Assembly (NCBI GenBank): GCA_013822735.1
Contig: PNKZ01000015.1
Location: 1 to 64,000, forward strand
DNA: 64,000 nt
Reading direction: 5' to 3'
Origin: Pirellula sp.
Lineage (GTDB): Bacteria; Planctomycetota; Planctomycetia; Pirellulales; PNKZ01
Part shown: piece by piece, positions 1-64,000 of the stretch
Numbering within the stretch: the first letter of the stretch is position 1
Layout of the letters: each line of letters begins with the position of its first letter
Position numbers and translations under genes: made by a program
Notes under the pieces: model-generated
Database searches by the model: none
Seen by the model: only the letters and a program-made list of their open reading frames with translations
Told to the model about the DNA's origin: nothing

Positions 1-1
1 G

Positions 2-298
2 GGCGCCGTGAAAGTTCGCACCGTATACGACCCCGTCGAGTCGCAGGCGCGCGTCATCGTCGACGACAACGGCGGCGGCATTCCGCCGGAAGATCAAGAG
101 CACGTCTTCTCGTTGTTTGTTTCCAACAAGGGAAACCGCGGCACGGGCCTTGGGCTGCCCGTTAGCCAAAAGATCATCCGCGAACATGGCGGGCAAATCC
201 TCGTCGGCGGCACGCCCGGACTGGGTGCGGAGTTTACGCTGGAGATCCCCGCGGTCTTGGCCGACGTGACCCGCAACTTGGACGAGAATCGCGGCTAA
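2..298 (+). CDS. Histidine kinase, C-terminal HATPase domain (truncated by window start)
   Basis: VDDNGGGIPPEDQEHVF...NRGTGLGLPVSQKIIREHGGQI matches the N/G1/G2 boxes of HATPase_c; reading frame is open to the window edge. Confidence 0.85.
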   Translation, partial: GAVKVRTVYDPVESQARVIVDDNGGGIPPEDQEHVFSLFVSNKGNRGTGLGLPVSQKIIREHGGQILVGGTPGLGAEFTLEIPAVLADVTRNLDENRG

Positions 299-862
299 TT
301 CCGGCTCGGACGAAAATCTCAGCCGGCCAAAAGTTGCCTGGATTTTGGGCCGGCTGGTTTGGGATAATGCTCCTGTTTTTCACGCCGACGCCGGCTCGCC
401 GAGTGCGGCCTGCGCGGCAAACGGAAACAGGAGCAATTCGCCGTGCCGCAGAATCGACGTAAGTCCCGCGCACTAAATGCACCAGCTGCGCACTATCGGC
501 CCGCGGAGTGCGCGTCGGAGCGCTTACCAACAAGGCCGCGCACTATATTCCGGCGCAGTGCGCACGGGCCGATGCGCGCAGGAGTGACTTATGTCGATTC
601 CTACCGCGATGAGGAGCGACATCTCCCGAGAACGGCGCGAGGCGACGATCGCCGGGGATCGAGGAGTGCGCAATCTCGCCGGGACTGCGCACTAGCGAAA
701 TTCGGCATCGGGCGCGATGCGCACGAAAATGAGTGTTCGGCGCAAGAAAAAGCGGTTATTTGCTCGTTCCGCGCAGCGTAGCGAGCGAAATTGCGGAACA
801 GACGCCGGCAGATGGGTCTTTGACAATTCGAATAAGTTATCGACCAAGGCGGCCACGGATTA

Positions 863-1336
863 TTAGGCTGCCGCCACGTCGTCAACTAGTTGCCGCAGGA
901 CCTCGCGTGTGATCTCGATCGGGATCGCGCGACGGGGTTCTCCGGGAAGCTTTTCGAAGCGGCAAAGGCTAATTACGCCGCCGCCCCGAACTTGCAGCTC
1001 GTAGTAGCTTGTCGCATCGTCGGTCTTGCGCGGCGGGTTCGACCGCATCTGCACGACACGTGCCTCCCCGTCGGCTTCGATTGGTCGGACTGGTTCGCGC
1101 AAGTAGGTCAATCGCTGAGCCAACCGCTCCGAGATGGTTCGTACTTGGTCCCACGATGCATTAGCCCAGCGGCGATTACGAACCTCAAACTTCGTCATAG
1201 CGCAGGCCAATCGTTCGACGGCCGAGAGTTCGGCCTGAACGTTTACATCTCCGGCTTCGGCCTCGACGGACCACGGCGCCATTCCCTTGGCGGCGGTCGC
1301 AGCGACGGCCTCTTCAAACTGTTCACTCAAATTCAT
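863..1336 (-). CDS. Hypothetical protein
   Basis: Open frame with plausible start MNLSEQFEEAV; no family recognised. Confidence 0.55.
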   Translation of the reverse strand: MNLSEQFEEAVAATAAKGMAPWSVEAEAGDVNVQAELSAVERLACAMTKFEVRNRRWANASWDQVRTISERLAQRLTYLREPVRPIEADGEARVVQMRSNPPRKTDDATSYYELQVRGGGVISLCRFEKLPGEPRRAIPIEITREVLRQLVDDVAAA

Positions 1337-1443
1337 CGTTCCGCCCCTTCGCAAAAAGTTGGCTCCCGACGATCCCTGCCAGGTGCACACGTCGTACCGA
1401 ACTAAAAAACCTCGCTCAAATAGTCGCCGTAAAAACCGGACGA

Positions 1444-2979
1444 TTACGCTGCCTTTTCCACCGCTCGTTGGGCATGTTGCGAGCCGTCGTACGAGAGCAC
1501 CACGCCGGCTCCGTCGAGCATCGTCTCAATATGAACCGGGCGGGCCCACAACCGGCAAAGGTTCGTGAGCGTGTCGCGCGCGTAGTTCATCTGGAGATCG
1601 ACCCCGTTGTGATGATGCTCTAAATACAGCTCTCCACGGTTCTTGTAGTTGCCGTCGACTACCTGAATCATCGGCCTGCCGGCATTGGTAAGGTTAAAAA
1701 GCAACCTTTCTTTGATCTTCGGGAACTCCCTACTCTCGATCTCGTAGGCATCGCTACCGGGATTGAATCCAAAGCTGAAAAGTCGGTGTTGGCGGCAGAA
1801 GTCGAGCGTTAGGTAGGAGTCGATGAAGGTCAGATCGTTGTGAACCCGACGGACTTCAAAGATCTTTTCGCGGCCGAGGCCCGCCTTGGTATCCCACTGG
1901 CGCTTGGTCTCGTAATTGTCAATCTCGTCGTATTCTTTGCCGTATTGGCCGCGATTCCAGCGTTCTTCGATGTCGCGATAGAGTTCCAGGCCGATCTTGT
2001 AGGGATTCAGCCGCCCCCCGGAAGTGGCCATCGTGCCGGAATGGTGATCGCAGTAGCAGATGAGGTCGCTCGGCGCGATGCCGTGCCGGGTCATGATCGT
2101 GCTGTGCCAGTAGCTGGCCCAACCTTCGTTCATGATCTTGGTTTGCGCCTGAGGAGCGAAGTAGTAGGCTTCGTCGCGAATGATGCTCAGCACGTCGGCT
2201 TGCCACGACTTCAGCGGGGCATGCTGGAGGATGAAAAGCATGACGTCGCGCATCGGCTCGGCCGGGAAACGTCGCTCCACGTACGCATTTTTCGCGGCCT
2301 GGGCTTCGGCCGCCGCCGCCAGCACGTGCCGCGGGTTGACGTAGGAGTCCATGTAGTCTTTCGACTTCAGACGGCCCGGAATCGGCGCATCTGGGTCTTC
2401 CTCTTCCGGCGAATCGAGCTGCGGCTTGGCGGCGTTCGGACGATCGTCGGTGCGGCGAATGTGCGGGGCATGAATGTCGATCAGGTCTTCGACGCTCAAG
2501 CACGCGTCGATAAAGTTTTCGACCGTGTCGACGCCGAAGCGATCCATGTACTGGCGAATGCGATTTCCGTGGTTCGCCGTTTGGTCCATCATCTTTCGAT
2601 TGGTGTGGGCGAACCAAAGATTGTTTTTGAAGAAGTCGCAATGGCCGTATACGTGGGCCATGACCATCTTCTGATCGGTGAGTTCGTTCGACGTCATCAA
2701 GTACGCGTAGCACGGATCGTTGTTGATGACGAGCTCGTAGATCTTTTGGAGTCCGTAGTGGTAGCCTTTGGAAAGTTGCTCGTATTCCATGCCCCAGCGC
2801 CAATGAGGATAGCGCGTCGGGAAGCCGCCGTAAGCGGCGACGGCGTTGAGCTGATCGCAATCGACGAGTTCAAAGATGGTCGGGAAGAAGTCGAGCCCGT
2901 AACTGCGCGCATGCCCTTCCATCTGCCGCTGAATTTCGGCCAAATGGGCGGGAAAGCGAATTTCTTTAACCATCGACAT
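1444..2979 (-). CDS. SpoVR family protein
   Basis: YGLDFFPTIFELVDCDQLNAVAAYGGFPTRYPHWRWGMEYEQLSKGYHYGLQKIYELVINNDPCYAYL is SpoVR-like; adjacent to YeaH and PrkA genes. Confidence 0.93.
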   Translation of the reverse strand: MSMVKEIRFPAHLAEIQRQMEGHARSYGLDFFPTIFELVDCDQLNAVAAYGGFPTRYPHWRWGMEYEQLSKGYHYGLQKIYELVINNDPCYAYLMTSNELTDQKMVMAHVYGHCDFFKNNLWFAHTNRKMMDQTANHGNRIRQYMDRFGVDTVENFIDACLSVEDLIDIHAPHIRRTDDRPNAAKPQLDSPEEEDPDAPIPGRLKSKDYMDSYVNPRHVLAAAAEAQAAKNAYVERRFPAEPMRDVMLFILQHAPLKSWQADVLSIIRDEAYYFAPQAQTKIMNEGWASYWHSTIMTRHGIAPSDLICYCDHHSGTMATSGGRLNPYKIGLELYRDIEERWNRGQYGKEYDEIDNYETKRQWDTKAGLGREKIFEVRRVHNDLTFIDSYLTLDFCRQHRLFSFGFNPGSDAYEIESREFPKIKERLLFNLTNAGRPMIQVVDGNYKNRGELYLEHHHNGVDLQMNYARDTLTNLCRLWARPVHIETMLDGAGVVLSYDGSQHAQRAVEKAA

Positions 2980-3028
2980 GGCAGGGGCTCCTAGCGCGAG
3001 CGACACGAAAGTTGCAAGGTCGCGACGG

Positions 3029-4138
3029 CTACTTTCCTTTTCCGAGAAACTGCTTGATCGAATCGAAAATCGCCTCTTTGTTTTTGATTTCCGAAAGTAC
3101 GAGATTGTCGAACTCTTCTCCGAGGGCGCTTTTCAACGTACGCAAATACTCGCCGCTGCCGTACGGACTTTCGACTTGCCCGTAACAGCAAAGATTCACG
3201 CGCGGCAAGATTTGTTCGCGCAGCATCTGAATGCTTTGCTGATTGTCTTCGCCCCAGTTGTCACCGTCGGAGAATTGGAAGATGTAGACGTTCCACTCGG
3301 TCGGCGAGAACGTGGTGTTCAAGAGCTCGAGGCAGCACTTGTAGGCGGAGCTGATCCGCGTGCCGCCGCTTTCGCGGGTGTGATAGAACGTGTGTTCGTC
3401 GACCGCTTTGGCCGCGGCGTCGTGAATGATGTACCGACGTTCGAGCCCCTGATAATGGCTGCGGAGCCAAGTGTCGATCCAGAACGCTTCAGTACGGACG
3501 ACGTGCTTTTGGTCGTCCGTCATCGAGCCGGAAACGTCCATGATGTAGATCGCGACGGCATTGGCATCGGGCAACGGGTGGCTCGTCCACGCGCGGTAGC
3601 GTTTGTCTTCGCGGATCGGCACGACCATCGGGTCGACGACGTTGTACGTACTGGACGAGATCTGCCGCTTCAAGGCCTGCATATACGTGCGACGGAAATG
3701 CCGCAACGATTCGGGCCCCGTCGAGCGAATGCTCGAGTAACGGATCTTCTCTTCGACGATGTTCGCTTTGCCTTTCGGCTCGATGCGAGGCAGCTTCAAT
3801 TCATCGCCGAGGATCTGGGCGAGTTCTTCGAGCGAGACGTCGACTTCGACGACGTGGCCGCCCGGATCGCCGCCGGCTTGGCCTTGGCCGGAAGCTTCGT
3901 CCTCGCCTTGGCCGACCGGCTGCCCCGGCTCTCCAGCTCCTTGGCCCACTCCGCCGGAGCCGTTCTTACCGTAGCGGAAGTGGGGAACATCGAGCTGCGG
4001 AATGGGTATGCTGACGAGATCACGACCCTTGCGGCCGATCATTTCGCCGTGCGTCACATACTTCCGCAAGTTCTCGCGGATCTTGCCTTTGACGATCTGC
4101 CGAAAGCGATGCAGATCGTGTTCGATTTTCATCGACAT
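3029..4138 (-). CDS. DUF444 / YeaH-YhbH family protein (vWA-like)
   Basis: DVSGSMTD vWA/MIDAS-like motif, [12 protein letters not shown]; located between SpoVR and PrkA genes as in the known cassette. Confidence 0.9.
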
Positions 4139-4352
4139 GGTGGTCAACCCGACATCCGTCCTGAAGACCGGAGCCGGCAAACGCCGAATAAGCAGTCCCT
4201 GCTTAAGGGGAGTCGTCGGTTACGGCGGAACGATTCGCAGGGCCTTTCGCTTGGGGCCGGCGCCGGGCGTCGAACATTCCTATCGACGGTGCGGCGCGGC
4301 CGGTGATCGAGATCAAAACCGAATCCTCAAATGCTTCGATGAATAGGACTGC

Positions 4353-6404
4353 TTACTTCTGCTGTTTCGCATCGCCACGGGCAAAGATGCTGGCGACGAA
4401 CGTCAGCACGTCGGTGGCGCTTTCATCGTCGTAGCCATGGTCGCGAATGAGGCGACCTTTCACGACGTCGATCTTGGCTTGCGTCTCGGCGTCCACGACG
4501 TTCGACACCAAACTTGTAAGCTTAATCGTATCTTTTTGGTCTTCGAACAGCTTCAATTCCAAGGCTCGATAAAGGCGCTCGTTCGTTTTGTAGTCAAACG
4601 TCTTGCCGTCGATCATCAAAGCGCCGATGTAGTTCATGATCTCGCGACGGAAGTCGTCTTTGCGGCTTTCCGGCACGTCGATCTTCGACTCAATCGAACG
4701 CATCAACCGCTCGTCCGGATCATCGTATTGACCAGTGAACTTGTTCTTCACTTTTTCGCGTTGAGTGTACGCCTTAACGTTGTCGATATAGTTGGCGCAC
4801 ATCCGTTTCAAAGCGTCTTCGTCGGCCGCAATGGCACGCTGAACCTCGTTTTTCACGATATTTTCGTACTCCTCCTTCACCACGCCGAGCAATTCGCGAT
4901 AGGTCGCCTTGGTTTCGTCGCTCGTGATCAAGCTGTGGTGCTTTAGGCCCGCCTCAAGTTCATTGAGAACCATAAACGGATTGATCGACTTTGCCTCCGG
5001 ATGTGCGACCAAGGCGTTGGAGATCTTATCTTGAACGTAGCGCGGCGAGATTCCGAAGAGACCTTCGGTCGTGGCTTGCTCGCGAAGTTCTTTGATGTTG
5101 TCTTCGGTGAAGCCGGGCAACGATTTGCCGTTGTAGAGCTTCAGCTTTTGCAACACGGAAAGGCTGGCGTGTTTCGGCGGCTCCAGCCGTGTGAGCACGG
5201 CCCACATCGCGGCCATTTCGATGGTATGCGGGGCAATGTGCTTCCCCTTAACCTTATTGCGGTTGTAATCCTTCTCGTAGATATGGATTTCGTCGTTCAG
5301 CTTCGTGACGTACGGAACGTCGATCTTCACCGTACGGTCGCGCAAGGCTTCCATGAACTCGTTGTTCTGCAGCCGTCGATATTCCGGCTCGTTCGTATGC
5401 CCGAGAATCACCTCGTCGATGTCGGTCTGGGCGAACTTCTTCGGCTTGATCTTGTGCTCTTGGCTGGCGCCGAGCAGATCGTAAAGGAACGCCACGTCGA
5501 GCTTGAGCACTTCCACAAACTCGATAATGCCGCGGTTGGCGACGTTGAATTCGCCGTCGAAGTTGAAAGCCCGCGGATCGCTGTCGCTGCCGTATTGCGC
5601 GATTTTGCGATAGTTGATATCGCCGGTAAGTTCCGTCGAGTCCTGATTCTTTTCGTCCTTCGGCTGGAACGTTCCGATACCGATGCGATCTTTCTCGCTC
5701 AGCAACTGCCGGCGCACGCGAACGTCTTTCACCACGCGCGTCCAGTCGCCGCCGTAGAGCGTGATGCGTTCGTGGTAGATGTAGCGACAATACGGGCAGA
5801 GTTCGCCATGAATCTTGGCGCGATACTCGTCTTCGCCTCGTTCGGCATTAAGGTTGGCCGCCACGTCGCTGCGAAATCGGTGGGGAACCAAATGCAACGG
5901 CTCCTCATGCATCGGGCACCAATGCACGAGATTGGAGTCTTCCAGGTCGACCCAACCGAGCGTGTACAACGCTCCGTCGTCGGAAGAAGAATAGCGTTCC
6001 AGACCGTGCTTCAAGAGCCGAGCAATTGTGCTCTTACTGCTGCCGACCGGACCGTGCAGCAACAGCACCCGTTTCTCAATGCCGTAGCCTTTGGCGGCGC
6101 TTTTCAAGGCATTCACCAACGCGGCCAAGGAATCTTCCAGGCCGAACACTGCATCTTCGCCGCCATGATCGGGATCGTCGAAAAACCGATAACGAACGTG
6201 TTTTTCGCGGTTCACTTCGTACGTTTCCGTGCCGTACGAGAGAATCATGTCGTACACACGCTCAAAGGCGTTGCGGACGACTTTCGGGTCCTTACGAACG
6301 ACGTCGAGATACTCTTCGAACGTCCCGCTCCACGTCTTCTTGCGGAATTGTTCGAGGTCTTGTCGTTCGGCGATCAGCGAAATAATGGAGCTTCCGTTGC
6401 TCAT
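4353..6404 (-). CDS. prkA: PrkA family serine protein kinase (AAA+)
   Basis: [22 protein letters not shown] Walker [23 protein letters not shown]; PrkA-like length and context. Confidence 0.93.
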
Positions 6405-6702
6405 GGCGATCCCTCCCCTTGCGGAGAATAGTTCTCGATTCGACTAAGCGTTACATACCCGGCGAAACTGTTTGGGCCTCACGACGCGCAGCGATTCTTC
6501 GGCACGGAATTGCAATCGCACCGAGAAACTCGGCGCAGATTGCCACCTTGGCAAGATCCGGAACGAGTCAGTCGAAAAAAGATGATCCCGGGTCGGATCC
6601 GCTCAAGAGTGAGCAAACTTGGAAAAGAACACCCGGAACTGGGCGAGGCGGGCCTGCACGGCTGGCTGACCAACTCTGTGAAGCGTCCTGCTATTCGCAA
6701 CC

Positions 6703-6721
6703 GTCAGGCCTCATGCCTGAC
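6703..6721. repeat. Short inverted repeat GTCAGGC-CTCAT-GCCTGAC
   Basis: Perfect 7-bp arms read directly in intergenic DNA. Confidence 0.7.
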
Positions 6722-6998
6722 ACCTGTCCCTAATTGAAGTATTGCTCGCACTAAAAAATGCGACAAGAGCGAAGTGTTCGACAATCGTATAGGAAGCGTA
6801 TGGCCGCGCTCGCGGTGATTCAGGAACTCCGCAAAATTACGGCGTTTGATGCCTACGCAAACGGAAACTCGCATGCATTACTTTTTTCCGAGCGAGACTT
6901 CCTGACACCAAGACATTATCGCAGCGCGATAACCATCTCGGGTTAACTGTGAATGATTTCACAATCGGGCGGCGTTAGAAATGCGACTTCGCCGCCGG

Positions 6999-7400
6999 CT
7001 ATTTTGCTTTCCCCACCAAACGCTCGACGCTTTCCAACAATCGGTCCATCGCAAACGGCTTACGAATGTAGTCGTCGACGCCGAGCATCTCGGCGTAAGC
7101 CTTGTGTCGCGATCCTTCGTTGGCCGTAATCATGATGATCTTGAGCGGTACCGGACGCGAACGTCGCAACTTCTCTAACACGAGAAAGCCGCTCCGCTTC
7201 GGCATCATCATGTCGAGAATCATCAGATCCGGATCTTCGCGCTCGGCCATCGCAAGGCCTTGATTTCCGTCGCGAGCAACGAGGATGGTGTACCCCTTCG
7301 CTTCCAGCAACATGCGTAACGATTCGATGATTTCAAAATCATCGTCGACCAACAGAATCCGCTTGGTCGCGGTCGCGGCGGGGGTGGCTTCGCTCATCAT
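6999..7400 (-). CDS. Response regulator receiver domain protein
   Basis: ILLVDDDFEIIESLRMLLEAKGY...DLMILDMMMPKRSG...IIMITAN...DDYIRKPF. Confidence 0.92.
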   Translation of the reverse strand: MMSEATPAATATKRILLVDDDFEIIESLRMLLEAKGYTILVARDGNQGLAMAEREDPDLMILDMMMPKRSGFLVLEKLRRSRPVPLKIIMITANEGSRHKAYAEMLGVDDYIRKPFAMDRLLESVERLVGKAK

Positions 7401-7469
7401 CAGACCATCTCCAGAACTCAATCCGACACTGCCCACGACACGCTTGACCAATTACCGCAAATCGGCGAC

Positions 7470-8759
7470 CTACATCAATCGCCAGCCGTCGTTCAGCACG
7501 GCTTCCTTGACGATGCAAATGATCCCTTCACAGATGGCCGCTGCACCGTCGTCGGCGCGATCCTTGAGCCCTTCCGTGTTTACGATGCGCACGTTGCGGC
7601 CGATGCGACAATTTTTATCGACGATGGCCCGCTCGATCACGGTGCCGTCGCCGATCCCTAAAGGAGGAACGCCGCGGGCATGATCACCGGCGATATCTTC
7701 CGGCTCTTGATAGAAATCGCTTCCCATCACGATGGTATTGCGAATCTGCACGTTCTTGCCGATCCGGCAACGCAAGCCGATGACGCTGTTTTCGATCACG
7801 GCGCCGTCTTCAATCTGGCAACCGTCGGCGATCAGGCTGTTCTTCACCGAGGCGCCGCCCAGCCGAGTGGGCGCCAGAGATCGCGAACGAGAGAAGATCG
7901 GCGAGTCTCCGGACATCAGATCGAATGGCGGATTCGGCTGCGCGAGTTGCAAGTTGGCTTCGAAAAACGATTGAATCGTGCCGATGTCTTCCCAGTAGCC
8001 GTCGAAGAGGTGCACTTGCACCTTGCGCGTACGAATCGAAGCGGGAAACACTTCTTTGCCGAAATCGGCGTAGTTGGTTTTCGTCAGAACGTCGACCAGC
8101 ACGTCGCGGTTGAAGATGTAGATCCCCATGCTCGCCAGCAGGTCGCGCCCCTTGCTTTCAATACCGCGCGCATCAATCCAAGCCGGGTCGGTTCGAACGA
8201 TCTTCAGTTCTTCCGCCGTCTTCGGCTTTTCGAGGAAGCCTTGCACGCGACCATCGTCGTCGAGGCGCATGATTCCGAAGCCCGCCGCAAGTTTCGCATC
8301 GACGGGCAGAGCGGCAATCGTCACGTCGGCCTTCGACTTCTTGTGCGTCTCCAACATCTCGTTGTAGTTCATGTGATACAACTGATCGCCCGAGAGAATG
8401 AGCACGTACTCAATACCCGGCTGTTGCAGGTATCGCAGGTGCTGGCGCACGGCGTCCGCCGTTCCTTGGTACCAAATCTCTTTCTCATTCGTCTGTTGTG
8501 CGGCCAGAATTTCCACGAAGCCGCCGCTGAACGCGTCGAAGTTGTACGTTCGCCGAATGTGGCGATGCAGGCTCACCGACATGAACTGCGTGAGCACGTA
8601 AATCCGATTCATCCCGCTATTGATGCAATTCGAGAGCGGGATATCGATCAAACGATACTTGCCGGCCAGCGGCACGGCGGGCTTCGAGCGATACTTCGTG
8701 AGGGGGAGCAAACGCGTTCCGCGTCCGCCGCCGAGAACTAAGGCGATGGTTTTGTTCAT
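7470..8759 (-). CDS. glgC: Glucose-1-phosphate adenylyltransferase
   Basis: ALVLGGGRGTRLLPLTKYRSKPAVPLAGKYRLIDIPLSNCINSGMNRIYVLTQF and LSGDQLYHMNY. Confidence 0.96.
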   Translation of the reverse strand: MNKTIALVLGGGRGTRLLPLTKYRSKPAVPLAGKYRLIDIPLSNCINSGMNRIYVLTQFMSVSLHRHIRRTYNFDAFSGGFVEILAAQQTNEKEIWYQGTADAVRQHLRYLQQPGIEYVLILSGDQLYHMNYNEMLETHKKSKADVTIAALPVDAKLAAGFGIMRLDDDGRVQGFLEKPKTAEELKIVRTDPAWIDARGIESKGRDLLASMGIYIFNRDVLVDVLTKTNYADFGKEVFPASIRTRKVQVHLFDGYWEDIGTIQSFFEANLQLAQPNPPFDLMSGDSPIFSRSRSLAPTRLGGASVKNSLIADGCQIEDGAVIENSVIGLRCRIGKNVQIRNTIVMGSDFYQEPEDIAGDHARGVPPLGIGDGTVIERAIVDKNCRIGRNVRIVNTEGLKDRADDGAAAICEGIICIVKEAVLNDGWRLM

Positions 8760-9040
8760 GGAGTTTGACTAGGGCAATGCCGTGGGCGGGCGTTTTACGA
8801 TGAGGGCGATGCGGCGTCCGGACCCGCCGTTGCGAATTTGAGAACCGGACTTATCCTACGGTCTCCGTAAGCCCCTCGCTAGAGTCGTACATGGCCGGGT
8901 TTTAAGCAGAATCACGGTCTCGATTCGCGATTGACAAACGGCGACATACCGACCCCCAAGCCATACGATCTGACTGACGCTCAAGGTCCCGACGCAGACC
9001 CAATCGACTATCCGCAAACCCCGCGTGCCTGGCCCCCGCA

Positions 9041-10111
9041 ATGCCCAACCGAAAGCCGCCATTCATCGAGTTTCCAATTGCATCCAGTGACGTTGAGACT
9101 TTGGCCGCTTGCCCGGTATGTGCGGGCTCGTCGCTGGAGAAAATCGCCGAAGTCGCGGTGGACGGGGAAGTCACGTTTCTGACAACCGCCGTTTGTCGAA
9201 CTTGTGGGTTCATCTTTCGCCGGAGCCGGCCGACGCCTGCCTGGTTTGAGCAGATGTGGAAATTGCGAGAGGAATCACAGCGAGACTTCGGAGGTTCGCC
9301 TTTCAATCCGGATATCGAGACCCACCGCTATCGGCGTTACCAAGCGACTGCAGCCGTGCTGACGCGTCACGGTTGCGGTCCTCGCATCATCGACGTCGGC
9401 TGCGGGCCGGCAACCGGGTTGCGTGCTTTTTTAGATGCCGGATTCAAACCGACCGGTCTTGAGCCCGATCGGACGCGCGCCCGCTTCGTCGACGTCCCTG
9501 GCGTTTTGATTGTTGAAACGACGGTCGAACAGTTTGCTGCGACGTCGCAGGAACCGTTCGACTCCGTGACTTGCCAGCACTCTCTGGAGCACTTTCATCA
9601 GCCTGCAAAGGTGCTCACGGCCATTGCCTCTTTGCTGGCGGATCACGGGCTCGTCTTCCTTGAAGTGCCCGACTGGCGGCATTCGGTGCACGACTGGCAC
9701 GACGCTCTCTATGTAGCTCACCTTAGCAACTTCATCGCGAGAAGCTTAATGTTGCTCGCGAGTTCGGTCGGGCTGACCGTGATCGACCGAACTTTTCCTC
9801 AGGGAGACGGCCCCGGCGAATCGCACTTGGCGTTGGTCCTTCGTAAAGACGCCGTAGTAACTCAAGAACTACCTATGCTGCCCGTATCGTTTGTCGATGA
9901 GGTGCGCGAGGTGTACCGCCGTGGACTTCCCAACGATGGAGTCGCTCAGCGAGCTTCGGAACCGGTGCGATTGTCCATTCCGTATATCAACGACCTCTCC
10001 CTGGCGTTCAAAGGCGACCCGACGCGCGTTCACTCCCAGGTGCGGCAAAATTTCGCCCATCGTACTCTGGCGTTCGACGCCGCTTCCGGCGTTTATCGGG
10101 TCGATCACTAA
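9041..10111 (+). CDS. Class I SAM-dependent methyltransferase with N-terminal Zn-ribbon-like region
   Basis: CPVCAGSS...CRTCGFIF; IIDVGCGPATGLRAFLDAGFKPTGLEPD; FDSVTCQHSLEHFHQPAKVL. Confidence 0.85.
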   Translation: MPNRKPPFIEFPIASSDVETLAACPVCAGSSLEKIAEVAVDGEVTFLTTAVCRTCGFIFRRSRPTPAWFEQMWKLREESQRDFGGSPFNPDIETHRYRRYQATAAVLTRHGCGPRIIDVGCGPATGLRAFLDAGFKPTGLEPDRTRARFVDVPGVLIVETTVEQFAATSQEPFDSVTCQHSLEHFHQPAKVLTAIASLLADHGLVFLEVPDWRHSVHDWHDALYVAHLSNFIARSLMLLASSVGLTVIDRTFPQGDGPGESHLALVLRKDAVVTQELPMLPVSFVDEVREVYRRGLPNDGVAQRASEPVRLSIPYINDLSLAFKGDPTRVHSQVRQNFAHRTLAFDAASGVYRVDH

Positions 10112-10140
10112 GCGTTCGCTCCGCGGGTACTCTCGGACCG

Positions 10141-13100
10141 TTAGCTTCCGGCCGCGCCGGCATGAGTGGATATCACCGGCTGCATCGAAACTGGCTGCGC
10201 AGCTGCACCATTGCGGTCGACGAACCAGCCAAACCGCAATCCCCAGCGGCGGACGACGTTCGTCAGGTCGTCCCACAAGGAGTAGGCAACCGGCGTCAAC
10301 AGTAAGGTGAGTAACAGCGAAAGCAACTGCCCACCGAGGATGACCTTGGCCATGCCTGCGCGCGAGGCCGCTCCCGGCCCTTCCCCCATCGCCATCGGAA
10401 TCATGGCCGCCACGAGCATGACCGTGGTCATCAAGATGGGCCGAAGCCGCACGGCGTTGGCATCCAGAATCGCCTGGTCGCGCGGCACTCCGCGCTCCCG
10501 CAAAACATTTGTATAGTCGACTTGCAAGATCCCGTTCTTCTTCACGATGCCGAAGAGCATGAACAGCCCGAACATCGCGTAAATGTCGAGATTCGTCCGC
10601 AGCATGATCAGCGACATGATGGCGAAAGGAATGGTGAGCGGCAGCGCCAAGAGAATCGTGATGGGATGCACGAAGCTCTCAAACTGGGCCGCCAAAATCA
10701 TGTACATAAACAGAAACGCTAAGCCGAACGCGATCACGAAGTTTGCCATCGTATCGTTCAGATTCTTAGCCTGACCGAGAAACTCCCAACGGTAGTCGGC
10801 CGGAAGATCGAGGGTCTTCACAAAGTCGGCCAAGTCTTGCACGCCTTCGCCCAGGGCCTTCCCTTCGAGATTGGCGGAAACGACAACTTGCCGCTGCCGA
10901 GCGAATCGTTCAATGGTGCTGGGGCCTTGCGCTTCTTCAAACTTCGCGACGTTCCCCAATTCTACCACGCCCACGCCGGCCTTCGTCGAGGGAACGGTCA
11001 GCCGTGCGATTTCCGACGGGTCATCACGATACGCTTGGTCGGCGCGGAGCCAGACGTCGTATTGCTGATCCGCTTCCTTGTACTTGCTCACCGGATCACC
11101 GCCGACAAGCACATTCGCCGTCGATGAAACCGACTGAATCGAAACGCCCAATTCCGAGGCCCGTTCACGATTCGGAATGATGCGCACCTCCGGTTTGCGG
11201 AACGAAAGGCTCGTGTCGACGTCGACATAGTGCCCGCGAGATTTCATCCAGGACGTGATCTTCTCCGAGTACTCCTGCAACTTCACCATGTCCGGCCCGC
11301 GCAGGTTCAAATCAATCATCACTTGCCGGAAACCCGAGCCGGAAATTGCGGCCACGTCCTGCACGGCGGCCCGCAGGTCGGGATAGTCGAGCAAGATTTT
11401 GCGGGCGTCGACCATCACGTCACACTGCGAGAACTCGCGCTGCGTGAGATCGCTCAGCTTGCAATAGATCGAGGCTTTGGTTACTTCCCCCTGTCCTCGC
11501 GTCGTCCGTCCGGAAGTGTCGCCGATCGTGAGGAACGTGTTCTGCACGCCCCGCAGCTTCCGCAAGCGCGTATCGACTTCCGTCAGGATTTGATCAGCCC
11601 GATCTAGCGTAAAGCCTTCCGGCAGCGTGACGGCGACTTCAAATTCGCTTGTGTCGTCGCGCGGAACAAAGTCTTTGCCGACGACCGCCATCAAGCCCGG
11701 CGTGGAGGCCAGCACCCCAACGGTGATCAACACGATCAACCAGCGATGCCGCAGCGAAAACCGCAGCGACAGCATGTAGAAACCTTCGACGGCGCGCCAA
11801 ATCCAGCCCGATTTCGTCGAGTGCTTGGCATCTTCCGCCTTGAGAAACCGTGCACAGAGCGTCGGCGTCATGGTGAACGAGATGAACATGCTCATGAGAA
11901 TCGAGAACGCCACGACGTAGCCGAAGCTACTGAAGAAGCGCCCGACGCGTCCCCCCATGAAAATCACGGGTATGAAAATCACGAGCAGCGAAAGCGTCGT
12001 CGCCACCACGGCCATCGCGATTTCTTTCGTCGCCGCACCGGCGGCATCCCACGCGCTGAGGCCGTATTCTTCCATGTGCCGGAAGATGTTTTCGTGCACG
12101 ACCACGGCATCGTCGACCACGATACCGATCGCCAAAATCAAACCGAGCATCGTGATGTTGTTGAGCGTAAAGCCCATCGCATACATGAAGGCGAACGTCG
12201 CAATCATCGACGTAGGAATCGACAGCGTTGCAATGAGCGTCGTCCGCCAATCGCGCATGAAGAGCAGAATGGTGAGGCTCACCAGCACGCCGGCCAACAT
12301 CAAGTGGACCTGTACTTCGTGAATCGAGTTCTCGATAAACTTCGATTGATCGCGAATCACGGCCACGTCGATATCCGGCGGCAATAGCGTGCGCAGCTCT
12401 TCGAGCCGACTCTTTACCGAGTGCACCACGGCGACGGTATTGGTGCCGGATTGCTTTTGCACGATCAGGCTCACGGCCATGTCGCCCGCGACCGCAGCCT
12501 TGGCTTCAGCATCCGGCGCGGAATCGTCGGCCGACCAGAGTCGGCTGAGCCCGCGCGGCTCTTCGTACGAATCAGCGACGGTGCCGATATCGCGAATGCG
12601 AATCGGCTGGCCACGGCGATTGGCAATGATTAGGTCGGCGAAATCCGCCGGTTCGCGCACGCGGCCCATCGTGCGCAGCACCAGCTCGCGCGGACCTTGG
12701 TCAATGCGACCACCGGGTTGTTCCTGGTTCTCGCGAATCAAAGCCTGGCGCACGTCTTCGATCGTCAAGTTCTCAAACTTCTGCAGCTTGTCGGTATCGA
12801 TTGATATCTGCACGGCCCGTTGTCGACCGCCGACCAGAATGACGGCGCCGACGCCGGGCAACGATTCCAAGTCTTCTTTGATCTGCCGCTTGGCGATTTC
12901 CGTGATCTCGCGCGCATCACGTTTGCCGGAAATGGCGAGCGTCAGCACGGGCGCGGCATCGAGGGCAAACTTATCGATAATCGGCGCATCGGTGCCCTCC
13001 GGCAACTGGCTCAAGATCGTCCGCACTTTGGCGTCGACTTCTTGTGCCGCCACGGCACCGTCTTTTTCGAGCTTAAACTCGATCGTGATCTGCGAGATGC

Positions 13101-13359
13101 CTTCTTTGGTCGTCGAGCGCAATTGCTCGATGCCCGAGACCGTATTAACGATCTCTTCGATCGGCTTCGTGACGCCGGTTTCCATTTCTTCGACGCTCGC
13201 ACCGCGCAGCGTGGTCGTCACGGTCACGAGCGGCAAATCGACGTTCGGAAACAGGTCGACGCCCAAGCGAGGGTACGACGCCAGCCCCAGCACGATCGGC
13301 GCGGAGACGAGCATGGCCGTAAAAATCGGCCGCTTAATGCAGAGATCCCAGATCGTCAT
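10141..13359 (-). CDS. RND efflux transporter (AcrB/MdtB/MexF-type) permease
   Basis: IWDLCIKRPIFTAMLVSAPIVLGLASYPRLGVDLFPNVDLP; GIVVDDAVVVHENIFRHMEE; 1072 aa. Confidence 0.95.
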   Translation of the reverse strand: MTIWDLCIKRPIFTAMLVSAPIVLGLASYPRLGVDLFPNVDLPLVTVTTTLRGASVEEMETGVTKPIEEIVNTVSGIEQLRSTTKEGISQITIEFKLEKDGAVAAQEVDAKVRTILSQLPEGTDAPIIDKFALDAAPVLTLAISGKRDAREITEIAKRQIKEDLESLPGVGAVILVGGRQRAVQISIDTDKLQKFENLTIEDVRQALIRENQEQPGGRIDQGPRELVLRTMGRVREPADFADLIIANRRGQPIRIRDIGTVADSYEEPRGLSRLWSADDSAPDAEAKAAVAGDMAVSLIVQKQSGTNTVAVVHSVKSRLEELRTLLPPDIDVAVIRDQSKFIENSIHEVQVHLMLAGVLVSLTILLFMRDWRTTLIATLSIPTSMIATFAFMYAMGFTLNNITMLGLILAIGIVVDDAVVVHENIFRHMEEYGLSAWDAAGAATKEIAMAVVATTLSLLVIFIPVIFMGGRVGRFFSSFGYVVAFSILMSMFISFTMTPTLCARFLKAEDAKHSTKSGWIWRAVEGFYMLSLRFSLRHRWLIVLITVGVLASTPGLMAVVGKDFVPRDDTSEFEVAVTLPEGFTLDRADQILTEVDTRLRKLRGVQNTFLTIGDTSGRTTRGQGEVTKASIYCKLSDLTQREFSQCDVMVDARKILLDYPDLRAAVQDVAAISGSGFRQVMIDLNLRGPDMVKLQEYSEKITSWMKSRGHYVDVDTSLSFRKPEVRIIPNRERASELGVSIQSVSSTANVLVGGDPVSKYKEADQQYDVWLRADQAYRDDPSEIARLTVPSTKAGVGVVELGNVAKFEEAQGPSTIERFARQRQVVVSANLEGKALGEGVQDLADFVKTLDLPADYRWEFLGQAKNLNDTMANFVIAFGLAFLFMYMILAAQFESFVHPITILLALPLTIPFAIMSLIMLRTNLDIYAMFGLFMLFGIVKKNGILQVDYTNVLRERGVPRDQAILDANAVRLRPILMTTVMLVAAMIPMAMGEGPGAASRAGMAKVILGGQLLSLLLTLLLTPVAYSLWDDLTNVVRRWGLRFGWFVDRNGAAAQPVSMQPVISTHAGAAGS

Positions 13360-14798
13360 CGAGCTTCCTTTCTCGGTGCGGCGGCTTCCAACGCGCCGGC
13401 CTGGCGAACGTCGGCATCGTGCGGTAGCGGTGCGGCAACCGCAGGCGTCGCCGTTTCACGGACGCGTACCTGCGAGCCCTCGGCAAGTTGCGAATGGCCG
13501 GTCGTCACGATGGCTGCGCCCGGTCGTAAGCCGCCGATCACTTCCACCCAGCGATGTGCGGCTCCCGCCGCGTCGCGCACTTCCATTCGTGTGCCTGTTT
13601 CTACCGGCACGGCGACCACCTTGTCGCCGGACAGCGCAAACAGCTTCGTAACGCCGGCAAAGCGGATAATCGCCTCTTCCGGCACGGTCACGGCTTGCGC
13701 ATCGCTACCGATGAGAATCGAAGCGGTGGCAAAGGAGCCCGGCTTTAAGCGGCGTTCGGAGTTGGGAACCGCGATCTCGACCTGAAACGTCCGGTTGGCG
13801 GTGTCGACCGTGGGATTCACACGCACCACGCGGCCGACGACCGTTTGACCCGGCAGACTTTCGACGGCTAAATCCACCGTCTGGCCGACCCGTACCTGTG
13901 CGGAGTGTCGCTCCGGGATGGCGGCTTGAAACTTCAATGGATTCTCGACTACGAGACGAAACAGCTTCGTCGGCGGCGAGGCCTTCACGATTTCCCCTTC
14001 GGAGACCAGGCGTTCGCAAACCGTGTACGAAGGTGACGCAATCGCACCGGCCGAGGCCGTCGACACGAGACTAATCTGCGACGGCACCGTGGCGACGGTG
14101 GTCAGCGGCGGGGTCACGATTCTGGCATCCCGCAACCGCTTTTCGGCGGTTTCCAGAATGGCCTGGCGATGCCGCACGGCCGCCAAGCTTTGCTCAGCTT
14201 CGATGACCCGCTGCTTGGTATCGAGCCGGGCCACGTCGAGATTTAGCTCCGCCTTTTGGAAGTCGTCTTTAGTGATGGCATTTCGGTCGACGAGCCCCTT
14301 ATAGCGCTCGTACGTTTCCGCGGCGTTCTCTTCAACGAGTCGGGCGCGCAGTACGCCCGGCAGCCCTCCGACGTCGAACGACTTGTCTGGAACCGCGACC
14401 AGCCCCAGTTTCGCAAGTTCCAATTCCAGCGCGCGCCCCATCTCTTGCACCGCCAGACGGAAATCGGCGTCGTCAATCTCCAAGAGCGGCTCGCCCGGAG
14501 CTACGACATCGCCGACGTCGTGCAACACACGGCGCACATGGCCGTCGACCAGCGGCGAGATTTCGATCTCTTCATAGCCGTGCAGCGTGCCGACGGTTCG
14601 GACGCGCCGCTCGATCGGCCTAGCCGTGGCCAGAGCGACGGTCACGGCCACAGCCTCGGGCTTCTTGGCCGCTGCTGAAGCCGCCGCTTGTTCGGCGGTC
14701 GCCGGTTTCGCATCTTTCCTCCCCGGCAACCAGCCGGCATAAGCGGCCGCGGCGACTCCTCCGCCGAGCACGCAAATCACAATCAGGAACTTTCGCAC
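13356..14798 (-). CDS. RND efflux periplasmic adaptor (membrane fusion protein)
   Basis: HlyD-like biotinyl-lipoyl halves, GHVRRVLHDVGDVVAPGEPLLEIDD; 4-bp overlap with permease start. Confidence 0.92.
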   Translation of the reverse strand: MRKFLIVICVLGGGVAAAAYAGWLPGRKDAKPATAEQAAASAAAKKPEAVAVTVALATARPIERRVRTVGTLHGYEEIEISPLVDGHVRRVLHDVGDVVAPGEPLLEIDDADFRLAVQEMGRALELELAKLGLVAVPDKSFDVGGLPGVLRARLVEENAAETYERYKGLVDRNAITKDDFQKAELNLDVARLDTKQRVIEAEQSLAAVRHRQAILETAEKRLRDARIVTPPLTTVATVPSQISLVSTASAGAIASPSYTVCERLVSEGEIVKASPPTKLFRLVVENPLKFQAAIPERHSAQVRVGQTVDLAVESLPGQTVVGRVVRVNPTVDTANRTFQVEIAVPNSERRLKPGSFATASILIGSDAQAVTVPEEAIIRFAGVTKLFALSGDKVVAVPVETGTRMEVRDAAGAAHRWVEVIGGLRPGAAIVTTGHSQLAEGSQVRVRETATPAVAAPLPHDADVRQAGALEAAAPRKEAR

Positions 14799-14847
14799 GA
14801 GATTCCCTTTCCTTGCGGCCTTCCCGCAGTTCGATCAATTTCGCGAG

Positions 14848-15534
14848 TTACTCAGACTTCCCTGCCGCGTCCTGCGGCAGGTATCGGGCAATTCCGCCGC
14901 GCGAGCGTTCCGCGTCGGTCAGCAGCCCGTGGAAGACGATGTCGAATAGGTCGCGCGCCTGCGATTCCAGAGCGCGCGTACGGCCCGACATGTGGTTGCT
15001 AAACATCGTTCCGTACAACAGATCGCCGAGCACGTTCTTAATCCGCTCGGTCGGGATGTTGCGGAAGCGGCCATCCGCGATCAGCCCGGCGAGCAGCAGC
15101 AGCCAGCCGTCGTCGGTTTCCGAGCACTTCTCTTTGTGGTCGAAGTAGCTCGACTTCCGATCCTTGAATTCGGCCCGCTCGAGAATGAGCAGCTCCACGA
15201 CCTCGGGGTTCTCGTCGAAGAACCGGAGGTAGCCGGTCATGGCGGCCAGCAACTTCTCCAAAGGGTCGGCCACAGCTTCGGCCGCCGCATCAACGGTCTG
15301 CCTCAGCCGGTCGAGCGACCGTTCAATCGAGGCTTCAAACAGTTCACGTTTCGTCGGAAAGTACCGAAATACGGTCCCTTTCGAAACCTGCACTACGTCA
15401 GCCAGTACTTGCGTATCGGCGTGGGCAAACCCCTTCTCCGCGAAGAGCTTCGCCGCGGCGTCGAGAATCGCCGCCCGGCGACGCTCCACGAGGTCTAAAT
15501 CAATGGGACGACCGGGTTTACGTGCAGTGCTCAT
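14848..15534 (-). CDS. TetR/AcrR family regulator
   Basis: ILDAAAKLFAEKGFAHADTQVLADVVQVSKGTVFRYFPTKRELFEA HTH. Confidence 0.94.
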   Translation of the reverse strand: MSTARKPGRPIDLDLVERRRAAILDAAAKLFAEKGFAHADTQVLADVVQVSKGTVFRYFPTKRELFEASIERSLDRLRQTVDAAAEAVADPLEKLLAAMTGYLRFFDENPEVVELLILERAEFKDRKSSYFDHKEKCSETDDGWLLLLAGLIADGRFRNIPTERIKNVLGDLLYGTMFSNHMSGRTRALESQARDLFDIVFHGLLTDAERSRGGIARYLPQDAAGKSE

Positions 15535-15554
15535 ATTGCTAGCATATAGTTATC

Positions 15555-15568
15555 TGACTGGTCAGTCA
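15555..15568. promoter_or_regulatory. Candidate TetR operator TGACTG-GT-CAGTCA
   Basis: Perfect 6-bp inverted repeat 21 bp upstream of the TetR start codon. Confidence 0.7.
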
Positions 15569-15661
15569 AATAATAGGTGCGCGTAGCGCGCGGATCAAGA
15601 CCAGTTTCTAGAGTTGCCTAGAGAGGCGTTGAAATACACGCGAAACGTCGCGAGTTCCGCA

Positions 15662-15729
15662 CATTTAGCCCCGGAGCTTGTCTCCGGGATCGCGTCGGCG
15701 CGCGCGGTCACCAGAACCGCGGCTAAATG
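15662..15729. repeat. Intergenic inverted repeat (CATTTAGCC...GGCTAAATG family)
   Basis: Arms CATTTAGCCCCGG / CCGCGGCTAAATG plus an internal CCCGGAG...CTCCGGG stem; related to the element at 59891-59953. Confidence 0.65.
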
Positions 15730-15783
15730 ACTCGCGTGCACCGGCAATGCGCGCTCATAAATAGCATCGTCGCTATCCGGCGC

Positions 15784-16650
15784 TCATGCCTTCAGCAACG
15801 GAAAGAATTGCCCGTCGAGCGTCTGTCCGTTCGGCACCGGCGGTACGCCCTTCAAAAGCGGCTCATCGCTTGCCGATTTCACGCCGTCGCGCACCACGTT
15901 GAGCACCACGGCCCGGCGCGGCCGATCGGTTCGGTTTTCCTGCGAACCGTGAATCAGCAGCGGATGGTGAAACGCACACTCGCCCGCCTTCAGCTCGATC
16001 GCCGTCGGCACGAAGGCCGCCATCTGTTCATCCGTGAGCACCTTGCGAATCGCGTCCATCTTCCCCGCCAGCCCGGTCACCGGCAGCAAGTTCCAACGAT
16101 GACTCTTCGGGATGTACTGCAGACAGCCGTTGTCGACCGTCGCATCGTCGAGCCCGATCCAGCACGTCAGATGCGCCATCGGCACGGTCCGCGTCCAGTA
16201 CGAATAATCCTGATGCCACGCCACGACGCCGCCGTCGCGCGCCGGCTTGCAGAACAGCTGATCGTGCCAGAAGCGCACGGCGCCGTCGAGCAATTGCGAC
16301 GCCGCCTGTGTGAATCGCGGGTTCCAAAGCATGTCGTGAAACGTCGGCCGCGTGCGCCAAGCCCCCAGCGCATGAAAGAGCACCCGGCTCGGATCCGCCG
16401 ACTCGTTCGAATGGTACTCGTAAAACAGTTCGTGCCCGTCGCACTCCGGGTCAAACAGTTCGCTGAGCTCCGCGCGCAGCCGTTCTACTTGTTCCATGTC
16501 GAGCATGCGCACGCCGGCCAAGTAGCCGTTCTCGTGAAAGAAAGCCACTTGCTCGTCGGTGAGTCGGTACTTGTCCCACTCGGCCGCCGACTTCGGCAAC
16601 GCAAAAGCCTCGCTCACCAATTCATGCCGCAACGAAAGATCAGCCGCCAT
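15784..16650 (-). CDS. Phytanoyl-CoA dioxygenase family protein
   Basis: [26 protein letters not shown] (HxD) and [26 protein letters not shown]. Confidence 0.92.
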
Positions 16651-16739
16651 GCGAAACGCTCCCTACCGAATTTGCCGTGCGCTTGTGACGCTACGATGCT
16701 AACGACGGCTCAAGACACTGACAACTCCGCCCACCGCTC

Positions 16740-16814
16740 CTGTAGGGAACGCCCTCCGTGGCGTTCCGAGCCCTACGAGCAATCGCGGAACGCCGCGGAG
16801 GGCGTTCCCTACAG
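16740..16814. repeat. Long inverted repeat (29-bp arms, one mismatch)
   Basis: CTGTAGGGAACGCCCTCCGTGGCGTTCCG / CGGAACGCCGCGGAGGGCGTTCCCTACAG. Confidence 0.9.
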
Positions 16815-16841
16815 AAACACACGCGCACGACTCCAATAACA

Positions 16842-18839
16842 TCACCCGTCGCGAAACGGCTTGCCGGCCTCGTACAGCTTCAGCGCCGTCCGAATCGATT
16901 CCGCCAACTCGGCATTTTTCTGCGACACCGCGAGTTCCAACCCCCGCTTCGCCGCGGCGATCGCTTCCGGAAAGCGCCCCACCTCGGCATACGCGGCCGA
17001 AAGCACGTAAGCCGCTTGCGGATCGGTTCCTCCGGCGAGTTGCTCCGCGCGCTCCGCGTAGGCCACCGCTTTCGCGCCGTCGCGAATCTTGTCGTCAGGA
17101 TACGTCGCCAACACCCAGGCAAGGCTCCCGAGCCCGACCGGCTTCTCCGGGCTAAACTCAAGCGCGGCTTCAAACTGTGCGATCGCCTGCCGCGGGTGAC
17201 CCGATTGCAACAGCGCCATCCCGTAAGCGTCACAGATTTCGGCATGTTGCGGGCGTATCGTCTGCGCAATTTTAAAATGCGCTAGGGCGTCGCTCACGTG
17301 CCCGAAGTGAAGTTGAATGTTTCCCAAGTGATAGTGAGCATCTGCGTACACCGGCTCCAACTCCAACGCGCGCCGGAAATGTGTCGCGGCCAAGTCGGTT
17401 TGTTTCATCACCAACAAACACTGCCCGATATTATTGTGCGACACGGCGTCGTTCGGGCGCAATTCCAACTGCCGCTCAAAGTGGGCTTTGGCCTCGCTCA
17501 CGGCATCGTGTTGCAACAGATAAACGCCGAGGTTGTTGTGCGCCATCCAGCAATCGGGATTCTTCGCCAGCGTGTCGTTCCACAAAGTCGGCAGATCGCG
17601 ATAGATATGCGTTTGCCGCCACGTGAGGCTCGCGATGATCGCCAGCAGTGCAAGGCCCGCGACCACGCCGGCACGTAGCCCAGGCACGCCGCATCGCCGC
17701 AAGAGCAGCGTCACCATGGCCGTTTCCAGGGCGATGAGTCCCAAGCTCGCCACATACTGAAAGTGGTCCGCGACAAACGAATAGCGCATCGGAAACACGT
17801 CGACAAACCCGAGCGCAGGCAACAACGTCCCTCCGAAGAAGAGCACCGCCGCAATCGGCCCCCGCCCGAGCCGCCCGCGCAACTTCCACAACAGCGCCAC
17901 CAGCCCCGCGGCCGTGAGCGGGTACAGCCACTGACGCGGCGACGACGTATCCAAATTCCAATACGGGTAGATAAACGCGAGGTTCGTCGGCCAATGGAGC
18001 TTGCCGGCGTAAAACCAAACGGCTCGCCCCGCGATGAGGAATCGGTCGCCGATCGAAAAATTCCAATCGTCGCCGCTCGCGCCGACCTGGTGCTTCTCCA
18101 GAAACGCCGTCAGCAAACCGAGCACCAATCCCAAGCAGAAGAGCGGCAGCGTCGCGACGACTTCATCTCGCGTAATGCGGCCGCGCTGCCACCACGCCAA
18201 AATCAACATTACCGCCGGCAGCGAACAGGTGACGGTCTTGCTCAGGAGCGCCATGAGAAACAGCAGCGCCACGAGCCCATAAGCGCGACGATTCCACGGC
18301 TTCCCATCGCGGCCGGTCTCCGCCGGCGCGGAGTTCAGCCACACGAGTAGCGCTGCAAGATAGCACGCCAGCGACAACACATTCTTGCGCTCCGTGACCC
18401 AAGCGACGCTCTCGACGTGCACCGGATGCAGCGCGAAGATCGCCGCGGCGAAGTAAGCCCCCGGAATCGCCAGCCGGCGCAAGACGAGCCAAAACAGAAC
18501 GGCGTTGGTGCCGTGGAGCAGCACGTTCACCGCGTGATATCCGGCGGGGTTCAAACCCCAGAGCTGATACTCGAGCCAGAACGTACTGTGAACCAACGGG
18601 TAGTACTGCGGCGTCGCAAACGGATCGGTCCAAATGCGCACGAGGCCTTCCACCGAGCGGAGCGCCTCGTTGTTGATGACGTAAAAGTCGTCGTCCCAGA
18701 TGAAGCCGCATTGCAACACGGGCCAGTAAGCCGCGGCCGTAATCAGCAGCAAGCCCAGGGCGGGCAACAGGCGCGACATGCGGCGGCCTGCGACGTCGTT
18801 CGCGTCGCGATCCTCGGCGGTGGATTTCAGCTGTGCCAT
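16842..18839 (-). CDS. Multi-spanning membrane protein with C-terminal TPRs (TMTC/GT39-like O-mannosyltransferase-like)
   Basis: WDDDFYVINNEALRSVEGLVRIWTDPF...YYPLVHSTFWLEYQLWGLNPAGYHAVNVLLHGTNA followed by several TPRs. Confidence 0.85.
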   Translation of the reverse strand: MAQLKSTAEDRDANDVAGRRMSRLLPALGLLLITAAAYWPVLQCGFIWDDDFYVINNEALRSVEGLVRIWTDPFATPQYYPLVHSTFWLEYQLWGLNPAGYHAVNVLLHGTNAVLFWLVLRRLAIPGAYFAAAIFALHPVHVESVAWVTERKNVLSLACYLAALLVWLNSAPAETGRDGKPWNRRAYGLVALLFLMALLSKTVTCSLPAVMLILAWWQRGRITRDEVVATLPLFCLGLVLGLLTAFLEKHQVGASGDDWNFSIGDRFLIAGRAVWFYAGKLHWPTNLAFIYPYWNLDTSSPRQWLYPLTAAGLVALLWKLRGRLGRGPIAAVLFFGGTLLPALGFVDVFPMRYSFVADHFQYVASLGLIALETAMVTLLLRRCGVPGLRAGVVAGLALLAIIASLTWRQTHIYRDLPTLWNDTLAKNPDCWMAHNNLGVYLLQHDAVSEAKAHFERQLELRPNDAVSHNNIGQCLLVMKQTDLAATHFRRALELEPVYADAHYHLGNIQLHFGHVSDALAHFKIAQTIRPQHAEICDAYGMALLQSGHPRQAIAQFEAALEFSPEKPVGLGSLAWVLATYPDDKIRDGAKAVAYAERAEQLAGGTDPQAAYVLSAAYAEVGRFPEAIAAAKRGLELAVSQKNAELAESIRTALKLYEAGKPFRDG

Positions 18840-18960
18840 TACGAGAAGATTTCGCGCTAAGACGCAACGACGCCAGGAACCGCCAATAGATGAACGATCC
18901 CCATACTAGCCCCGCTCTCGCAAGCGAGGGGACTCCCGCGTGGGACAAAGGCACCAATCT

Positions 18961-19104
18961 ACCACAGAGGCACGGAGAACACGGAGGGAAACGTAGGATT
19001 GCAAAATGCAAATTGGCAATTGCAAATTGCAAAATGGGCGCAAGCGAGACGCGCGGCAACTTCTCCCATTTGCAATTTGCGATTTGCAATTCTCAATTTG
19101 CAAT
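18961..19104. repeat. Composite intergenic repeat, copy 1 (ACCACAGAGGCACGGAG + AATTGCAAATTGC arms)
   Basis: Related composite element at 22715-22853. Confidence 0.7.
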
Positions 19105-19136
19105 CACGCGGCTGCGCCGTGCCGACCCACCATCCC

Positions 19137-20051
19137 CTATCCTGCCGGCTGCTCGTAGTTTTCGAGCTTGGTGAGATACGTCGTCACGGTCGACTTATCG
19201 GCCAGCAGGGTCTTTTTCAGCGAGTAGTGGATCAGTTGCGGCTTAATCACATGCGACGTGCAGGTCGGGCACTTCTCCACGACGACGCAGACGCGCGCCG
19301 TCGCGTCGGGGTCGGCCGTCGGCGCGAGCCGGTCGAGATAGGCTTCGACGTCCGCCAAGCTTGCGCCGGCGAGTTTCAGTAGTTCCTCGTGCGCCTGTTG
19401 CGCCACCTCGGCGCTCGCTTGTTGAATTTCCGCCGTACGCTGCGGCGTGGCCAGTTTCTTCACTTCCGGCCAGCGCCGCGCGGCATGCAGATAGGCGCTG
19501 CGATACGGCTTCAGAAATTGTTGACACTTCCGGCAGTATGGCAGCCCGCTCACGAACAGCGCCGGAAGCATGCCGCCGGCGACGAACCCGAGCATCTCGA
19601 GCGCCTTGAGCGGGTAGCCCCAACCGCCGAGCGGTTTCGGCTTGTCGCCGTCGTGCTTCGGGGCAAACGCCATCTGCTCGCAACTGTCCTTCACATACTG
19701 GGTGAACGGGTAGGCGGCCTCGGCCACGCCCGCCTGCTCGATCGCATGTTGGTAGGTGACGTAGAGCGCGGCCCAATAGGTGATGAGCCCGGTGAGGACC
19801 ATGCTCCAGACATACCGCGAACTAAGCCGCACCTGCAACACGCGCGAGGCGAGAGCATAGCCCGACCCTGCCGCGACGCCGACGAGCAGCGCCCCGAAGG
19901 GAATGACGGCGTTGAGGTAAAAGCCCATCGCGTTGATGTCGTGATGGTTCAGCCAATTCACGACGAACAGCACGACCACGGCCGTGCCGACCCCGCAAAC
20001 GGTCACGAGCAACCCCGGCCGACGCTCCGGCGGTGATTCGATGTCATCCAT
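19137..20051 (-). CDS. Hypothetical membrane protein with CxxC pairs
   Basis: Several TM segments; YCRKC and CPTC pairs suggest a Zn ribbon; start MDDIESPPERR. Confidence 0.7.
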   Translation of the reverse strand: MDDIESPPERRPGLLVTVCGVGTAVVVLFVVNWLNHHDINAMGFYLNAVIPFGALLVGVAAGSGYALASRVLQVRLSSRYVWSMVLTGLITYWAALYVTYQHAIEQAGVAEAAYPFTQYVKDSCEQMAFAPKHDGDKPKPLGGWGYPLKALEMLGFVAGGMLPALFVSGLPYCRKCQQFLKPYRSAYLHAARRWPEVKKLATPQRTAEIQQASAEVAQQAHEELLKLAGASLADVEAYLDRLAPTADPDATARVCVVVEKCPTCTSHVIKPQLIHYSLKKTLLADKSTVTTYLTKLENYEQPAG

Positions 20052-20081
20052 AAAGACTCCTTGCCACTTCAATGCAAATCT

Positions 20082-21290
20082 TTAGGTGCCGCCGATTGCC
20101 TCTCGCAACTTAGATCGAGCTTCTTCCAGATATATACCTGGTCCCGATTCAGGACGGCCCTTTTCAATCCACAATTCATGTGCAACTCGCCTCGCCTCCT
20201 CTTCAAAAAGCCGAGCTTCCATCACGTCCCGCTTCTCAAGCGTTCCGATGCCCGGGTTTGAATTGAGTACCGAATCTACAAATGCAACTTGCTGAGAATG
20301 GTGCCGACAGTATTGATCAAACCACCAAGATACAAACCGACCGACATTTAAGAAGATTAATGTAACCTTCCATAGCTCGGTGCAGAAAAGCCACGTTAAG
20401 ACTCCTTGTTGGCCCTTTACTTGTTCTAGGCACTTTTCAAACGCTTTCGCACCGTCGCCTCTGTCGGGTTGGTGCGCATACTGCGTATAAATAAAGGCAT
20501 CGAGCAGATCTGCTACAGAGAATTCGAAAGCGCAGTCTCGCGTAAGGAAGCGCGCGTCGGGTGGTCCATTTAAATGCTTGTTGTAATCTTTCCACACCGC
20601 TTTGATCCAATCGCTTCGTGGATGACCCTTCAGAAGCCGGACAATTAATTGGACCGTGTTCTTTAAGTTCCCCCGATCATTCTGCATGTAGAGCCGGCGA
20701 AAAATGGTTACGTGCGAACGAATCTCTTCATCTGATACGGCCGTCTTAAACTCTGGTCGATTGCCACTGGTGAGTGATGCCGTACCAATAAATTGGATCG
20801 TTCCAGGTCCGTCTTTCTTAAAGCTACTGTTCTCAAGTTCCCGAATGTCACGCACAAAGTATGCCAAGATTTCAAGCTCGTCATTTGCCAGTAAATGCGC
20901 AAATGACACCGGTTGCTTTCCCGCCAGCAAGAGGTCAATGTCGTGTTTCCTAAATCCAGGCGGTATGAGTACCGCGTTGGGATTGCCGGTCAACGCTGCC
21001 GACACTTCGGACGACGTTAGCTCTACTCCCTCTTCATCTTCCCAATAGTCTGGAATAAAAGCGGTTCGCCCATCGCTGAACTCAAGAGCATTTTCATCTC
21101 CTTCCGCGAATGGCGAAAAGTGCTTGCGAAATTTCAAGATCTCTCTTGAATTGTGTTTGCCCGCTTTCACCGTCATTTCGATTGCCGAACGGGCGATGGA
21201 GTCTAATTGCGTTGTGTCGCAAACCCGCTGAACTTCGTCACGGCGCGCGCCGTCGCGACCAATGCGAAACACCTTCCAGTAAATCACCAT
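20082..21290 (-). CDS. Hypothetical protein with DUF2934-like C-terminus
   Basis: Continuous 402-aa frame; C-terminal ARRVAHELWIEKGRPESGPGIYLEEARSKLRE resembles DUF2934. Confidence 0.65.
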   Translation of the reverse strand: MVIYWKVFRIGRDGARRDEVQRVCDTTQLDSIARSAIEMTVKAGKHNSREILKFRKHFSPFAEGDENALEFSDGRTAFIPDYWEDEEGVELTSSEVSAALTGNPNAVLIPPGFRKHDIDLLLAGKQPVSFAHLLANDELEILAYFVRDIRELENSSFKKDGPGTIQFIGTASLTSGNRPEFKTAVSDEEIRSHVTIFRRLYMQNDRGNLKNTVQLIVRLLKGHPRSDWIKAVWKDYNKHLNGPPDARFLTRDCAFEFSVADLLDAFIYTQYAHQPDRGDGAKAFEKCLEQVKGQQGVLTWLFCTELWKVTLIFLNVGRFVSWWFDQYCRHHSQQVAFVDSVLNSNPGIGTLEKRDVMEARLFEEEARRVAHELWIEKGRPESGPGIYLEEARSKLREAIGGT

Positions 21291-21354
21291 ATTGTTGCCG
21301 CCTCCGTGGCTTTTTATTCAATAGGAGCGTAAAGCGACTGGATTTGTTAGCGCA

Positions 21355-21475
21355 GGGTGGCACGGACAACATGTTGTCCGTACGCCGAAGGCGCTGAAGG
21401 CCTTGATTTTGCTCTCCAAATTCGAATCGCCTTTTGTCGCTGCGCGACCTGGACAACGAGTTGTCCGGGCCACCC
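21355..21475. repeat. Inverted repeat GGGTGGC...GCCACCC enclosing two GGACAAC-nn-GTTGTCC palindromes
   Basis: GGACAACATGTTGTCC (perfect) and GGACAACGAGTTGTCC read directly. Confidence 0.7.
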
Positions 21476-21490
21476 CTTTCGGCGCTTAGC

Positions 21491-22534
21491 CTACGCCGCT
21501 ACGCCGAGCTTATCCGCCAGCGCTTTGAGTTGGTTCCAGTTGCCGTCGTCGAGCGGGATGCCGTTCTTCGTGCGGTCGGCGCAGACGCGGCGTTCGGGGT
21601 CGCCCGGCAGTAAGATTTCTTTGCAGTCGGCCGAGCGGGGGCAGCCGCGGATGAAGTCGCTCAGTTGATTGACCTCGGCCGCGAAGTGGTCGGTGCCTCC
21701 CATGGCGCCGGGGTTCAGGACCTGCATGAAGACGCAGTTGCCGTTTTGGTTGATCGGCTTCTCGCGGATGGTCACGCCGCCGGAGAGGGCGCCGGCGAAC
21801 ACTTCGATCATGAGCGCCAGGCCGAAGCCCTTGTACGCCTGATTGCCTCCCATCGGCAGAATGGTGCCCGGCGGCGTGCCGTAGAGCGTGTTCGGGTCGT
21901 TCGTCGGCTTGCCGTCGGAATCGAGCAGCCAACCGTCGGGCACGGTTTGGCCGGCGATCTTCTTCACGCGCACTTTGCCTTCGGCCGTGGCGCTGGTGCC
22001 GAAGTCGAGAATGAGCGTGCCGTCTTTGGAAGGGACGCCGATGCCGAGCGGATTGGTGCCCAACCGCGGGGCCGTGCCGCCGGGAGGGGCGACGCGGCGG
22101 GCATGGCCGTGCGTGTTGACCATGATCATGCTCACCATGCCGGCCGAGGCCGCTTGTTCGCAGTATTCGCCGAGCCGGCCGATGTGGCCGCAATGAATGA
22201 GCGTACCGACGCCGACGCCCGTCTTCGTCGCCTTGGCGATGAGCAGGTCCATGAGCTTCCGAGCATGCGATTGGCCGAAGCCCCAATGACCGTCGACCAG
22301 GACGAGCGAATCGGATTCTTTGGTGACCTCGAACTTGGCGCCCGGCACGACTTCTTTCTTGGCGACGCAATCGATGTAGTAGGGGAGCCGCATCACGCCG
22401 TGCGAATCGTGGCCGCAAAGATTGGCTTCGACGAGACTCTTCGCAACCAGCGCGGCTTCCTCCGCGCCGACCCCGCCGGCGATGAGCAGATTGCGCGATA
22501 GATCCGTGAGCTGAGCGGCGGAAAACGTGGGCAT
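21491..22534 (-). CDS. Malate/L-lactate dehydrogenase (Ldh family 2) oxidoreductase
   Basis: GHDSHGVMRLPYYIDCV, VDGHWGFGQSHARKLMDLLIAKA, LGTNPLGIGVPSKDGTLILDFGTSATAEGKVR; start MPTFSAAQL. Confidence 0.92.
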   Translation of the reverse strand: MPTFSAAQLTDLSRNLLIAGGVGAEEAALVAKSLVEANLCGHDSHGVMRLPYYIDCVAKKEVVPGAKFEVTKESDSLVLVDGHWGFGQSHARKLMDLLIAKATKTGVGVGTLIHCGHIGRLGEYCEQAASAGMVSMIMVNTHGHARRVAPPGGTAPRLGTNPLGIGVPSKDGTLILDFGTSATAEGKVRVKKIAGQTVPDGWLLDSDGKPTNDPNTLYGTPPGTILPMGGNQAYKGFGLALMIEVFAGALSGGVTIREKPINQNGNCVFMQVLNPGAMGGTDHFAAEVNQLSDFIRGCPRSADCKEILLPGDPERRVCADRTKNGIPLDDGNWNQLKALADKLGVAA

Positions 22535-22714
22535 GATGGATGGTTTCGGTTGAGCGATAGAGAGAGGAAAGCGAGCCGGGAGCGTAAGCGACCGGAGTCG
22601 AGAAACCATCGATTCTCCGGCGACGCGGCGCGTTTTGCAAGGGATGCACGCGGTTGCGAACCGCACGCGAGATGCTCGCAGCGATTTGATACGATTCGCG
22701 AGCGCAGATGAATT

Positions 22715-22853
22715 CACCACGGAGGCACGGAGGGGAAACAACCGCGATTGCCAATTGGTAATTGCAAAATACAAATTGCTAATTGAAGAGGGGGCGGCGC
22801 GTCTCACTTTTGCCAATTTGCAATTTGCAATTCTCGATTTGCAATTTGCAATC
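22715..22853. repeat. Composite intergenic repeat, copy 2
   Basis: CACCACGGAGGCACGGAG followed by inverted AATTTGCAATTTGCAATTCTC arms, as at 18961-19104. Confidence 0.7.
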
Positions 22854-22910
22854 TTCGCGTGACTTCGCGTCTCTCCGCGCTCTGCGTGGCTGCGCGCGAC
22901 GCTTGCGCTA

Positions 22911-22964
22911 TTTAGCCCGCCGTCGGCGACGGCGGGCCGCCCCCGGTCGCCGACCGGGGGCTAA
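22911..22964. repeat. Double palindrome TTTAGCCCGCCGTCGGCGACGGCGGG / CCCCCGGTCGCCGACCGGGGGCTAA
   Basis: Two adjacent GC-rich palindromes flanked by TTTAGCC/GGCTAA. Confidence 0.85.
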
Positions 22965-24039
22965 CTAACGGTTCCCTTGCTTCCAAGCTGCGGATCGTCG
23001 GCTTGGGGTGGAACATTTGGTGGCTGCTGGCGGAGCGATCGCCGGCGAGTCGGCGTTTGGCGGTGCGAATGACGCCGTCGAGCATTTCGTCCCAGGGCAG
23101 ACCGATGGTCGTGAGATTCAATTGTTCGGCGATCGGGGCATCGTCGAAGCCGACGATCGGCGGCACGCGACGCCGGCGATCGCGACACCAGCCGAGCACG
23201 CCGGCCGCGAGCTGATCGTTGACGCAGAAGATGCCCGAGCGCGCGGAGCGCAGCACTTGCTCGGCCGCGCGATAGCCTTGGTCGTAGAACCAGTTGCCGG
23301 CCGTGACGACTTTCGCCGGCAGCACCGAGAGGAAACCTTCGAGGCGAAGCCGGCTGCGCGGATCGTCGCTCGGTCCGCTGACGGCGACGAACCCGCGACG
23401 TTTGTCGGTGCGATCGCGGAGGATTTGCGCGGCGCAGGCGCCGCCGGAGAAGTCGTCGGTGGAGACGCTGTCGATGTAGAGCGATTCCATGCCCGAGGCG
23501 GGACGATTGTTGATGAGCACGGCCGGGCAACCTTGCACGGCGCACGCGGCGACGACCTGCGGCAGTTCCCAGACGATGGGCAAGCGGTCGGTCGCGAGCG
23601 GGGCCAGTTCTTCGACGAGCGCGAGTTGCGCGTCGATCCGTTCCGCTTCGAGCTTGCGCGTGAGGAGCTCGAGCAACTTCGAGCCGAAGCTCCATTGCTG
23701 CGCGGCCCGGGCATTGAAGAGGAGCTGCGCGCCGATGAGCCGGCGCGTCGCCCCGGGGACATAGGTGCCCGACTGCGGCCGGCGTTCGAGGCGTCCCTCG
23801 TCGCACAGCTCGGCGATGACGCGATGGGCCGTTTGGTAGCTGATGCCGAATTGCTCGGCGACGTCGCGGTTGGAAAGGAATCGATCGCCCGCTCGGTACA
23901 GGCCGTTCTCCAGCCGGTCGAGCAACCGGCGGCGGACTTCGGCGACTTTGTTCGTGCGGCGGAGCGGCAAGGTTCGTGGTTCTTGGTTCAGGGTTCGAGG
24001 TTGCGATTCGGCGATGGTGCGTTCACATCGACCGCGCAA
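22912..24039 (-). CDS. GntR-type wHTH + LacI-like sensor transcriptional regulator (start uncertain)
   Basis: VRRRLLDRLENGLYRAGDRFLSNRDVAEQFGISYQTAHRVIAELCDEGRLERRPQSGTYV plus PBP1-like domain; N-terminal ~30 aa may be non-coding repeat. Confidence 0.88.
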   Translation of the reverse strand: MRGRCERTIAESQPRTLNQEPRTLPLRRTNKVAEVRRRLLDRLENGLYRAGDRFLSNRDVAEQFGISYQTAHRVIAELCDEGRLERRPQSGTYVPGATRRLIGAQLLFNARAAQQWSFGSKLLELLTRKLEAERIDAQLALVEELAPLATDRLPIVWELPQVVAACAVQGCPAVLINNRPASGMESLYIDSVSTDDFSGGACAAQILRDRTDKRRGFVAVSGPSDDPRSRLRLEGFLSVLPAKVVTAGNWFYDQGYRAAEQVLRSARSGIFCVNDQLAAGVLGWCRDRRRRVPPIVGFDDAPIAEQLNLTTIGLPWDEMLDGVIRTAKRRLAGDRSASSHQMFHPKPTIRSLEAREPLVSPRSATGGGPPSPTAG

Positions 24040-24076
24040 GGCGCAAACGGGGCTCGATCTCCAACCAGTATATCAT

Positions 24077-24099
24077 ATCAGTTTACTTGGCAAACTGAT
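24077..24099. promoter_or_regulatory. Candidate regulator operator ATCAGTTT-ACTTGGC-AAACTGAT
   Basis: Perfect 8-bp inverted repeat between divergent regulator and DUF1501 genes. Confidence 0.6.
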
Positions 24100-24246
24100 T
24101 GACTTCGGCCGGCCGGATGTCGATAATCGAACTGTTCGTTCGGAGGGGGCCGTCCTCGCTTTGCATGGCGTGCTGTTTCAGTAGCACCGTGCGGAAGCGA
24201 CACCCCGTGGCACGCTTTACCACAGGGCTCGACGGAGAATATTGCG

Positions 24247-25635
24247 ATGTTGCGGATCACCGGAAACGGCGCGACGCGTACCTGCGACGGACTTAGTCGC
24301 CGCGACTTCTTGCAAGTCGGCACCCTGGGAGCCGTCGGGCTTTCGCTGGCGGACCTCGCTCGCGCCGAGACGGCTGCGAAGAAGGCCGGCCTGAAGAAGC
24401 CCGGCAACGACAAACGCTCCTGCATCATGATCTTCAATCTCGGGGCGCCGAGCCAGATTGATACCTGGGACATGAAGCCGGACGCGCCGAGCGAAATTCG
24501 CGGGCCGTTCAAGCCGATCAGCACGAAGGTGCCCGAGATTCAGATCTCGGAAATCTTTCCGCAGATGGCGCAGCACGCCGATAAGTTTTCGCTCGTCCGC
24601 TCCTGCTACCACACGGCCGCCGCCGTGCACGACACGGGGCATCAGATGATGCAGACCGGTCGGTTGTTTACTGGCGGCATCAATACGCCGCACGCCGGCT
24701 GCGTGACCAGTTACCTGATGGGCCGCCGCACCGACTTGCCGGCCCACGTGATTATCCCCGAGCCGATGGGTCGCACCGGGGGCAACTTGCCGCACGGCCA
24801 AGACGCCGGCTTTCTCGGCAAAGCGCACGACCCGTTCGCGCTGATGGCCGATCCCTCGAAGCCGAATTTCAAAGTGCCCGACCTGTTGCCGCCGGCCGAC
24901 TTAGGCGAAGCGCGGCTCGATCGTCGCCGGCGATTGCGATCGGTGGTCGACGACACGGTGAAGAATTTCGAAGCCACGGCCGACGCGCAATTGCTCGACG
25001 CCGGCTTTGAATCAGCCTTCCGCTTGATGACGAGCGTGCAGGCCCGCGAGGCGTTCGACCTTTCGAAGGAAACGACGAAGACTCGTGAACGCTACGGCAT
25101 GAACCGCTTCGGCCAGAGCTGCCTCTTGGCGCGGCGGCTCATCGAAGCGGGCGTGCGGTTCGTCACGATCAACACGTTCATCACGGTGTTCGACGAAATC
25201 ACCTGGGACATTCACGGCTCGAAGCCGTTCACGTCGATCGAAGGGATGCGCGACATCGTCGCCCCGGCGTACGACCAAGGGTACAGCGCTTTGCTGGAAG
25301 ACTTGACGCAGCGCGGGCTACTCGACGACACGATGGTGTGCAACCTCGCCGAATTTGGCCGGACGCCGCGGATCAACCCCGCCGGCGGCCGCGACCACTG
25401 GCCGCAATGCTGGACGGTGAAATTCGCCGGCGGCGGCGTGCAAGGGGGCCGCGTGGTGGGGCGCAGCGACCAAATCGGCGGCGTGCCGGCCGAGCGCCCG
25501 ATCGATCCGGGCGAGATCGTCGCCACGATCTACAAGAGCCTCGGCTTCGATCTCGAAACACACCTGCCCGGTCCGCAAGGACGTCCGTTCGCACTCGTCG
25601 ATTTCGGTAAACGCGAGATTCACGAGCTGTTTTAA
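24247..25635 (+). CDS. DUF1501 domain protein (Tat signal)
   Basis: LSRRDFLQVGTLGAVGLSL; GAPSQIDTWDMKPDAPSEIRGPFKPI; LAEFGRTPRIN..GRDHW. Confidence 0.95.
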   Translation: MLRITGNGATRTCDGLSRRDFLQVGTLGAVGLSLADLARAETAAKKAGLKKPGNDKRSCIMIFNLGAPSQIDTWDMKPDAPSEIRGPFKPISTKVPEIQISEIFPQMAQHADKFSLVRSCYHTAAAVHDTGHQMMQTGRLFTGGINTPHAGCVTSYLMGRRTDLPAHVIIPEPMGRTGGNLPHGQDAGFLGKAHDPFALMADPSKPNFKVPDLLPPADLGEARLDRRRRLRSVVDDTVKNFEATADAQLLDAGFESAFRLMTSVQAREAFDLSKETTKTRERYGMNRFGQSCLLARRLIEAGVRFVTINTFITVFDEITWDIHGSKPFTSIEGMRDIVAPAYDQGYSALLEDLTQRGLLDDTMVCNLAEFGRTPRINPAGGRDHWPQCWTVKFAGGGVQGGRVVGRSDQIGGVPAERPIDPGEIVATIYKSLGFDLETHLPGPQGRPFALVDFGKREIHELF

Positions 25636-25909
25636 ATGTCACTCCATTAGCAGGCACTCCCAAGAAACTTGCTTGGCTCCCTCTCCCTGGCGCAACGCGC
25701 CGGCGACCGGAGCCGCGAGTTTACAGGGAGAGGACGGGGGTGAGGGACATCGCGAGTTCCATTGCCCTTCACCCTATCCCTCTCCCCGAATTTGCGCCGT
25801 GAAGAACTCTCTGCTCGCTCGTCGGGGAGAGGGGACCAAACTGGTTGATGATGATCTTGTCGTTCGTTGTTGTTCCGAGCGCACGCGCGCTCGGTTTGGA
25901 GCGCCGCCC

Positions 25910-28387
25910 ATGCATACCGTCCGTTTATTACCGCTCGTCGCCTGGGCAATTTTCTGGAATCCCGCTTTTTCATCGGCCGTGGCTCCCGCCGCGCCGGCTT
26001 CGTCGTTAACGATTCTCCCCGGCGACTTCACGCTCTACGGACCGGCTTGTCGACAGTCGCTCGTTGTGGAACGCCGCGCGCAGCACGACTACGTCGGCCA
26101 GATCGCCGCGGACGAAGTCAGTTTTCAATCCGGGGACGAAAAGATCGTGCGCATCGAGAACGGTATGGCGATCCCCGTCGCGGACGGCACGACGACCATC
26201 ACCGCGAATCACGCGAGCGGCACGGCGACAGTGAACGTCAAAGTCGTCGATATGACCAAGCCTTTCACCTGGAGCTTTCGCAACCACGTCGAAAGCGTGC
26301 TTCTCAAATCCGGCTGCACCACCGGGCCTTGCCACGGCGCGCAATCCGGCAAGGGAGGCTTCAAGCTTTCCCTCCGCGGGTACGATCCCGAAGGAGATTT
26401 CGTCGCCCTCACGCGGCAGGCCCGCGGCCGTCGCATTACGCCGACCGATCCCGGCCGGAGCCTGATTCTCACGAAGCCGACCGGCGCCGTCGCCCACAAG
26501 GGCGGGCTCCGCTTCCGCGTCGATTCGCTCGAATACAAAATCCTCGCCGATTGGATCGCGGCGGGCACCCCTGCCCCGAAGCCCGACGATGCCCGCATCG
26601 AACGCATTCAAATCCTGCCGGAGAACGTCGTCCTCAAGAAGAACGAATCCCAGCAGCTCATCGTGCTGGCCCACTTCTCCGACGGCCGTGTGGAAGACGT
26701 CACCCGCTGGACGCTCTTCACCTCGGCCAACGAATCGGCCGTGCAAATCGATCAAACCGGCCTCGCGACGACCGTGGGCTACGGCGAAGGAGCCCTCACC
26801 GCGTGGTATCTGAGCAAGGTCACCACGTCGTCGATCACCGTGCCGATGGCGACCCCCGCGCCCGCAGCGGCCTACAAGAATTCCGCGGACCGCAACTTCA
26901 TCGACCAGCTGGTGATGGGGAAGCTCATGAGCCTCGGCATTCCGCCGTCGCCGCAGAGTACCGACGGCGAATTCATCCGCCGCGTTTATCTCGACACGCT
27001 CGGCATCCTGCCGACGCTCGACGAAACGAAGCAATTCATGGCCGACAAGGCCCCGAATAAACGCGACCTCCTGATCGAAGCGGTCCTCGACCGTCCGGAG
27101 TTCGTCGACTACTGGTCTTACAAATGGTCGGACCTGCTGCTCGTCAACGGCGACAAGCTCGGCTTCGGCAATCGAGACAACGCCAACCAAGCCCTGCTCT
27201 GGTCGTACTACTCCTGGGTTCGCAACCACGTCGAGGCCGATACGCCGTGGGACCTACTGGTCCGCGAGCTGATGACCGCGTCGGGGAGCAACTTGGAAAA
27301 CGGCGCGTCGAACTTTTACTTGCTGCATCAAGACCCGCTCGACATGGCCGAGACCACGACGGTCGCCTTCCTCGGGCTGAATATCAATTGCGCTCGCTGC
27401 CACAACCATCCGCTCGAGAAATGGTCGAACGATCAGTACTACGCGATGGCCAACCTGTTCTCGCGCGTTCGTGTGAAGCAAGACGCGGGCGGGAAGTCGT
27501 CGGTCGTGTATGCCGACGTGTCGGGCGATCTGATCCAACCGCTCACGGGCAAGCCGCGCCCGCCGACGCCGCTCGACGGCACGCCGCTGGCGCTCGACGA
27601 CCCCAAGGATCGTCGCGTTCACCTCGCGGCGTGGCTCACCTCGCCGACGAACCCCTACTTCGCGCGCTCGATCACCAACCGCGTCTGGGCCAACTTCTTC
27701 GGCCGGGGGCTCGTCGAACCGGTCGACGATTTAAGACTCACCAACCCGCCGAGCAACCCGGAGCTCTTGGACGCCGCGGCCAAGTACCTGGTCGATCAGA
27801 AGTTCCAGCTGAAGTCCCTCATGCGGCAGATTTTGCAATCGGCCGCGTATCAACGGAGCAGCATGCCGCTAGCCGCGAACGAACTCGACGATCGGTTCTA
27901 CTCGCGCTACTACCCGAAGCGATTGATGGCGGAAGTGCTGCTCGATGCGGCGTCGAACATCACCGCACAGCCGACGAAGTTCCCCGGCTTCCCTGATGGT
28001 TACCGAGCATTGCAACTGCCGTCGTCGAGCGCGGCTTCGTACTTCTTGTCGACATTCGGCCGTCCCGATCGGCTTGTCACCTGCGCTTGTGAGCGGAGCG
28101 ATCAGCCGACCATGGTACAGGTGCTGCACATCACCAACGGCGACACGGTGAACATGAAGCTCTCGGCGAAGGATAACGCCTTGGGCAAGGCTCTGGCCGC
28201 GGGCAAGAGCGACGCCGAAGTGCTCGACCAATTGTTCCTGCACGCCCTCTCACGCTTGCCGACGGCGGCCGAGAAGGACCGTGTGGTAAAAGAACTCGCC
28301 GCCGCCCAAGGGTACGACAAACGCAAAGCCTGGGAAGACGTGTATTGGAGCGTCCTGAGCAGTAAAGAGTTTTTGTTTAATCACTGA
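25910..28387 (+). CDS. DUF1549/DUF1553 domain protein with Ig-like and heme-binding motifs
   Basis: GCTTGPCHGAQSGKGGFKLSLRGYDPEGDF; NCARCHNHPLEKWSNDQYY; NPYFARSITNRVWANFFGRGLVEPVDD; start MHTVRLL. Confidence 0.94.
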   Translation: MHTVRLLPLVAWAIFWNPAFSSAVAPAAPASSLTILPGDFTLYGPACRQSLVVERRAQHDYVGQIAADEVSFQSGDEKIVRIENGMAIPVADGTTTITANHASGTATVNVKVVDMTKPFTWSFRNHVESVLLKSGCTTGPCHGAQSGKGGFKLSLRGYDPEGDFVALTRQARGRRITPTDPGRSLILTKPTGAVAHKGGLRFRVDSLEYKILADWIAAGTPAPKPDDARIERIQILPENVVLKKNESQQLIVLAHFSDGRVEDVTRWTLFTSANESAVQIDQTGLATTVGYGEGALTAWYLSKVTTSSITVPMATPAPAAAYKNSADRNFIDQLVMGKLMSLGIPPSPQSTDGEFIRRVYLDTLGILPTLDETKQFMADKAPNKRDLLIEAVLDRPEFVDYWSYKWSDLLLVNGDKLGFGNRDNANQALLWSYYSWVRNHVEADTPWDLLVRELMTASGSNLENGASNFYLLHQDPLDMAETTTVAFLGLNINCARCHNHPLEKWSNDQYYAMANLFSRVRVKQDAGGKSSVVYADVSGDLIQPLTGKPRPPTPLDGTPLALDDPKDRRVHLAAWLTSPTNPYFARSITNRVWANFFGRGLVEPVDDLRLTNPPSNPELLDAAAKYLVDQKFQLKSLMRQILQSAAYQRSSMPLAANELDDRFYSRYYPKRLMAEVLLDAASNITAQPTKFPGFPDGYRALQLPSSSAASYFLSTFGRPDRLVTCACERSDQPTMVQVLHITNGDTVNMKLSAKDNALGKALAAGKSDAEVLDQLFLHALSRLPTAAEKDRVVKELAAAQGYDKRKAWEDVYWSVLSSKEFLFNH

Positions 28388-28426
28388 GCAAGCGTGGTGA
28401 GTGGCGAGTGATGCGAGCCGCTGATC

Positions 28427-28813
28427 CTCCCCTCGCCCCTTGCGGGAGAGGGGCCGGGGGTGAGGGGTCGCTTGCCCGAGATCCGGAAAGGGAGATCGGG
28501 GAGTTGAGAAGGGGATGTGGGGGATGAAAACGCTTCGGAAACGAAAGCACCAATCAATCCCCGTTTGGTCCCCTCGCCCCGACGAGCGAGTTTGCAACAA
28601 AGACCAGAACATGATTCGGGGAGAGGGATAGGGTGAGGGGGTAGGAAATGCTGACTGCTGAATGCGGAATGCCGAACAGGCCACGCAGATTCAAAGTCTG
28701 TTCAGCATTCAGCATTCGACTTTCTGCATTGTCTTTCGCCCCTCACCCTATCCCTCTCCCCCGATTCGAGTGCTAACCATCTCCAACGCCGCTCCGGGGG
28801 CGAGGGGACCAAA
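28427..28813. repeat. Cluster of inverted repeats (TTTGGTCCCCTCGCCCC...GGGATAGGGTGAGGGG and its inverted copy)
   Basis: 28563-28641 and 28738-28813 carry mirrored terminal sequences; a related copy lies at about 25765-25851. Confidence 0.7.
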
Positions 28814-28853
28814 CAGAATACTTTCAATTGTCCTGCCAACGACATTGACGACT

Positions 28854-31800
28854 ATGATCTCCAAACTGACCTACACATTCGCCCTAGTCTCGCTGTTCGC
28901 GTCCACAAGCGCGCTGCATGCCGCCGACGCGTCGCCTGACTACAACCGCGACATCGCGCCGATCTTCAAGACCTATTGCAACGGCTGCCATAACGCAACC
29001 GATCGCGAAGGAAAGCTGAGCCTGGAGCAATACGACCATCTGCTCAAGGGCGGGGCCGGCGGCGTGGCCGTCGTGCCGGGCCAGCCTGCGCTCAGTCGTT
29101 TGTTGCTGCTGGTCGAAGGTCGCGAGCAGCCGGTGATGCCGCCGGAAGACAACGAGAAGCCGAAGCCGGAAGAAATCACGTTGCTCCGCCGCTGGATTGA
29201 AGCCGGCGCGAAAGGCCCGAGCGGCGCTGTGCCCGATCCGACGATCCTCGTCACGCCGCAAGTGAAGCTCACCGCTCCGGCGCGCGACGCCGCAACGGCC
29301 GTGGCCGTGAGTCCGACGCAGCCTTTGGCGGCCGTCGGCGCTTATCGCTCGGTGCGGCTCGTCGGGCTCGACGATCAAGCCGTGGCCCGCACGATCTCCG
29401 GCATTCGCGGGCCGGTCGCCGATCTCGAATTCTCGCGCGACGGCAAGCTGCTGGCCACTGCGGCCGGCGAGCCGGGCGTGTTCGGCGAAGCACAACTTTG
29501 GAACCCGGCCGACGGCAAGCTCGTGCGTACGTTCACCGGCCATCGCGATAGTTTGTACGCGGTCGCCCTCAGCCCCGACGGCAAGCTGCTTGCCACGGCG
29601 AGCTACGACCAAATGATCAAGCTGTGGGACACGGCGACGGGCAAAGAGCTGCGCACGCTCGCCGGGCACAACGGAGCGGTGTACGACCTCGCGTTTGCTC
29701 CCAACGGCAAGATCCTGGCGAGTTGCGGCGCCGATCGCACCGTGAAACTGTGGGACGCCGCCTCCGGCACGCGACTCGACACCTTCTCGCAAGCCACGAA
29801 AGAACTCTATGCCGTGGCGTTTAGCCCCGACGGCAAGACCGTGGTCGCCGGCGGCGCCGACAACCGCATCCGAGCCTGGACGATCAGCCCGACAGCGAAA
29901 GAAAACACCAACCCGCTCACAATCACGCGCTTCGCCCACGAAGGAGCCGTGATCAAGCTTGCGTATTCCGCCGACGGCAAAACGCTCATCTCGGCCGGCG
30001 AAGATCGCTTGGTGCGCATCTGGAACGCGGCGACCATCATGGAGCGCCAGGCTCTCGAAAAACAGCCGGATTGGGTGCCGGGCCTCGCTCTCACGGCCGA
30101 CGGCCTGACGCTGGCCGTCGGGCGCATGGACGGCTCGTTCGTCGTGTACGACGTGAAGACCGCCCAGCCGAAGCCGGCGTTGCCGCCGGAAATCGCGACG
30201 GTCGCACCGCGCGGCATCCGACGCGGCGTGCTGACGACGGTGACGCTCACCGGCAAGCAACTCGCCGGCGTCAGCAAGCTCGTGCTTCGCGACGCCATGG
30301 GCAAGCCGGTCGCTGCGGAAATTCGTCCGGTTGCCGAAGGACACACGGCAACCACGGTCCGCTTTGAAATTGCACCCGACGCGAAGCTTCCCCGGGGCAC
30401 GTATCAGCTGGTCGCGAGCGGCGCTGCGGCCAAGAGCAAGGCGGCCTCGATCGAGGTGGACGACCTGCCGCAGCTTGCCGAACTTGAGCCGAACGATTCG
30501 GCGCCGCGCACCAAACCGACGGCGCTCGAAGCCGGCTATTGGGGCGTCTGCTCGCGTCCCGGCGATATGGACAACTGCCGCTTTGCGGCGAAGCGCGGCC
30601 AGACGATCGTTTGCCGCGTGGAAGCCAAGTCGCTCGGCTCGATGCTCAACGGTTTCCTCACGGTGCTCGATCCGGCGGGGCAAACCGTGGCGACCAACAA
30701 CGACTTCGACGATCAAGACGATCCGATCGTCGCCTACACGATCCCGGCCGACGGCATCTATACGGTGCGCGTGAACGATCAATCGATGGCCGGCGGTGCG
30801 CAGCATTTCTATCGCCTCTCGCTCGGCACGTTCCCGTTGGTCACCGGCGTATTTCCGTTGAACGTGGCCGTCGGCAAGCCGGCCGACGTGGAACTCACCG
30901 GCTTTAATCTGCCGAAGTTGCACACGGCCAAGGTCGAAGCGAAGACGGCCGGCATCACCGAAGTGCCGTACGACGTGGAACTCCTCCGCGTCGTGAAGAA
31001 GCCGACCGTCATGGCGACGGCCGAAAATGAAGTCGCCGAAATCGAACCGAACGACACCGCGATGAAGGCTCAAGCGGTGAGCGTACCAGTACACGTGAAC
31101 GGCCGAATCTATGCGACGGCGAAAGACGCCGCGGGCGATGCCGATTACGTTCGCTTCGAAGCTCGCAAGGGACAAACCTACTTAGTAGAAACCGAAGCCC
31201 GACGGCGCGGCTCACCGGTCGACACGAAAATTGAGATCCTGACGACCGACGGCAAGCCGGTGCCGCGCGTAATTCTGCAAGCGGTACGCGACAGCTACGT
31301 GACGTTCCGCAGTATCGATTCCGGCGCGCTCGAGTGCCGGCTCTTCAATTGGGAAGAGATGGAACTCAACGAGTATCTTTACCTCTCCGGCGAGGTCGTG
31401 AAGAACTTCCGCAAGCCGCGCGGTCCGGATTCCGGCTTCGAGTTCTACCAATCGGGCGGTAAGCGGCGCAACTATTTTGATACGAGCGCGTCGGGGCACG
31501 CGTTGGACGAACCGGCGTATATCGTCGAGGCCCATCCGGTCGGCGCGAAGCTCATCTACAACGGCCTGCCGCAGTTCACGCTGCCGTATGCGAACGACGA
31601 CGACGCCCTGCGCATGGCGGGCGCCGACTCGAAGCTGATGTTCACCGCTCCGGCAGACGGCGCGTACGTGGTGCGCGTCACCGACGTCCGCGGCTTCAGC
31701 GGCGACCACTTCAACTATCGCCTGACCATTCGGGAACCGAAGCCCGACTTCCTGGTCCGCCTCTCGACGAATGCGCCGACGATCTCGCTGGGGAGCGGCG

Positions 31801-32462
31801 CGGCGATCAACCTCGCCGCCGAGCGCATCGACGGCTTCGACGGCGAGATCACGATCGATGTCGCCGGCCTGCCGCCAGGCTACCGGGTCTCACAACCGAT
31901 CACCATCGAGGCCGGCCACAACGCGGCCCGCATGGTGCTCTTCGCCGCGGCCGATGCGAAGCTCGCCCCGCCGGAAGCCTGGAGCCAAGTGAAGGTGTCG
32001 GCCCGAGCCGTGGTCGCCGGCAAGGATGTCGTTAAATCGCTCGACGGCTTTAAATCGGCGACGCTCGAAACGAAGCCGAAGTTGCTCGTGACGTTGGAAC
32101 CGGCGGAACTGACGATCGCCCCAGGCACGACGGTGAGCGCCAAATTAAAGATCGAACGCAACGGCTTCGAAGAGCGGGTGGCGTTCGACATCGCGAACTT
32201 GCCGCACGGCGTGATCGTCGACAACATCGGCCTCAGCGGAATTTTGATTCCGGAGAAGCAATCGGAACGGCAGATTTTCCTGCGTTGCGACGATTGGGTG
32301 CCGGAGACCAGCCGCGCTTGCTTCGCCGAAACGAAGACGCCGCGTGCCGGCGGAGGCAAGGTGCAATTCGAAGCCTCGGCTCCGGTGGTGCTGCACGTGC
32401 GCAAGGCGTCGCCGCTGGCGAAGGCCGACGCCCCCCCGCAACCGGCATCCGCGACGAAGTAG
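28854..32462 (+). CDS. PSCyt1-type cytochrome c + WD40 repeat + PPC domain protein
   Basis: FKTYCNGCHNATDREGKLSLEQYDHLLKGG (CxxCH); repeated GHxDSLYAVALSPDGKLLATASYDQMIKLWD; start MISKLTYTFALV. Confidence 0.92.
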   Translation: MISKLTYTFALVSLFASTSALHAADASPDYNRDIAPIFKTYCNGCHNATDREGKLSLEQYDHLLKGGAGGVAVVPGQPALSRLLLLVEGREQPVMPPEDNEKPKPEEITLLRRWIEAGAKGPSGAVPDPTILVTPQVKLTAPARDAATAVAVSPTQPLAAVGAYRSVRLVGLDDQAVARTISGIRGPVADLEFSRDGKLLATAAGEPGVFGEAQLWNPADGKLVRTFTGHRDSLYAVALSPDGKLLATASYDQMIKLWDTATGKELRTLAGHNGAVYDLAFAPNGKILASCGADRTVKLWDAASGTRLDTFSQATKELYAVAFSPDGKTVVAGGADNRIRAWTISPTAKENTNPLTITRFAHEGAVIKLAYSADGKTLISAGEDRLVRIWNAATIMERQALEKQPDWVPGLALTADGLTLAVGRMDGSFVVYDVKTAQPKPALPPEIATVAPRGIRRGVLTTVTLTGKQLAGVSKLVLRDAMGKPVAAEIRPVAEGHTATTVRFEIAPDAKLPRGTYQLVASGAAAKSKAASIEVDDLPQLAELEPNDSAPRTKPTALEAGYWGVCSRPGDMDNCRFAAKRGQTIVCRVEAKSLGSMLNGFLTVLDPAGQTVATNNDFDDQDDPIVAYTIPADGIYTVRVNDQSMAGGAQHFYRLSLGTFPLVTGVFPLNVAVGKPADVELTGFNLPKLHTAKVEAKTAGITEVPYDVELLRVVKKPTVMATAENEVAEIEPNDTAMKAQAVSVPVHVNGRIYATAKDAAGDADYVRFEARKGQTYLVETEARRRGSPVDTKIEILTTDGKPVPRVILQAVRDSYVTFRSIDSGALECRLFNWEEMELNEYLYLSGEVVKNFRKPRGPDSGFEFYQSGGKRRNYFDTSASGHALDEPAYIVEAHPVGAKLIYNGLPQFTLPYANDDDALRMAGADSKLMFTAPADGAYVVRVTDVRGFSGDHFNYRLTIREPKPDFLVRLSTNAPTISLGSGAAINLAAERIDGFDGEITIDVAGLPPGYRVSQPITIEAGHNAARMVLFAAADAKLAPPEAWSQVKVSARAVVAGKDVVKSLDGFKSATLETKPKLLVTLEPAELTIAPGTTVSAKLKIERNGFEERVAFDIANLPHGVIVDNIGLSGILIPEKQSERQIFLRCDDWVPETSRACFAETKTPRAGGGKVQFEASAPVVLHVRKASPLAKADAPPQPASATK

Positions 32463-32483
32463 CGCTCGCCTTCGGCGGAATAA

Positions 32484-32535
32484 CCAATGACCAAGCACCA
32501 AATTCCAAACTTGGAATTTGGTGCTTGGTCATTGG
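32484..32535. repeat. Perfect 25-bp inverted repeat, 2-nt loop
   Basis: CCAATGACCAAGCACCAAATTCCAA-AC-TTGGAATTTGGTGCTTGGTCATTGG. Confidence 0.95.
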
Positions 32536-32590
32536 AATTTATGTACAGGGCACTGCCGGACGAGCCGGCAGCGGCACAAAAGGCACGCGG

Positions 32591-33394
32591 TTATATGGTG
32601 AGCTTCGCGAACGCTTCTCGTGAGTGATCGAGCAGATCAAGATAGCCGCTCGGTTCGACGTCGGTGCCGATGAGTTCGACGTCGTAGTAGCCGTTGAAGC
32701 CCGCCATGCCGAGCGCCGCGACGATCTCTGCGAGCGGCACCACGCCGTCGCCGAGTTTTGTGCGTACTTGCTCGCCCCCTTGCGGCGGATGCCCGTCGCC
32801 CAGATGTACCACCGCGATATGCGGGGCCACGGTCGCGAGATTGGTCTTCCAGGCCGGGCAGAGGCCCATGTGGTAAGTGTGGAATGCCAGCTTGAGCCGG
32901 GGATGGCCGAGCGTTTCGATGAGCGAGACGGCGTCGTTGAGGTCGTTGAGGAACGTACATTCCGAAGTTACTTCGGCGTGCATGGGCTCCAATGCCAGCG
33001 TCACCCCCTGCTCCGCCGCCAGCGGCAGCAATTCTTTAAGCGCTTCCTTCAGCAGCCGGCGAGCGTGGTTATGGGTATGGCCGCCGCGAGCGCCGGTATA
33101 CACGACTAAGCAGCCGGCGCGCATGTGAGCCGCCGAGTGAATGGCGTCACGGGCATCTTCCAGGCCGTCGCGAAAGGAGCGGCCGTCGCTGCCGGTGAAT
33201 CCGCCGCACCAGAGCAGATTGGAAACGCGTAGGCCCGACTCTTCGAGCAGTTCGATTCCCTTCTCTTCGCCGAACTCGGTGAGCTTCTGTCGCCACACGC
33301 CGACGGCTTCGTAGCCCGCGCGTTTGAAGTGCGCCACATCCTCTTCGAACGACCACCGAAACGTGGTCAACTCACTCATCGACAAAACCGACAT
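32591..33394 (-). CDS. Sugar phosphate isomerase/epimerase (xylose isomerase-like TIM barrel)
   Basis: LALEPMHAEVTSECTFLNDLNDAVSLIETLGHPRLKLAFHTYHMG and GFNGYYDVELIG. Confidence 0.88.
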   Translation of the reverse strand: MSVLSMSELTTFRWSFEEDVAHFKRAGYEAVGVWRQKLTEFGEEKGIELLEESGLRVSNLLWCGGFTGSDGRSFRDGLEDARDAIHSAAHMRAGCLVVYTGARGGHTHNHARRLLKEALKELLPLAAEQGVTLALEPMHAEVTSECTFLNDLNDAVSLIETLGHPRLKLAFHTYHMGLCPAWKTNLATVAPHIAVVHLGDGHPPQGGEQVRTKLGDGVVPLAEIVAALGMAGFNGYYDVELIGTDVEPSGYLDLLDHSREAFAKLTI

Positions 33395-33578
33395 CCGTGC
33401 AGGCTCCTCGTAACGCAGGCCGCAAGACGCCCCCCGTGGATGAAGGCCCCGGCCGCGGGAAGGCGTCAGTATGAAAAGCAAACGGGAGTCTGTAAAGCGA
33501 ACGGCGCGAACTCGCGTCACACGGAGAAAAATCCGCCGACATTGCTCTTGCCAAAACGATTCGGCCGCGGGCCATTTT

Positions 33579-34919
33579 TCAGTTCGCGTGCCCGTGGCGG
33601 GGCTCGACGAGGCGGAACGTCAGCACGCTGGCAAGCGCGATGAGCGCCGCCCCCCCGACGAAGACGCGCTCGTAGCCGACGACGTCGACCGCCCATCCGA
33701 CCAGCGGTGAGAAGCAAAACGGCACGGCCAAGCAAAGACTGAGCGTGCTGAGGTAGCGCGGGTGATCATGATCGGGGGCGATTTCGAGCGTGTAGCCGAC
33801 CATGGTCTTGAGCGAAATCGGCGTCATGCCGAGCGGAATAAAGACGAGCCAGAACCAGCGTGCCCCTTCCTCGCGTCCCAAGGCATCGACGGCGAGCGCA
33901 GTAAGCGGGGCCAGCGAATTGACGAACACCGCGAGCCGGAGGCCGAGGCGTTCGCCGCGTTTTTCGACGATCCAGCCGAGCAGCAAGCCGAACGTGCCGA
34001 CGGCCGCGTTCTGCACGATCACCCAAATCATTAGGTTGCCGCCGACCAGCCCGAGCCGCTCGCGCGCGAGCGCTTGATAGTGCGGAAAGAGCACCGTGCC
34101 GATCGCCGAGAGCATCACGACGACGGCCAGCTTGCGAAAGTTGGCGTCGTGACGGAGCACGTCCCAAGCGCCGCGGAGCGGATGCGCAACCGGCGCGCTC
34201 AGCTTGGCCGCGTCGTCGGGCGTTTCGCGAATAAAGAGCGCCCCCGCGGCCGCCAGCGCGAAGCAGATGCCGGTGAAACCGAAAATGTAGGTGAAGCCGC
34301 CGTCGGGCAGAGCGAGCCATGCGCCCATGAGCCACCAGGCGAAGACGATTGCCATGCCGGAGCCGGAGAACGTGGCGACGGCGAGCATCCGCCCGCGGAG
34401 CCGCACCGGCAGCAGCTTTCCTTGAAGCGTGCTGTACGAAATTTGATTCAACCCATGGCAGCAGGAGAACACGCCGTAGAGAGCGAGAAAGAGGGGCGCC
34501 ATCCAGGTATGAGCATGGGCCTGAGGTACAAAGCCCCAAACCAGTGCGAGGGCCAAGAACGGCAGACCCATCGAGAGCGTCCAAACCACGAGCGCATGCT
34601 TCTTGAGCGGCATCTTGCGGAGGCGACGGGCGAAGAGCGCGGGGGGGATGCTCTGGCCGAACCGATTGACGACCAACAAGCAGCCCCGAATCCAGCCGGG
34701 GCCCGCGACCATGTCGAGAAAGGCCGGCATGATGACGCTCTCGGTCTTGAAGATCCAGCCGATGCGCACGACGACATCGTATAAGACCAGCGAAATCAGA
34801 TTGCGCCCGGCGTGCTCGCGGTCGTCGCCCGGTCGCGCGTCGAGCGCATCGGCCGCCGCGGCCACGTCGGAAAACGTGCCGTCGGCGGGAGTCGAAGTGC
34901 TAAGCGGCGGGGCGGACAT
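33579..34919 (-). CDS. MFS transporter
   Basis: ~12 hydrophobic segments; LQGKLLPVRLRGRMLAVATFSGSG. Confidence 0.85.
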   Translation of the reverse strand: MSAPPLSTSTPADGTFSDVAAAADALDARPGDDREHAGRNLISLVLYDVVVRIGWIFKTESVIMPAFLDMVAGPGWIRGCLLVVNRFGQSIPPALFARRLRKMPLKKHALVVWTLSMGLPFLALALVWGFVPQAHAHTWMAPLFLALYGVFSCCHGLNQISYSTLQGKLLPVRLRGRMLAVATFSGSGMAIVFAWWLMGAWLALPDGGFTYIFGFTGICFALAAAGALFIRETPDDAAKLSAPVAHPLRGAWDVLRHDANFRKLAVVVMLSAIGTVLFPHYQALARERLGLVGGNLMIWVIVQNAAVGTFGLLLGWIVEKRGERLGLRLAVFVNSLAPLTALAVDALGREEGARWFWLVFIPLGMTPISLKTMVGYTLEIAPDHDHPRYLSTLSLCLAVPFCFSPLVGWAVDVVGYERVFVGGAALIALASVLTFRLVEPRHGHAN

Positions 34920-35179
34920 CGCGGAATTCTAGCCGGCGCGACGGCTCGGCACGAGATGAATCGGCCGCCGCGCGCGTCGGCATCGCTCCAATTCGCGTAA
35001 AACAAACGCGCCTCGCCCGGAAGCGGCCGCTTGAATCGCCTTCTCCGCCGGTTAAACTCGAAGTTCCGCGATCGCGGCAAATCACCGAGGCCGTCGCTCC
35101 GTTCGCACATTGAGCCGTCGCTCGGCGATGTCGTGGGACGCGAGTCAGGCTTTACCCGTCTTCTCCGAGCACCAACACT

Positions 35180-35998
35180 GTGACGACCCCCGACGACGAC
35201 GACGTCCCGACCTCGGCACCCACCGCTATCGATGCCATGCGGTCACGCAGCAGGCAACTGCTTTACGCAGGCATCGGGCTCGCCGTCGTGGCGTTTCTGC
35301 TCCCTTGGTGGGGTCTCACGAAGTACCGCGTCAGCGAACAACGCGGCATGAATATGACGGATCCCACCGTCATAGCTTCGATCACGAAAGACATGGACGA
35401 ACCGACGCGGACGGAATACGAAACGCGCGTGCGTCTTTACGATTCCAGCTGGACGTCGAATCGATCGTTGAACCAAGCGTTTTACGAAGCATCGCTCGGC
35501 AAGGACTACGACAAAGAAATTAGAGCGAAAGAAGCGGTTTCGCTTTCCAGCGGCAGCACGTCGATTTACGGTTGGTCGGCATGGACCGCGTGGTTTGGAT
35601 TGGTGTTCGTCATCGCAGGCGTCGCACTCTTCGTAGCGCCCGCGTTCGTTCCCGACATGGCGTCGTGGAAATGGCTGGTACCCTGGATTTGGACCGCTTT
35701 GGCGTTGATTTACTTGATCATGGCGCTGGCTTTCTATTTCGGCGTGCCCGACGCAAACGGCCCCGGCTACTCGCAAGGGGTCTCGCTAGGATGCTACCTA
35801 GCCATTTTCGGCGGAGCGGCGGCAATTGCCGGAAGCGTGTTCGAAGGATTGCGATCCGCACAAGAGAGGCTCGCCGCGCTAGAGAATGCCGAAGAAGATG
35901 AGGAAGACGATCAAGCGGCTGCCGGCGGCAAGCCGATGCCGCCGCCGAAACCGCTTGATCCCGAAGAAGAACGCCGCCGCCGATTGAATGATTGGTAG
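35180..35998 (+). CDS. Hypothetical membrane protein with acidic/Pro-rich C-terminus
   Basis: Four apparent TM segments; C-terminal NAEEDEEDDQAAAGGKPMPPPKPLDPEEERRRRLNDW. Confidence 0.65.
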   Translation: MTTPDDDDVPTSAPTAIDAMRSRSRQLLYAGIGLAVVAFLLPWWGLTKYRVSEQRGMNMTDPTVIASITKDMDEPTRTEYETRVRLYDSSWTSNRSLNQAFYEASLGKDYDKEIRAKEAVSLSSGSTSIYGWSAWTAWFGLVFVIAGVALFVAPAFVPDMASWKWLVPWIWTALALIYLIMALAFYFGVPDANGPGYSQGVSLGCYLAIFGGAAAIAGSVFEGLRSAQERLAALENAEEDEEDDQAAAGGKPMPPPKPLDPEEERRRRLNDW

Positions 35999-36052
35999 TT
36001 ACGGCATTCGCCGGTTCCGCCGTCGTGCGATTCGCCCCCGCCCCGCTCGGCA

Positions 36053-36928
36053 TTGTTGCTTCGCACTCGCCCACGCTCGCAGGAAAGAGTCGGCCCCTTG
36101 AGCACCTCGCCGTCGCCCGAACAGGATGTTTTCGCGTTTCGCAAACTCGCACGACGCCGCGCGTGGATTTGCCCGGGCGCAGGCTTTGCGCTCATCGGCT
36201 GGAAGTGGCTCGGACGCATTAGTTATTTCTCCGGGCTCGCCGCGCTGCTGGGCGCCGCCGCCACCGCGATTTATCCCTCCGCCGCGCTGTTTCAAGCAAC
36301 CTTGGCCGCCGTGGTCGTCGCCACGCTACTTTGGATCGTGGAAATCATTGCAACGCTGAACGCTTGGCCTCCGGGCGACTCGGCGGTTGCCGGCAGCCGC
36401 CGGTACGTCACAGGCGCGGTCGTTCTCATGCTGGCGGCGGCGGCCTTCGGGGCGGCGATGTTCTTTTCGTTCCGACTGATCGAAATTCAAGGCCAAGGCA
36501 TGGCACCGGTTGTGTGGAACGGCGATCGCTTGCTCTACCACCGGCGTGTCGATCCGGCGCAATTGCAACGCGGGGCGGTGGTATTGTTCGAGTTGCCGCC
36601 GGAGAACAATTTCACCGAAGCCGGCACGTTAATGCTCGGGCGCATCATGGCTGTGCCCGGCGACAAGATTTCGCTGGCCAACTTTCGCTATCGCGTCAAC
36701 GATTCGCTGGAGAATCCGACGCCGCCGGAGACCGAGTTGCCGATAGCCTTGAACGTGCCGCGCGCGCCGCAAACGATCACAGTTCCCCCCGATTGCTATT
36801 TCATCACGCAGGACGATCGCGAGACCGGCCTCGATAGCCAAGTAGTCGGTTGGGCAAAGCTCGATCGCATCGTGAGCACGAGCTTGTTCCAAGTTCAGCG
36901 GCGCCCGTTGCTCGCCCGCGTCCAATAG
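36053..36928 (+). CDS. Signal peptidase I (S26)-like protein, probable pseudoenzyme (start uncertain)
   Basis: IEIQGQGMAPVVWNGDRLLYHRR...RGAVVLFELP...LGRIMAVPGDKISL..RVN aligns with SPase I boxes but Ser and Lys positions are Gly. Confidence 0.75.
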   Translation: MLLRTRPRSQERVGPLSTSPSPEQDVFAFRKLARRRAWICPGAGFALIGWKWLGRISYFSGLAALLGAAATAIYPSAALFQATLAAVVVATLLWIVEIIATLNAWPPGDSAVAGSRRYVTGAVVLMLAAAAFGAAMFFSFRLIEIQGQGMAPVVWNGDRLLYHRRVDPAQLQRGAVVLFELPPENNFTEAGTLMLGRIMAVPGDKISLANFRYRVNDSLENPTPPETELPIALNVPRAPQTITVPPDCYFITQDDRETGLDSQVVGWAKLDRIVSTSLFQVQRRPLLARVQ

Positions 36929-36949
36929 CCGTTCGAATCAAGGTCAAGG

Positions 36950-37765
36950 ATGCCCCGGCTCGTTCGCATTACGATCTATCCCATCAAGTCGCTCGACGGC
37001 GCCTTGGTCGATTCCGCGGTCGTCTCCGGTATCGGCGGTTTGGAGAACGATCGGCGCTTCGCCCTACGCGACGCTCAGGGCAACTTGGTGAACGCCAAGC
37101 GTCACGCGAGCATTCATGCGATCCGCGCGTCTTTTGATCTCGCAGAACAGAACGTATCGCTGTCCGCCCCGGATCGCACCGCTGCGACGTTTTCACTATC
37201 AGCAGGCAACGCCGAACTCGAAGCTTGGTGTTCCGACTTCTTCGGCTTCTCGGTGACTCTGGAAGAGAACATCGAGACGGGATTCCCCGACGATCTCGAA
37301 TCACCCGGTCCGACGGTCATCAGCAGAGCAACCCTGCTCACGGTTGCCGACTGGTTCGGCAACTTTGATTTGCAGGAAGCACGGCGGCGCTTCCGTGCGA
37401 ATCTTGAGATCGACTCGCTCACGCCGATCGCCGATGCCGATGATTGTCCTCCCTTTTGGGAAGACCGACTCTTCGCCGCCGACGCCGCGCCGGATGCGCG
37501 CGAGACGGTAAGATTCCACATCGGCGACGCGACCTTTGAAGGGGTGAATCCTTGTGCGCGCTGCGTGGTGCCGTCGCGCGATTCGCAAACCGGTGAGATT
37601 TCGCCCCGTTTCGCCGTCGAGTTTGCTCGCCGTCGCCGCGAAACGTTGCCCGGCTGGGTCGAGCCTTCCGCGTTCAATCACTTCTATCGCCTCTCCGTGA
37701 ACACGCGTGCTTCGGCCGCGCTGGGCCGCACCCTGTGCGTAGGCGACGAAGTTCGTCTCGGCTAA
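36950..37765 (+). CDS. MOSC domain protein
   Basis: IYPIKSLDG..VDSAVVSGIGGLENDRRFALRD; RFRANLEID; NPCARCVVPSRDSQTGE. Confidence 0.93.
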   Translation: MPRLVRITIYPIKSLDGALVDSAVVSGIGGLENDRRFALRDAQGNLVNAKRHASIHAIRASFDLAEQNVSLSAPDRTAATFSLSAGNAELEAWCSDFFGFSVTLEENIETGFPDDLESPGPTVISRATLLTVADWFGNFDLQEARRRFRANLEIDSLTPIADADDCPPFWEDRLFAADAAPDARETVRFHIGDATFEGVNPCARCVVPSRDSQTGEISPRFAVEFARRRRETLPGWVEPSAFNHFYRLSVNTRASAALGRTLCVGDEVRLG

Positions 37766-37861
37766 GCGAGTCAGCCGACATTGTTGGCCGGACCGGCGGA
37801 AACTACACTATCTGCTTCCCGCCCGCCTCTAATCCCGCCCGTCCCAGGTTCGCCCTGAGCT

Positions 37862-39247
37862 ATGAAAAACGCCCGTCTCCCCTCCAGCATCGGAGTGCGC
37901 CGCCGCGAATTGCTGCAGGTCGGCTCCTCGGCGCTATTGGGGTTGTCGCTGCCCGGGCTCTTGGGCAATCGGGCTTCGGCCGCCGGGGCGACCAAAGCGG
38001 GCCTCACCGGCCGTGCCAAGTCGGTGATCTTGGCGTTTCAAACCGGCGCTTGCAGCCATCACGATACGTTCGACATGAAGCCTGACGCCGCCGCCGAATC
38101 GCGCGGGCCGTTTCAGCCGATCGCCACGCCGGTGCCGGGCTTCCAAGTTTGCGAGCATCTCCCGCGCCTTGCCGAACGAGCAAAGAAGTACGCCGTCGTC
38201 CGGTCGTTCTCGCATCGCGACAACAACCACTTGATGTCGACCCATCACGTGCTCACCGGTCACTTGCAACCGGGCGGCTTCTTCGACAAAGTTGCCTCGC
38301 GCACCGATTGGCCCTGCTACGCCGCGGCGTGCGACTCGCTGAAACCGCGCCAAGACGCGATCCCCAGCGGCGTGCATCTACCGACCTTTCTCATGTCGGC
38401 GCCGCTCACTTGGCCCGGCCAGCACGGCGGCCTTCTCGCGCCGAAGCACGATCCTTGGCAAATCACGTCCGACCCGAACGAACCGAACTTCCGCGTCGAC
38501 AACCTAACGCTGGCCGCGGGCATGGATATCGCGCGGTTGGAAGATCGTCGCGAATTGCTCGACCAAATCAATGCCCGGCAAACGGTGCTCGACGGCAACG
38601 CCGAACAGCGGCGTCTCACGACGCAGCAAGAGTTGGCGTTTTCCATGCTGACCTCGCAGCGGCTGCACCAAGCCTTCGAGATCGGCCGCGAAAGCGATTC
38701 GACCCGCGATCGCTATGGCCGCAATACGTACGGCCAGTCGCTGCTGCTTGCCAGACGGCTCACGGAAATCGGCGTCCCTGTCGTACAGGTGAACCTCGGC
38801 CGGGTACAGAATTGGGACAATCACAGCGGCATCTTTCCGGCGCTGAAGGATCGTTTACTGCCGCCGGTCGATCAGGGCATGGCCGCACTGCTCGACGACT
38901 TGGAAGCGTCGGGGCGCATCGAAGATACGCTCGTCATTCTCATCGGCGAGTTCGGCCGCACGCCGAAGATCAACCCGCAGGCCGGCCGCGATCATTGGGG
39001 CTATTGTTTTAGCGGCCTCTTCGCGGGCGCGGGGGTGCAAGGAGGCCAAGTCATCGGCAAGTCCGATGCGCTCGGCGCCTACCCGCTCACGAAGGCCTAC
39101 ACCCCGGAAGACCTCGGCGCTACCGTCTACACGGCACTAGGGGTCGAGCCGGCGTCGACGATTTACGATCGCCAAGGCCGCCCGGCACGACTCAACGACG
39201 GCCGGCCGATGACAGCCCTCTACGACGGCAGCGAAGCCGTTTCATAA
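37862..39247 (+). CDS. DUF1501 domain protein (Tat signal)
   Basis: VRRRELLQVGSSALLGLSLPGLL; HHDTFDMKPDAAAESRGPFQPIATPVPGFQVCEHLPRLA; IGEFGRTPKIN..GRDHW. Confidence 0.95.
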   Translation: MKNARLPSSIGVRRRELLQVGSSALLGLSLPGLLGNRASAAGATKAGLTGRAKSVILAFQTGACSHHDTFDMKPDAAAESRGPFQPIATPVPGFQVCEHLPRLAERAKKYAVVRSFSHRDNNHLMSTHHVLTGHLQPGGFFDKVASRTDWPCYAAACDSLKPRQDAIPSGVHLPTFLMSAPLTWPGQHGGLLAPKHDPWQITSDPNEPNFRVDNLTLAAGMDIARLEDRRELLDQINARQTVLDGNAEQRRLTTQQELAFSMLTSQRLHQAFEIGRESDSTRDRYGRNTYGQSLLLARRLTEIGVPVVQVNLGRVQNWDNHSGIFPALKDRLLPPVDQGMAALLDDLEASGRIEDTLVILIGEFGRTPKINPQAGRDHWGYCFSGLFAGAGVQGGQVIGKSDALGAYPLTKAYTPEDLGATVYTALGVEPASTIYDRQGRPARLNDGRPMTALYDGSEAVS

Positions 39248-39258
39248 TCGGCATTTGG

Positions 39259-39303
39259 CCCCCGGTCGGCGACCGGGGGCGCCTACCGCCGGCGACGGCG
39301 GGT
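39259..39303. repeat. GC-rich double palindrome related to 22911-22964
   Basis: CCCCCGGTCGGCGACCGGGGG then CCGCCGGCGACGGCGG. Confidence 0.8.
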
Positions 39304-39335
39304 TCATTGGCCGCCTCTCTGCGGCGCAAACGCGT

Positions 39336-42300
39336 CTACTTCGCCGCTTTCGCTTTCACGCCGCGGGCACGGTTGTTGTAGTAATTGTCGCGGAGGTTGT
39401 CGATCTGCTGCCGTTGATTCAGGCCGTTGCTGATATTGAGTTCTTGCAACAGATACTCGCTTTGGCTCCCTTGCTGTGCCGGCGTCGTACTAGGTTGATT
39501 CGCCTGCTGCGGTGCGTTAGCGGCCGGTTGCGGGAGTAAGTCGGTTTCTCCTCGGTAGAACGCATACCGATTATCGGTGCTCTGCGCAATTACCGTGGCC
39601 CGGCCGCTGATTGGTTCGGCCGAGAAGACGCCCCGCAGATCGGTCTCGCCCGCCTTAAAGTCGGAGTCACGCGTTCCGATCACCTTCACATGTACGTGCG
39701 ACGCATACTTGTCGTCGAGCGCGTTCTTGAGCGTCGTCCGCACTTGTCCGCTCACCGCATCTTGCTGCACTTCCAGCTTCAACGGGCTGATCAACACGAA
39801 TCCGCTCGTATGCAGATTCTCGCCGCGGCAAACAATCAGATAGGCTCCCTCTTCATCGAGCGGTAGCTTGAGTTCGCGTTCCCGATCGCGATAGTCCTTA
39901 CCGTCGCCGAGTTCGATCGTTTCCTCATGCAACGGGCGAATACCCGAGAGGTTGATCTGCGTGATCGCCTCCAGGTTTTGCCGCAGCAAGCTAAACTTCA
40001 TGAGGTCGATCCGATACGCCCGCAATTCGCACTTCGGCACGTTACGATACTCCAGCTTCACCAAGGCCGGCGTGCCCGGCCGAATCGTCGTGACTTCCGG
40101 CAGCTCGATGCTGCGGCGCGTAAAATATTCAATCGCCTTCTTCGCATCCGGAATTTGATCCGCCACGAGCGTGTATTCCTTGATCGCTTCGGCCGCCTTG
40201 CCGAGGCTGTGATAGATTTGGCCGAGAATGTAGAGCGCCCGTTGCTTGTTGCGGCTCTCCACTTCGCGCCCGGTTCCCTTCTCCGGCCGCTTCATTTCCG
40301 CGACCTTGCGGCACATTTCCAAAGCCTGGTCGGGCCGACCCGCCGCAAAGTGCGAATACCCGATGATGTACCAGTAACTATCGAGGAAATCGCTCTCCGG
40401 GTACCGTTCGGCAAAGCGTAGGCAAGAGGCAACCGCTTGGTCGTATTGTTGCAACTCCAAGAAGGCGTTGGCCTCGGCGAAGGCCGCTTGATCGGCCGCC
40501 GGGTCGTCAGGATGGGCCGTAAGGAAGTCGTCGAGCATGCTGCGTGCCGCGGCGACCAATGCGAGCCGCGTTAGCTTACGTTGCCGCAGCTTCGCATCGC
40601 CGGCGACGCTCGGGGCGTAGCCGTACACGCGCTGCGCCAAAGCATACTCGGCCGAAGCTACGTACGGCTCCGGCGGATATTCACTGATCAGTTTGCGCAT
40701 CACGTCGACGCTTCGCAAGAACTCGCCCTGTGCTTCCAGAAAGCCGGCCACGGCGCCGTCGGAATAGAAGCTGCTTTCTACCGTGGCGTGGAACACCAAA
40801 TAGCTCCGCTCATACTCGCCGAGTTCGTGGTAGGCGGCGCCCACTTTGAGAATGTTCTCAAAGGGAATTTCCAGTTCGGGCGACTTCTCTTTGACCAATT
40901 CAAAGTACCGCACCACTTCCGCGGCGGGCCCCAACTCAAGATGCGCATCGAGCAGCATGCGAAGCGTGTCTTGATAAGGGGCGGAGCGAATCGGCCATTC
41001 CTTCAACATCTGCGCGAGATACAGCCGCACGGCCTTCCAATCGCGCTTGGCATAGTTGCGTTTGCCGAGTTCATAGAGCTCGTCCGGGCTCCAACGGTAA
41101 GCATCGACCGATTCCTTGCCGCGCGGCAACACCGTCAGCGGCGCCGCTTTTTCGACAATGAATTGCTCCGGCCGATGCGCGTCGAAGATCATCGGCGGCG
41201 CGGCCCGATAGTCGCCGGCGATCGCTCCAACGACGTCGAAGGAAATCGCTTCGTGGCTTCGGCGATTGCCGACATAGAACACAATCTCGCCGGGGAGCAG
41301 TTCATACCGTTCGAAGCCGCCCCGAATCGTTTGCTCGACGACCGCCGTGCCCGCCGGGAGCGGCTCGCGCACGACCAGATACTCCAGCCGATCCTCGGCG
41401 ACCATGCCTCCCGGATAGTTGCGATGGACGCGCAATTCGACGCGTCCGCGCCGCCCGATCGGCAACTGCGTGAGCGGGTTGTGGAAGCTGCTGTAGCTTC
41501 CTTCCACGGCACTGAAGCCGCGCGGCAATTCACGACCGCCGAACTCTCGCAGGGCCGGCTCCCAGATACGCTGGGCAAACCACGCGTTCGTGGTGTTCTT
41601 CAACTTGTCGGCCGCCACGAATCCCGTGAGGGTGCATTGGTAGCTCAAATGTCCCCGGCCCGTCATGAGAAACTGAATCCGCTGCTTGCCCGGCTTTAGA
41701 TTCTCCGGTGCGATCGCAATCGTTTGCGGCGCGGCGGTCGGATCGACGTCAATCTTGGCCGCCTCGCGCTCGTTGACCACGATGGTTAGCGAGTAGCGTT
41801 CGCCGCCGACCTTATGCTGAGCAAACCACTCGGCCACGACCATCGCTGCCGGGCCCGTAGCGGCGTCGGGCGACCAGCGTCGACCTTCGCGATGCGCGAG
41901 TAGCCAATCGACGGATTCCTTCAACTTCGGCGAATTCGCCGCGGCGCGCGTGAGCGCCAGCCCGTACAGAGCTTGCGCTTCGACTTCGGCGACCCGCGAG
42001 CCGCGATGATCGGCCGAGATGCCGATCTTCCGGACCATGGGCTTCCAGTTTACGAGCAAATCGGCCGCCAAGGGCGTGTGGTTCATCTTCGCCAGCGCCA
42101 AGGCGAGATACGCGGCTCCTGCGGGCGAGATGGTCGACCGTCCGCGATATAAACGATTGGCGAGCGAGAAATCGCCGTGCTCCGTCTCGGCGAGTGCATG
42201 AAGCAGAATCGCCTTTCCTTCCAGGTCGTCGTCGGCGACTGCCGTCAACTGTGATTGCAGATAGCTGATGCCCTTGTCGTAGATGTCGTCCGGAATCTTG

Positions 42301-45300
42301 TAGCCTGCTGCATTTGCCGCACCGAGGGCCCACAAGCATCGTGCGCTCGCGTAACGGTCGCCACTCGTGCCGTTGCCGGTCCAAGTCCAGCTGCCGTTAT
42401 CGAGCTGTGCCGACACCAGATGGCCGATCGCGGAACGAATGCGCGACGCCAACTGCGGTGCGGATGTGGCGGCGTCGGTCCGTGTGGAGCGTCCATACTT
42501 CTCCAAAGCCAGCGCCGCCAGCAAATCGCTCGTCGTTGTTTCCAGCGGCGAAGCGTAACGCAAGAAGCCGCAATGCGAGTCGGTTCCGAGCACGATATCG
42601 AGCAGGCTGCCGTCGATTTGCGCTCCCACCACGACTTCCAGTTTCGGGCGCACGAGCGTCATGCCGGCCGGCTCCTCCAACCACGCCGTGGTGTCGCTCG
42701 TCGCGCTGCCGCCGGTCGATGAGACGATGGTGTACCCGAGCGGTCGAATAGGAATGGTACGGCGCAACACGTCGCGCCGCTCGCCGGCGGCAACCTCTAA
42801 CGTGATTTCCACGAAATCAGCGGCCGCCGCGCCATCTTTCGCCTCGACTGGCAACTTCGCCGCCAACGCGAAGGCGAGCTCATGCATGCCGGCCTTCTCC
42901 GACGCGATCGTCCGCTTCTCTTCGACGGTCTTGTCGCCAATGCGGGCCGTAAACGTCACTTCAAGCTTCTCTGCCGGAGCTCCCGCCACACGCTCAAGCA
43001 AGTCGTGAATGGTCGCCGTAATCTGCGCGCTGTCGCCGTCGGTCACGATCGACGGCATAGCCAACTCCCCGAACAGCTCCTTCTTCACGGTAAGTTCTTT
43101 CTCCGCTTGTCCTGTGAGCGAGTCGACGGTGATTCCCTTGGCCGAGATGTTCCAACTCGTCGAACGCTCCGGCAGCGTAACCGTGATAGTCGCCCGACCT
43201 TCGGCGTCGGTGACGACCGCCGGATTCCAATAGGCGGTTTCCTGCTGCTCCATCGCGGCCATGACCACGGCCCGCTCTTCTTTCAGCCGCCGCACGAGCA
43301 AATCGGATTGTGCCGCCTGAAGATTCTCACCTAAGAAAACATTGTCTTGCACGCCATTGCGAACGACGGTGAGCATCCGTCCGCCGTTTGAATAGTAAAG
43401 ATTCAACGCGTTCGTCGACAGTTGCGACGCATCGATCCCAAAGCGATCGAAGGCGGATTTGCTCAGCTCGGCAGTGGCGTGCAGCGACTCTTGTTCGCCC
43501 TCTTCTTGTTTGCGCTGCGCATCCTTGCGCTTTTCTCCGGTTTCAGATTTTGCATCCGCACCGTCGACATTACCTTGCGGCTTGGCCGGCGGCGAGGCGG
43601 GAGGCGCTACCGCGCCGCGCAGCATCAAACGCCCGGAGCCTGCCGTTTGCGGCTCGGCGGCCGATCGCTCGCCGCTGGTTCCGTTGTCGGAGTAGAACGC
43701 GAAGTTCTGCGCGTCGCGATCCTGTATGCCGAGCTGAATCTGCGGTTTGTCTTCGGCTAAGCTTTCTCGCAACGCATTTCCCGGCGGAATGATACCTCCC
43801 AAACCGCCGGTCGAGCCGGCGTTGACCGTCAAGGTCCCGGCGTTGACCGTGAGCGTGCTGGTATCGGCCAGCAATTTGCGCAACTCCTCTTCCTGCGCCG
43901 CGATCTCCAGCCTTTGCTCCTCCGAGAGCAGCCGCGGATTGATCGGCCGCGTCTCCGGGCGATAGGCAAAACTGATGCTGGACGCCGTGCGCATGGCCGG
44001 TTGCCGATCGAGGCCGATGAACGCCGACGCGAAGCCGGCGCCAATTTCGCCGAAGCGATCGACGTTGATCCGGTCGACCACGGCTAAACCGAGTTCGGCC
44101 GCCACGGGTCGACCTTGCGCATCGAGCGTGCGAACCGCGACGTCGACGGCATCTCCCGGCCGGATCGTGCGACCGGCGGTCTTCGGCTTCACTTCCAGCG
44201 CCACCTTCAGCGCCCGCTCCACGTAAAACTGATTCGTCGCCGAATGCAGCCGCACGCGCGACGGCTGCTTCGCGACGGCTGCGGGCTTCGGATCGGTCGG
44301 CTTCTTCGCATCCGGCTTCTTAGCCGACTTCTTCGGTAGCCGGACATCGGTCATGATGTTGACTTCCAAGAAGAAATTCGGCGCGAGGTTCGGCTGCATC
44401 GGCACCTTCAGCAGGTTGTCGCCGGTTTTCAACTCGACCAGTCGATAGTCGAGAATACGCGCACCTTGAAACGTCACCAAGGCCAGCGCCGGCGCTTCTC
44501 GCCAATGAACGCGCACGGTCGGCTCATCGCCGACGCGGAAATTATGCACGTCCGCCAAGATTCGCAGCCGAACCGTGTCTTCGTCTCCGGACACAAACAC
44601 TTCCGTGCTGCCGACTACCGGGTTGCCGAAGCGGTCTTTCCCTGCCACGCGCACAATGTATCGAGCTCCCTTGTCGAGCGCCAGCGTCAAACGCCCTTCG
44701 CCGGTCTTAGCGTCGGTCGTCACGTCGTGGGAGGAAGTCTTCTTCTCGCCGGGTTGATTGTCGATCACAGTTCGTTCAATGACTTCGACTTGCACCTTCT
44801 CCGCGGTCGGCTTTCCGTCGGCGGCCGTCGTCTTGATAGTCACCGGGAACGTTTCACCAACCGTCACGACATCGCGAGGAACCGTGACGCCGATCGAAAA
44901 GGCCCGCACGGCCAAGACTAAATCCGCCGCCGCATAGAGATTGCGTTCCGGCAGCTCGGCGGTGAGCCGCAGTTGCTGCTCTTCGCGAAGTTCGCGGGTC
45001 GGGAATTTGAACTTCACGCGACCTTCGTCGTCGGTCGTGCCGGTGAGTGTCTCGCCGTCGCCGAGCGTGTAGCGTAGCTCGCGCCCTACCAGCGGCGTAC
45101 CGTAGTAGTATTCGGCACGGATCGTCCCTTCGATCTCTTCACCGCGGAAGTAGACCTTGCGCGGCAAATCAATCACGAGTCGCACCGGCTCTAGTTGGTA
45201 GTTCTCCACGCGAAACGTGCCGGTGAACGCACGACCGTCGATGTCGCTCGCCTGCACCCGATAGTCGCCCGGGGCCGCCGTGGCCGGCAACGTGAAGAAG

Positions 45301-47693
45301 GCGTGGAACGTGCCGAAGTCGCCGGTGGCCACTTCCGTCGTATAGACCAACCGACTTCGCGCATCGTACGTATCGAGACGGTACTTTCGCTTCGGCACGG
45401 CGACGTACTTCTCATCAGCCACGGCTCGCAACACGCCGCGCACATGCACGACCTGCCCGGGCTGATAACCGCTCCGATCGGTATAGAGAAACCCACGTTC
45501 TTCCAAGCTGCGGCTCACGCCGACGCCGTTGAGCGAAACGATGTTCGACGCCGTGTTCCCGTCGGCGACCGCGAAGACACGAACGTCGTTGGTCGCCTTG
45601 AGTCGCTCGGGCGAGGCGCGATACACGCCGTCTTTCCCGGTTGCCGCTTCGGCGACCACTTCTGCGCCGTCGGAAATCAGTACCCGCGCTCCCGGCCAAG
45701 GCTTTCCGGTGCGCATGTTTTGCGCGAAGACGAATGTTTCGTCCCGAGAGCTTTTTACAATGACGTCCAGGTCGCTCCGGATCACGAGCGTCGTCGCCTC
45801 CAGCGTCTTGCCGCTCACCGTAACGGCCACGACGCCCGGCTCGGCATCCCCTTCCGCGGCCGCCAACCCCGGCAAATCGATCGAACTCTCCATCGGCTTG
45901 AAATCGGCGTAGTCGGGCACCGCGAATTCAAATGAGCGATCGGGATCGATCAGCGCGAGATCCAGCCCTTCGACGCCGCCTGCCAAGTGCATCTTCCGGA
46001 AGTAGGTCTCCAAGTCGAGCTTGTAAACGCGAACCGTCACTTTGTCCACGTTGCGCGAGCGGAGCGTAATACTCGGAGTTTCATGTGTTCGAAACACACG
46101 CTCCGTTTCGATATTCACTTGTTTCGCCGTCAGCAATCCGAGCCGCGAGTGTGCCGCGCCGACATGTGCGCCCCAGGTCAGCTTCTTGTATTCCTGCATG
46201 GCGTCAGCGGGCTTGCCGAGTTGCTCTTCCAGCGTGCGGCCGATCATGAACTGCGCTTCCGACGCAGGTTCCGAACCAGGGTACTTGGAAATCAACCGCC
46301 GCCACTCTTCAATCGCCGCGTCATAGTGCTCCTGCAGAAACTCCGCTTGTCCGAAGTGAAACAGAATTCGCGGGGAGCGAGAATCGAGCGGGTAGCGCAG
46401 CAGAAATTCGCTCCACTGTTTGCGAGCTTCGACGTAGTCCTTCTTGCGAAACGCTTCAGCGCCGATCAGGTAGTCGGCCTCGATCAATTGCTGCTGCACG
46501 CTGCTCCAGGCACCGTGCGCCGGATGCTTGGCGAGGAGATCTCGCCATGCGGCGATGGCGGCAATGAACTTGCCTTGCCGCAAGAGCGCGGAGCCGAGCA
46601 AGTTCCGAACATCGGCGGCCTCGGGTGCCGCGGCCCGTTCGGCGTCGCTCAAGAATTGTTCGGCCGCGGTCGTCGCTTCGGCGAAACGTCCGCGAACCAT
46701 ACGCGCCTGCACGAGCCCCAGGCGTGCTTCGTTTACCAACTTGTGCTCGGGGAAACGAGCGAGAAACGCCTCCGTCGCGGCGATACCGAGCACGAGGTCG
46801 TCGTCGTCGGCAGGCGACGGCATTCGATAGCTCCAGGCAATTCCCATAAACGAGCGAGCCACGTAATCGGCTTGCGTCTTGTGCGCGGGTAACTTGTCGC
46901 CGGGCCAAAGCGCCACAAGGTCTTGCCATGCGCGACGGGCTTCGGCGTGGCGATCTTGATGGAATCGGCATTCGCCCAAACGATAGCGGGCCTCGGGCGT
47001 GCGCGCTTCGTCGGCGCGATCTTTGACGAACTTGGCATAGCGATTCGCCGCTTCTTCATAATTGCCGCTGAGCCGATAGCACTCGGCGATTTGCATTTCG
47101 ATCTCCGGACGCAACTCGGGCTTCGGCCCCAGCTCGATCGCCTGCTGAAAGAACTCCAGTGCCTTTGCATAATCGGGCGCAGGTTGATCGGGCGGACTGT
47201 GTTCGGTGCGCGGCGTCGCGTACTTCCGAGCAAAGCCGAGGTAGACGTCGGCCAGTTCCTGCTTACGTTCGTGCGACAAGAGGTACTCAGCCTCGGCGCG
47301 ATAGATCAACTCCGCAGAAGCGAAGTCGCCTTTTTTCGCCAGCGACACGCCGCGCGCAAAACGCGCTCGACGGGCCCAAGGGCTCTTGGGAAACTCTTCC
47401 TCGACACGGAGAAACGCCCCGGCGGCCTCGTCATATTTGCCGGCGAAGTGCCACGCGCGCCCTTCCGCGTAGAGCAATCGATCGCGCTGCGCCTTCGGTG
47501 CGGCGGCCAGCTTCTTCAGTTCGGCCGCGGCCTCCGCATATTTCTGATCTTGCAACATCCCGGCAACGACTGACGGCAATCGTTCGACGCGATCCCAAGG
47601 CAATGGATCGTTCGTCTCCGCCGCATGCCCAAAAGCGCCCGCGGCGCTCCATTGCAACAAAACGGCGAACAGAACATGGCGGCACGACGACAT
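39336..47693 (-). CDS. Giant TPR / alpha-2-macroglobulin-like (MG) protein
   Basis: ~2785-aa frame from MSSCRHVLFAVLLQWSAAGAFGHAAE; N- and C-terminal TPR stretches, MG-like central repeats (GYQPGQVVHVRGVLRAV, PERSTSWNISAKGITVDSLTGQAEKELTVKKELFGELAMPSIVTDGDSAQITATIHD). Confidence 0.9.
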   Translation of the reverse strand: MSSCRHVLFAVLLQWSAAGAFGHAAETNDPLPWDRVERLPSVVAGMLQDQKYAEAAAELKKLAAAPKAQRDRLLYAEGRAWHFAGKYDEAAGAFLRVEEEFPKSPWARRARFARGVSLAKKGDFASAELIYRAEAEYLLSHERKQELADVYLGFARKYATPRTEHSPPDQPAPDYAKALEFFQQAIELGPKPELRPEIEMQIAECYRLSGNYEEAANRYAKFVKDRADEARTPEARYRLGECRFHQDRHAEARRAWQDLVALWPGDKLPAHKTQADYVARSFMGIAWSYRMPSPADDDDLVLGIAATEAFLARFPEHKLVNEARLGLVQARMVRGRFAEATTAAEQFLSDAERAAAPEAADVRNLLGSALLRQGKFIAAIAAWRDLLAKHPAHGAWSSVQQQLIEADYLIGAEAFRKKDYVEARKQWSEFLLRYPLDSRSPRILFHFGQAEFLQEHYDAAIEEWRRLISKYPGSEPASEAQFMIGRTLEEQLGKPADAMQEYKKLTWGAHVGAAHSRLGLLTAKQVNIETERVFRTHETPSITLRSRNVDKVTVRVYKLDLETYFRKMHLAGGVEGLDLALIDPDRSFEFAVPDYADFKPMESSIDLPGLAAAEGDAEPGVVAVTVSGKTLEATTLVIRSDLDVIVKSSRDETFVFAQNMRTGKPWPGARVLISDGAEVVAEAATGKDGVYRASPERLKATNDVRVFAVADGNTASNIVSLNGVGVSRSLEERGFLYTDRSGYQPGQVVHVRGVLRAVADEKYVAVPKRKYRLDTYDARSRLVYTTEVATGDFGTFHAFFTLPATAAPGDYRVQASDIDGRAFTGTFRVENYQLEPVRLVIDLPRKVYFRGEEIEGTIRAEYYYGTPLVGRELRYTLGDGETLTGTTDDEGRVKFKFPTRELREEQQLRLTAELPERNLYAAADLVLAVRAFSIGVTVPRDVVTVGETFPVTIKTTAADGKPTAEKVQVEVIERTVIDNQPGEKKTSSHDVTTDAKTGEGRLTLALDKGARYIVRVAGKDRFGNPVVGSTEVFVSGDEDTVRLRILADVHNFRVGDEPTVRVHWREAPALALVTFQGARILDYRLVELKTGDNLLKVPMQPNLAPNFFLEVNIMTDVRLPKKSAKKPDAKKPTDPKPAAVAKQPSRVRLHSATNQFYVERALKVALEVKPKTAGRTIRPGDAVDVAVRTLDAQGRPVAAELGLAVVDRINVDRFGEIGAGFASAFIGLDRQPAMRTASSISFAYRPETRPINPRLLSEEQRLEIAAQEEELRKLLADTSTLTVNAGTLTVNAGSTGGLGGIIPPGNALRESLAEDKPQIQLGIQDRDAQNFAFYSDNGTSGERSAAEPQTAGSGRLMLRGAVAPPASPPAKPQGNVDGADAKSETGEKRKDAQRKQEEGEQESLHATAELSKSAFDRFGIDASQLSTNALNLYYSNGGRMLTVVRNGVQDNVFLGENLQAAQSDLLVRRLKEERAVVMAAMEQQETAYWNPAVVTDAEGRATITVTLPERSTSWNISAKGITVDSLTGQAEKELTVKKELFGELAMPSIVTDGDSAQITATIHDLLERVAGAPAEKLEVTFTARIGDKTVEEKRTIASEKAGMHELAFALAAKLPVEAKDGAAAADFVEITLEVAAGERRDVLRRTIPIRPLGYTIVSSTGGSATSDTTAWLEEPAGMTLVRPKLEVVVGAQIDGSLLDIVLGTDSHCGFLRYASPLETTTSDLLAALALEKYGRSTRTDAATSAPQLASRIRSAIGHLVSAQLDNGSWTWTGNGTSGDRYASARCLWALGAANAAGYKIPDDIYDKGISYLQSQLTAVADDDLEGKAILLHALAETEHGDFSLANRLYRGRSTISPAGAAYLALALAKMNHTPLAADLLVNWKPMVRKIGISADHRGSRVAEVEAQALYGLALTRAAANSPKLKESVDWLLAHREGRRWSPDAATGPAAMVVAEWFAQHKVGGERYSLTIVVNEREAAKIDVDPTAAPQTIAIAPENLKPGKQRIQFLMTGRGHLSYQCTLTGFVAADKLKNTTNAWFAQRIWEPALREFGGRELPRGFSAVEGSYSSFHNPLTQLPIGRRGRVELRVHRNYPGGMVAEDRLEYLVVREPLPAGTAVVEQTIRGGFERYELLPGEIVFYVGNRRSHEAISFDVVGAIAGDYRAAPPMIFDAHRPEQFIVEKAAPLTVLPRGKESVDAYRWSPDELYELGKRNYAKRDWKAVRLYLAQMLKEWPIRSAPYQDTLRMLLDAHLELGPAAEVVRYFELVKEKSPELEIPFENILKVGAAYHELGEYERSYLVFHATVESSFYSDGAVAGFLEAQGEFLRSVDVMRKLISEYPPEPYVASAEYALAQRVYGYAPSVAGDAKLRQRKLTRLALVAAARSMLDDFLTAHPDDPAADQAAFAEANAFLELQQYDQAVASCLRFAERYPESDFLDSYWYIIGYSHFAAGRPDQALEMCRKVAEMKRPEKGTGREVESRNKQRALYILGQIYHSLGKAAEAIKEYTLVADQIPDAKKAIEYFTRRSIELPEVTTIRPGTPALVKLEYRNVPKCELRAYRIDLMKFSLLRQNLEAITQINLSGIRPLHEETIELGDGKDYRDRERELKLPLDEEGAYLIVCRGENLHTSGFVLISPLKLEVQQDAVSGQVRTTLKNALDDKYASHVHVKVIGTRDSDFKAGETDLRGVFSAEPISGRATVIAQSTDNRYAFYRGETDLLPQPAANAPQQANQPSTTPAQQGSQSEYLLQELNISNGLNQRQQIDNLRDNYYNNRARGVKAKAAK

Positions 47694-47920
47694 GGGCCGA
47701 CTCCTTGAGAATCGTGCGCGGACGACACGCCGACAACATGCAGTCGCGGGGGGCGGTCGGACGCGGGGGATTTGCAACGACGAACAATAGCCTAACGAGC
47801 GGACGGCCCGTGGCACGAGCCGGCGCGAGAATCGCGCCGGCTTGCACGCCTAAGACGCGGCAAATGTCCGGAAAGTTTCCGGAGTTCTCCCGATTTTGGG
47901 CCGCTTGCAGGAAATCGCGG

Positions 47921-49318
47921 CTATTCCCGCAGTTTACCGACAGTTCGCACTCCGGCGCCCTGACGCTTTTCGAGCTCGTCTCCGAGGTCTTGGCGTGCGG
48001 TTCCCGCCAACTTCTTGAGCCGTGCGATTACGTCCGGATGCTCCGCTTGCACGTCCCGAGTTTCGCCGGGGTCGGCTTCCAGATCGAAGAGCGCCATTTC
48101 CGTGCGCCCTTGGGCATAGGGGCCGGGCTGACCGCCGCTGCCGGGCTTCACGAGCTTGCGATAGGTGTGGGGGAAATGCAATTTCCAACGTCCACTGCGC
48201 ACGGCATGCAGCCCTTCGCCCCAATAGAAGTTAAGGGCTTCGTGCGGCGACTTCGCTTCCGCTACACCAAACATCAGCGGGCTGATGTCGAGCCCGTCGA
48301 TTTTGCGTGTCGAATCGAGCGTTATACCGACCAGCTTGGCGACCGTCGGCAGGATGTCGATCATCATCACCGGCTCTTTGCAAACCGTTCCGGCCGGAAT
48401 CTTTCCGGGCCAACGCATGAGGCACGGAACGCGTTGTCCGCCGTCCCAAGCGGTTCCTTTGCCGTGTGCGAGCGGCTTGGCCGAGCCGGCGTGGTCGCCG
48501 TACGAAAGCCAAGGTCCGTTGTCCGAAGTGAACACCACGAACGTCCGATCGTCGACGCCGTTGCGCTTCAGTGCCGCCAGGATTTCGCCGACCGACCAAT
48601 CGATTTCCGAGATCACATCGCCGAAAAGGCCTCGCTTCGTCTTGCCGGCAAACTTGTCCGAGACGAACAACGGCACGTGCGGCATGCTGTGCGGCACGTA
48701 GAGCAGAAACGGCTTCTCACGGTTCTTTTCGATGAACTTGACGGCCCGCTCGGTGTACCACGTGGTGAGCTTCGTCTGATCCGGATTCAGCTCCACCGTT
48801 TTCTCATTCTCAATCAGGGGCAAATCGGGGAACTTCGCCGTTGGATGCTGGGGCCACATATCGTTGGAGTAGGGAAGCCCGAAGTACTCATCGAACCCGT
48901 GGCGCGTCGGCAAAAACTGCGGATAGTGTCCCAGGTGCCATTTGCCGAAGATCGCCGTCGCATAGCCCGCCTGCTTGGCCACCTCGCCGAGCGTCGTTTC
49001 TTCATCGGCGATGCCGATTTTGCTTTGCGGCCCGAGCGCGCCGAGGATGCCGACGCGATTCGGATAACAACCGGTCAACAGTGCGGTGCGCGAGGCGCTG
49101 CAAACGGCCTGAGCCACGTAGAAGTCGGTGAACTTCATTCCCTCAGCGGCCATCCGGTCGAGGTTGGGCGTCGAATAGCCCTCTGCGCCAAACGGACCGA
49201 TATCGGCGTAGCCCAGGTCGTCGCAAAAGATGACGACGATATTTGGCTTTCCGTTGGGGGCGGCGACGGCGGAAGATGCGAACAGAGCGACCGCCAGGAG
49301 CGTCAATGTGCGGACCAT
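47921..49318 (-). CDS. Sulfatase (arylsulfatase family)
   Basis: [21 protein letters not shown]; FGse motif [12 protein letters not shown]. Confidence 0.95.
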
Positions 49319-49362
49319 CCAACGAGTTCCTAATGGGTGACGATCGTGAATACCCTGCGAAT

Positions 49363-50619
49363 CTACTTCGAGGTCTTCAAACCATGAAGGGCTTTGTGCA
49401 CCATGACTTGTGCCGCAGACCGCGGCGAAGCAAACTGGCCGGCGAGGATATCATCTTCCGTGAAACGCGCCAGAAGTATCTCGCGGTCGGAGCCGCGGTT
49501 GTGGTCGTAGACGATGTAATACGTACCGTCAGGATGCTGGAAGCCGTCGGGATAGGAGACGCCGGAGCGCTCGTCGAGCATTAGGCCGCCGCGCCATGTT
49601 TTCCCTTCGTCGTCGGAGACGTACGCCGAGAGGTGCGAGCGCTTCGGCGTGCGCTCCTCAATCTTGCCGTGCTTCACGAGCAACAATCGCCCCGAAGCGA
49701 GTCTCCGCAAATGAAATCGCGAGCAAACATGGGCGATTGTAGAAGGTTGCGGTTCGCTCCATGTGCGTCCTGCGTCCGAAGAATAGCTCTCGGCGATCCC
49801 GAAGTCCGTGCGGGCCAGCATCCAAAGCCGGCCGTCTTTTAGTTCGACGAACATATGCTCGTCGAACTGGCTCTGAGGAAAGAGCACGCCGCCGCGCCGC
49901 GTCCACGTTGCTCCTTGATCCGTCGATTCATACACGTGGGCCATGCGCTCGTCATCGAGTTCAGGGAACAACTCGCGCAACGGAGCCGGACCGATACGGC
50001 GGCGAGTCCAAAGAGACACCGGCAGTAGCCACGTGCCGTCCTTGAGAACGATCGGCTTATTGAGCGTCGCACCGTTCGCAAGCCGCCGAGGCGCCGACCA
50101 CACCGGTTCGGCAGCGTCGGGGTTATCGCAAGAAATAGCCCAAACGCCGGCCCGGCCGTCGAAATAGCCGAGCGATTGATCGTAGAACAGCCAAAGCCGA
50201 CCGGTCGGGTCGGTCCAAAAGTTGCCGACGAGCGCGCGACGTGCCAAACCATCGGGCGCGTCGACCGGATCGATTACGAGCCTCGGTTCGCTCCAGGTCT
50301 TGCCGTCGTCGTCGCTGGTCGCGGCGCAGAAGAACCCCTTCTCGGAGTCGCCGCCGGCCACCCATGCCGCCCAAAGCCGGCCCTTGGGAGTGCGATCCAT
50401 GCCAATAACCATCGCATAATCGAGCTTCACGGCGGTGTAGCGGTCATCGGGCTTCGTGATGATCGGTACCGGCTCGATTCCGAGATCAATGATCGCCTGC
50501 GACGGCGGAGTTGTATCCGCCACCGGCTTGTCCGCGGCGCGAACATTCGCGACCGACCAACAAACACACAACGATGCGACGAAAACAAAGCGACGGATCA
50601 GATGGCTCATAGGATGCAA
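49363..50619 (-). CDS. Sialidase/neuraminidase-like (BNR) family exo-acting protein
   Basis: Asp-box-like [39 protein letters not shown]. Confidence 0.88.
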
Positions 50620-50640
50620 GAATTCCGTAGTGCTGGACGA

Positions 50641-51840
50641 CTAAGAGAGCAACGACAGCGGGTTCCGACGCTCGGCGAGCGGCAGCGTTACGCGGGCTCC
50701 GCCTTGCCGATGCGATTCAAACACCGCACACACGAACTCCACGGTCTGCGTCGCCTCGATCAACCCGCAGAGCGGTTCCCGATCATTCTTCACCGCATCG
50801 ATCAGGTCGCTTACCGCCGCAATGTGCTTATCGACGAACGTCTTCATGTCGGGACGGGTCTCCGGCACGCCCGGCCCGGCTGACGAGATCGGAACCCAAG
50901 TACGCGTTTGGCCGGCCGTTTGAAACGGGTTGCCTTTGGCAAGTTGCGCCAGCGGGTCGGTGTCGATCTTGATATCGATCAGCCCCTCGCTGCCGACTAC
51001 CTGCAGCCCGAAGCCCTGATTCTTGGCGCCGTCGTCGGCGACGGAATCAAAGTACGCAATCGGGCCCAGCTTCGTATCGAAGCGGGCATGCACTTCGTTC
51101 CCCGCCAACGGGCCCAGGCCCTCGGCCCCTTCCTTGAGATGCGCCTTGGTGATGAGTTCGCCGTCTTGCTTCACCGTTGCCGAGCAGGCAGTGAGTCCCC
51201 CGCCGAGGAACGACACAAGGTTCAAGACGTGCGTCCCCAAGACCCACAAATCTTCGGAGCCGCCGCGACGGTCCCCCTTGCCGCGTCCACGAATCTCCAG
51301 CACCTTGCCGATGGCACCGTCGGCCATCATCTTCCGGACGGTGACGAGCGTCGGATGGTAGCGATTGCGATGTGCGACGGCGATCTTCGTGCCGGTCTTC
51401 TTGCAGGCCTCGGCGATTCGATCTGCCTCGGCAGGCGAACGGACAAACGGCTTCTCCGCATAGATGCCGCGCGCTCCCGACTCGATCGCCGCGAGGATCA
51501 TGTCGCAATGCTCATGCACTTGTCGCGGGCCGACGGCGACGAACTCCGGCTTGGCAGACGCCAACATCGCCCGATAGTCGGCAAAGCCGTCGGCGACATT
51601 CAACTTCTTCTTCGCCCCTTCCAGCCCCTTCGGGTCGGCGTCGGCCACGGCCACGATCTCCGCTTCCGGAAACGCCAGCCAAACCGTGTCGAGCCCGTGC
51701 CCAAAGTTCCCCTGACCTGTGTGTCCGATGACGCCGACACGAATTTTCTTCGCAGGGTCGGCGGCTTGGCCGGCCGTGGCGGCGAGATTCGGAAGCGCCG
51801 CTAAGCCGGCGGCGGAGATCAGGAAGTCGCGACGTTGCAT
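50641..51840 (-). CDS. Gfo/Idh/MocA family oxidoreductase (Tat signal)
   Basis: MQRRDFLISAAGLAALPNLAATAGQA; RVGVIGHTGQGNFGHGLDTVW; GIYAEKPFVRSPAEADRIAEA. Confidence 0.93.
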   Translation of the reverse strand: MQRRDFLISAAGLAALPNLAATAGQAADPAKKIRVGVIGHTGQGNFGHGLDTVWLAFPEAEIVAVADADPKGLEGAKKKLNVADGFADYRAMLASAKPEFVAVGPRQVHEHCDMILAAIESGARGIYAEKPFVRSPAEADRIAEACKKTGTKIAVAHRNRYHPTLVTVRKMMADGAIGKVLEIRGRGKGDRRGGSEDLWVLGTHVLNLVSFLGGGLTACSATVKQDGELITKAHLKEGAEGLGPLAGNEVHARFDTKLGPIAYFDSVADDGAKNQGFGLQVVGSEGLIDIKIDTDPLAQLAKGNPFQTAGQTRTWVPISSAGPGVPETRPDMKTFVDKHIAAVSDLIDAVKNDREPLCGLIEATQTVEFVCAVFESHRQGGARVTLPLAERRNPLSLLS

Positions 51841-51922
51841 AGGGAATGACTCTCTAAAATAGAGTGCGCTGTGATATAGAATGCGCTGCGTGACGGAAGC
51901 GAGGCGGGGCGGAGAGGGCCGG

Positions 51923-52729
51923 CTATTCGATCTGGGAATGCTGATTCGGCGGAGCGATCTCGACGACATCGTGTGCATCAGACGCCGCACGGTTTTTCGC
52001 GTTTACGTCCGTCCCGACCGTGGTTTCGAGGATCATGATCTTTTGCCAAATGTTGCGGCTCAAGTCGGTCGCCAAGTTGCTCACCTGATCGACCGCTTCG
52101 ATCGCTACCGGATCGGGAAACTCTTGCACGTACAGAGCCCCGGTTTTACTCAGCAGCGAAAGCAGCTCGCTACAGTAATCCAAATAGCGCCCCAATTCAA
52201 ACGGCGTCATGGTTCGCTTGGGGGACGATGCCGTTGCCCGGCCGCGCCCGGTCACGCGTTCCGGATCCTTCGTCAGCTGATGCATGTCGATGATATGCGC
52301 GAGTGAACGCAGTTCGCGCACGGCGTCCAACGCTCGCGCACGCTTTAATCGCAACTCCAGCGAGAACAAGAACACGATCGCGGCGCCGATGAATACAATA
52401 CTGGAGATGGATGAATCGACTGCCTGCACGAAGTGCTCCACCTCGAAGACCTCGTCATTCAGTCGCACCGAACGCGCGGTCACGACAATCAGCGCGACGA
52501 TGAGTAGGACCAACATCCCGACACCGCCGCGGAGCCAGAGATTCGGTCGGCGAATTCGTCTGGCGCGCACGACCGACTCCTGCGCCAAACGGTGCAACTC
52601 GACCGATACGCGATACAGGCCCGACTCGGGAAATCGCTCGTGGATGCGCCGGCTCAAGAGGCCGATCGTGTCGACGATTTGCGCGGGCTGTAGATTGCGA
52701 TAGTCGGGGGGCGAGGCAGGTTTCGTCAT
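51923..52729 (-). CDS. Hypothetical membrane protein (two TM segments)
   Basis: GVGMLVLLIVALIVVTA and ISSIVFIGAAIVFLFSLEL; start MTKPASPP. Confidence 0.65.
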   Translation of the reverse strand: MTKPASPPDYRNLQPAQIVDTIGLLSRRIHERFPESGLYRVSVELHRLAQESVVRARRIRRPNLWLRGGVGMLVLLIVALIVVTARSVRLNDEVFEVEHFVQAVDSSISSIVFIGAAIVFLFSLELRLKRARALDAVRELRSLAHIIDMHQLTKDPERVTGRGRATASSPKRTMTPFELGRYLDYCSELLSLLSKTGALYVQEFPDPVAIEAVDQVSNLATDLSRNIWQKIMILETTVGTDVNAKNRAASDAHDVVEIAPPNQHSQIE

Positions 52730-52979
52730 AGTTGAATCGCGACGCGTGGGGCGGGCGTAAGCGGTTTCGCACAGTATATCCGAGTGCGGTGAGCGTTGTG
52801 TTACCGTTTTAAGTGCCGCAAATCGTGGAAATCCGCCTTCTGCTTTTTTGTGCCGGTTGCATATAATTCTGCAGCAGAAGCCGACGCGGAGGCCTCCTAG
52901 CATCCGCTTCCAGACTTCTGTCGCGATAACTAAGAAGTCACCAAGCACCGACTCCGCCTACTTTCGAGAGGCGTCGACC

Positions 52980-53678
52980 ATGTCGTATGCGAAACTGCGT
53001 CAGCAGTTGGCCGAGCAAGCTGCTCGGCTGATGTTTGAAAACCAGATCTCGTTCCAAAAGGCGACGCAGCAGGCCGTGCAACGCGTCGGCGGCGGCTACA
53101 TCGACCGCAAGGCGTTGCCGACGCAGCGGGAAATTCGCGCCGAGATTGCGAAGCTCGCCTGGCTCTCGGAACAGAGCGACGACCGGCTGCTGGAGCCGCA
53201 AGAGCCGACAGATCGATTTATCGTCTATGCCTCGCTCTTGGCGCCGCTCGAACACATTCCGCGGTTCGGTCGCTCCGGCCGGCGCGAAGACGTACTCTCG
53301 CACAGCTTGCGCACGTTTGATTTAGCCCGTGAAGAACTCCCGTACGACGAGGAGTTTCTGACGGCGGCGCTCCTGCACGAGGTCGGCCGCGCGATCGATC
53401 CTCAGGATGCGGCGCGAGCCGGGCTCGAAGCGCTTGGCGACCACGTCACCGAGCGGACGGCGTGGCTCATCGAGCACCTCGAGGCGGGCCGAGCCTTTCA
53501 CGAAGGTTCGCTCGGCCAACGTTCGCGCCGGCGACTGGCGGAATCCGAGTGGTTTGAGGACCTGCTGCAACTCGCCGAGTGCGATCGCCGCGGCTGCTCG
53601 CTCGGGGTGCGCACGAGCGACCTGGAAATGGCGCTCGCCTACTTGCAGGAGTTGGACGCCGCTTGCGGCGAGCCGTAA
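52980..53678 (+). CDS. HD-domain-like protein (His-Glu variant)
   Basis: DVLSHSLRTFDLAREELPYDEEFLTAALLHEVGRAIDP; start MSYAKLRQQLAEQ. Confidence 0.65.
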   Translation: MSYAKLRQQLAEQAARLMFENQISFQKATQQAVQRVGGGYIDRKALPTQREIRAEIAKLAWLSEQSDDRLLEPQEPTDRFIVYASLLAPLEHIPRFGRSGRREDVLSHSLRTFDLAREELPYDEEFLTAALLHEVGRAIDPQDAARAGLEALGDHVTERTAWLIEHLEAGRAFHEGSLGQRSRRRLAESEWFEDLLQLAECDRRGCSLGVRTSDLEMALAYLQELDAACGEP

Positions 53679-53696
53679 TCCTTCTTGCTCGGTGCC

Positions 53697-53715
53697 CCTT
53701 CTCCTAAGGAGAAGG
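53697..53715. terminator. Hairpin CCTTCTCCT-A-AGGAGAAGG between convergent genes
   Basis: Perfect 9-bp arms followed by TTTTA on + strand; immediately after the barrel protein stop. Confidence 0.65.
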
Positions 53716-53717
53716 TT

Positions 53718-55013
53718 TTAGTACTTGCCGTACAATTGATCGCGTTTGCGTTGGTTGTAGGCCAACTTTTCGGCGGGCGTCATCTTCGTGACGTCGGTCG
53801 TGGCTCCAGCTGTGGGCTTCGGCGAAGCATCCGGCTTGGCGTGGCAACCGCAATCGCCGTGCTTCGGCGTTTCAGAAATCGCGGGCTTCGTCTTGCAAGC
53901 GCACGCGTGATGATCGTCCGCCGCAGCTTCCTTCGGCTTTGCTGCTGCGGCAGGAATCGCCGCAGGCACGCTTGCGCTGGAGCCGCCGCCGTAGCTCATC
54001 ACGCTGGTTTGCAGCAGGAGATCGTCTTCCAACTTGCGATGCGGGCGGATATTCATCTTTTGGAGCACGCCGTGATAGGCCCGCACGGCCTCTTCGGGCG
54101 AAACGACGCGATCGGCAATCAGCCGCAAGCATTCGACAAACGCCAACTGGTGCTCGGCGTGGTTGATCTTGCGACCATAGAGGGCCACACGAGCGCCATA
54201 TTTCTGCGCCTCGGCCAAGAGCTTAAACGCATCGTACGTCGTGCCGGAGCCGCCGCCGAGGATCCCGACCACTAAGTGCGGGTCGTAGGCCACGAGGTCT
54301 TCCATCGCCTTCGGGCCATGGTACACGACCTTGAGGAAGATCGGTCGACCGGCGTACGCCACGCCCGCCAAGGTACGCGTGATGCAATCGTTTACGAAGT
54401 CCGGAGTCGTTTCCGGGGTCAGCCCTTCCGGAGCATTCGGGTCGAACACTTCGAGGAAGTGCCGGAACCCTTTGACCTCGGCTTCGGCGCGGAACTCGGC
54501 ATAGCGCTCTAGCGCTAAGCGGTCGAGTTCCAAACGGTTGTTGAACGTGATGCTGTACAGGCCCAGATTCGTGCCGCGCTTCCGCTCGGCATCGGTCGGG
54601 TTAAGCTTGCCGGCTTGAATATGATCGAGCGACGCGGAACGAAACGGCAGCGACGGCTGCTGTATGTACCGATTGTCGCGGGCCACCCACACGTCGGTCG
54701 TATCGTTGGCTCGAGCCGCCGGCGTGACGTGCGACGTTTCGAACAGACGCTCCTGATTGTTGAGCACGTCGTTGTTCGACGCCGACATCAACATGATGTC
54801 GATCTTGCCTTGCCGCACGATTTGTCGAATCTGCTCGCGATACTCGGCGATCGTCTTGTAACGGCTCCGGCCTTGGGCGTCCGGCAACGTTTCGCCGGCC
54901 GAGGCGATGCCGAACGCCATGTCGGCGTCTTTGGCGTCGGCGATGATGAAATCGCGGCAGCCCGAAGGGTCGGCGTGAATGGCGGCGAGTTTTTGATCGA
55001 GCGACTTTTGCAT
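53718..55013 (-). CDS. Predicted beta/alpha-barrel (class I aldolase-like) protein of the BMC locus with Cys/His-rich tail
   Basis: VVGILGGGSGTTYDAFKLLAEAQKYGARVALYGRKINHAEHQLAFVECLRLIADRVVSPEEAVRAYHGVLQ; tail HHACACKTKP...GDCGCHAKPD...MTPAEKLAYNQRKRDQLYGKY; start MQKSLDQ. Confidence 0.75.
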   Translation of the reverse strand: MQKSLDQKLAAIHADPSGCRDFIIADAKDADMAFGIASAGETLPDAQGRSRYKTIAEYREQIRQIVRQGKIDIMLMSASNNDVLNNQERLFETSHVTPAARANDTTDVWVARDNRYIQQPSLPFRSASLDHIQAGKLNPTDAERKRGTNLGLYSITFNNRLELDRLALERYAEFRAEAEVKGFRHFLEVFDPNAPEGLTPETTPDFVNDCITRTLAGVAYAGRPIFLKVVYHGPKAMEDLVAYDPHLVVGILGGGSGTTYDAFKLLAEAQKYGARVALYGRKINHAEHQLAFVECLRLIADRVVSPEEAVRAYHGVLQKMNIRPHRKLEDDLLLQTSVMSYGGGSSASVPAAIPAAAAKPKEAAADDHHACACKTKPAISETPKHGDCGCHAKPDASPKPTAGATTDVTKMTPAEKLAYNQRKRDQLYGKY

Positions 55014-55026
55014 GTTTCCGCTGCAG

Positions 55027-55968
55027 TTACTTTCCGCCGATGCGCGCCATGACCACGTCTTGCGTTTCCCGCAGCGCTTGCGCGCTCCGTTTGAGTCCTT
55101 GCACTTCCTTCGGCCAAAGCTCGATCTCGTGCGTGGCGAGGCGACCCTTGCGACCGACGACGGTCGGCACGGAGATCGCGACGTCGCGAATGCCGTAGCA
55201 CCCGGCTTGCACCGACGACACCGGCAGAATACAGCGGCGATCCAAAGCCACGGCTTCGATAACTTCTTGAATGGCAAGGCCGACGGCGAAACCGGCGCCC
55301 CCCTTCTTCTTGATGACTTCGGCGCCGGAGCCTTTGGTGCGCGTGAAGAGTTCGTCGGCCAAGCGCGACTGCCAGCCAGGATACTTTTCCAGCGGCAGAC
55401 CGCCGATCGTGGCGCTCGACCAAATCGGGACCATGCTGTCGCCGTGTTCGCCCAAGATCAGGGCAGACACTTGCGTCGGCGCGGCGTCGAGCTTATCGGC
55501 GATCAGGCTGCGAAAGCGGATCGTGTCGAGCACGGTGCCGAGCCCGAGCACTTGCGATTGCGGCAGCTTGAGACGTTGCGAGGCGACATAAGTGAGAATG
55601 TCGACCGGGTTCGACACGACGACGACCACTGCATCTTGCTTATAGCCGACCTTCTGGATTTCGCTCAGGATGCCGACGAAGAGATCGGTGTTACGATTGA
55701 TCAGATCGAGCCGACTCTCATCCGGCTTGCGTCGTAGGCCGGCGGTGATACAAATGACGTCGCTCGACGGAATGTGTTCGTAGCCGCCGGACGAGATCTT
55801 TTGATCCGCCATGAGCGTCGCGCCGTGGAGCAAGTCGAGCGCTTGCCCGCCGACCGCTTCCGCGTTGACGTCCAACAGCGCGATCTCGCGCACGACCTTG
55901 CCCGTTTGCAATGCGAATGCCGTGCACGAGCCGACTAGGCCGGCGCCGCCGATAATGCTTACTTTCAT
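55027..55968 (-). CDS. Lactate/malate dehydrogenase family (NAD-dependent)
   Basis: MKVSIIGGAGLVGSCTAFALQ Rossmann; VVVVSNPVDILTYVAS; LGLGTVLDTIRFRSLIAD; LILGEHGDSMVPIWS. Confidence 0.94.
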   Translation of the reverse strand: MKVSIIGGAGLVGSCTAFALQTGKVVREIALLDVNAEAVGGQALDLLHGATLMADQKISSGGYEHIPSSDVICITAGLRRKPDESRLDLINRNTDLFVGILSEIQKVGYKQDAVVVVVSNPVDILTYVASQRLKLPQSQVLGLGTVLDTIRFRSLIADKLDAAPTQVSALILGEHGDSMVPIWSSATIGGLPLEKYPGWQSRLADELFTRTKGSGAEVIKKKGGAGFAVGLAIQEVIEAVALDRRCILPVSSVQAGCYGIRDVAISVPTVVGRKGRLATHEIELWPKEVQGLKRSAQALRETQDVVMARIGGK

Positions 55969-56058
55969 GAGGGTGCTGCTTCTATTTAATGTCTTGGTGT
56001 CTTGTGATAAGCGGAGCCGCTTCACGCTCTGCTGCGCATCGCGGCTGACGAACGGTTT

Positions 56059-56985
56059 TTAGCGTTTGCTGAGTTCGGCCATCACGCGGTCGGTGATGGC
56101 GCGGACGAGCGCTTCTTGATCGATTGCGCCCGGCGCGCCGGCTTGCGGCAAGCTGGTGGAAGCGTCGCCCATCTTCGCGGCTTGCTCCATCACTTGCGGA
56201 TTCTTCCCCTTGGCCGGCATCGGCGGGGGGGCGTCGAATGCCTTGCGTTCCACGCCGGCCGACTTCCAGCTATCGCGGAAGACGTCGTTCGCGCAGATGT
56301 CGCAGTTTTCCATGCCCGGGGCGACGCGCGGATCGGACCAGCCCCACTTGGTCTTCAGGTCGATGAGTTCCTGCGACTTCTGTTGGTTCAAGTACGTCAC
56401 TTTGCCGAGGTCCTTCGCCAGCATGAGCATGCGGCAGTAGGCATCGAGGATTTCGGTCCACCAGTAGGCTCGCTCGACACTTTCGCCGTAGCTGATGGTG
56501 CCGTGGTTGGCGAGGATGATGACGTTCGTCTTGTGGACGAACGGCAGGACGGTGTTGGCAAAAGCGTCGCCGCCCGGGGTTTCATAGACGGTGATCGGCG
56601 TTTCGCCGAGAAACACTTCTACTTCCGGCAGCACGCATTGCGGAATTGGTTCCCGCGCGATGGCGAACGCCGTGGCATGAGGCGGATGGCAGTGGACGCA
56701 GCTCTTGATTTCCGGTCGGGCCTTCATGATGGCCAAGTGCAGCAGTACTTCGCTCGTACGCTTACGGCGTCCGGAGAGTTGCTTGCCGTCCATGTCGACC
56801 GTGCAGATATCGTCCGGCTTCATAAAGCCTTTGCAAATCATCGTCGGCGTGCAAAGCACTTCGTTCTCGTTTAGCCGATAGGTGATGTTGCCGTCGTTCG
56901 CCGCGGCGAAGCCTTTGGCATAGAGCCGGCGGCCGATCTCGCAGATTTCTTCTTTGATCTTATGAACGTTGACGTGTTGGGCCAT
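56059..56985 (-). CDS. Class II aldolase/adducin family (fuculose/rhamnulose-1-phosphate aldolase-like) with C-terminal encapsulation-like helix
   Basis: AANDGNITYRLNENEVLCTPT, CVHCHPPHATAFAIA, TVLPFVHKTNVIILANHGTISYG; tail AIDQEALVRAITDRVMAELSKR. Confidence 0.93.
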   Translation of the reverse strand: MAQHVNVHKIKEEICEIGRRLYAKGFAAANDGNITYRLNENEVLCTPTMICKGFMKPDDICTVDMDGKQLSGRRKRTSEVLLHLAIMKARPEIKSCVHCHPPHATAFAIAREPIPQCVLPEVEVFLGETPITVYETPGGDAFANTVLPFVHKTNVIILANHGTISYGESVERAYWWTEILDAYCRMLMLAKDLGKVTYLNQQKSQELIDLKTKWGWSDPRVAPGMENCDICANDVFRDSWKSAGVERKAFDAPPPMPAKGKNPQVMEQAAKMGDASTSLPQAGAPGAIDQEALVRAITDRVMAELSKR

Positions 56986-57058
56986 GGCGTTTCAGGTCTC
57001 GTTAAATCAGGTGCTTAGTATTTGATTCGTCGGGCTTGGTTCGAAGGAGCAATCGCCG

Positions 57059-57352
57059 TTACTTTTCGGCGTTATGGATTTCAATTTGGTCGAGAATGGC
57101 GGCGTTATAGGCATCGAGCGGTTTGTAATTCGGAGCGAACGGTTGGGCAGCTTCGACCCCTTCGCTGAAGGCGATCGTGCTGCCGTGGCCGGCGCCGAGG
57201 TCGTCGTACACGACGAGTTCTTCCGCAAAGACCTGCGACTTCCCGGTGAGGTTGTCGAGCGATAGCGGCACCACCACGCGATAGCTTCCGCCCGCAAGGC
57301 TCGGATGCCTTTCGCTCAACGTGACCGTGCCGATGACAGTGCCGATGCGCAT
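57059..57352 (-). CDS. BMC-P shell vertex protein (EutN/CcmL family)
   Basis: MRIGTVIGTVTLSERHPSLAGGSYRVVVPL..VVYDDLGAGHGSTIAFSEGVEAAQPF. Confidence 0.93.
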   Translation of the reverse strand: MRIGTVIGTVTLSERHPSLAGGSYRVVVPLSLDNLTGKSQVFAEELVVYDDLGAGHGSTIAFSEGVEAAQPFAPNYKPLDAYNAAILDQIEIHNAEK

Positions 57353-57364
57353 GTTGGTTCGGTT

Positions 57365-58099
57365 CTACTTGAGGAGTTCGAGAAGTTCGTTCGGAACGTT
57401 CGACCGCGCCGTCAACCAGGCGGCAACGACGCGCTGTAGCAGGTAATCGCTCTTTCCCATCGGCCGCACGACGAGCAGGTTCGCATCGACGGCCGATGCC
57501 GCTCGCGCGACGCTTTGCGGCTCGTCGCCCGCGATTGCTCGAACACCCGAACGACGATTGGCAGCCACGACCGCTACTTCCGCTTCGTCGGCGATCAAGA
57601 GCGCTCGCACGCCGCCGCGGGCCGCTTCTTCGGCGAGTTCGCGCACTGACGAAGCAAGTCCGCTTTGGGCCAGTTGCTGCACGCCGTAGCCGTCGCGACG
57701 CAGACCGTCGACCAGTCGCGCGGCGTCGAACCGTGCAGCCGCGACGGCAATCGCAATCGATCGCTTCACAGCGGATGATGTCTTCGTTCCGGCAGCTTGA
57801 CGAACCAGCAGGATCTTCCGCTGACGGAGTATGTCGCGTACGGCCGGTGTTACCACGGCCTTCGGGTCGACAATGAGTTGGTTGATTTCGGTGAGCCGGC
57901 CGTCGATATCGCCGAGAGCGATCACGCGATTGGTGAGTTCGAGGACGCCCCTCGTCCGGCCTTCGGCCGGCTTCTCCCGCGACGGGAGAAGGGAGGCGGG
58001 CGACGATGTGGAAGTTGTGGTCGGCGCAGGCGCAGCGGCGGTCATACGCGACAGGACGTCGCGGACCATACGCTCGATTTCTGCGGCCGATACGTTCAT
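57365..58099 (-). CDS. BMC-associated protein with N-terminal encapsulation-like helix and degenerate RpiB/LacAB-like domain
   Basis: MNVSAAEIERMVRDVLSRM + linker; VRALLIADEAEVAVVAANRRSGVRAIAGDEPQSVARAASAVDANLLVV resembles RpiB [26 protein letters not shown]...[10 protein letters not shown]. Confidence 0.7.
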   Translation of the reverse strand: MNVSAAEIERMVRDVLSRMTAAAPAPTTTSTSSPASLLPSREKPAEGRTRGVLELTNRVIALGDIDGRLTEINQLIVDPKAVVTPAVRDILRQRKILLVRQAAGTKTSSAVKRSIAIAVAAARFDAARLVDGLRRDGYGVQQLAQSGLASSVRELAEEAARGGVRALLIADEAEVAVVAANRRSGVRAIAGDEPQSVARAASAVDANLLVVRPMGKSDYLLQRVVAAWLTARSNVPNELLELLK

Positions 58100-58103
58100 A
58101 AGC

Positions 58104-58364
58104 CTAGTCGTCTTGAATTCCCATCACGCTCCAGCGAACCGGCGTGTTCTCGTTTCCTACCAATTCGCGAGTTCCCTTACCGTCGCTCGTGATGATCACC
58201 GTCTGGCCCACCGCGGCGCCGAGGCTGTCGATCGAAATGACCGGATCGCCGTCGGGCGAACGCTCGTCGGCTTGCAACATCTGCACGATCAGCAACTTCC
58301 AACCGTTCATGGTCGGATGCTTAATCGTGCTCGTTGCAGTACCGACGACGCGGGCAAGTTGCAT
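58104..58364 (-). CDS. BMC-P shell vertex protein (EutN/CcmL family)
   Basis: MQLARVVGTATSTIKHPTMNGWKLLIVQMLQ..VISIDSLGAAVGQTVIITSDGKGTRELVGNENTPVRWSVMGIQD. Confidence 0.95.
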   Translation of the reverse strand: MQLARVVGTATSTIKHPTMNGWKLLIVQMLQADERSPDGDPVISIDSLGAAVGQTVIITSDGKGTRELVGNENTPVRWSVMGIQDD

Positions 58365-58417
58365 TTTTGGTGCTTAGTTCGTTGTGCTTGGTGCTTGGTA
58401 CGACGAAGCCGAATCAC

Positions 58418-59866
58418 TTACGCTTTGCCAAGAATCCGCAGATCATCAATCAACGAGCAGCGGCGTTCGCGGGTAAACGTCAGCGGCGTCGTTACCCCTT
58501 CGCCGGTCGGCGTCGCGATCGAGAACGACAGGTACCCTTCGCCGCCCAGGCCGAGCGAGGCCATGCACGGGCCGTTTTTCACAAACAGCGTCGTGTCCAT
58601 CTCGCGGCCCATCTTCGTCATGTTGCGAACGTTGTTCGAGTGGATGATCGCGGTGTGGCGGAAGCCATGTTCGAAGAACTTCGCTTTGGCAATCGCTTCG
58701 TCGACGTTGCGGCAACGGACGAACGGGACGAACGGCATCATTTGCTCGACCGGGACGAACGGGTTGGTCTCGTCGGTTTCGCCGAACAGCAAGTCAACGT
58801 CGGGACCGATGCTCTTGCCGATGCCGCGTGCGAGGACCGCCGCGTCTTGACCGAGGAATTCCTTGGCCGGCACGTCGTGCTTGTGTTCCCCTTCTCCGAC
58901 CGACGTAATCGCAACCTTCGTCAGCGCGTCGACTTCGCGAGCATTGAGGCGAGCGGCGCCGGCCCGATCCATGGCGGCCAGCATCGCGTCGAAGACCGAC
59001 TCGACGACGAACACCTCTTTTTCAGCGATGCAGAGCAGATTGTTGTCGTACGCGGCGCCGGTGATGATCGAGCGCGCGGCACGATCGAGATCGGCCGTTT
59101 CGTCGACGACGACCGGCGGATTTCCCGGACCGGCAACGACGGCCCGCTTGCCGCTATTCAATGCAGCCCGTGCAACGGCCGGTCCGCCGGTGACGCAGAT
59201 CATCTTCACACCGCGGTGTTTGAAGATGCTATTGGCCGTATCGAGCGTCGGCTCGGCGATGACGCAGACGAGGTTGTCGATTCCCAGGTCGCGATAGATC
59301 GCTTCATTGAAGCGACGCACCCCTTCGGCGGCGATTTTCTTGCCGCCCGGATGCGGATTAACGACGAGCGTATTGCCGCCCGCGATCATGCTCACGGCGT
59401 TGCCCGTGATCGTCGGCAGCGAGTGCGTGATGGGAGTGATGCAGCCGATGACGCCGAACGGTGCATGCTCGATGACTGCCAAGCCGTGGTCGCCGCTGAA
59501 GACCTCGCTTCGCATGAACTCAACGCCCGGCGTACGGCGGCCGAGCGTTTCGAGCTTTTCGATTTTGTGCTTGAGCCGACCGACCTTGGTTTCGTTCATT
59601 TCGGCGGTACCGAGCTCGACGCATTGGTCGATCGATATCCGGCGGATATGGTCGATGATCCGCTTACGATCTTCGATCGTGCGTTGCGAGAGTTGTTCGA
59701 ACGCTTCGGTGGCCGCGGCGACCGCTTCGTCGACGCAGGTAAAAACGCCGTAGCGCCCCGCAAACGACTTCGGCGCCGCGTGCACACGTCCGGCAAGGCC
59801 CGAACCGTTGAGGTTCTTGAGCACTTCGGCGACGACGTTACGAATGAGATCTTCGGTAGATGGCAT
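58418..59866 (-). CDS. CoA-acylating aldehyde dehydrogenase (PduP/EutE-type) with N-terminal encapsulation-like helix
   Basis: [21 protein letters not shown]; catalytic Cys context [18 protein letters not shown]; start 59866. Confidence 0.95.
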
Positions 59867-59890
59867 GGGATTCGACTGTTCTTGATTGCA

Positions 59891-59953
59891 ATTTAGCCGC
59901 GGAGCTCGTCTCCGCGCGCCGGGACCCCGCGGAGGCAAGCTCCGCGGCTAAAT
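59891..59953. repeat. Inverted repeat inside the BMC gene cluster (26-bp arms, 2 mismatches, 11-nt loop)
   Basis: ATTTAGCCGCGGAGCTCGTCTCCGCG / CGCGGAGGCAAGCTCCGCGGCTAAAT. Confidence 0.92.
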
Positions 59954-59961
59954 GAGACTCG

Positions 59962-60276
59962 TTACGCGTTCTGCCGATTAAAAACGTTTTGATTATCCAC
60001 TTGCACCGTGTCGACGATGCCGATGATCACGGCGTCGATCGGCAGGCTCTTGGTTTCCGGCGTGAGCCGAGCGCTCGAGCCCTGCACGATGAGCACATAC
60101 TCCCCTTCGCCGCAGCCCATGGTGTCGACCGCCACGAAGGTGCGCCCCGTCGTGACGAGCCGCTTCCGATCGCTCGGGTCGATGCGATACGGTTCGACGA
60201 TCAACAGTTTGTGACCGACCATCGAGCCCACTTTTTGCGTGGCGACGACGCTGCCGGTAACCTTGGCGACGAACAT
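59962..60276 (-). CDS. BMC-P shell vertex protein (EutN/CcmL family)
   Basis: MFVAKVTGSVVATQKVGSMVGHKLLIVEPYR..FVAVDTMGCGEGEYVLIVQGSSARL..PIDAVIIGIVDTVQVD. Confidence 0.95.
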   Translation of the reverse strand: MFVAKVTGSVVATQKVGSMVGHKLLIVEPYRIDPSDRKRLVTTGRTFVAVDTMGCGEGEYVLIVQGSSARLTPETKSLPIDAVIIGIVDTVQVDNQNVFNRQNA

Positions 60277-60299
60277 AAAACACCCGTTCCGATCTGTAG

Positions 60300-61493
60300 T
60301 TAGTTGCCCGCACCGAGCGTTTGCTTGGCCAATCGAGCCACGACGATCTCTTCATTCGTCGGTACGATCCAAACCTGCGTTTGGCTCTGCGAAGTGCTGA
60401 TGCACTGCTCCCCCTTGGCCGCGGCATTCTTCGCCGGGTCGAGTTGGATGCCGAGCCCTTCCAAGCCTGCACACACGGCGGCGCGAATGCCGACGCCGTT
60501 CTCACCGATGCCGCCGGCGAATGCGATCACGTCGCACCCGCCGAGTTCGACGAGATACGCGCCGAGGTATTGCCGGATGCTGCCGACGAAGACGTCGAGC
60601 GCGAGTTGCGCCCGGGCATTCCCGGCAGCAGCGGCCTGCTCGACGTCGCGCACATCTTCCGACACGCCGCTGAGGCCCAAGAGCCCGCTGCGGCACGCCA
60701 AGTCGTCGAGCACTTGGTCAAGCGATTTGCCGGTCGCTTTCATCACGATCGGCAATGCAAACGGGTCGAAGTCGCCGACGCGGTTGTTATTCAACAACCC
60801 CGTTTGCGGGCTCATTCCCATACTGTTGCCCATGCTCTCGCCGTTCTTGATCGCGCAGAGCGAATTCGAGCCCCCGAGGTGACACGAAATGACTCGCAGT
60901 TCCTTACGGCCGAGCAATTCAGCGCAACGACCACCGATGTAGCGATGGCTCGCACCGTGAAACCCCCAACGACGGATCTGAAACTTGTCGGACCACTCGT
61001 AAGGCACGGCGTAGAACTTGTTGCGAGCCGGAGCCGTTTGATGAAAGCCTGTTTCGAAGGCCGCCACCAAGGGAATCTCAGGCAGTTTCTCGCTGAGCAA
61101 TCGCATGGCGGCGATGTACGGAGGGTTATGAGCCGGAGCGACCGAACTCACCTCTTCCATTGCCGCGAGCACATCCGGCGTTACGCGTTGCGCACCGCTA
61201 TAACGGCCGCCATGCACCGCCTTGAAGCCGATCGCCGCCACTTCCGCCCCGTCCGTTAAGCAACCTTCGTGCGGGTCGGTAAGTTGCTCCAAGCAATGGC
61301 GCACCGCCACCGCATGGTCGGGGACCACGGCCGTGAGTTCGCGGCGCGGCTTTCCGGCAATCTCGACGAAGCACTTACTCTCGGGCGAACCGATGCGCTC
61401 GGTGCCGCCGCGGGCGAGTTGGCGTTCGTCGTTCATGTCGAACAAGCGGTACTTGAAACTCGTGGAACCGAGATTGGCGACGAGAATTTTCAT
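60300..61493 (-). CDS. ackA: Acetate/propionate kinase
   Basis: [63 protein letters not shown]. Confidence 0.96.
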
Positions 61494-61518
61494 CCTTGAA
61501 TCTCCGCAGGGGGTTCGC

Positions 61519-61935
61519 TTAGCCGAAGTACGCTTTGACCAAGCCTTCCGACGGACGCGGAATCACGTGGCTGGCAGCCACTTCGCCGACTTGTTGAGCC
61601 GCTTGCACGCCGGCTTCCACGGCCGCTCGCACGCTGCCGACGTCGCCGCGAACAATCGCGGTGACCAAGCCGCCGCCGATGGCGACCTTCTTCACGATTT
61701 CAACGTTCGCAGCCTTGGCCATCGCATCGGCCGCTTCGACCAAAGCGACGAGGCCCTTCGTTTCCACCAAACCAATAGCATCGTTCATGGGACGTTTTTC
61801 CTTAACCGGGGTGATCTGTTCTTGAGGCGGAGTCGCTTGCGGCGCTTCCACGGGTACGGCGGTCGAACTCCGCCGCGGCGCAGGACGAGCCGGGCTCGCC
61901 TTCTTAACCGGACGTTTCTTACGACTTACCGCCAT
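61519..61935 (-). CDS. BMC-H shell hexamer protein with basic/Pro-rich N-terminal extension (alternative start at 61788)
   Basis: [55 protein letters not shown]; preceded in frame by [27 protein letters not shown]... Confidence 0.93.
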
Positions 61936-61989
61936 CGTTCAACTCGCTGATTTCAATGAATGACTTGCGTTAGTCCGCCGTGCGGCAAA

Positions 61990-62292
61990 CTACTCGACGC
62001 CGGCAGTCGACATGCCGCTCGGGAGAATGACGCCGATGTCGCCGTGCGGGCGCGGAATCACTTGTACGCTGACGACTTCGCCGATCCGGCCCGCAGCCGC
62101 GGCTCCGGCATCCGTGGCAGCCTTCACGGCCGCAACGTCGCCCATCACAAACGCGGTAACCAAGCCGCTGCCGACCTTGTCCCAACCGAGGAACTGGACA
62201 TTGGCAGCCTTCATCATCGCGTCTGTGGCTTCGACCAGGGCCACGAAGCCCTTGGTCTCAATCATGCCCAGCGCTTCCATTTGCTTCGCCAT
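61990..62292 (-). CDS. BMC-H shell hexamer protein
   Basis: [77 protein letters not shown]. Confidence 0.96.
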
Positions 62293-62376
62293 TGCAGAAA
62301 TCTCCGAATCAAAAAAACAAAACGATTGTTTGCTCAAACATCAAAACGCAAGCGGCCCTCCGCGGCGCCGCATCTC

Positions 62377-63054
62377 TTACTGTTTCAACAGCTCTACCTT
62401 GGTCGCATGATCTAGGTCGACGGCGTTTCCTTCGTCGGTATCGATATGCACTTCCAGCTTGCTCGTGGCGTCGGCGCGTACGAGCAGGTCTTCAAACGTC
62501 GTCGTGCAGCTTGAATGAATTCGCAGGCTCATTCGGTCGCCGTTCTTCACGCCGTAGCGTTCGGCGTCGGCGAACTTCATATGCACGTGGCGTTCGGCGC
62601 GAATCACGCCTTGTTTCAATTCCACGACTCCCTTCGGGCCGACCAACACGCAGCCGGGCGTTCCTTCGATCTTCCCGCTCGGCCGCACCGGCAAATCGAT
62701 GCCGAGCGAGATGCCGTCGGTGAACGCGAGCTCCACTTGGCTAAAGGGACGGGTTGGGCCGAGCACGCGTACGGTCGGCAACATCCGCTTGCGCGGGCCG
62801 ACGACCATGACCGTTTCCGCTGCCGCGAAGAAGCCGTCTTGATAGAGGGGCTTTTCCGGGGTGAGCACGGCACCGCGGCCGAAAAGCGTTTCGACGTCTT
62901 CGTCCGTCAGATGGACGTGCCGCGCCGAGACGCTGACGACCAACTCCGGGGCTTTGGGCGAGCCGTTGTCACCGGCGCCGGACGATTGCTTGAAGACGAT
63001 CTCCCGTACGATCTTTTCGATCGTGGCACGATCCAGCGAGGGGGCGATGCTCAT
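62377..63054 (-). CDS. pduL: PduL-type phosphate propanoyl/acyltransferase with N-terminal encapsulation-like helix
   Basis: [66 protein letters not shown]. Confidence 0.95.
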
Positions 63055-63146
63055 AGAAGTTGCTAGTATCCGGTAGCTAGTAGCTAGTTCGTCGTAATCT
63101 TTTCGTTAGCCGCGACGCAATGCGCAGCGCGTCCCGCGTCGCCTCA

Positions 63147-63918
63147 TCAAACTGCGGTGACGGCAACTGTCAGCCGGACGCCCGCAGCTTCGATCTTCCG
63201 CTTCCAATCGTCACTGATTCCGTCATCTACCACGAGTTGCGACGCTTCGTTCAAAGGGGCCAAGTGGGAAAGGCTCTTATGTCCAAACTTCGTGCTGTCT
63301 GCGACGACGATCACTTCTTCTCCCGCTTTCATCATCGCCCGCTCGGTTTCCACCAGCAGCAGGTTGCTGTTGTAGAAGCCGCGCTCGTTGATTCCCGCCA
63401 CGCTCAGCACGGTGCGTCGTACGTTGAGCCGTTCCAACATCTCGTTGGCGTAGGGCCCGAGCGACACGCCGGTCCGTGGATACACGTAACCTCCCAACAG
63501 CACCAAGTCGGTCGTCGCGTTCGAAGCGAACAAGTTCGCCACCGGCAACGAGTTGGTCACAATCTGCAGCGGCCGGCCGACCAACAACCGAGCCACTTCG
63601 TAGGTCGTCGTGCCGCCGTCGAGCAGCACCGTGTCTCCGTCGCAAATCAGTTCCGCCGCTCGACGCGCGACGGCCCTTTTCCTGTCCCAATTCGCCGGCT
63701 GCAGTTGGTCGAAGTGAGGCAGCTTGGGAGAAGCACCGGTGTAGAACACGCCGCCGTGCGTCCGCTTCGCATGCCCTGCGTCTTCCAACGCTTCCAGATC
63801 CCGCCTCACCGTCGACTCGCTAACGGTCAGCAACTCCGCCAAGTCGGGCAACGCGGCAAACCCACGCTCGCGCACGAGCTCCAACAGCTTCGACCGACGT
63901 TCCTCAACGGTAGGCATA
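63147..63918 (-). CDS. DeoR family transcriptional regulator
   Basis: MPTVEERRSKLLELVRERGFAALPDLAELLTVSESTVRRDLEALEDAGHAKRTHGGVF. Confidence 0.95.
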
Positions 63919-64000
63919 GCCTGGAATTCCCTTGCCAAGATTAGTGACAAGTATCTTCCAGTTCTTGCCACATATCAATCACTAAACGCTATTTTATTGC

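Follow-up and report, generated by a model that had tools for sequence, protein, structure and literature searches.

The window, as we call the whole stretch of 64,000 nucleotides analysed here, spans positions 1 to 64,000 of contig PNKZ01000015.1 of Pirellula sp. and carries on its minus strand a microcompartment (BMC) locus whose gene set is that defined for the PVM (Planctomycetes-Verrucomicrobia) microcompartment (PMC4207490). Read leftward, the locus runs in the order given below, from a DeoR-type regulator to an unannotated class I aldolase-like gene, here termed X, with which it ends.

63147..63971 (-), DeoR-type regulator
62377..63054 (-), PduL phosphotransacylase (NF011652)
61990..62337 (-), BMC-H shell protein (PF00936)
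61519..61935 (-), BMC-H shell protein (PF00936)
60300..61493 (-), acetate kinase, AckA (PF00871)
59962..60276 (-), BMC-P shell protein (PF03319)
58418..59866 (-), CoA-acylating aldehyde dehydrogenase (PF00171, NF011927)
58110..58364 (-), BMC-P shell protein (PF03319)
57365..58099 (-), RpiB-like protein with N-terminal helix (weak PF02502 match, 4e-4, under cutoff)
57059..57352 (-), BMC-P shell protein (PF03319)
56059..56985 (-), class II aldolase, the PVM signature enzyme, with C-terminal helix (PF00596, 3e-46)
55027..55971 (-), lactate/malate dehydrogenase-like protein (LDH), in the PVM AlcDH function (Pfam Ldh_1_N/C)
53718..55013 (-), gene X, 431 aa, class I aldolase-like, closing the PVM-type BMC locus
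53692..53716 (-), 8-bp perfect hairpin (MFE -15.5 kcal/mol, z -2.06)

The reading frame, strand and coordinates assigned to X in an earlier sequence-only reading are correct: the gene starts with an ATG at 55013 and its stop codon ends at 53718, and the core and tail quoted in that reading are present letter for letter, the tail 'HHACAC...GKY' occupying 53721-53912 as claimed. A gap of 13 nt separates the stop of the LDH gene from the start of X. The hairpin, directly 3' of the X stop and before a convergent HD-type gene, is a possible terminator, maybe a bidirectional one, although it has no strong U-run. Within the same locus, the RpiB-like protein combines an N-terminal helix resembling an encapsulation peptide with a long linker, and the weakness of its PF02502 match points to a degenerate or new-function isomerase.

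The product of gene X divides into a folded core and a long tail, with the following elements:

53991..55013 (-), residues 1-341, (beta/alpha)8 barrel core, from the AF2 model and PDB fold matches
54330..54332 (-), codon of K228, the predicted Schiff-base lysine on beta-6, invariant in 92/92 homologues and in tail-less copies
53784..53990 (-), residues 342-410, disordered low-complexity linker (pLDDT about 30-57), freely variable in length and sequence
53844..53903 (-), cysteine module within the linker, C371-A-C373 ... C388-G-C390, two CxC pairs
53730..53783 (-), residues 411-428, conserved helix at the C terminus, putatively for docking, comprising Met411 and a predicted helix at 413-428 (pLDDT about 81); in the full-length model the stretch predicted as disordered ahead of it is 337-405

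AlphaFold2, applied to the window's core with 57 homologues, models it confidently as an eight-stranded beta/alpha barrel (pLDDT 92, pTM 0.91). Every one of the best 50 listed PDB fold matches of this core is a class I Schiff-base aldolase (LsrF, ADH synthase, archaeal FBPA or LacD), with E-values to about 1e-10 and TM-scores of up to 0.79 on the target, and the full-length model retrieves the same group; among the matches listed LsrF stands first and ADH synthase second, with small gaps in score. In class I enzymes of the DhnA/LacD group the Schiff-base lysine sits on beta-6, and K228 lies on strand 227-229, which is beta-6 of the X model, so that the search for such a lysine proposed in the sequence-only reading yields an invariant candidate whose position is given by the model. 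Residues D26, K28, D29, D31, E188, G253-G254 and G280-R281-K282 are likewise invariant in the 92 homologues and kept in the tail-less copies. In an alignment, K184 of MJ0400 falls on the lysine of a planctomycete FbaB-type protein.

Against Pfam and NCBIfam, X reaches no family above cutoff, PF01791 included. The faint sequence matches are to ADH synthase (NF005556, E 0.015), to an LsrF-type family (NF006081, 0.16) and to LsrF in the PDB (0.85-1); the matches to DUF3240 and SbcD, weak and partial, were discarded. A PDB profile search with the 92 homologues returned just short or weak matches to designed barrels and LDH, and hhalign comparisons of X with planctomycete FbaB and DeoC, set beside a TIM barrel unrelated to them, gave no profile match to either aldolase and no discrimination, the target alignments being very thin. 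The assignment therefore draws on fold and residue position, which suggest a divergent protein of the class I (Schiff-base) aldolase type. The barrel proposed in the sequence-only reading thus stands in its fold, its invariant beta-6 lysine and its faint ADH synthase and LsrF matches, and falls short of a family profile.

Class I fold and lysine leave the reaction of X unfixed, as LsrF acts as a thiolase and the reaction of ADH synthase is a different one again. Copies of X outside BMC clusters offer a context. In locus L174 (6396-8847), outside any BMC cluster, 37 nt separate a tail-less X from the non-acylating aldehyde dehydrogenase gene downstream of it; in L089 a tailed X follows a class II FBP aldolase gene by 26 nt, in L113 X has a PfkB kinase on one side and an SDR on the other, and in L176 and L043 unlinked copies are found among sugar genes (GntP/NanA-type/AGE and GH38, respectively); other unlinked copies have uninformative neighbours. 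Given this sugar-catabolism context, X most likely splits a phosphorylated ketose by aldol cleavage into DHAP and a small aldehyde, the latter most likely of the product type that PVM enzymes consume. The reading we prefer, holding it at about even confidence, is that X serves the PVM organelle as a Schiff-base aldolase, is docked to it by its tail and makes DHAP and an aldehyde from a phosphorylated ketose.

A rather unlikely alternative retains the class I barrel and lysine and has X run another reaction of the group, either an LsrF-like thiolysis, in which a phosphoketone and CoA would give DHAP and acyl-CoA, or an ADH-synthase-like transfer, with acyl-CoA passing to PduL. That LsrF and ADH synthase lead both the listed fold matches and the faint sequence matches speaks for it, as does the recycling of CoA through PduL in the window's locus; yet the top fold matches differ little, no CoA site is apparent, and the pairing with a non-acylating aldehyde dehydrogenase in L174 points to a free aldehyde.

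For X as a ketose-cleaving aldolase, a lead on the substrate is that the window genome, despite its PVM locus, lacks a recognisable L-rhamnose or L-fucose isomerase: across the three families searched, this genome (99% complete) has no match to RhaA (PF06134), to the FucI C-domain (PF02952) or to RhaI (TIGR02635). Strong RhaA, FucI or RhaI matches are rare in those relatives within the order that carry a tailed X. Strong FucI matches occur in 4/40 genomes of the order, none of them with a tailed X, an association (p 0.005, kinship uncorrected) that we treat as a lead only.

The tail has the architecture of a microcompartment cargo signal. Metabolosome encapsulation peptides are described as amphipathic helices, some 18 residues long, that sit at a protein terminus on a disordered linker (PMC12339742), and X likewise ends in a helix that a disordered linker of variable sequence ties to the barrel. 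Its helix, with consensus PDFxxMTxxERLAYHxxRLxRxxG, is present in nearly all copies; across the 92 homologues the tail ends in the pattern P-D-F-x-x-M-[TS]-x3-[RK]-[LVA]-x-[YW]-[HN]-x-x-R-[LW], and the Met, aromatic and Arg positions are near-invariant. The basic helix described earlier as unlike the other cargo helices of the locus is borne out by its net charge, which is +2 to +3 where the other four terminal helices in the window's locus have -2 to +1, and by its profile, which fits none of the other proteins in the loci; the tail motif, sought on the other proteins of X loci, was not found there. Its hydrophobic moment, 0.16 in the window and 0.38 for the consensus, compares with 0.22-0.57 in the other helices of the locus; the helix is no more amphipathic than these, appears weakly so, and is hence hardly a textbook encapsulation peptide.

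X is a real, conserved and BMC-associated protein. In a sample of 297 genomes from the phylum, BMC-P is present in 19/20 genomes with a clear X and in 76/277 others (Fisher p 1.5e-9). The synteny with PVM-type loci that had been put forward holds in 55 of the 75 scorable loci, a verrucomicrobial one (L124) included, and fails in the other 20, about a quarter, where X lies outside the BMC cluster. Orthologues scattered away from BMC loci, named earlier as a sign against the association, are thus partly seen; the searched genomes in which X is unlinked or on a short contig nonetheless have BMC-P in 26/26 cases. Within the phylum sample, 9/19 homologue loci read have X outside the BMC cluster, and 8/9 of those genomes have BMC-P. 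In the window's order BMC-P is found in 40/40 relatives and X in 32/40. X is dispensable, in that several near-complete genomes have a PVM-type locus and lack X, and a substitute sought beside such X-less loci was not obvious.

Six copies of X (G107, G131, G337, G338, G352 and G353) lack the tail, and all six are unlinked from the BMC locus; loss of the tail is seen only in unlinked X. One of these genomes, G131, is the sole clear-X genome found without BMC-P, and a search of its family for further BMC-free X returned just G131. A tail working at the organelle fits this pattern, which falls short of proof of an organelle role since the other 5/6 genomes with a tail-less X retain BMC-P.

These distributions also bear on the unlikely alternative that X is an ordinary cytosolic sugar enzyme of the pathway that feeds the organelle, its tail being a regulatory or oligomerisation element with no docking signal. 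The distance of X from BMC genes in about a quarter of scorable loci, the tail-less copies in BMC-P-bearing genomes and the weak amphipathicity of the helix are all compatible with such an enzyme, but tail and disordered linker share the architecture of BMC cargo signals (PMC12339742), the tail is lost only where X is unlinked, and the phyletic link to BMC-P is very tight.

The linker contributes a second, optional element. Two CxC pairs arise by chance in 0.4% of shuffles of the same composition, and no CxC occurs in the other proteins of the window's BMC locus. Among X homologues the module is nearly all-or-none: at least two CxC are present in 21/92 tails, no cysteine in 70/92 and a single cysteine in 1/92. 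The motifs named in the sequence-only reading fare unequally, in that the CxC pairs recur in relatives and the CxCH does not, H391 not being conserved; what stays constant is a pair of CxC motifs or, in its place, a CxCxC with one further cysteine. The suspicion that close relatives might lack the Cys-rich tail proved false, since most of the window's own order has it, though most lineages outside that order do not. In the window's order 19/26 tail-bearing copies read, the window counted, carry the module; its commonest spacing there is C-x-C-x7-C-x-C, and other spacings occur. On a quick tree with many open forks the module requires at least 8 changes, and so appears to have been gained or lost repeatedly. 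It is present in 20/55 BMC-linked and 0/20 unlinked loci (p 0.0008, kinship uncorrected), and within the window's order in 19/22 linked and 0/7 unlinked X (kinship uncorrected), L168, a Cys-bearing copy on a short contig, being counted as linked.

The linker cysteines of X would most likely form a metal- or disulfide-based clamp or switch. Hsp33 has a site of four Cys, a CxC among them, that can bind Zn and serve as a redox switch (PMC8282892), and CsoS2 has Cys pairs within a disordered BMC protein (PMC11365436). Hsp33 shares with X four cysteines including a CxC, which X holds as CxC...CxC in its linker, and CsoS2 shares the placement of Cys pairs in a disordered region; neither has any sequence relation to X. 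The metal or redox chemistry of the tail and the handling of DHAP, both raised in the sequence-only reading, we too infer rather than observe. That X is instead a non-catalytic structural BMC protein, an aldolase-derived scaffold or assembly linker, is very improbable. Its terminal helix and Cys-rich disordered linker do bring to mind scaffolds of the CsoS2 type, in which Cys pairs are conserved (PMC11365436), but the residues at catalytic positions are invariant in all copies, even in the tail-less one of the BMC-P-free genome, and there is one tail per barrel.

Returning to the docked Schiff-base aldolase, we envisage that the barrel would bind a phosphorylated ketose through its beta-7 GG and beta-8 GR loops, the putative phosphate contacts, and that K228 on beta-6 would form an imine with the ketose. 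Cleavage would then release DHAP and a short hydroxy-aldehyde, possibly of the lactaldehyde type, which the organelle's acylating aldehyde dehydrogenase, PduL and AckA could use up. The disordered linker and basic terminal helix would dock X to the shell or to cargo, and in many operon-encoded copies the tetra-cysteine linker may add a metal- or disulfide-based clamp or switch. A bolder version, which we consider doubtful, has X mark a sub-type of PVM-like organelle running on something other than fucose or rhamnose, in which X and not the class II aldolase would open another phosphorylated sugar inside the shell and the tetra-cysteine linker would be a metal or redox switch gating docking or activity.

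The closest known proteins are the class I aldolases of the DhnA/LacD group (LsrF, 3glc; ADH synthase, 2qjg; archaeal FBPA, 2yce/1w8s; LacD, 3jrk), with which X shares the barrel fold, the beta-6 lysine and the phosphate-loop motifs GG (following beta-7) and GR (following beta-8). It differs from them in its identity of ~12-18%, the missing PF01791/NCBIfam match, its long C-terminal linker and helix, and its BMC linkage. A class I aldolase in BMC loci is already known, DeoC with RpiB (PMC4207490); like X it belongs to a BMC pathway beside an RpiB-type protein, but DeoC is a recognised deoxyribose-5-phosphate aldolase, whereas X represents a separate lineage that has gone unrecognised, and a class II aldolase is already present in its locus. 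That enzyme (PF00596) shares with X the locus, a C-terminal helix and a presumed role in making the aldehyde, and differs in its unrelated fold, its metal mechanism and its type of terminal helix. Encapsulation peptides of the PduP/PduD/EutC type resemble the tail of X in being terminal helices of ~18 residues behind a disordered linker, in contrast to which the helix of X is basic, rich in Tyr, His and Arg, weakly amphipathic and strongly conserved at individual residues. The BMC literature examined, the primary PVM paper and catalogue supplements aside, does not describe the lineage, and X seemingly represents a class I aldolase-like lineage distinct from DeoC and without a name.

PVM-type organelles are thought to break down deoxy-sugars, and they have been described with a single aldehyde maker, the class II aldolase acting on fuculose or rhamnulose phosphate. 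Our results suggest that they hold a second aldehyde-making enzyme, X; if this is true, the range of substrates open to them would be broadened by the X family, which occurs in many planctomycete genomes, in some verrucomicrobial ones and in others, and the failure to recognise fucose and rhamnose isomerases in much of the window's order raises the question of what these organelles burn. The tail would be a new kind of cargo-docking helix for trials in BMC engineering, for which the cysteine module offers a discrete, optional element, and the tail-less X of L174 provides a natural tail-free version for enzymology.

Elsewhere in the window, inspection by eye of a very large ORF at 39336-47816 (-), 2826 aa as listed, shows tetratricopeptide-like and alpha-2-macroglobulin-like stretches. 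Near the BMC locus, at 47921-50619 (-), adjoining ORFs that by eye are sulfatase-like and sialidase-like suggest glycan breakdown close by.
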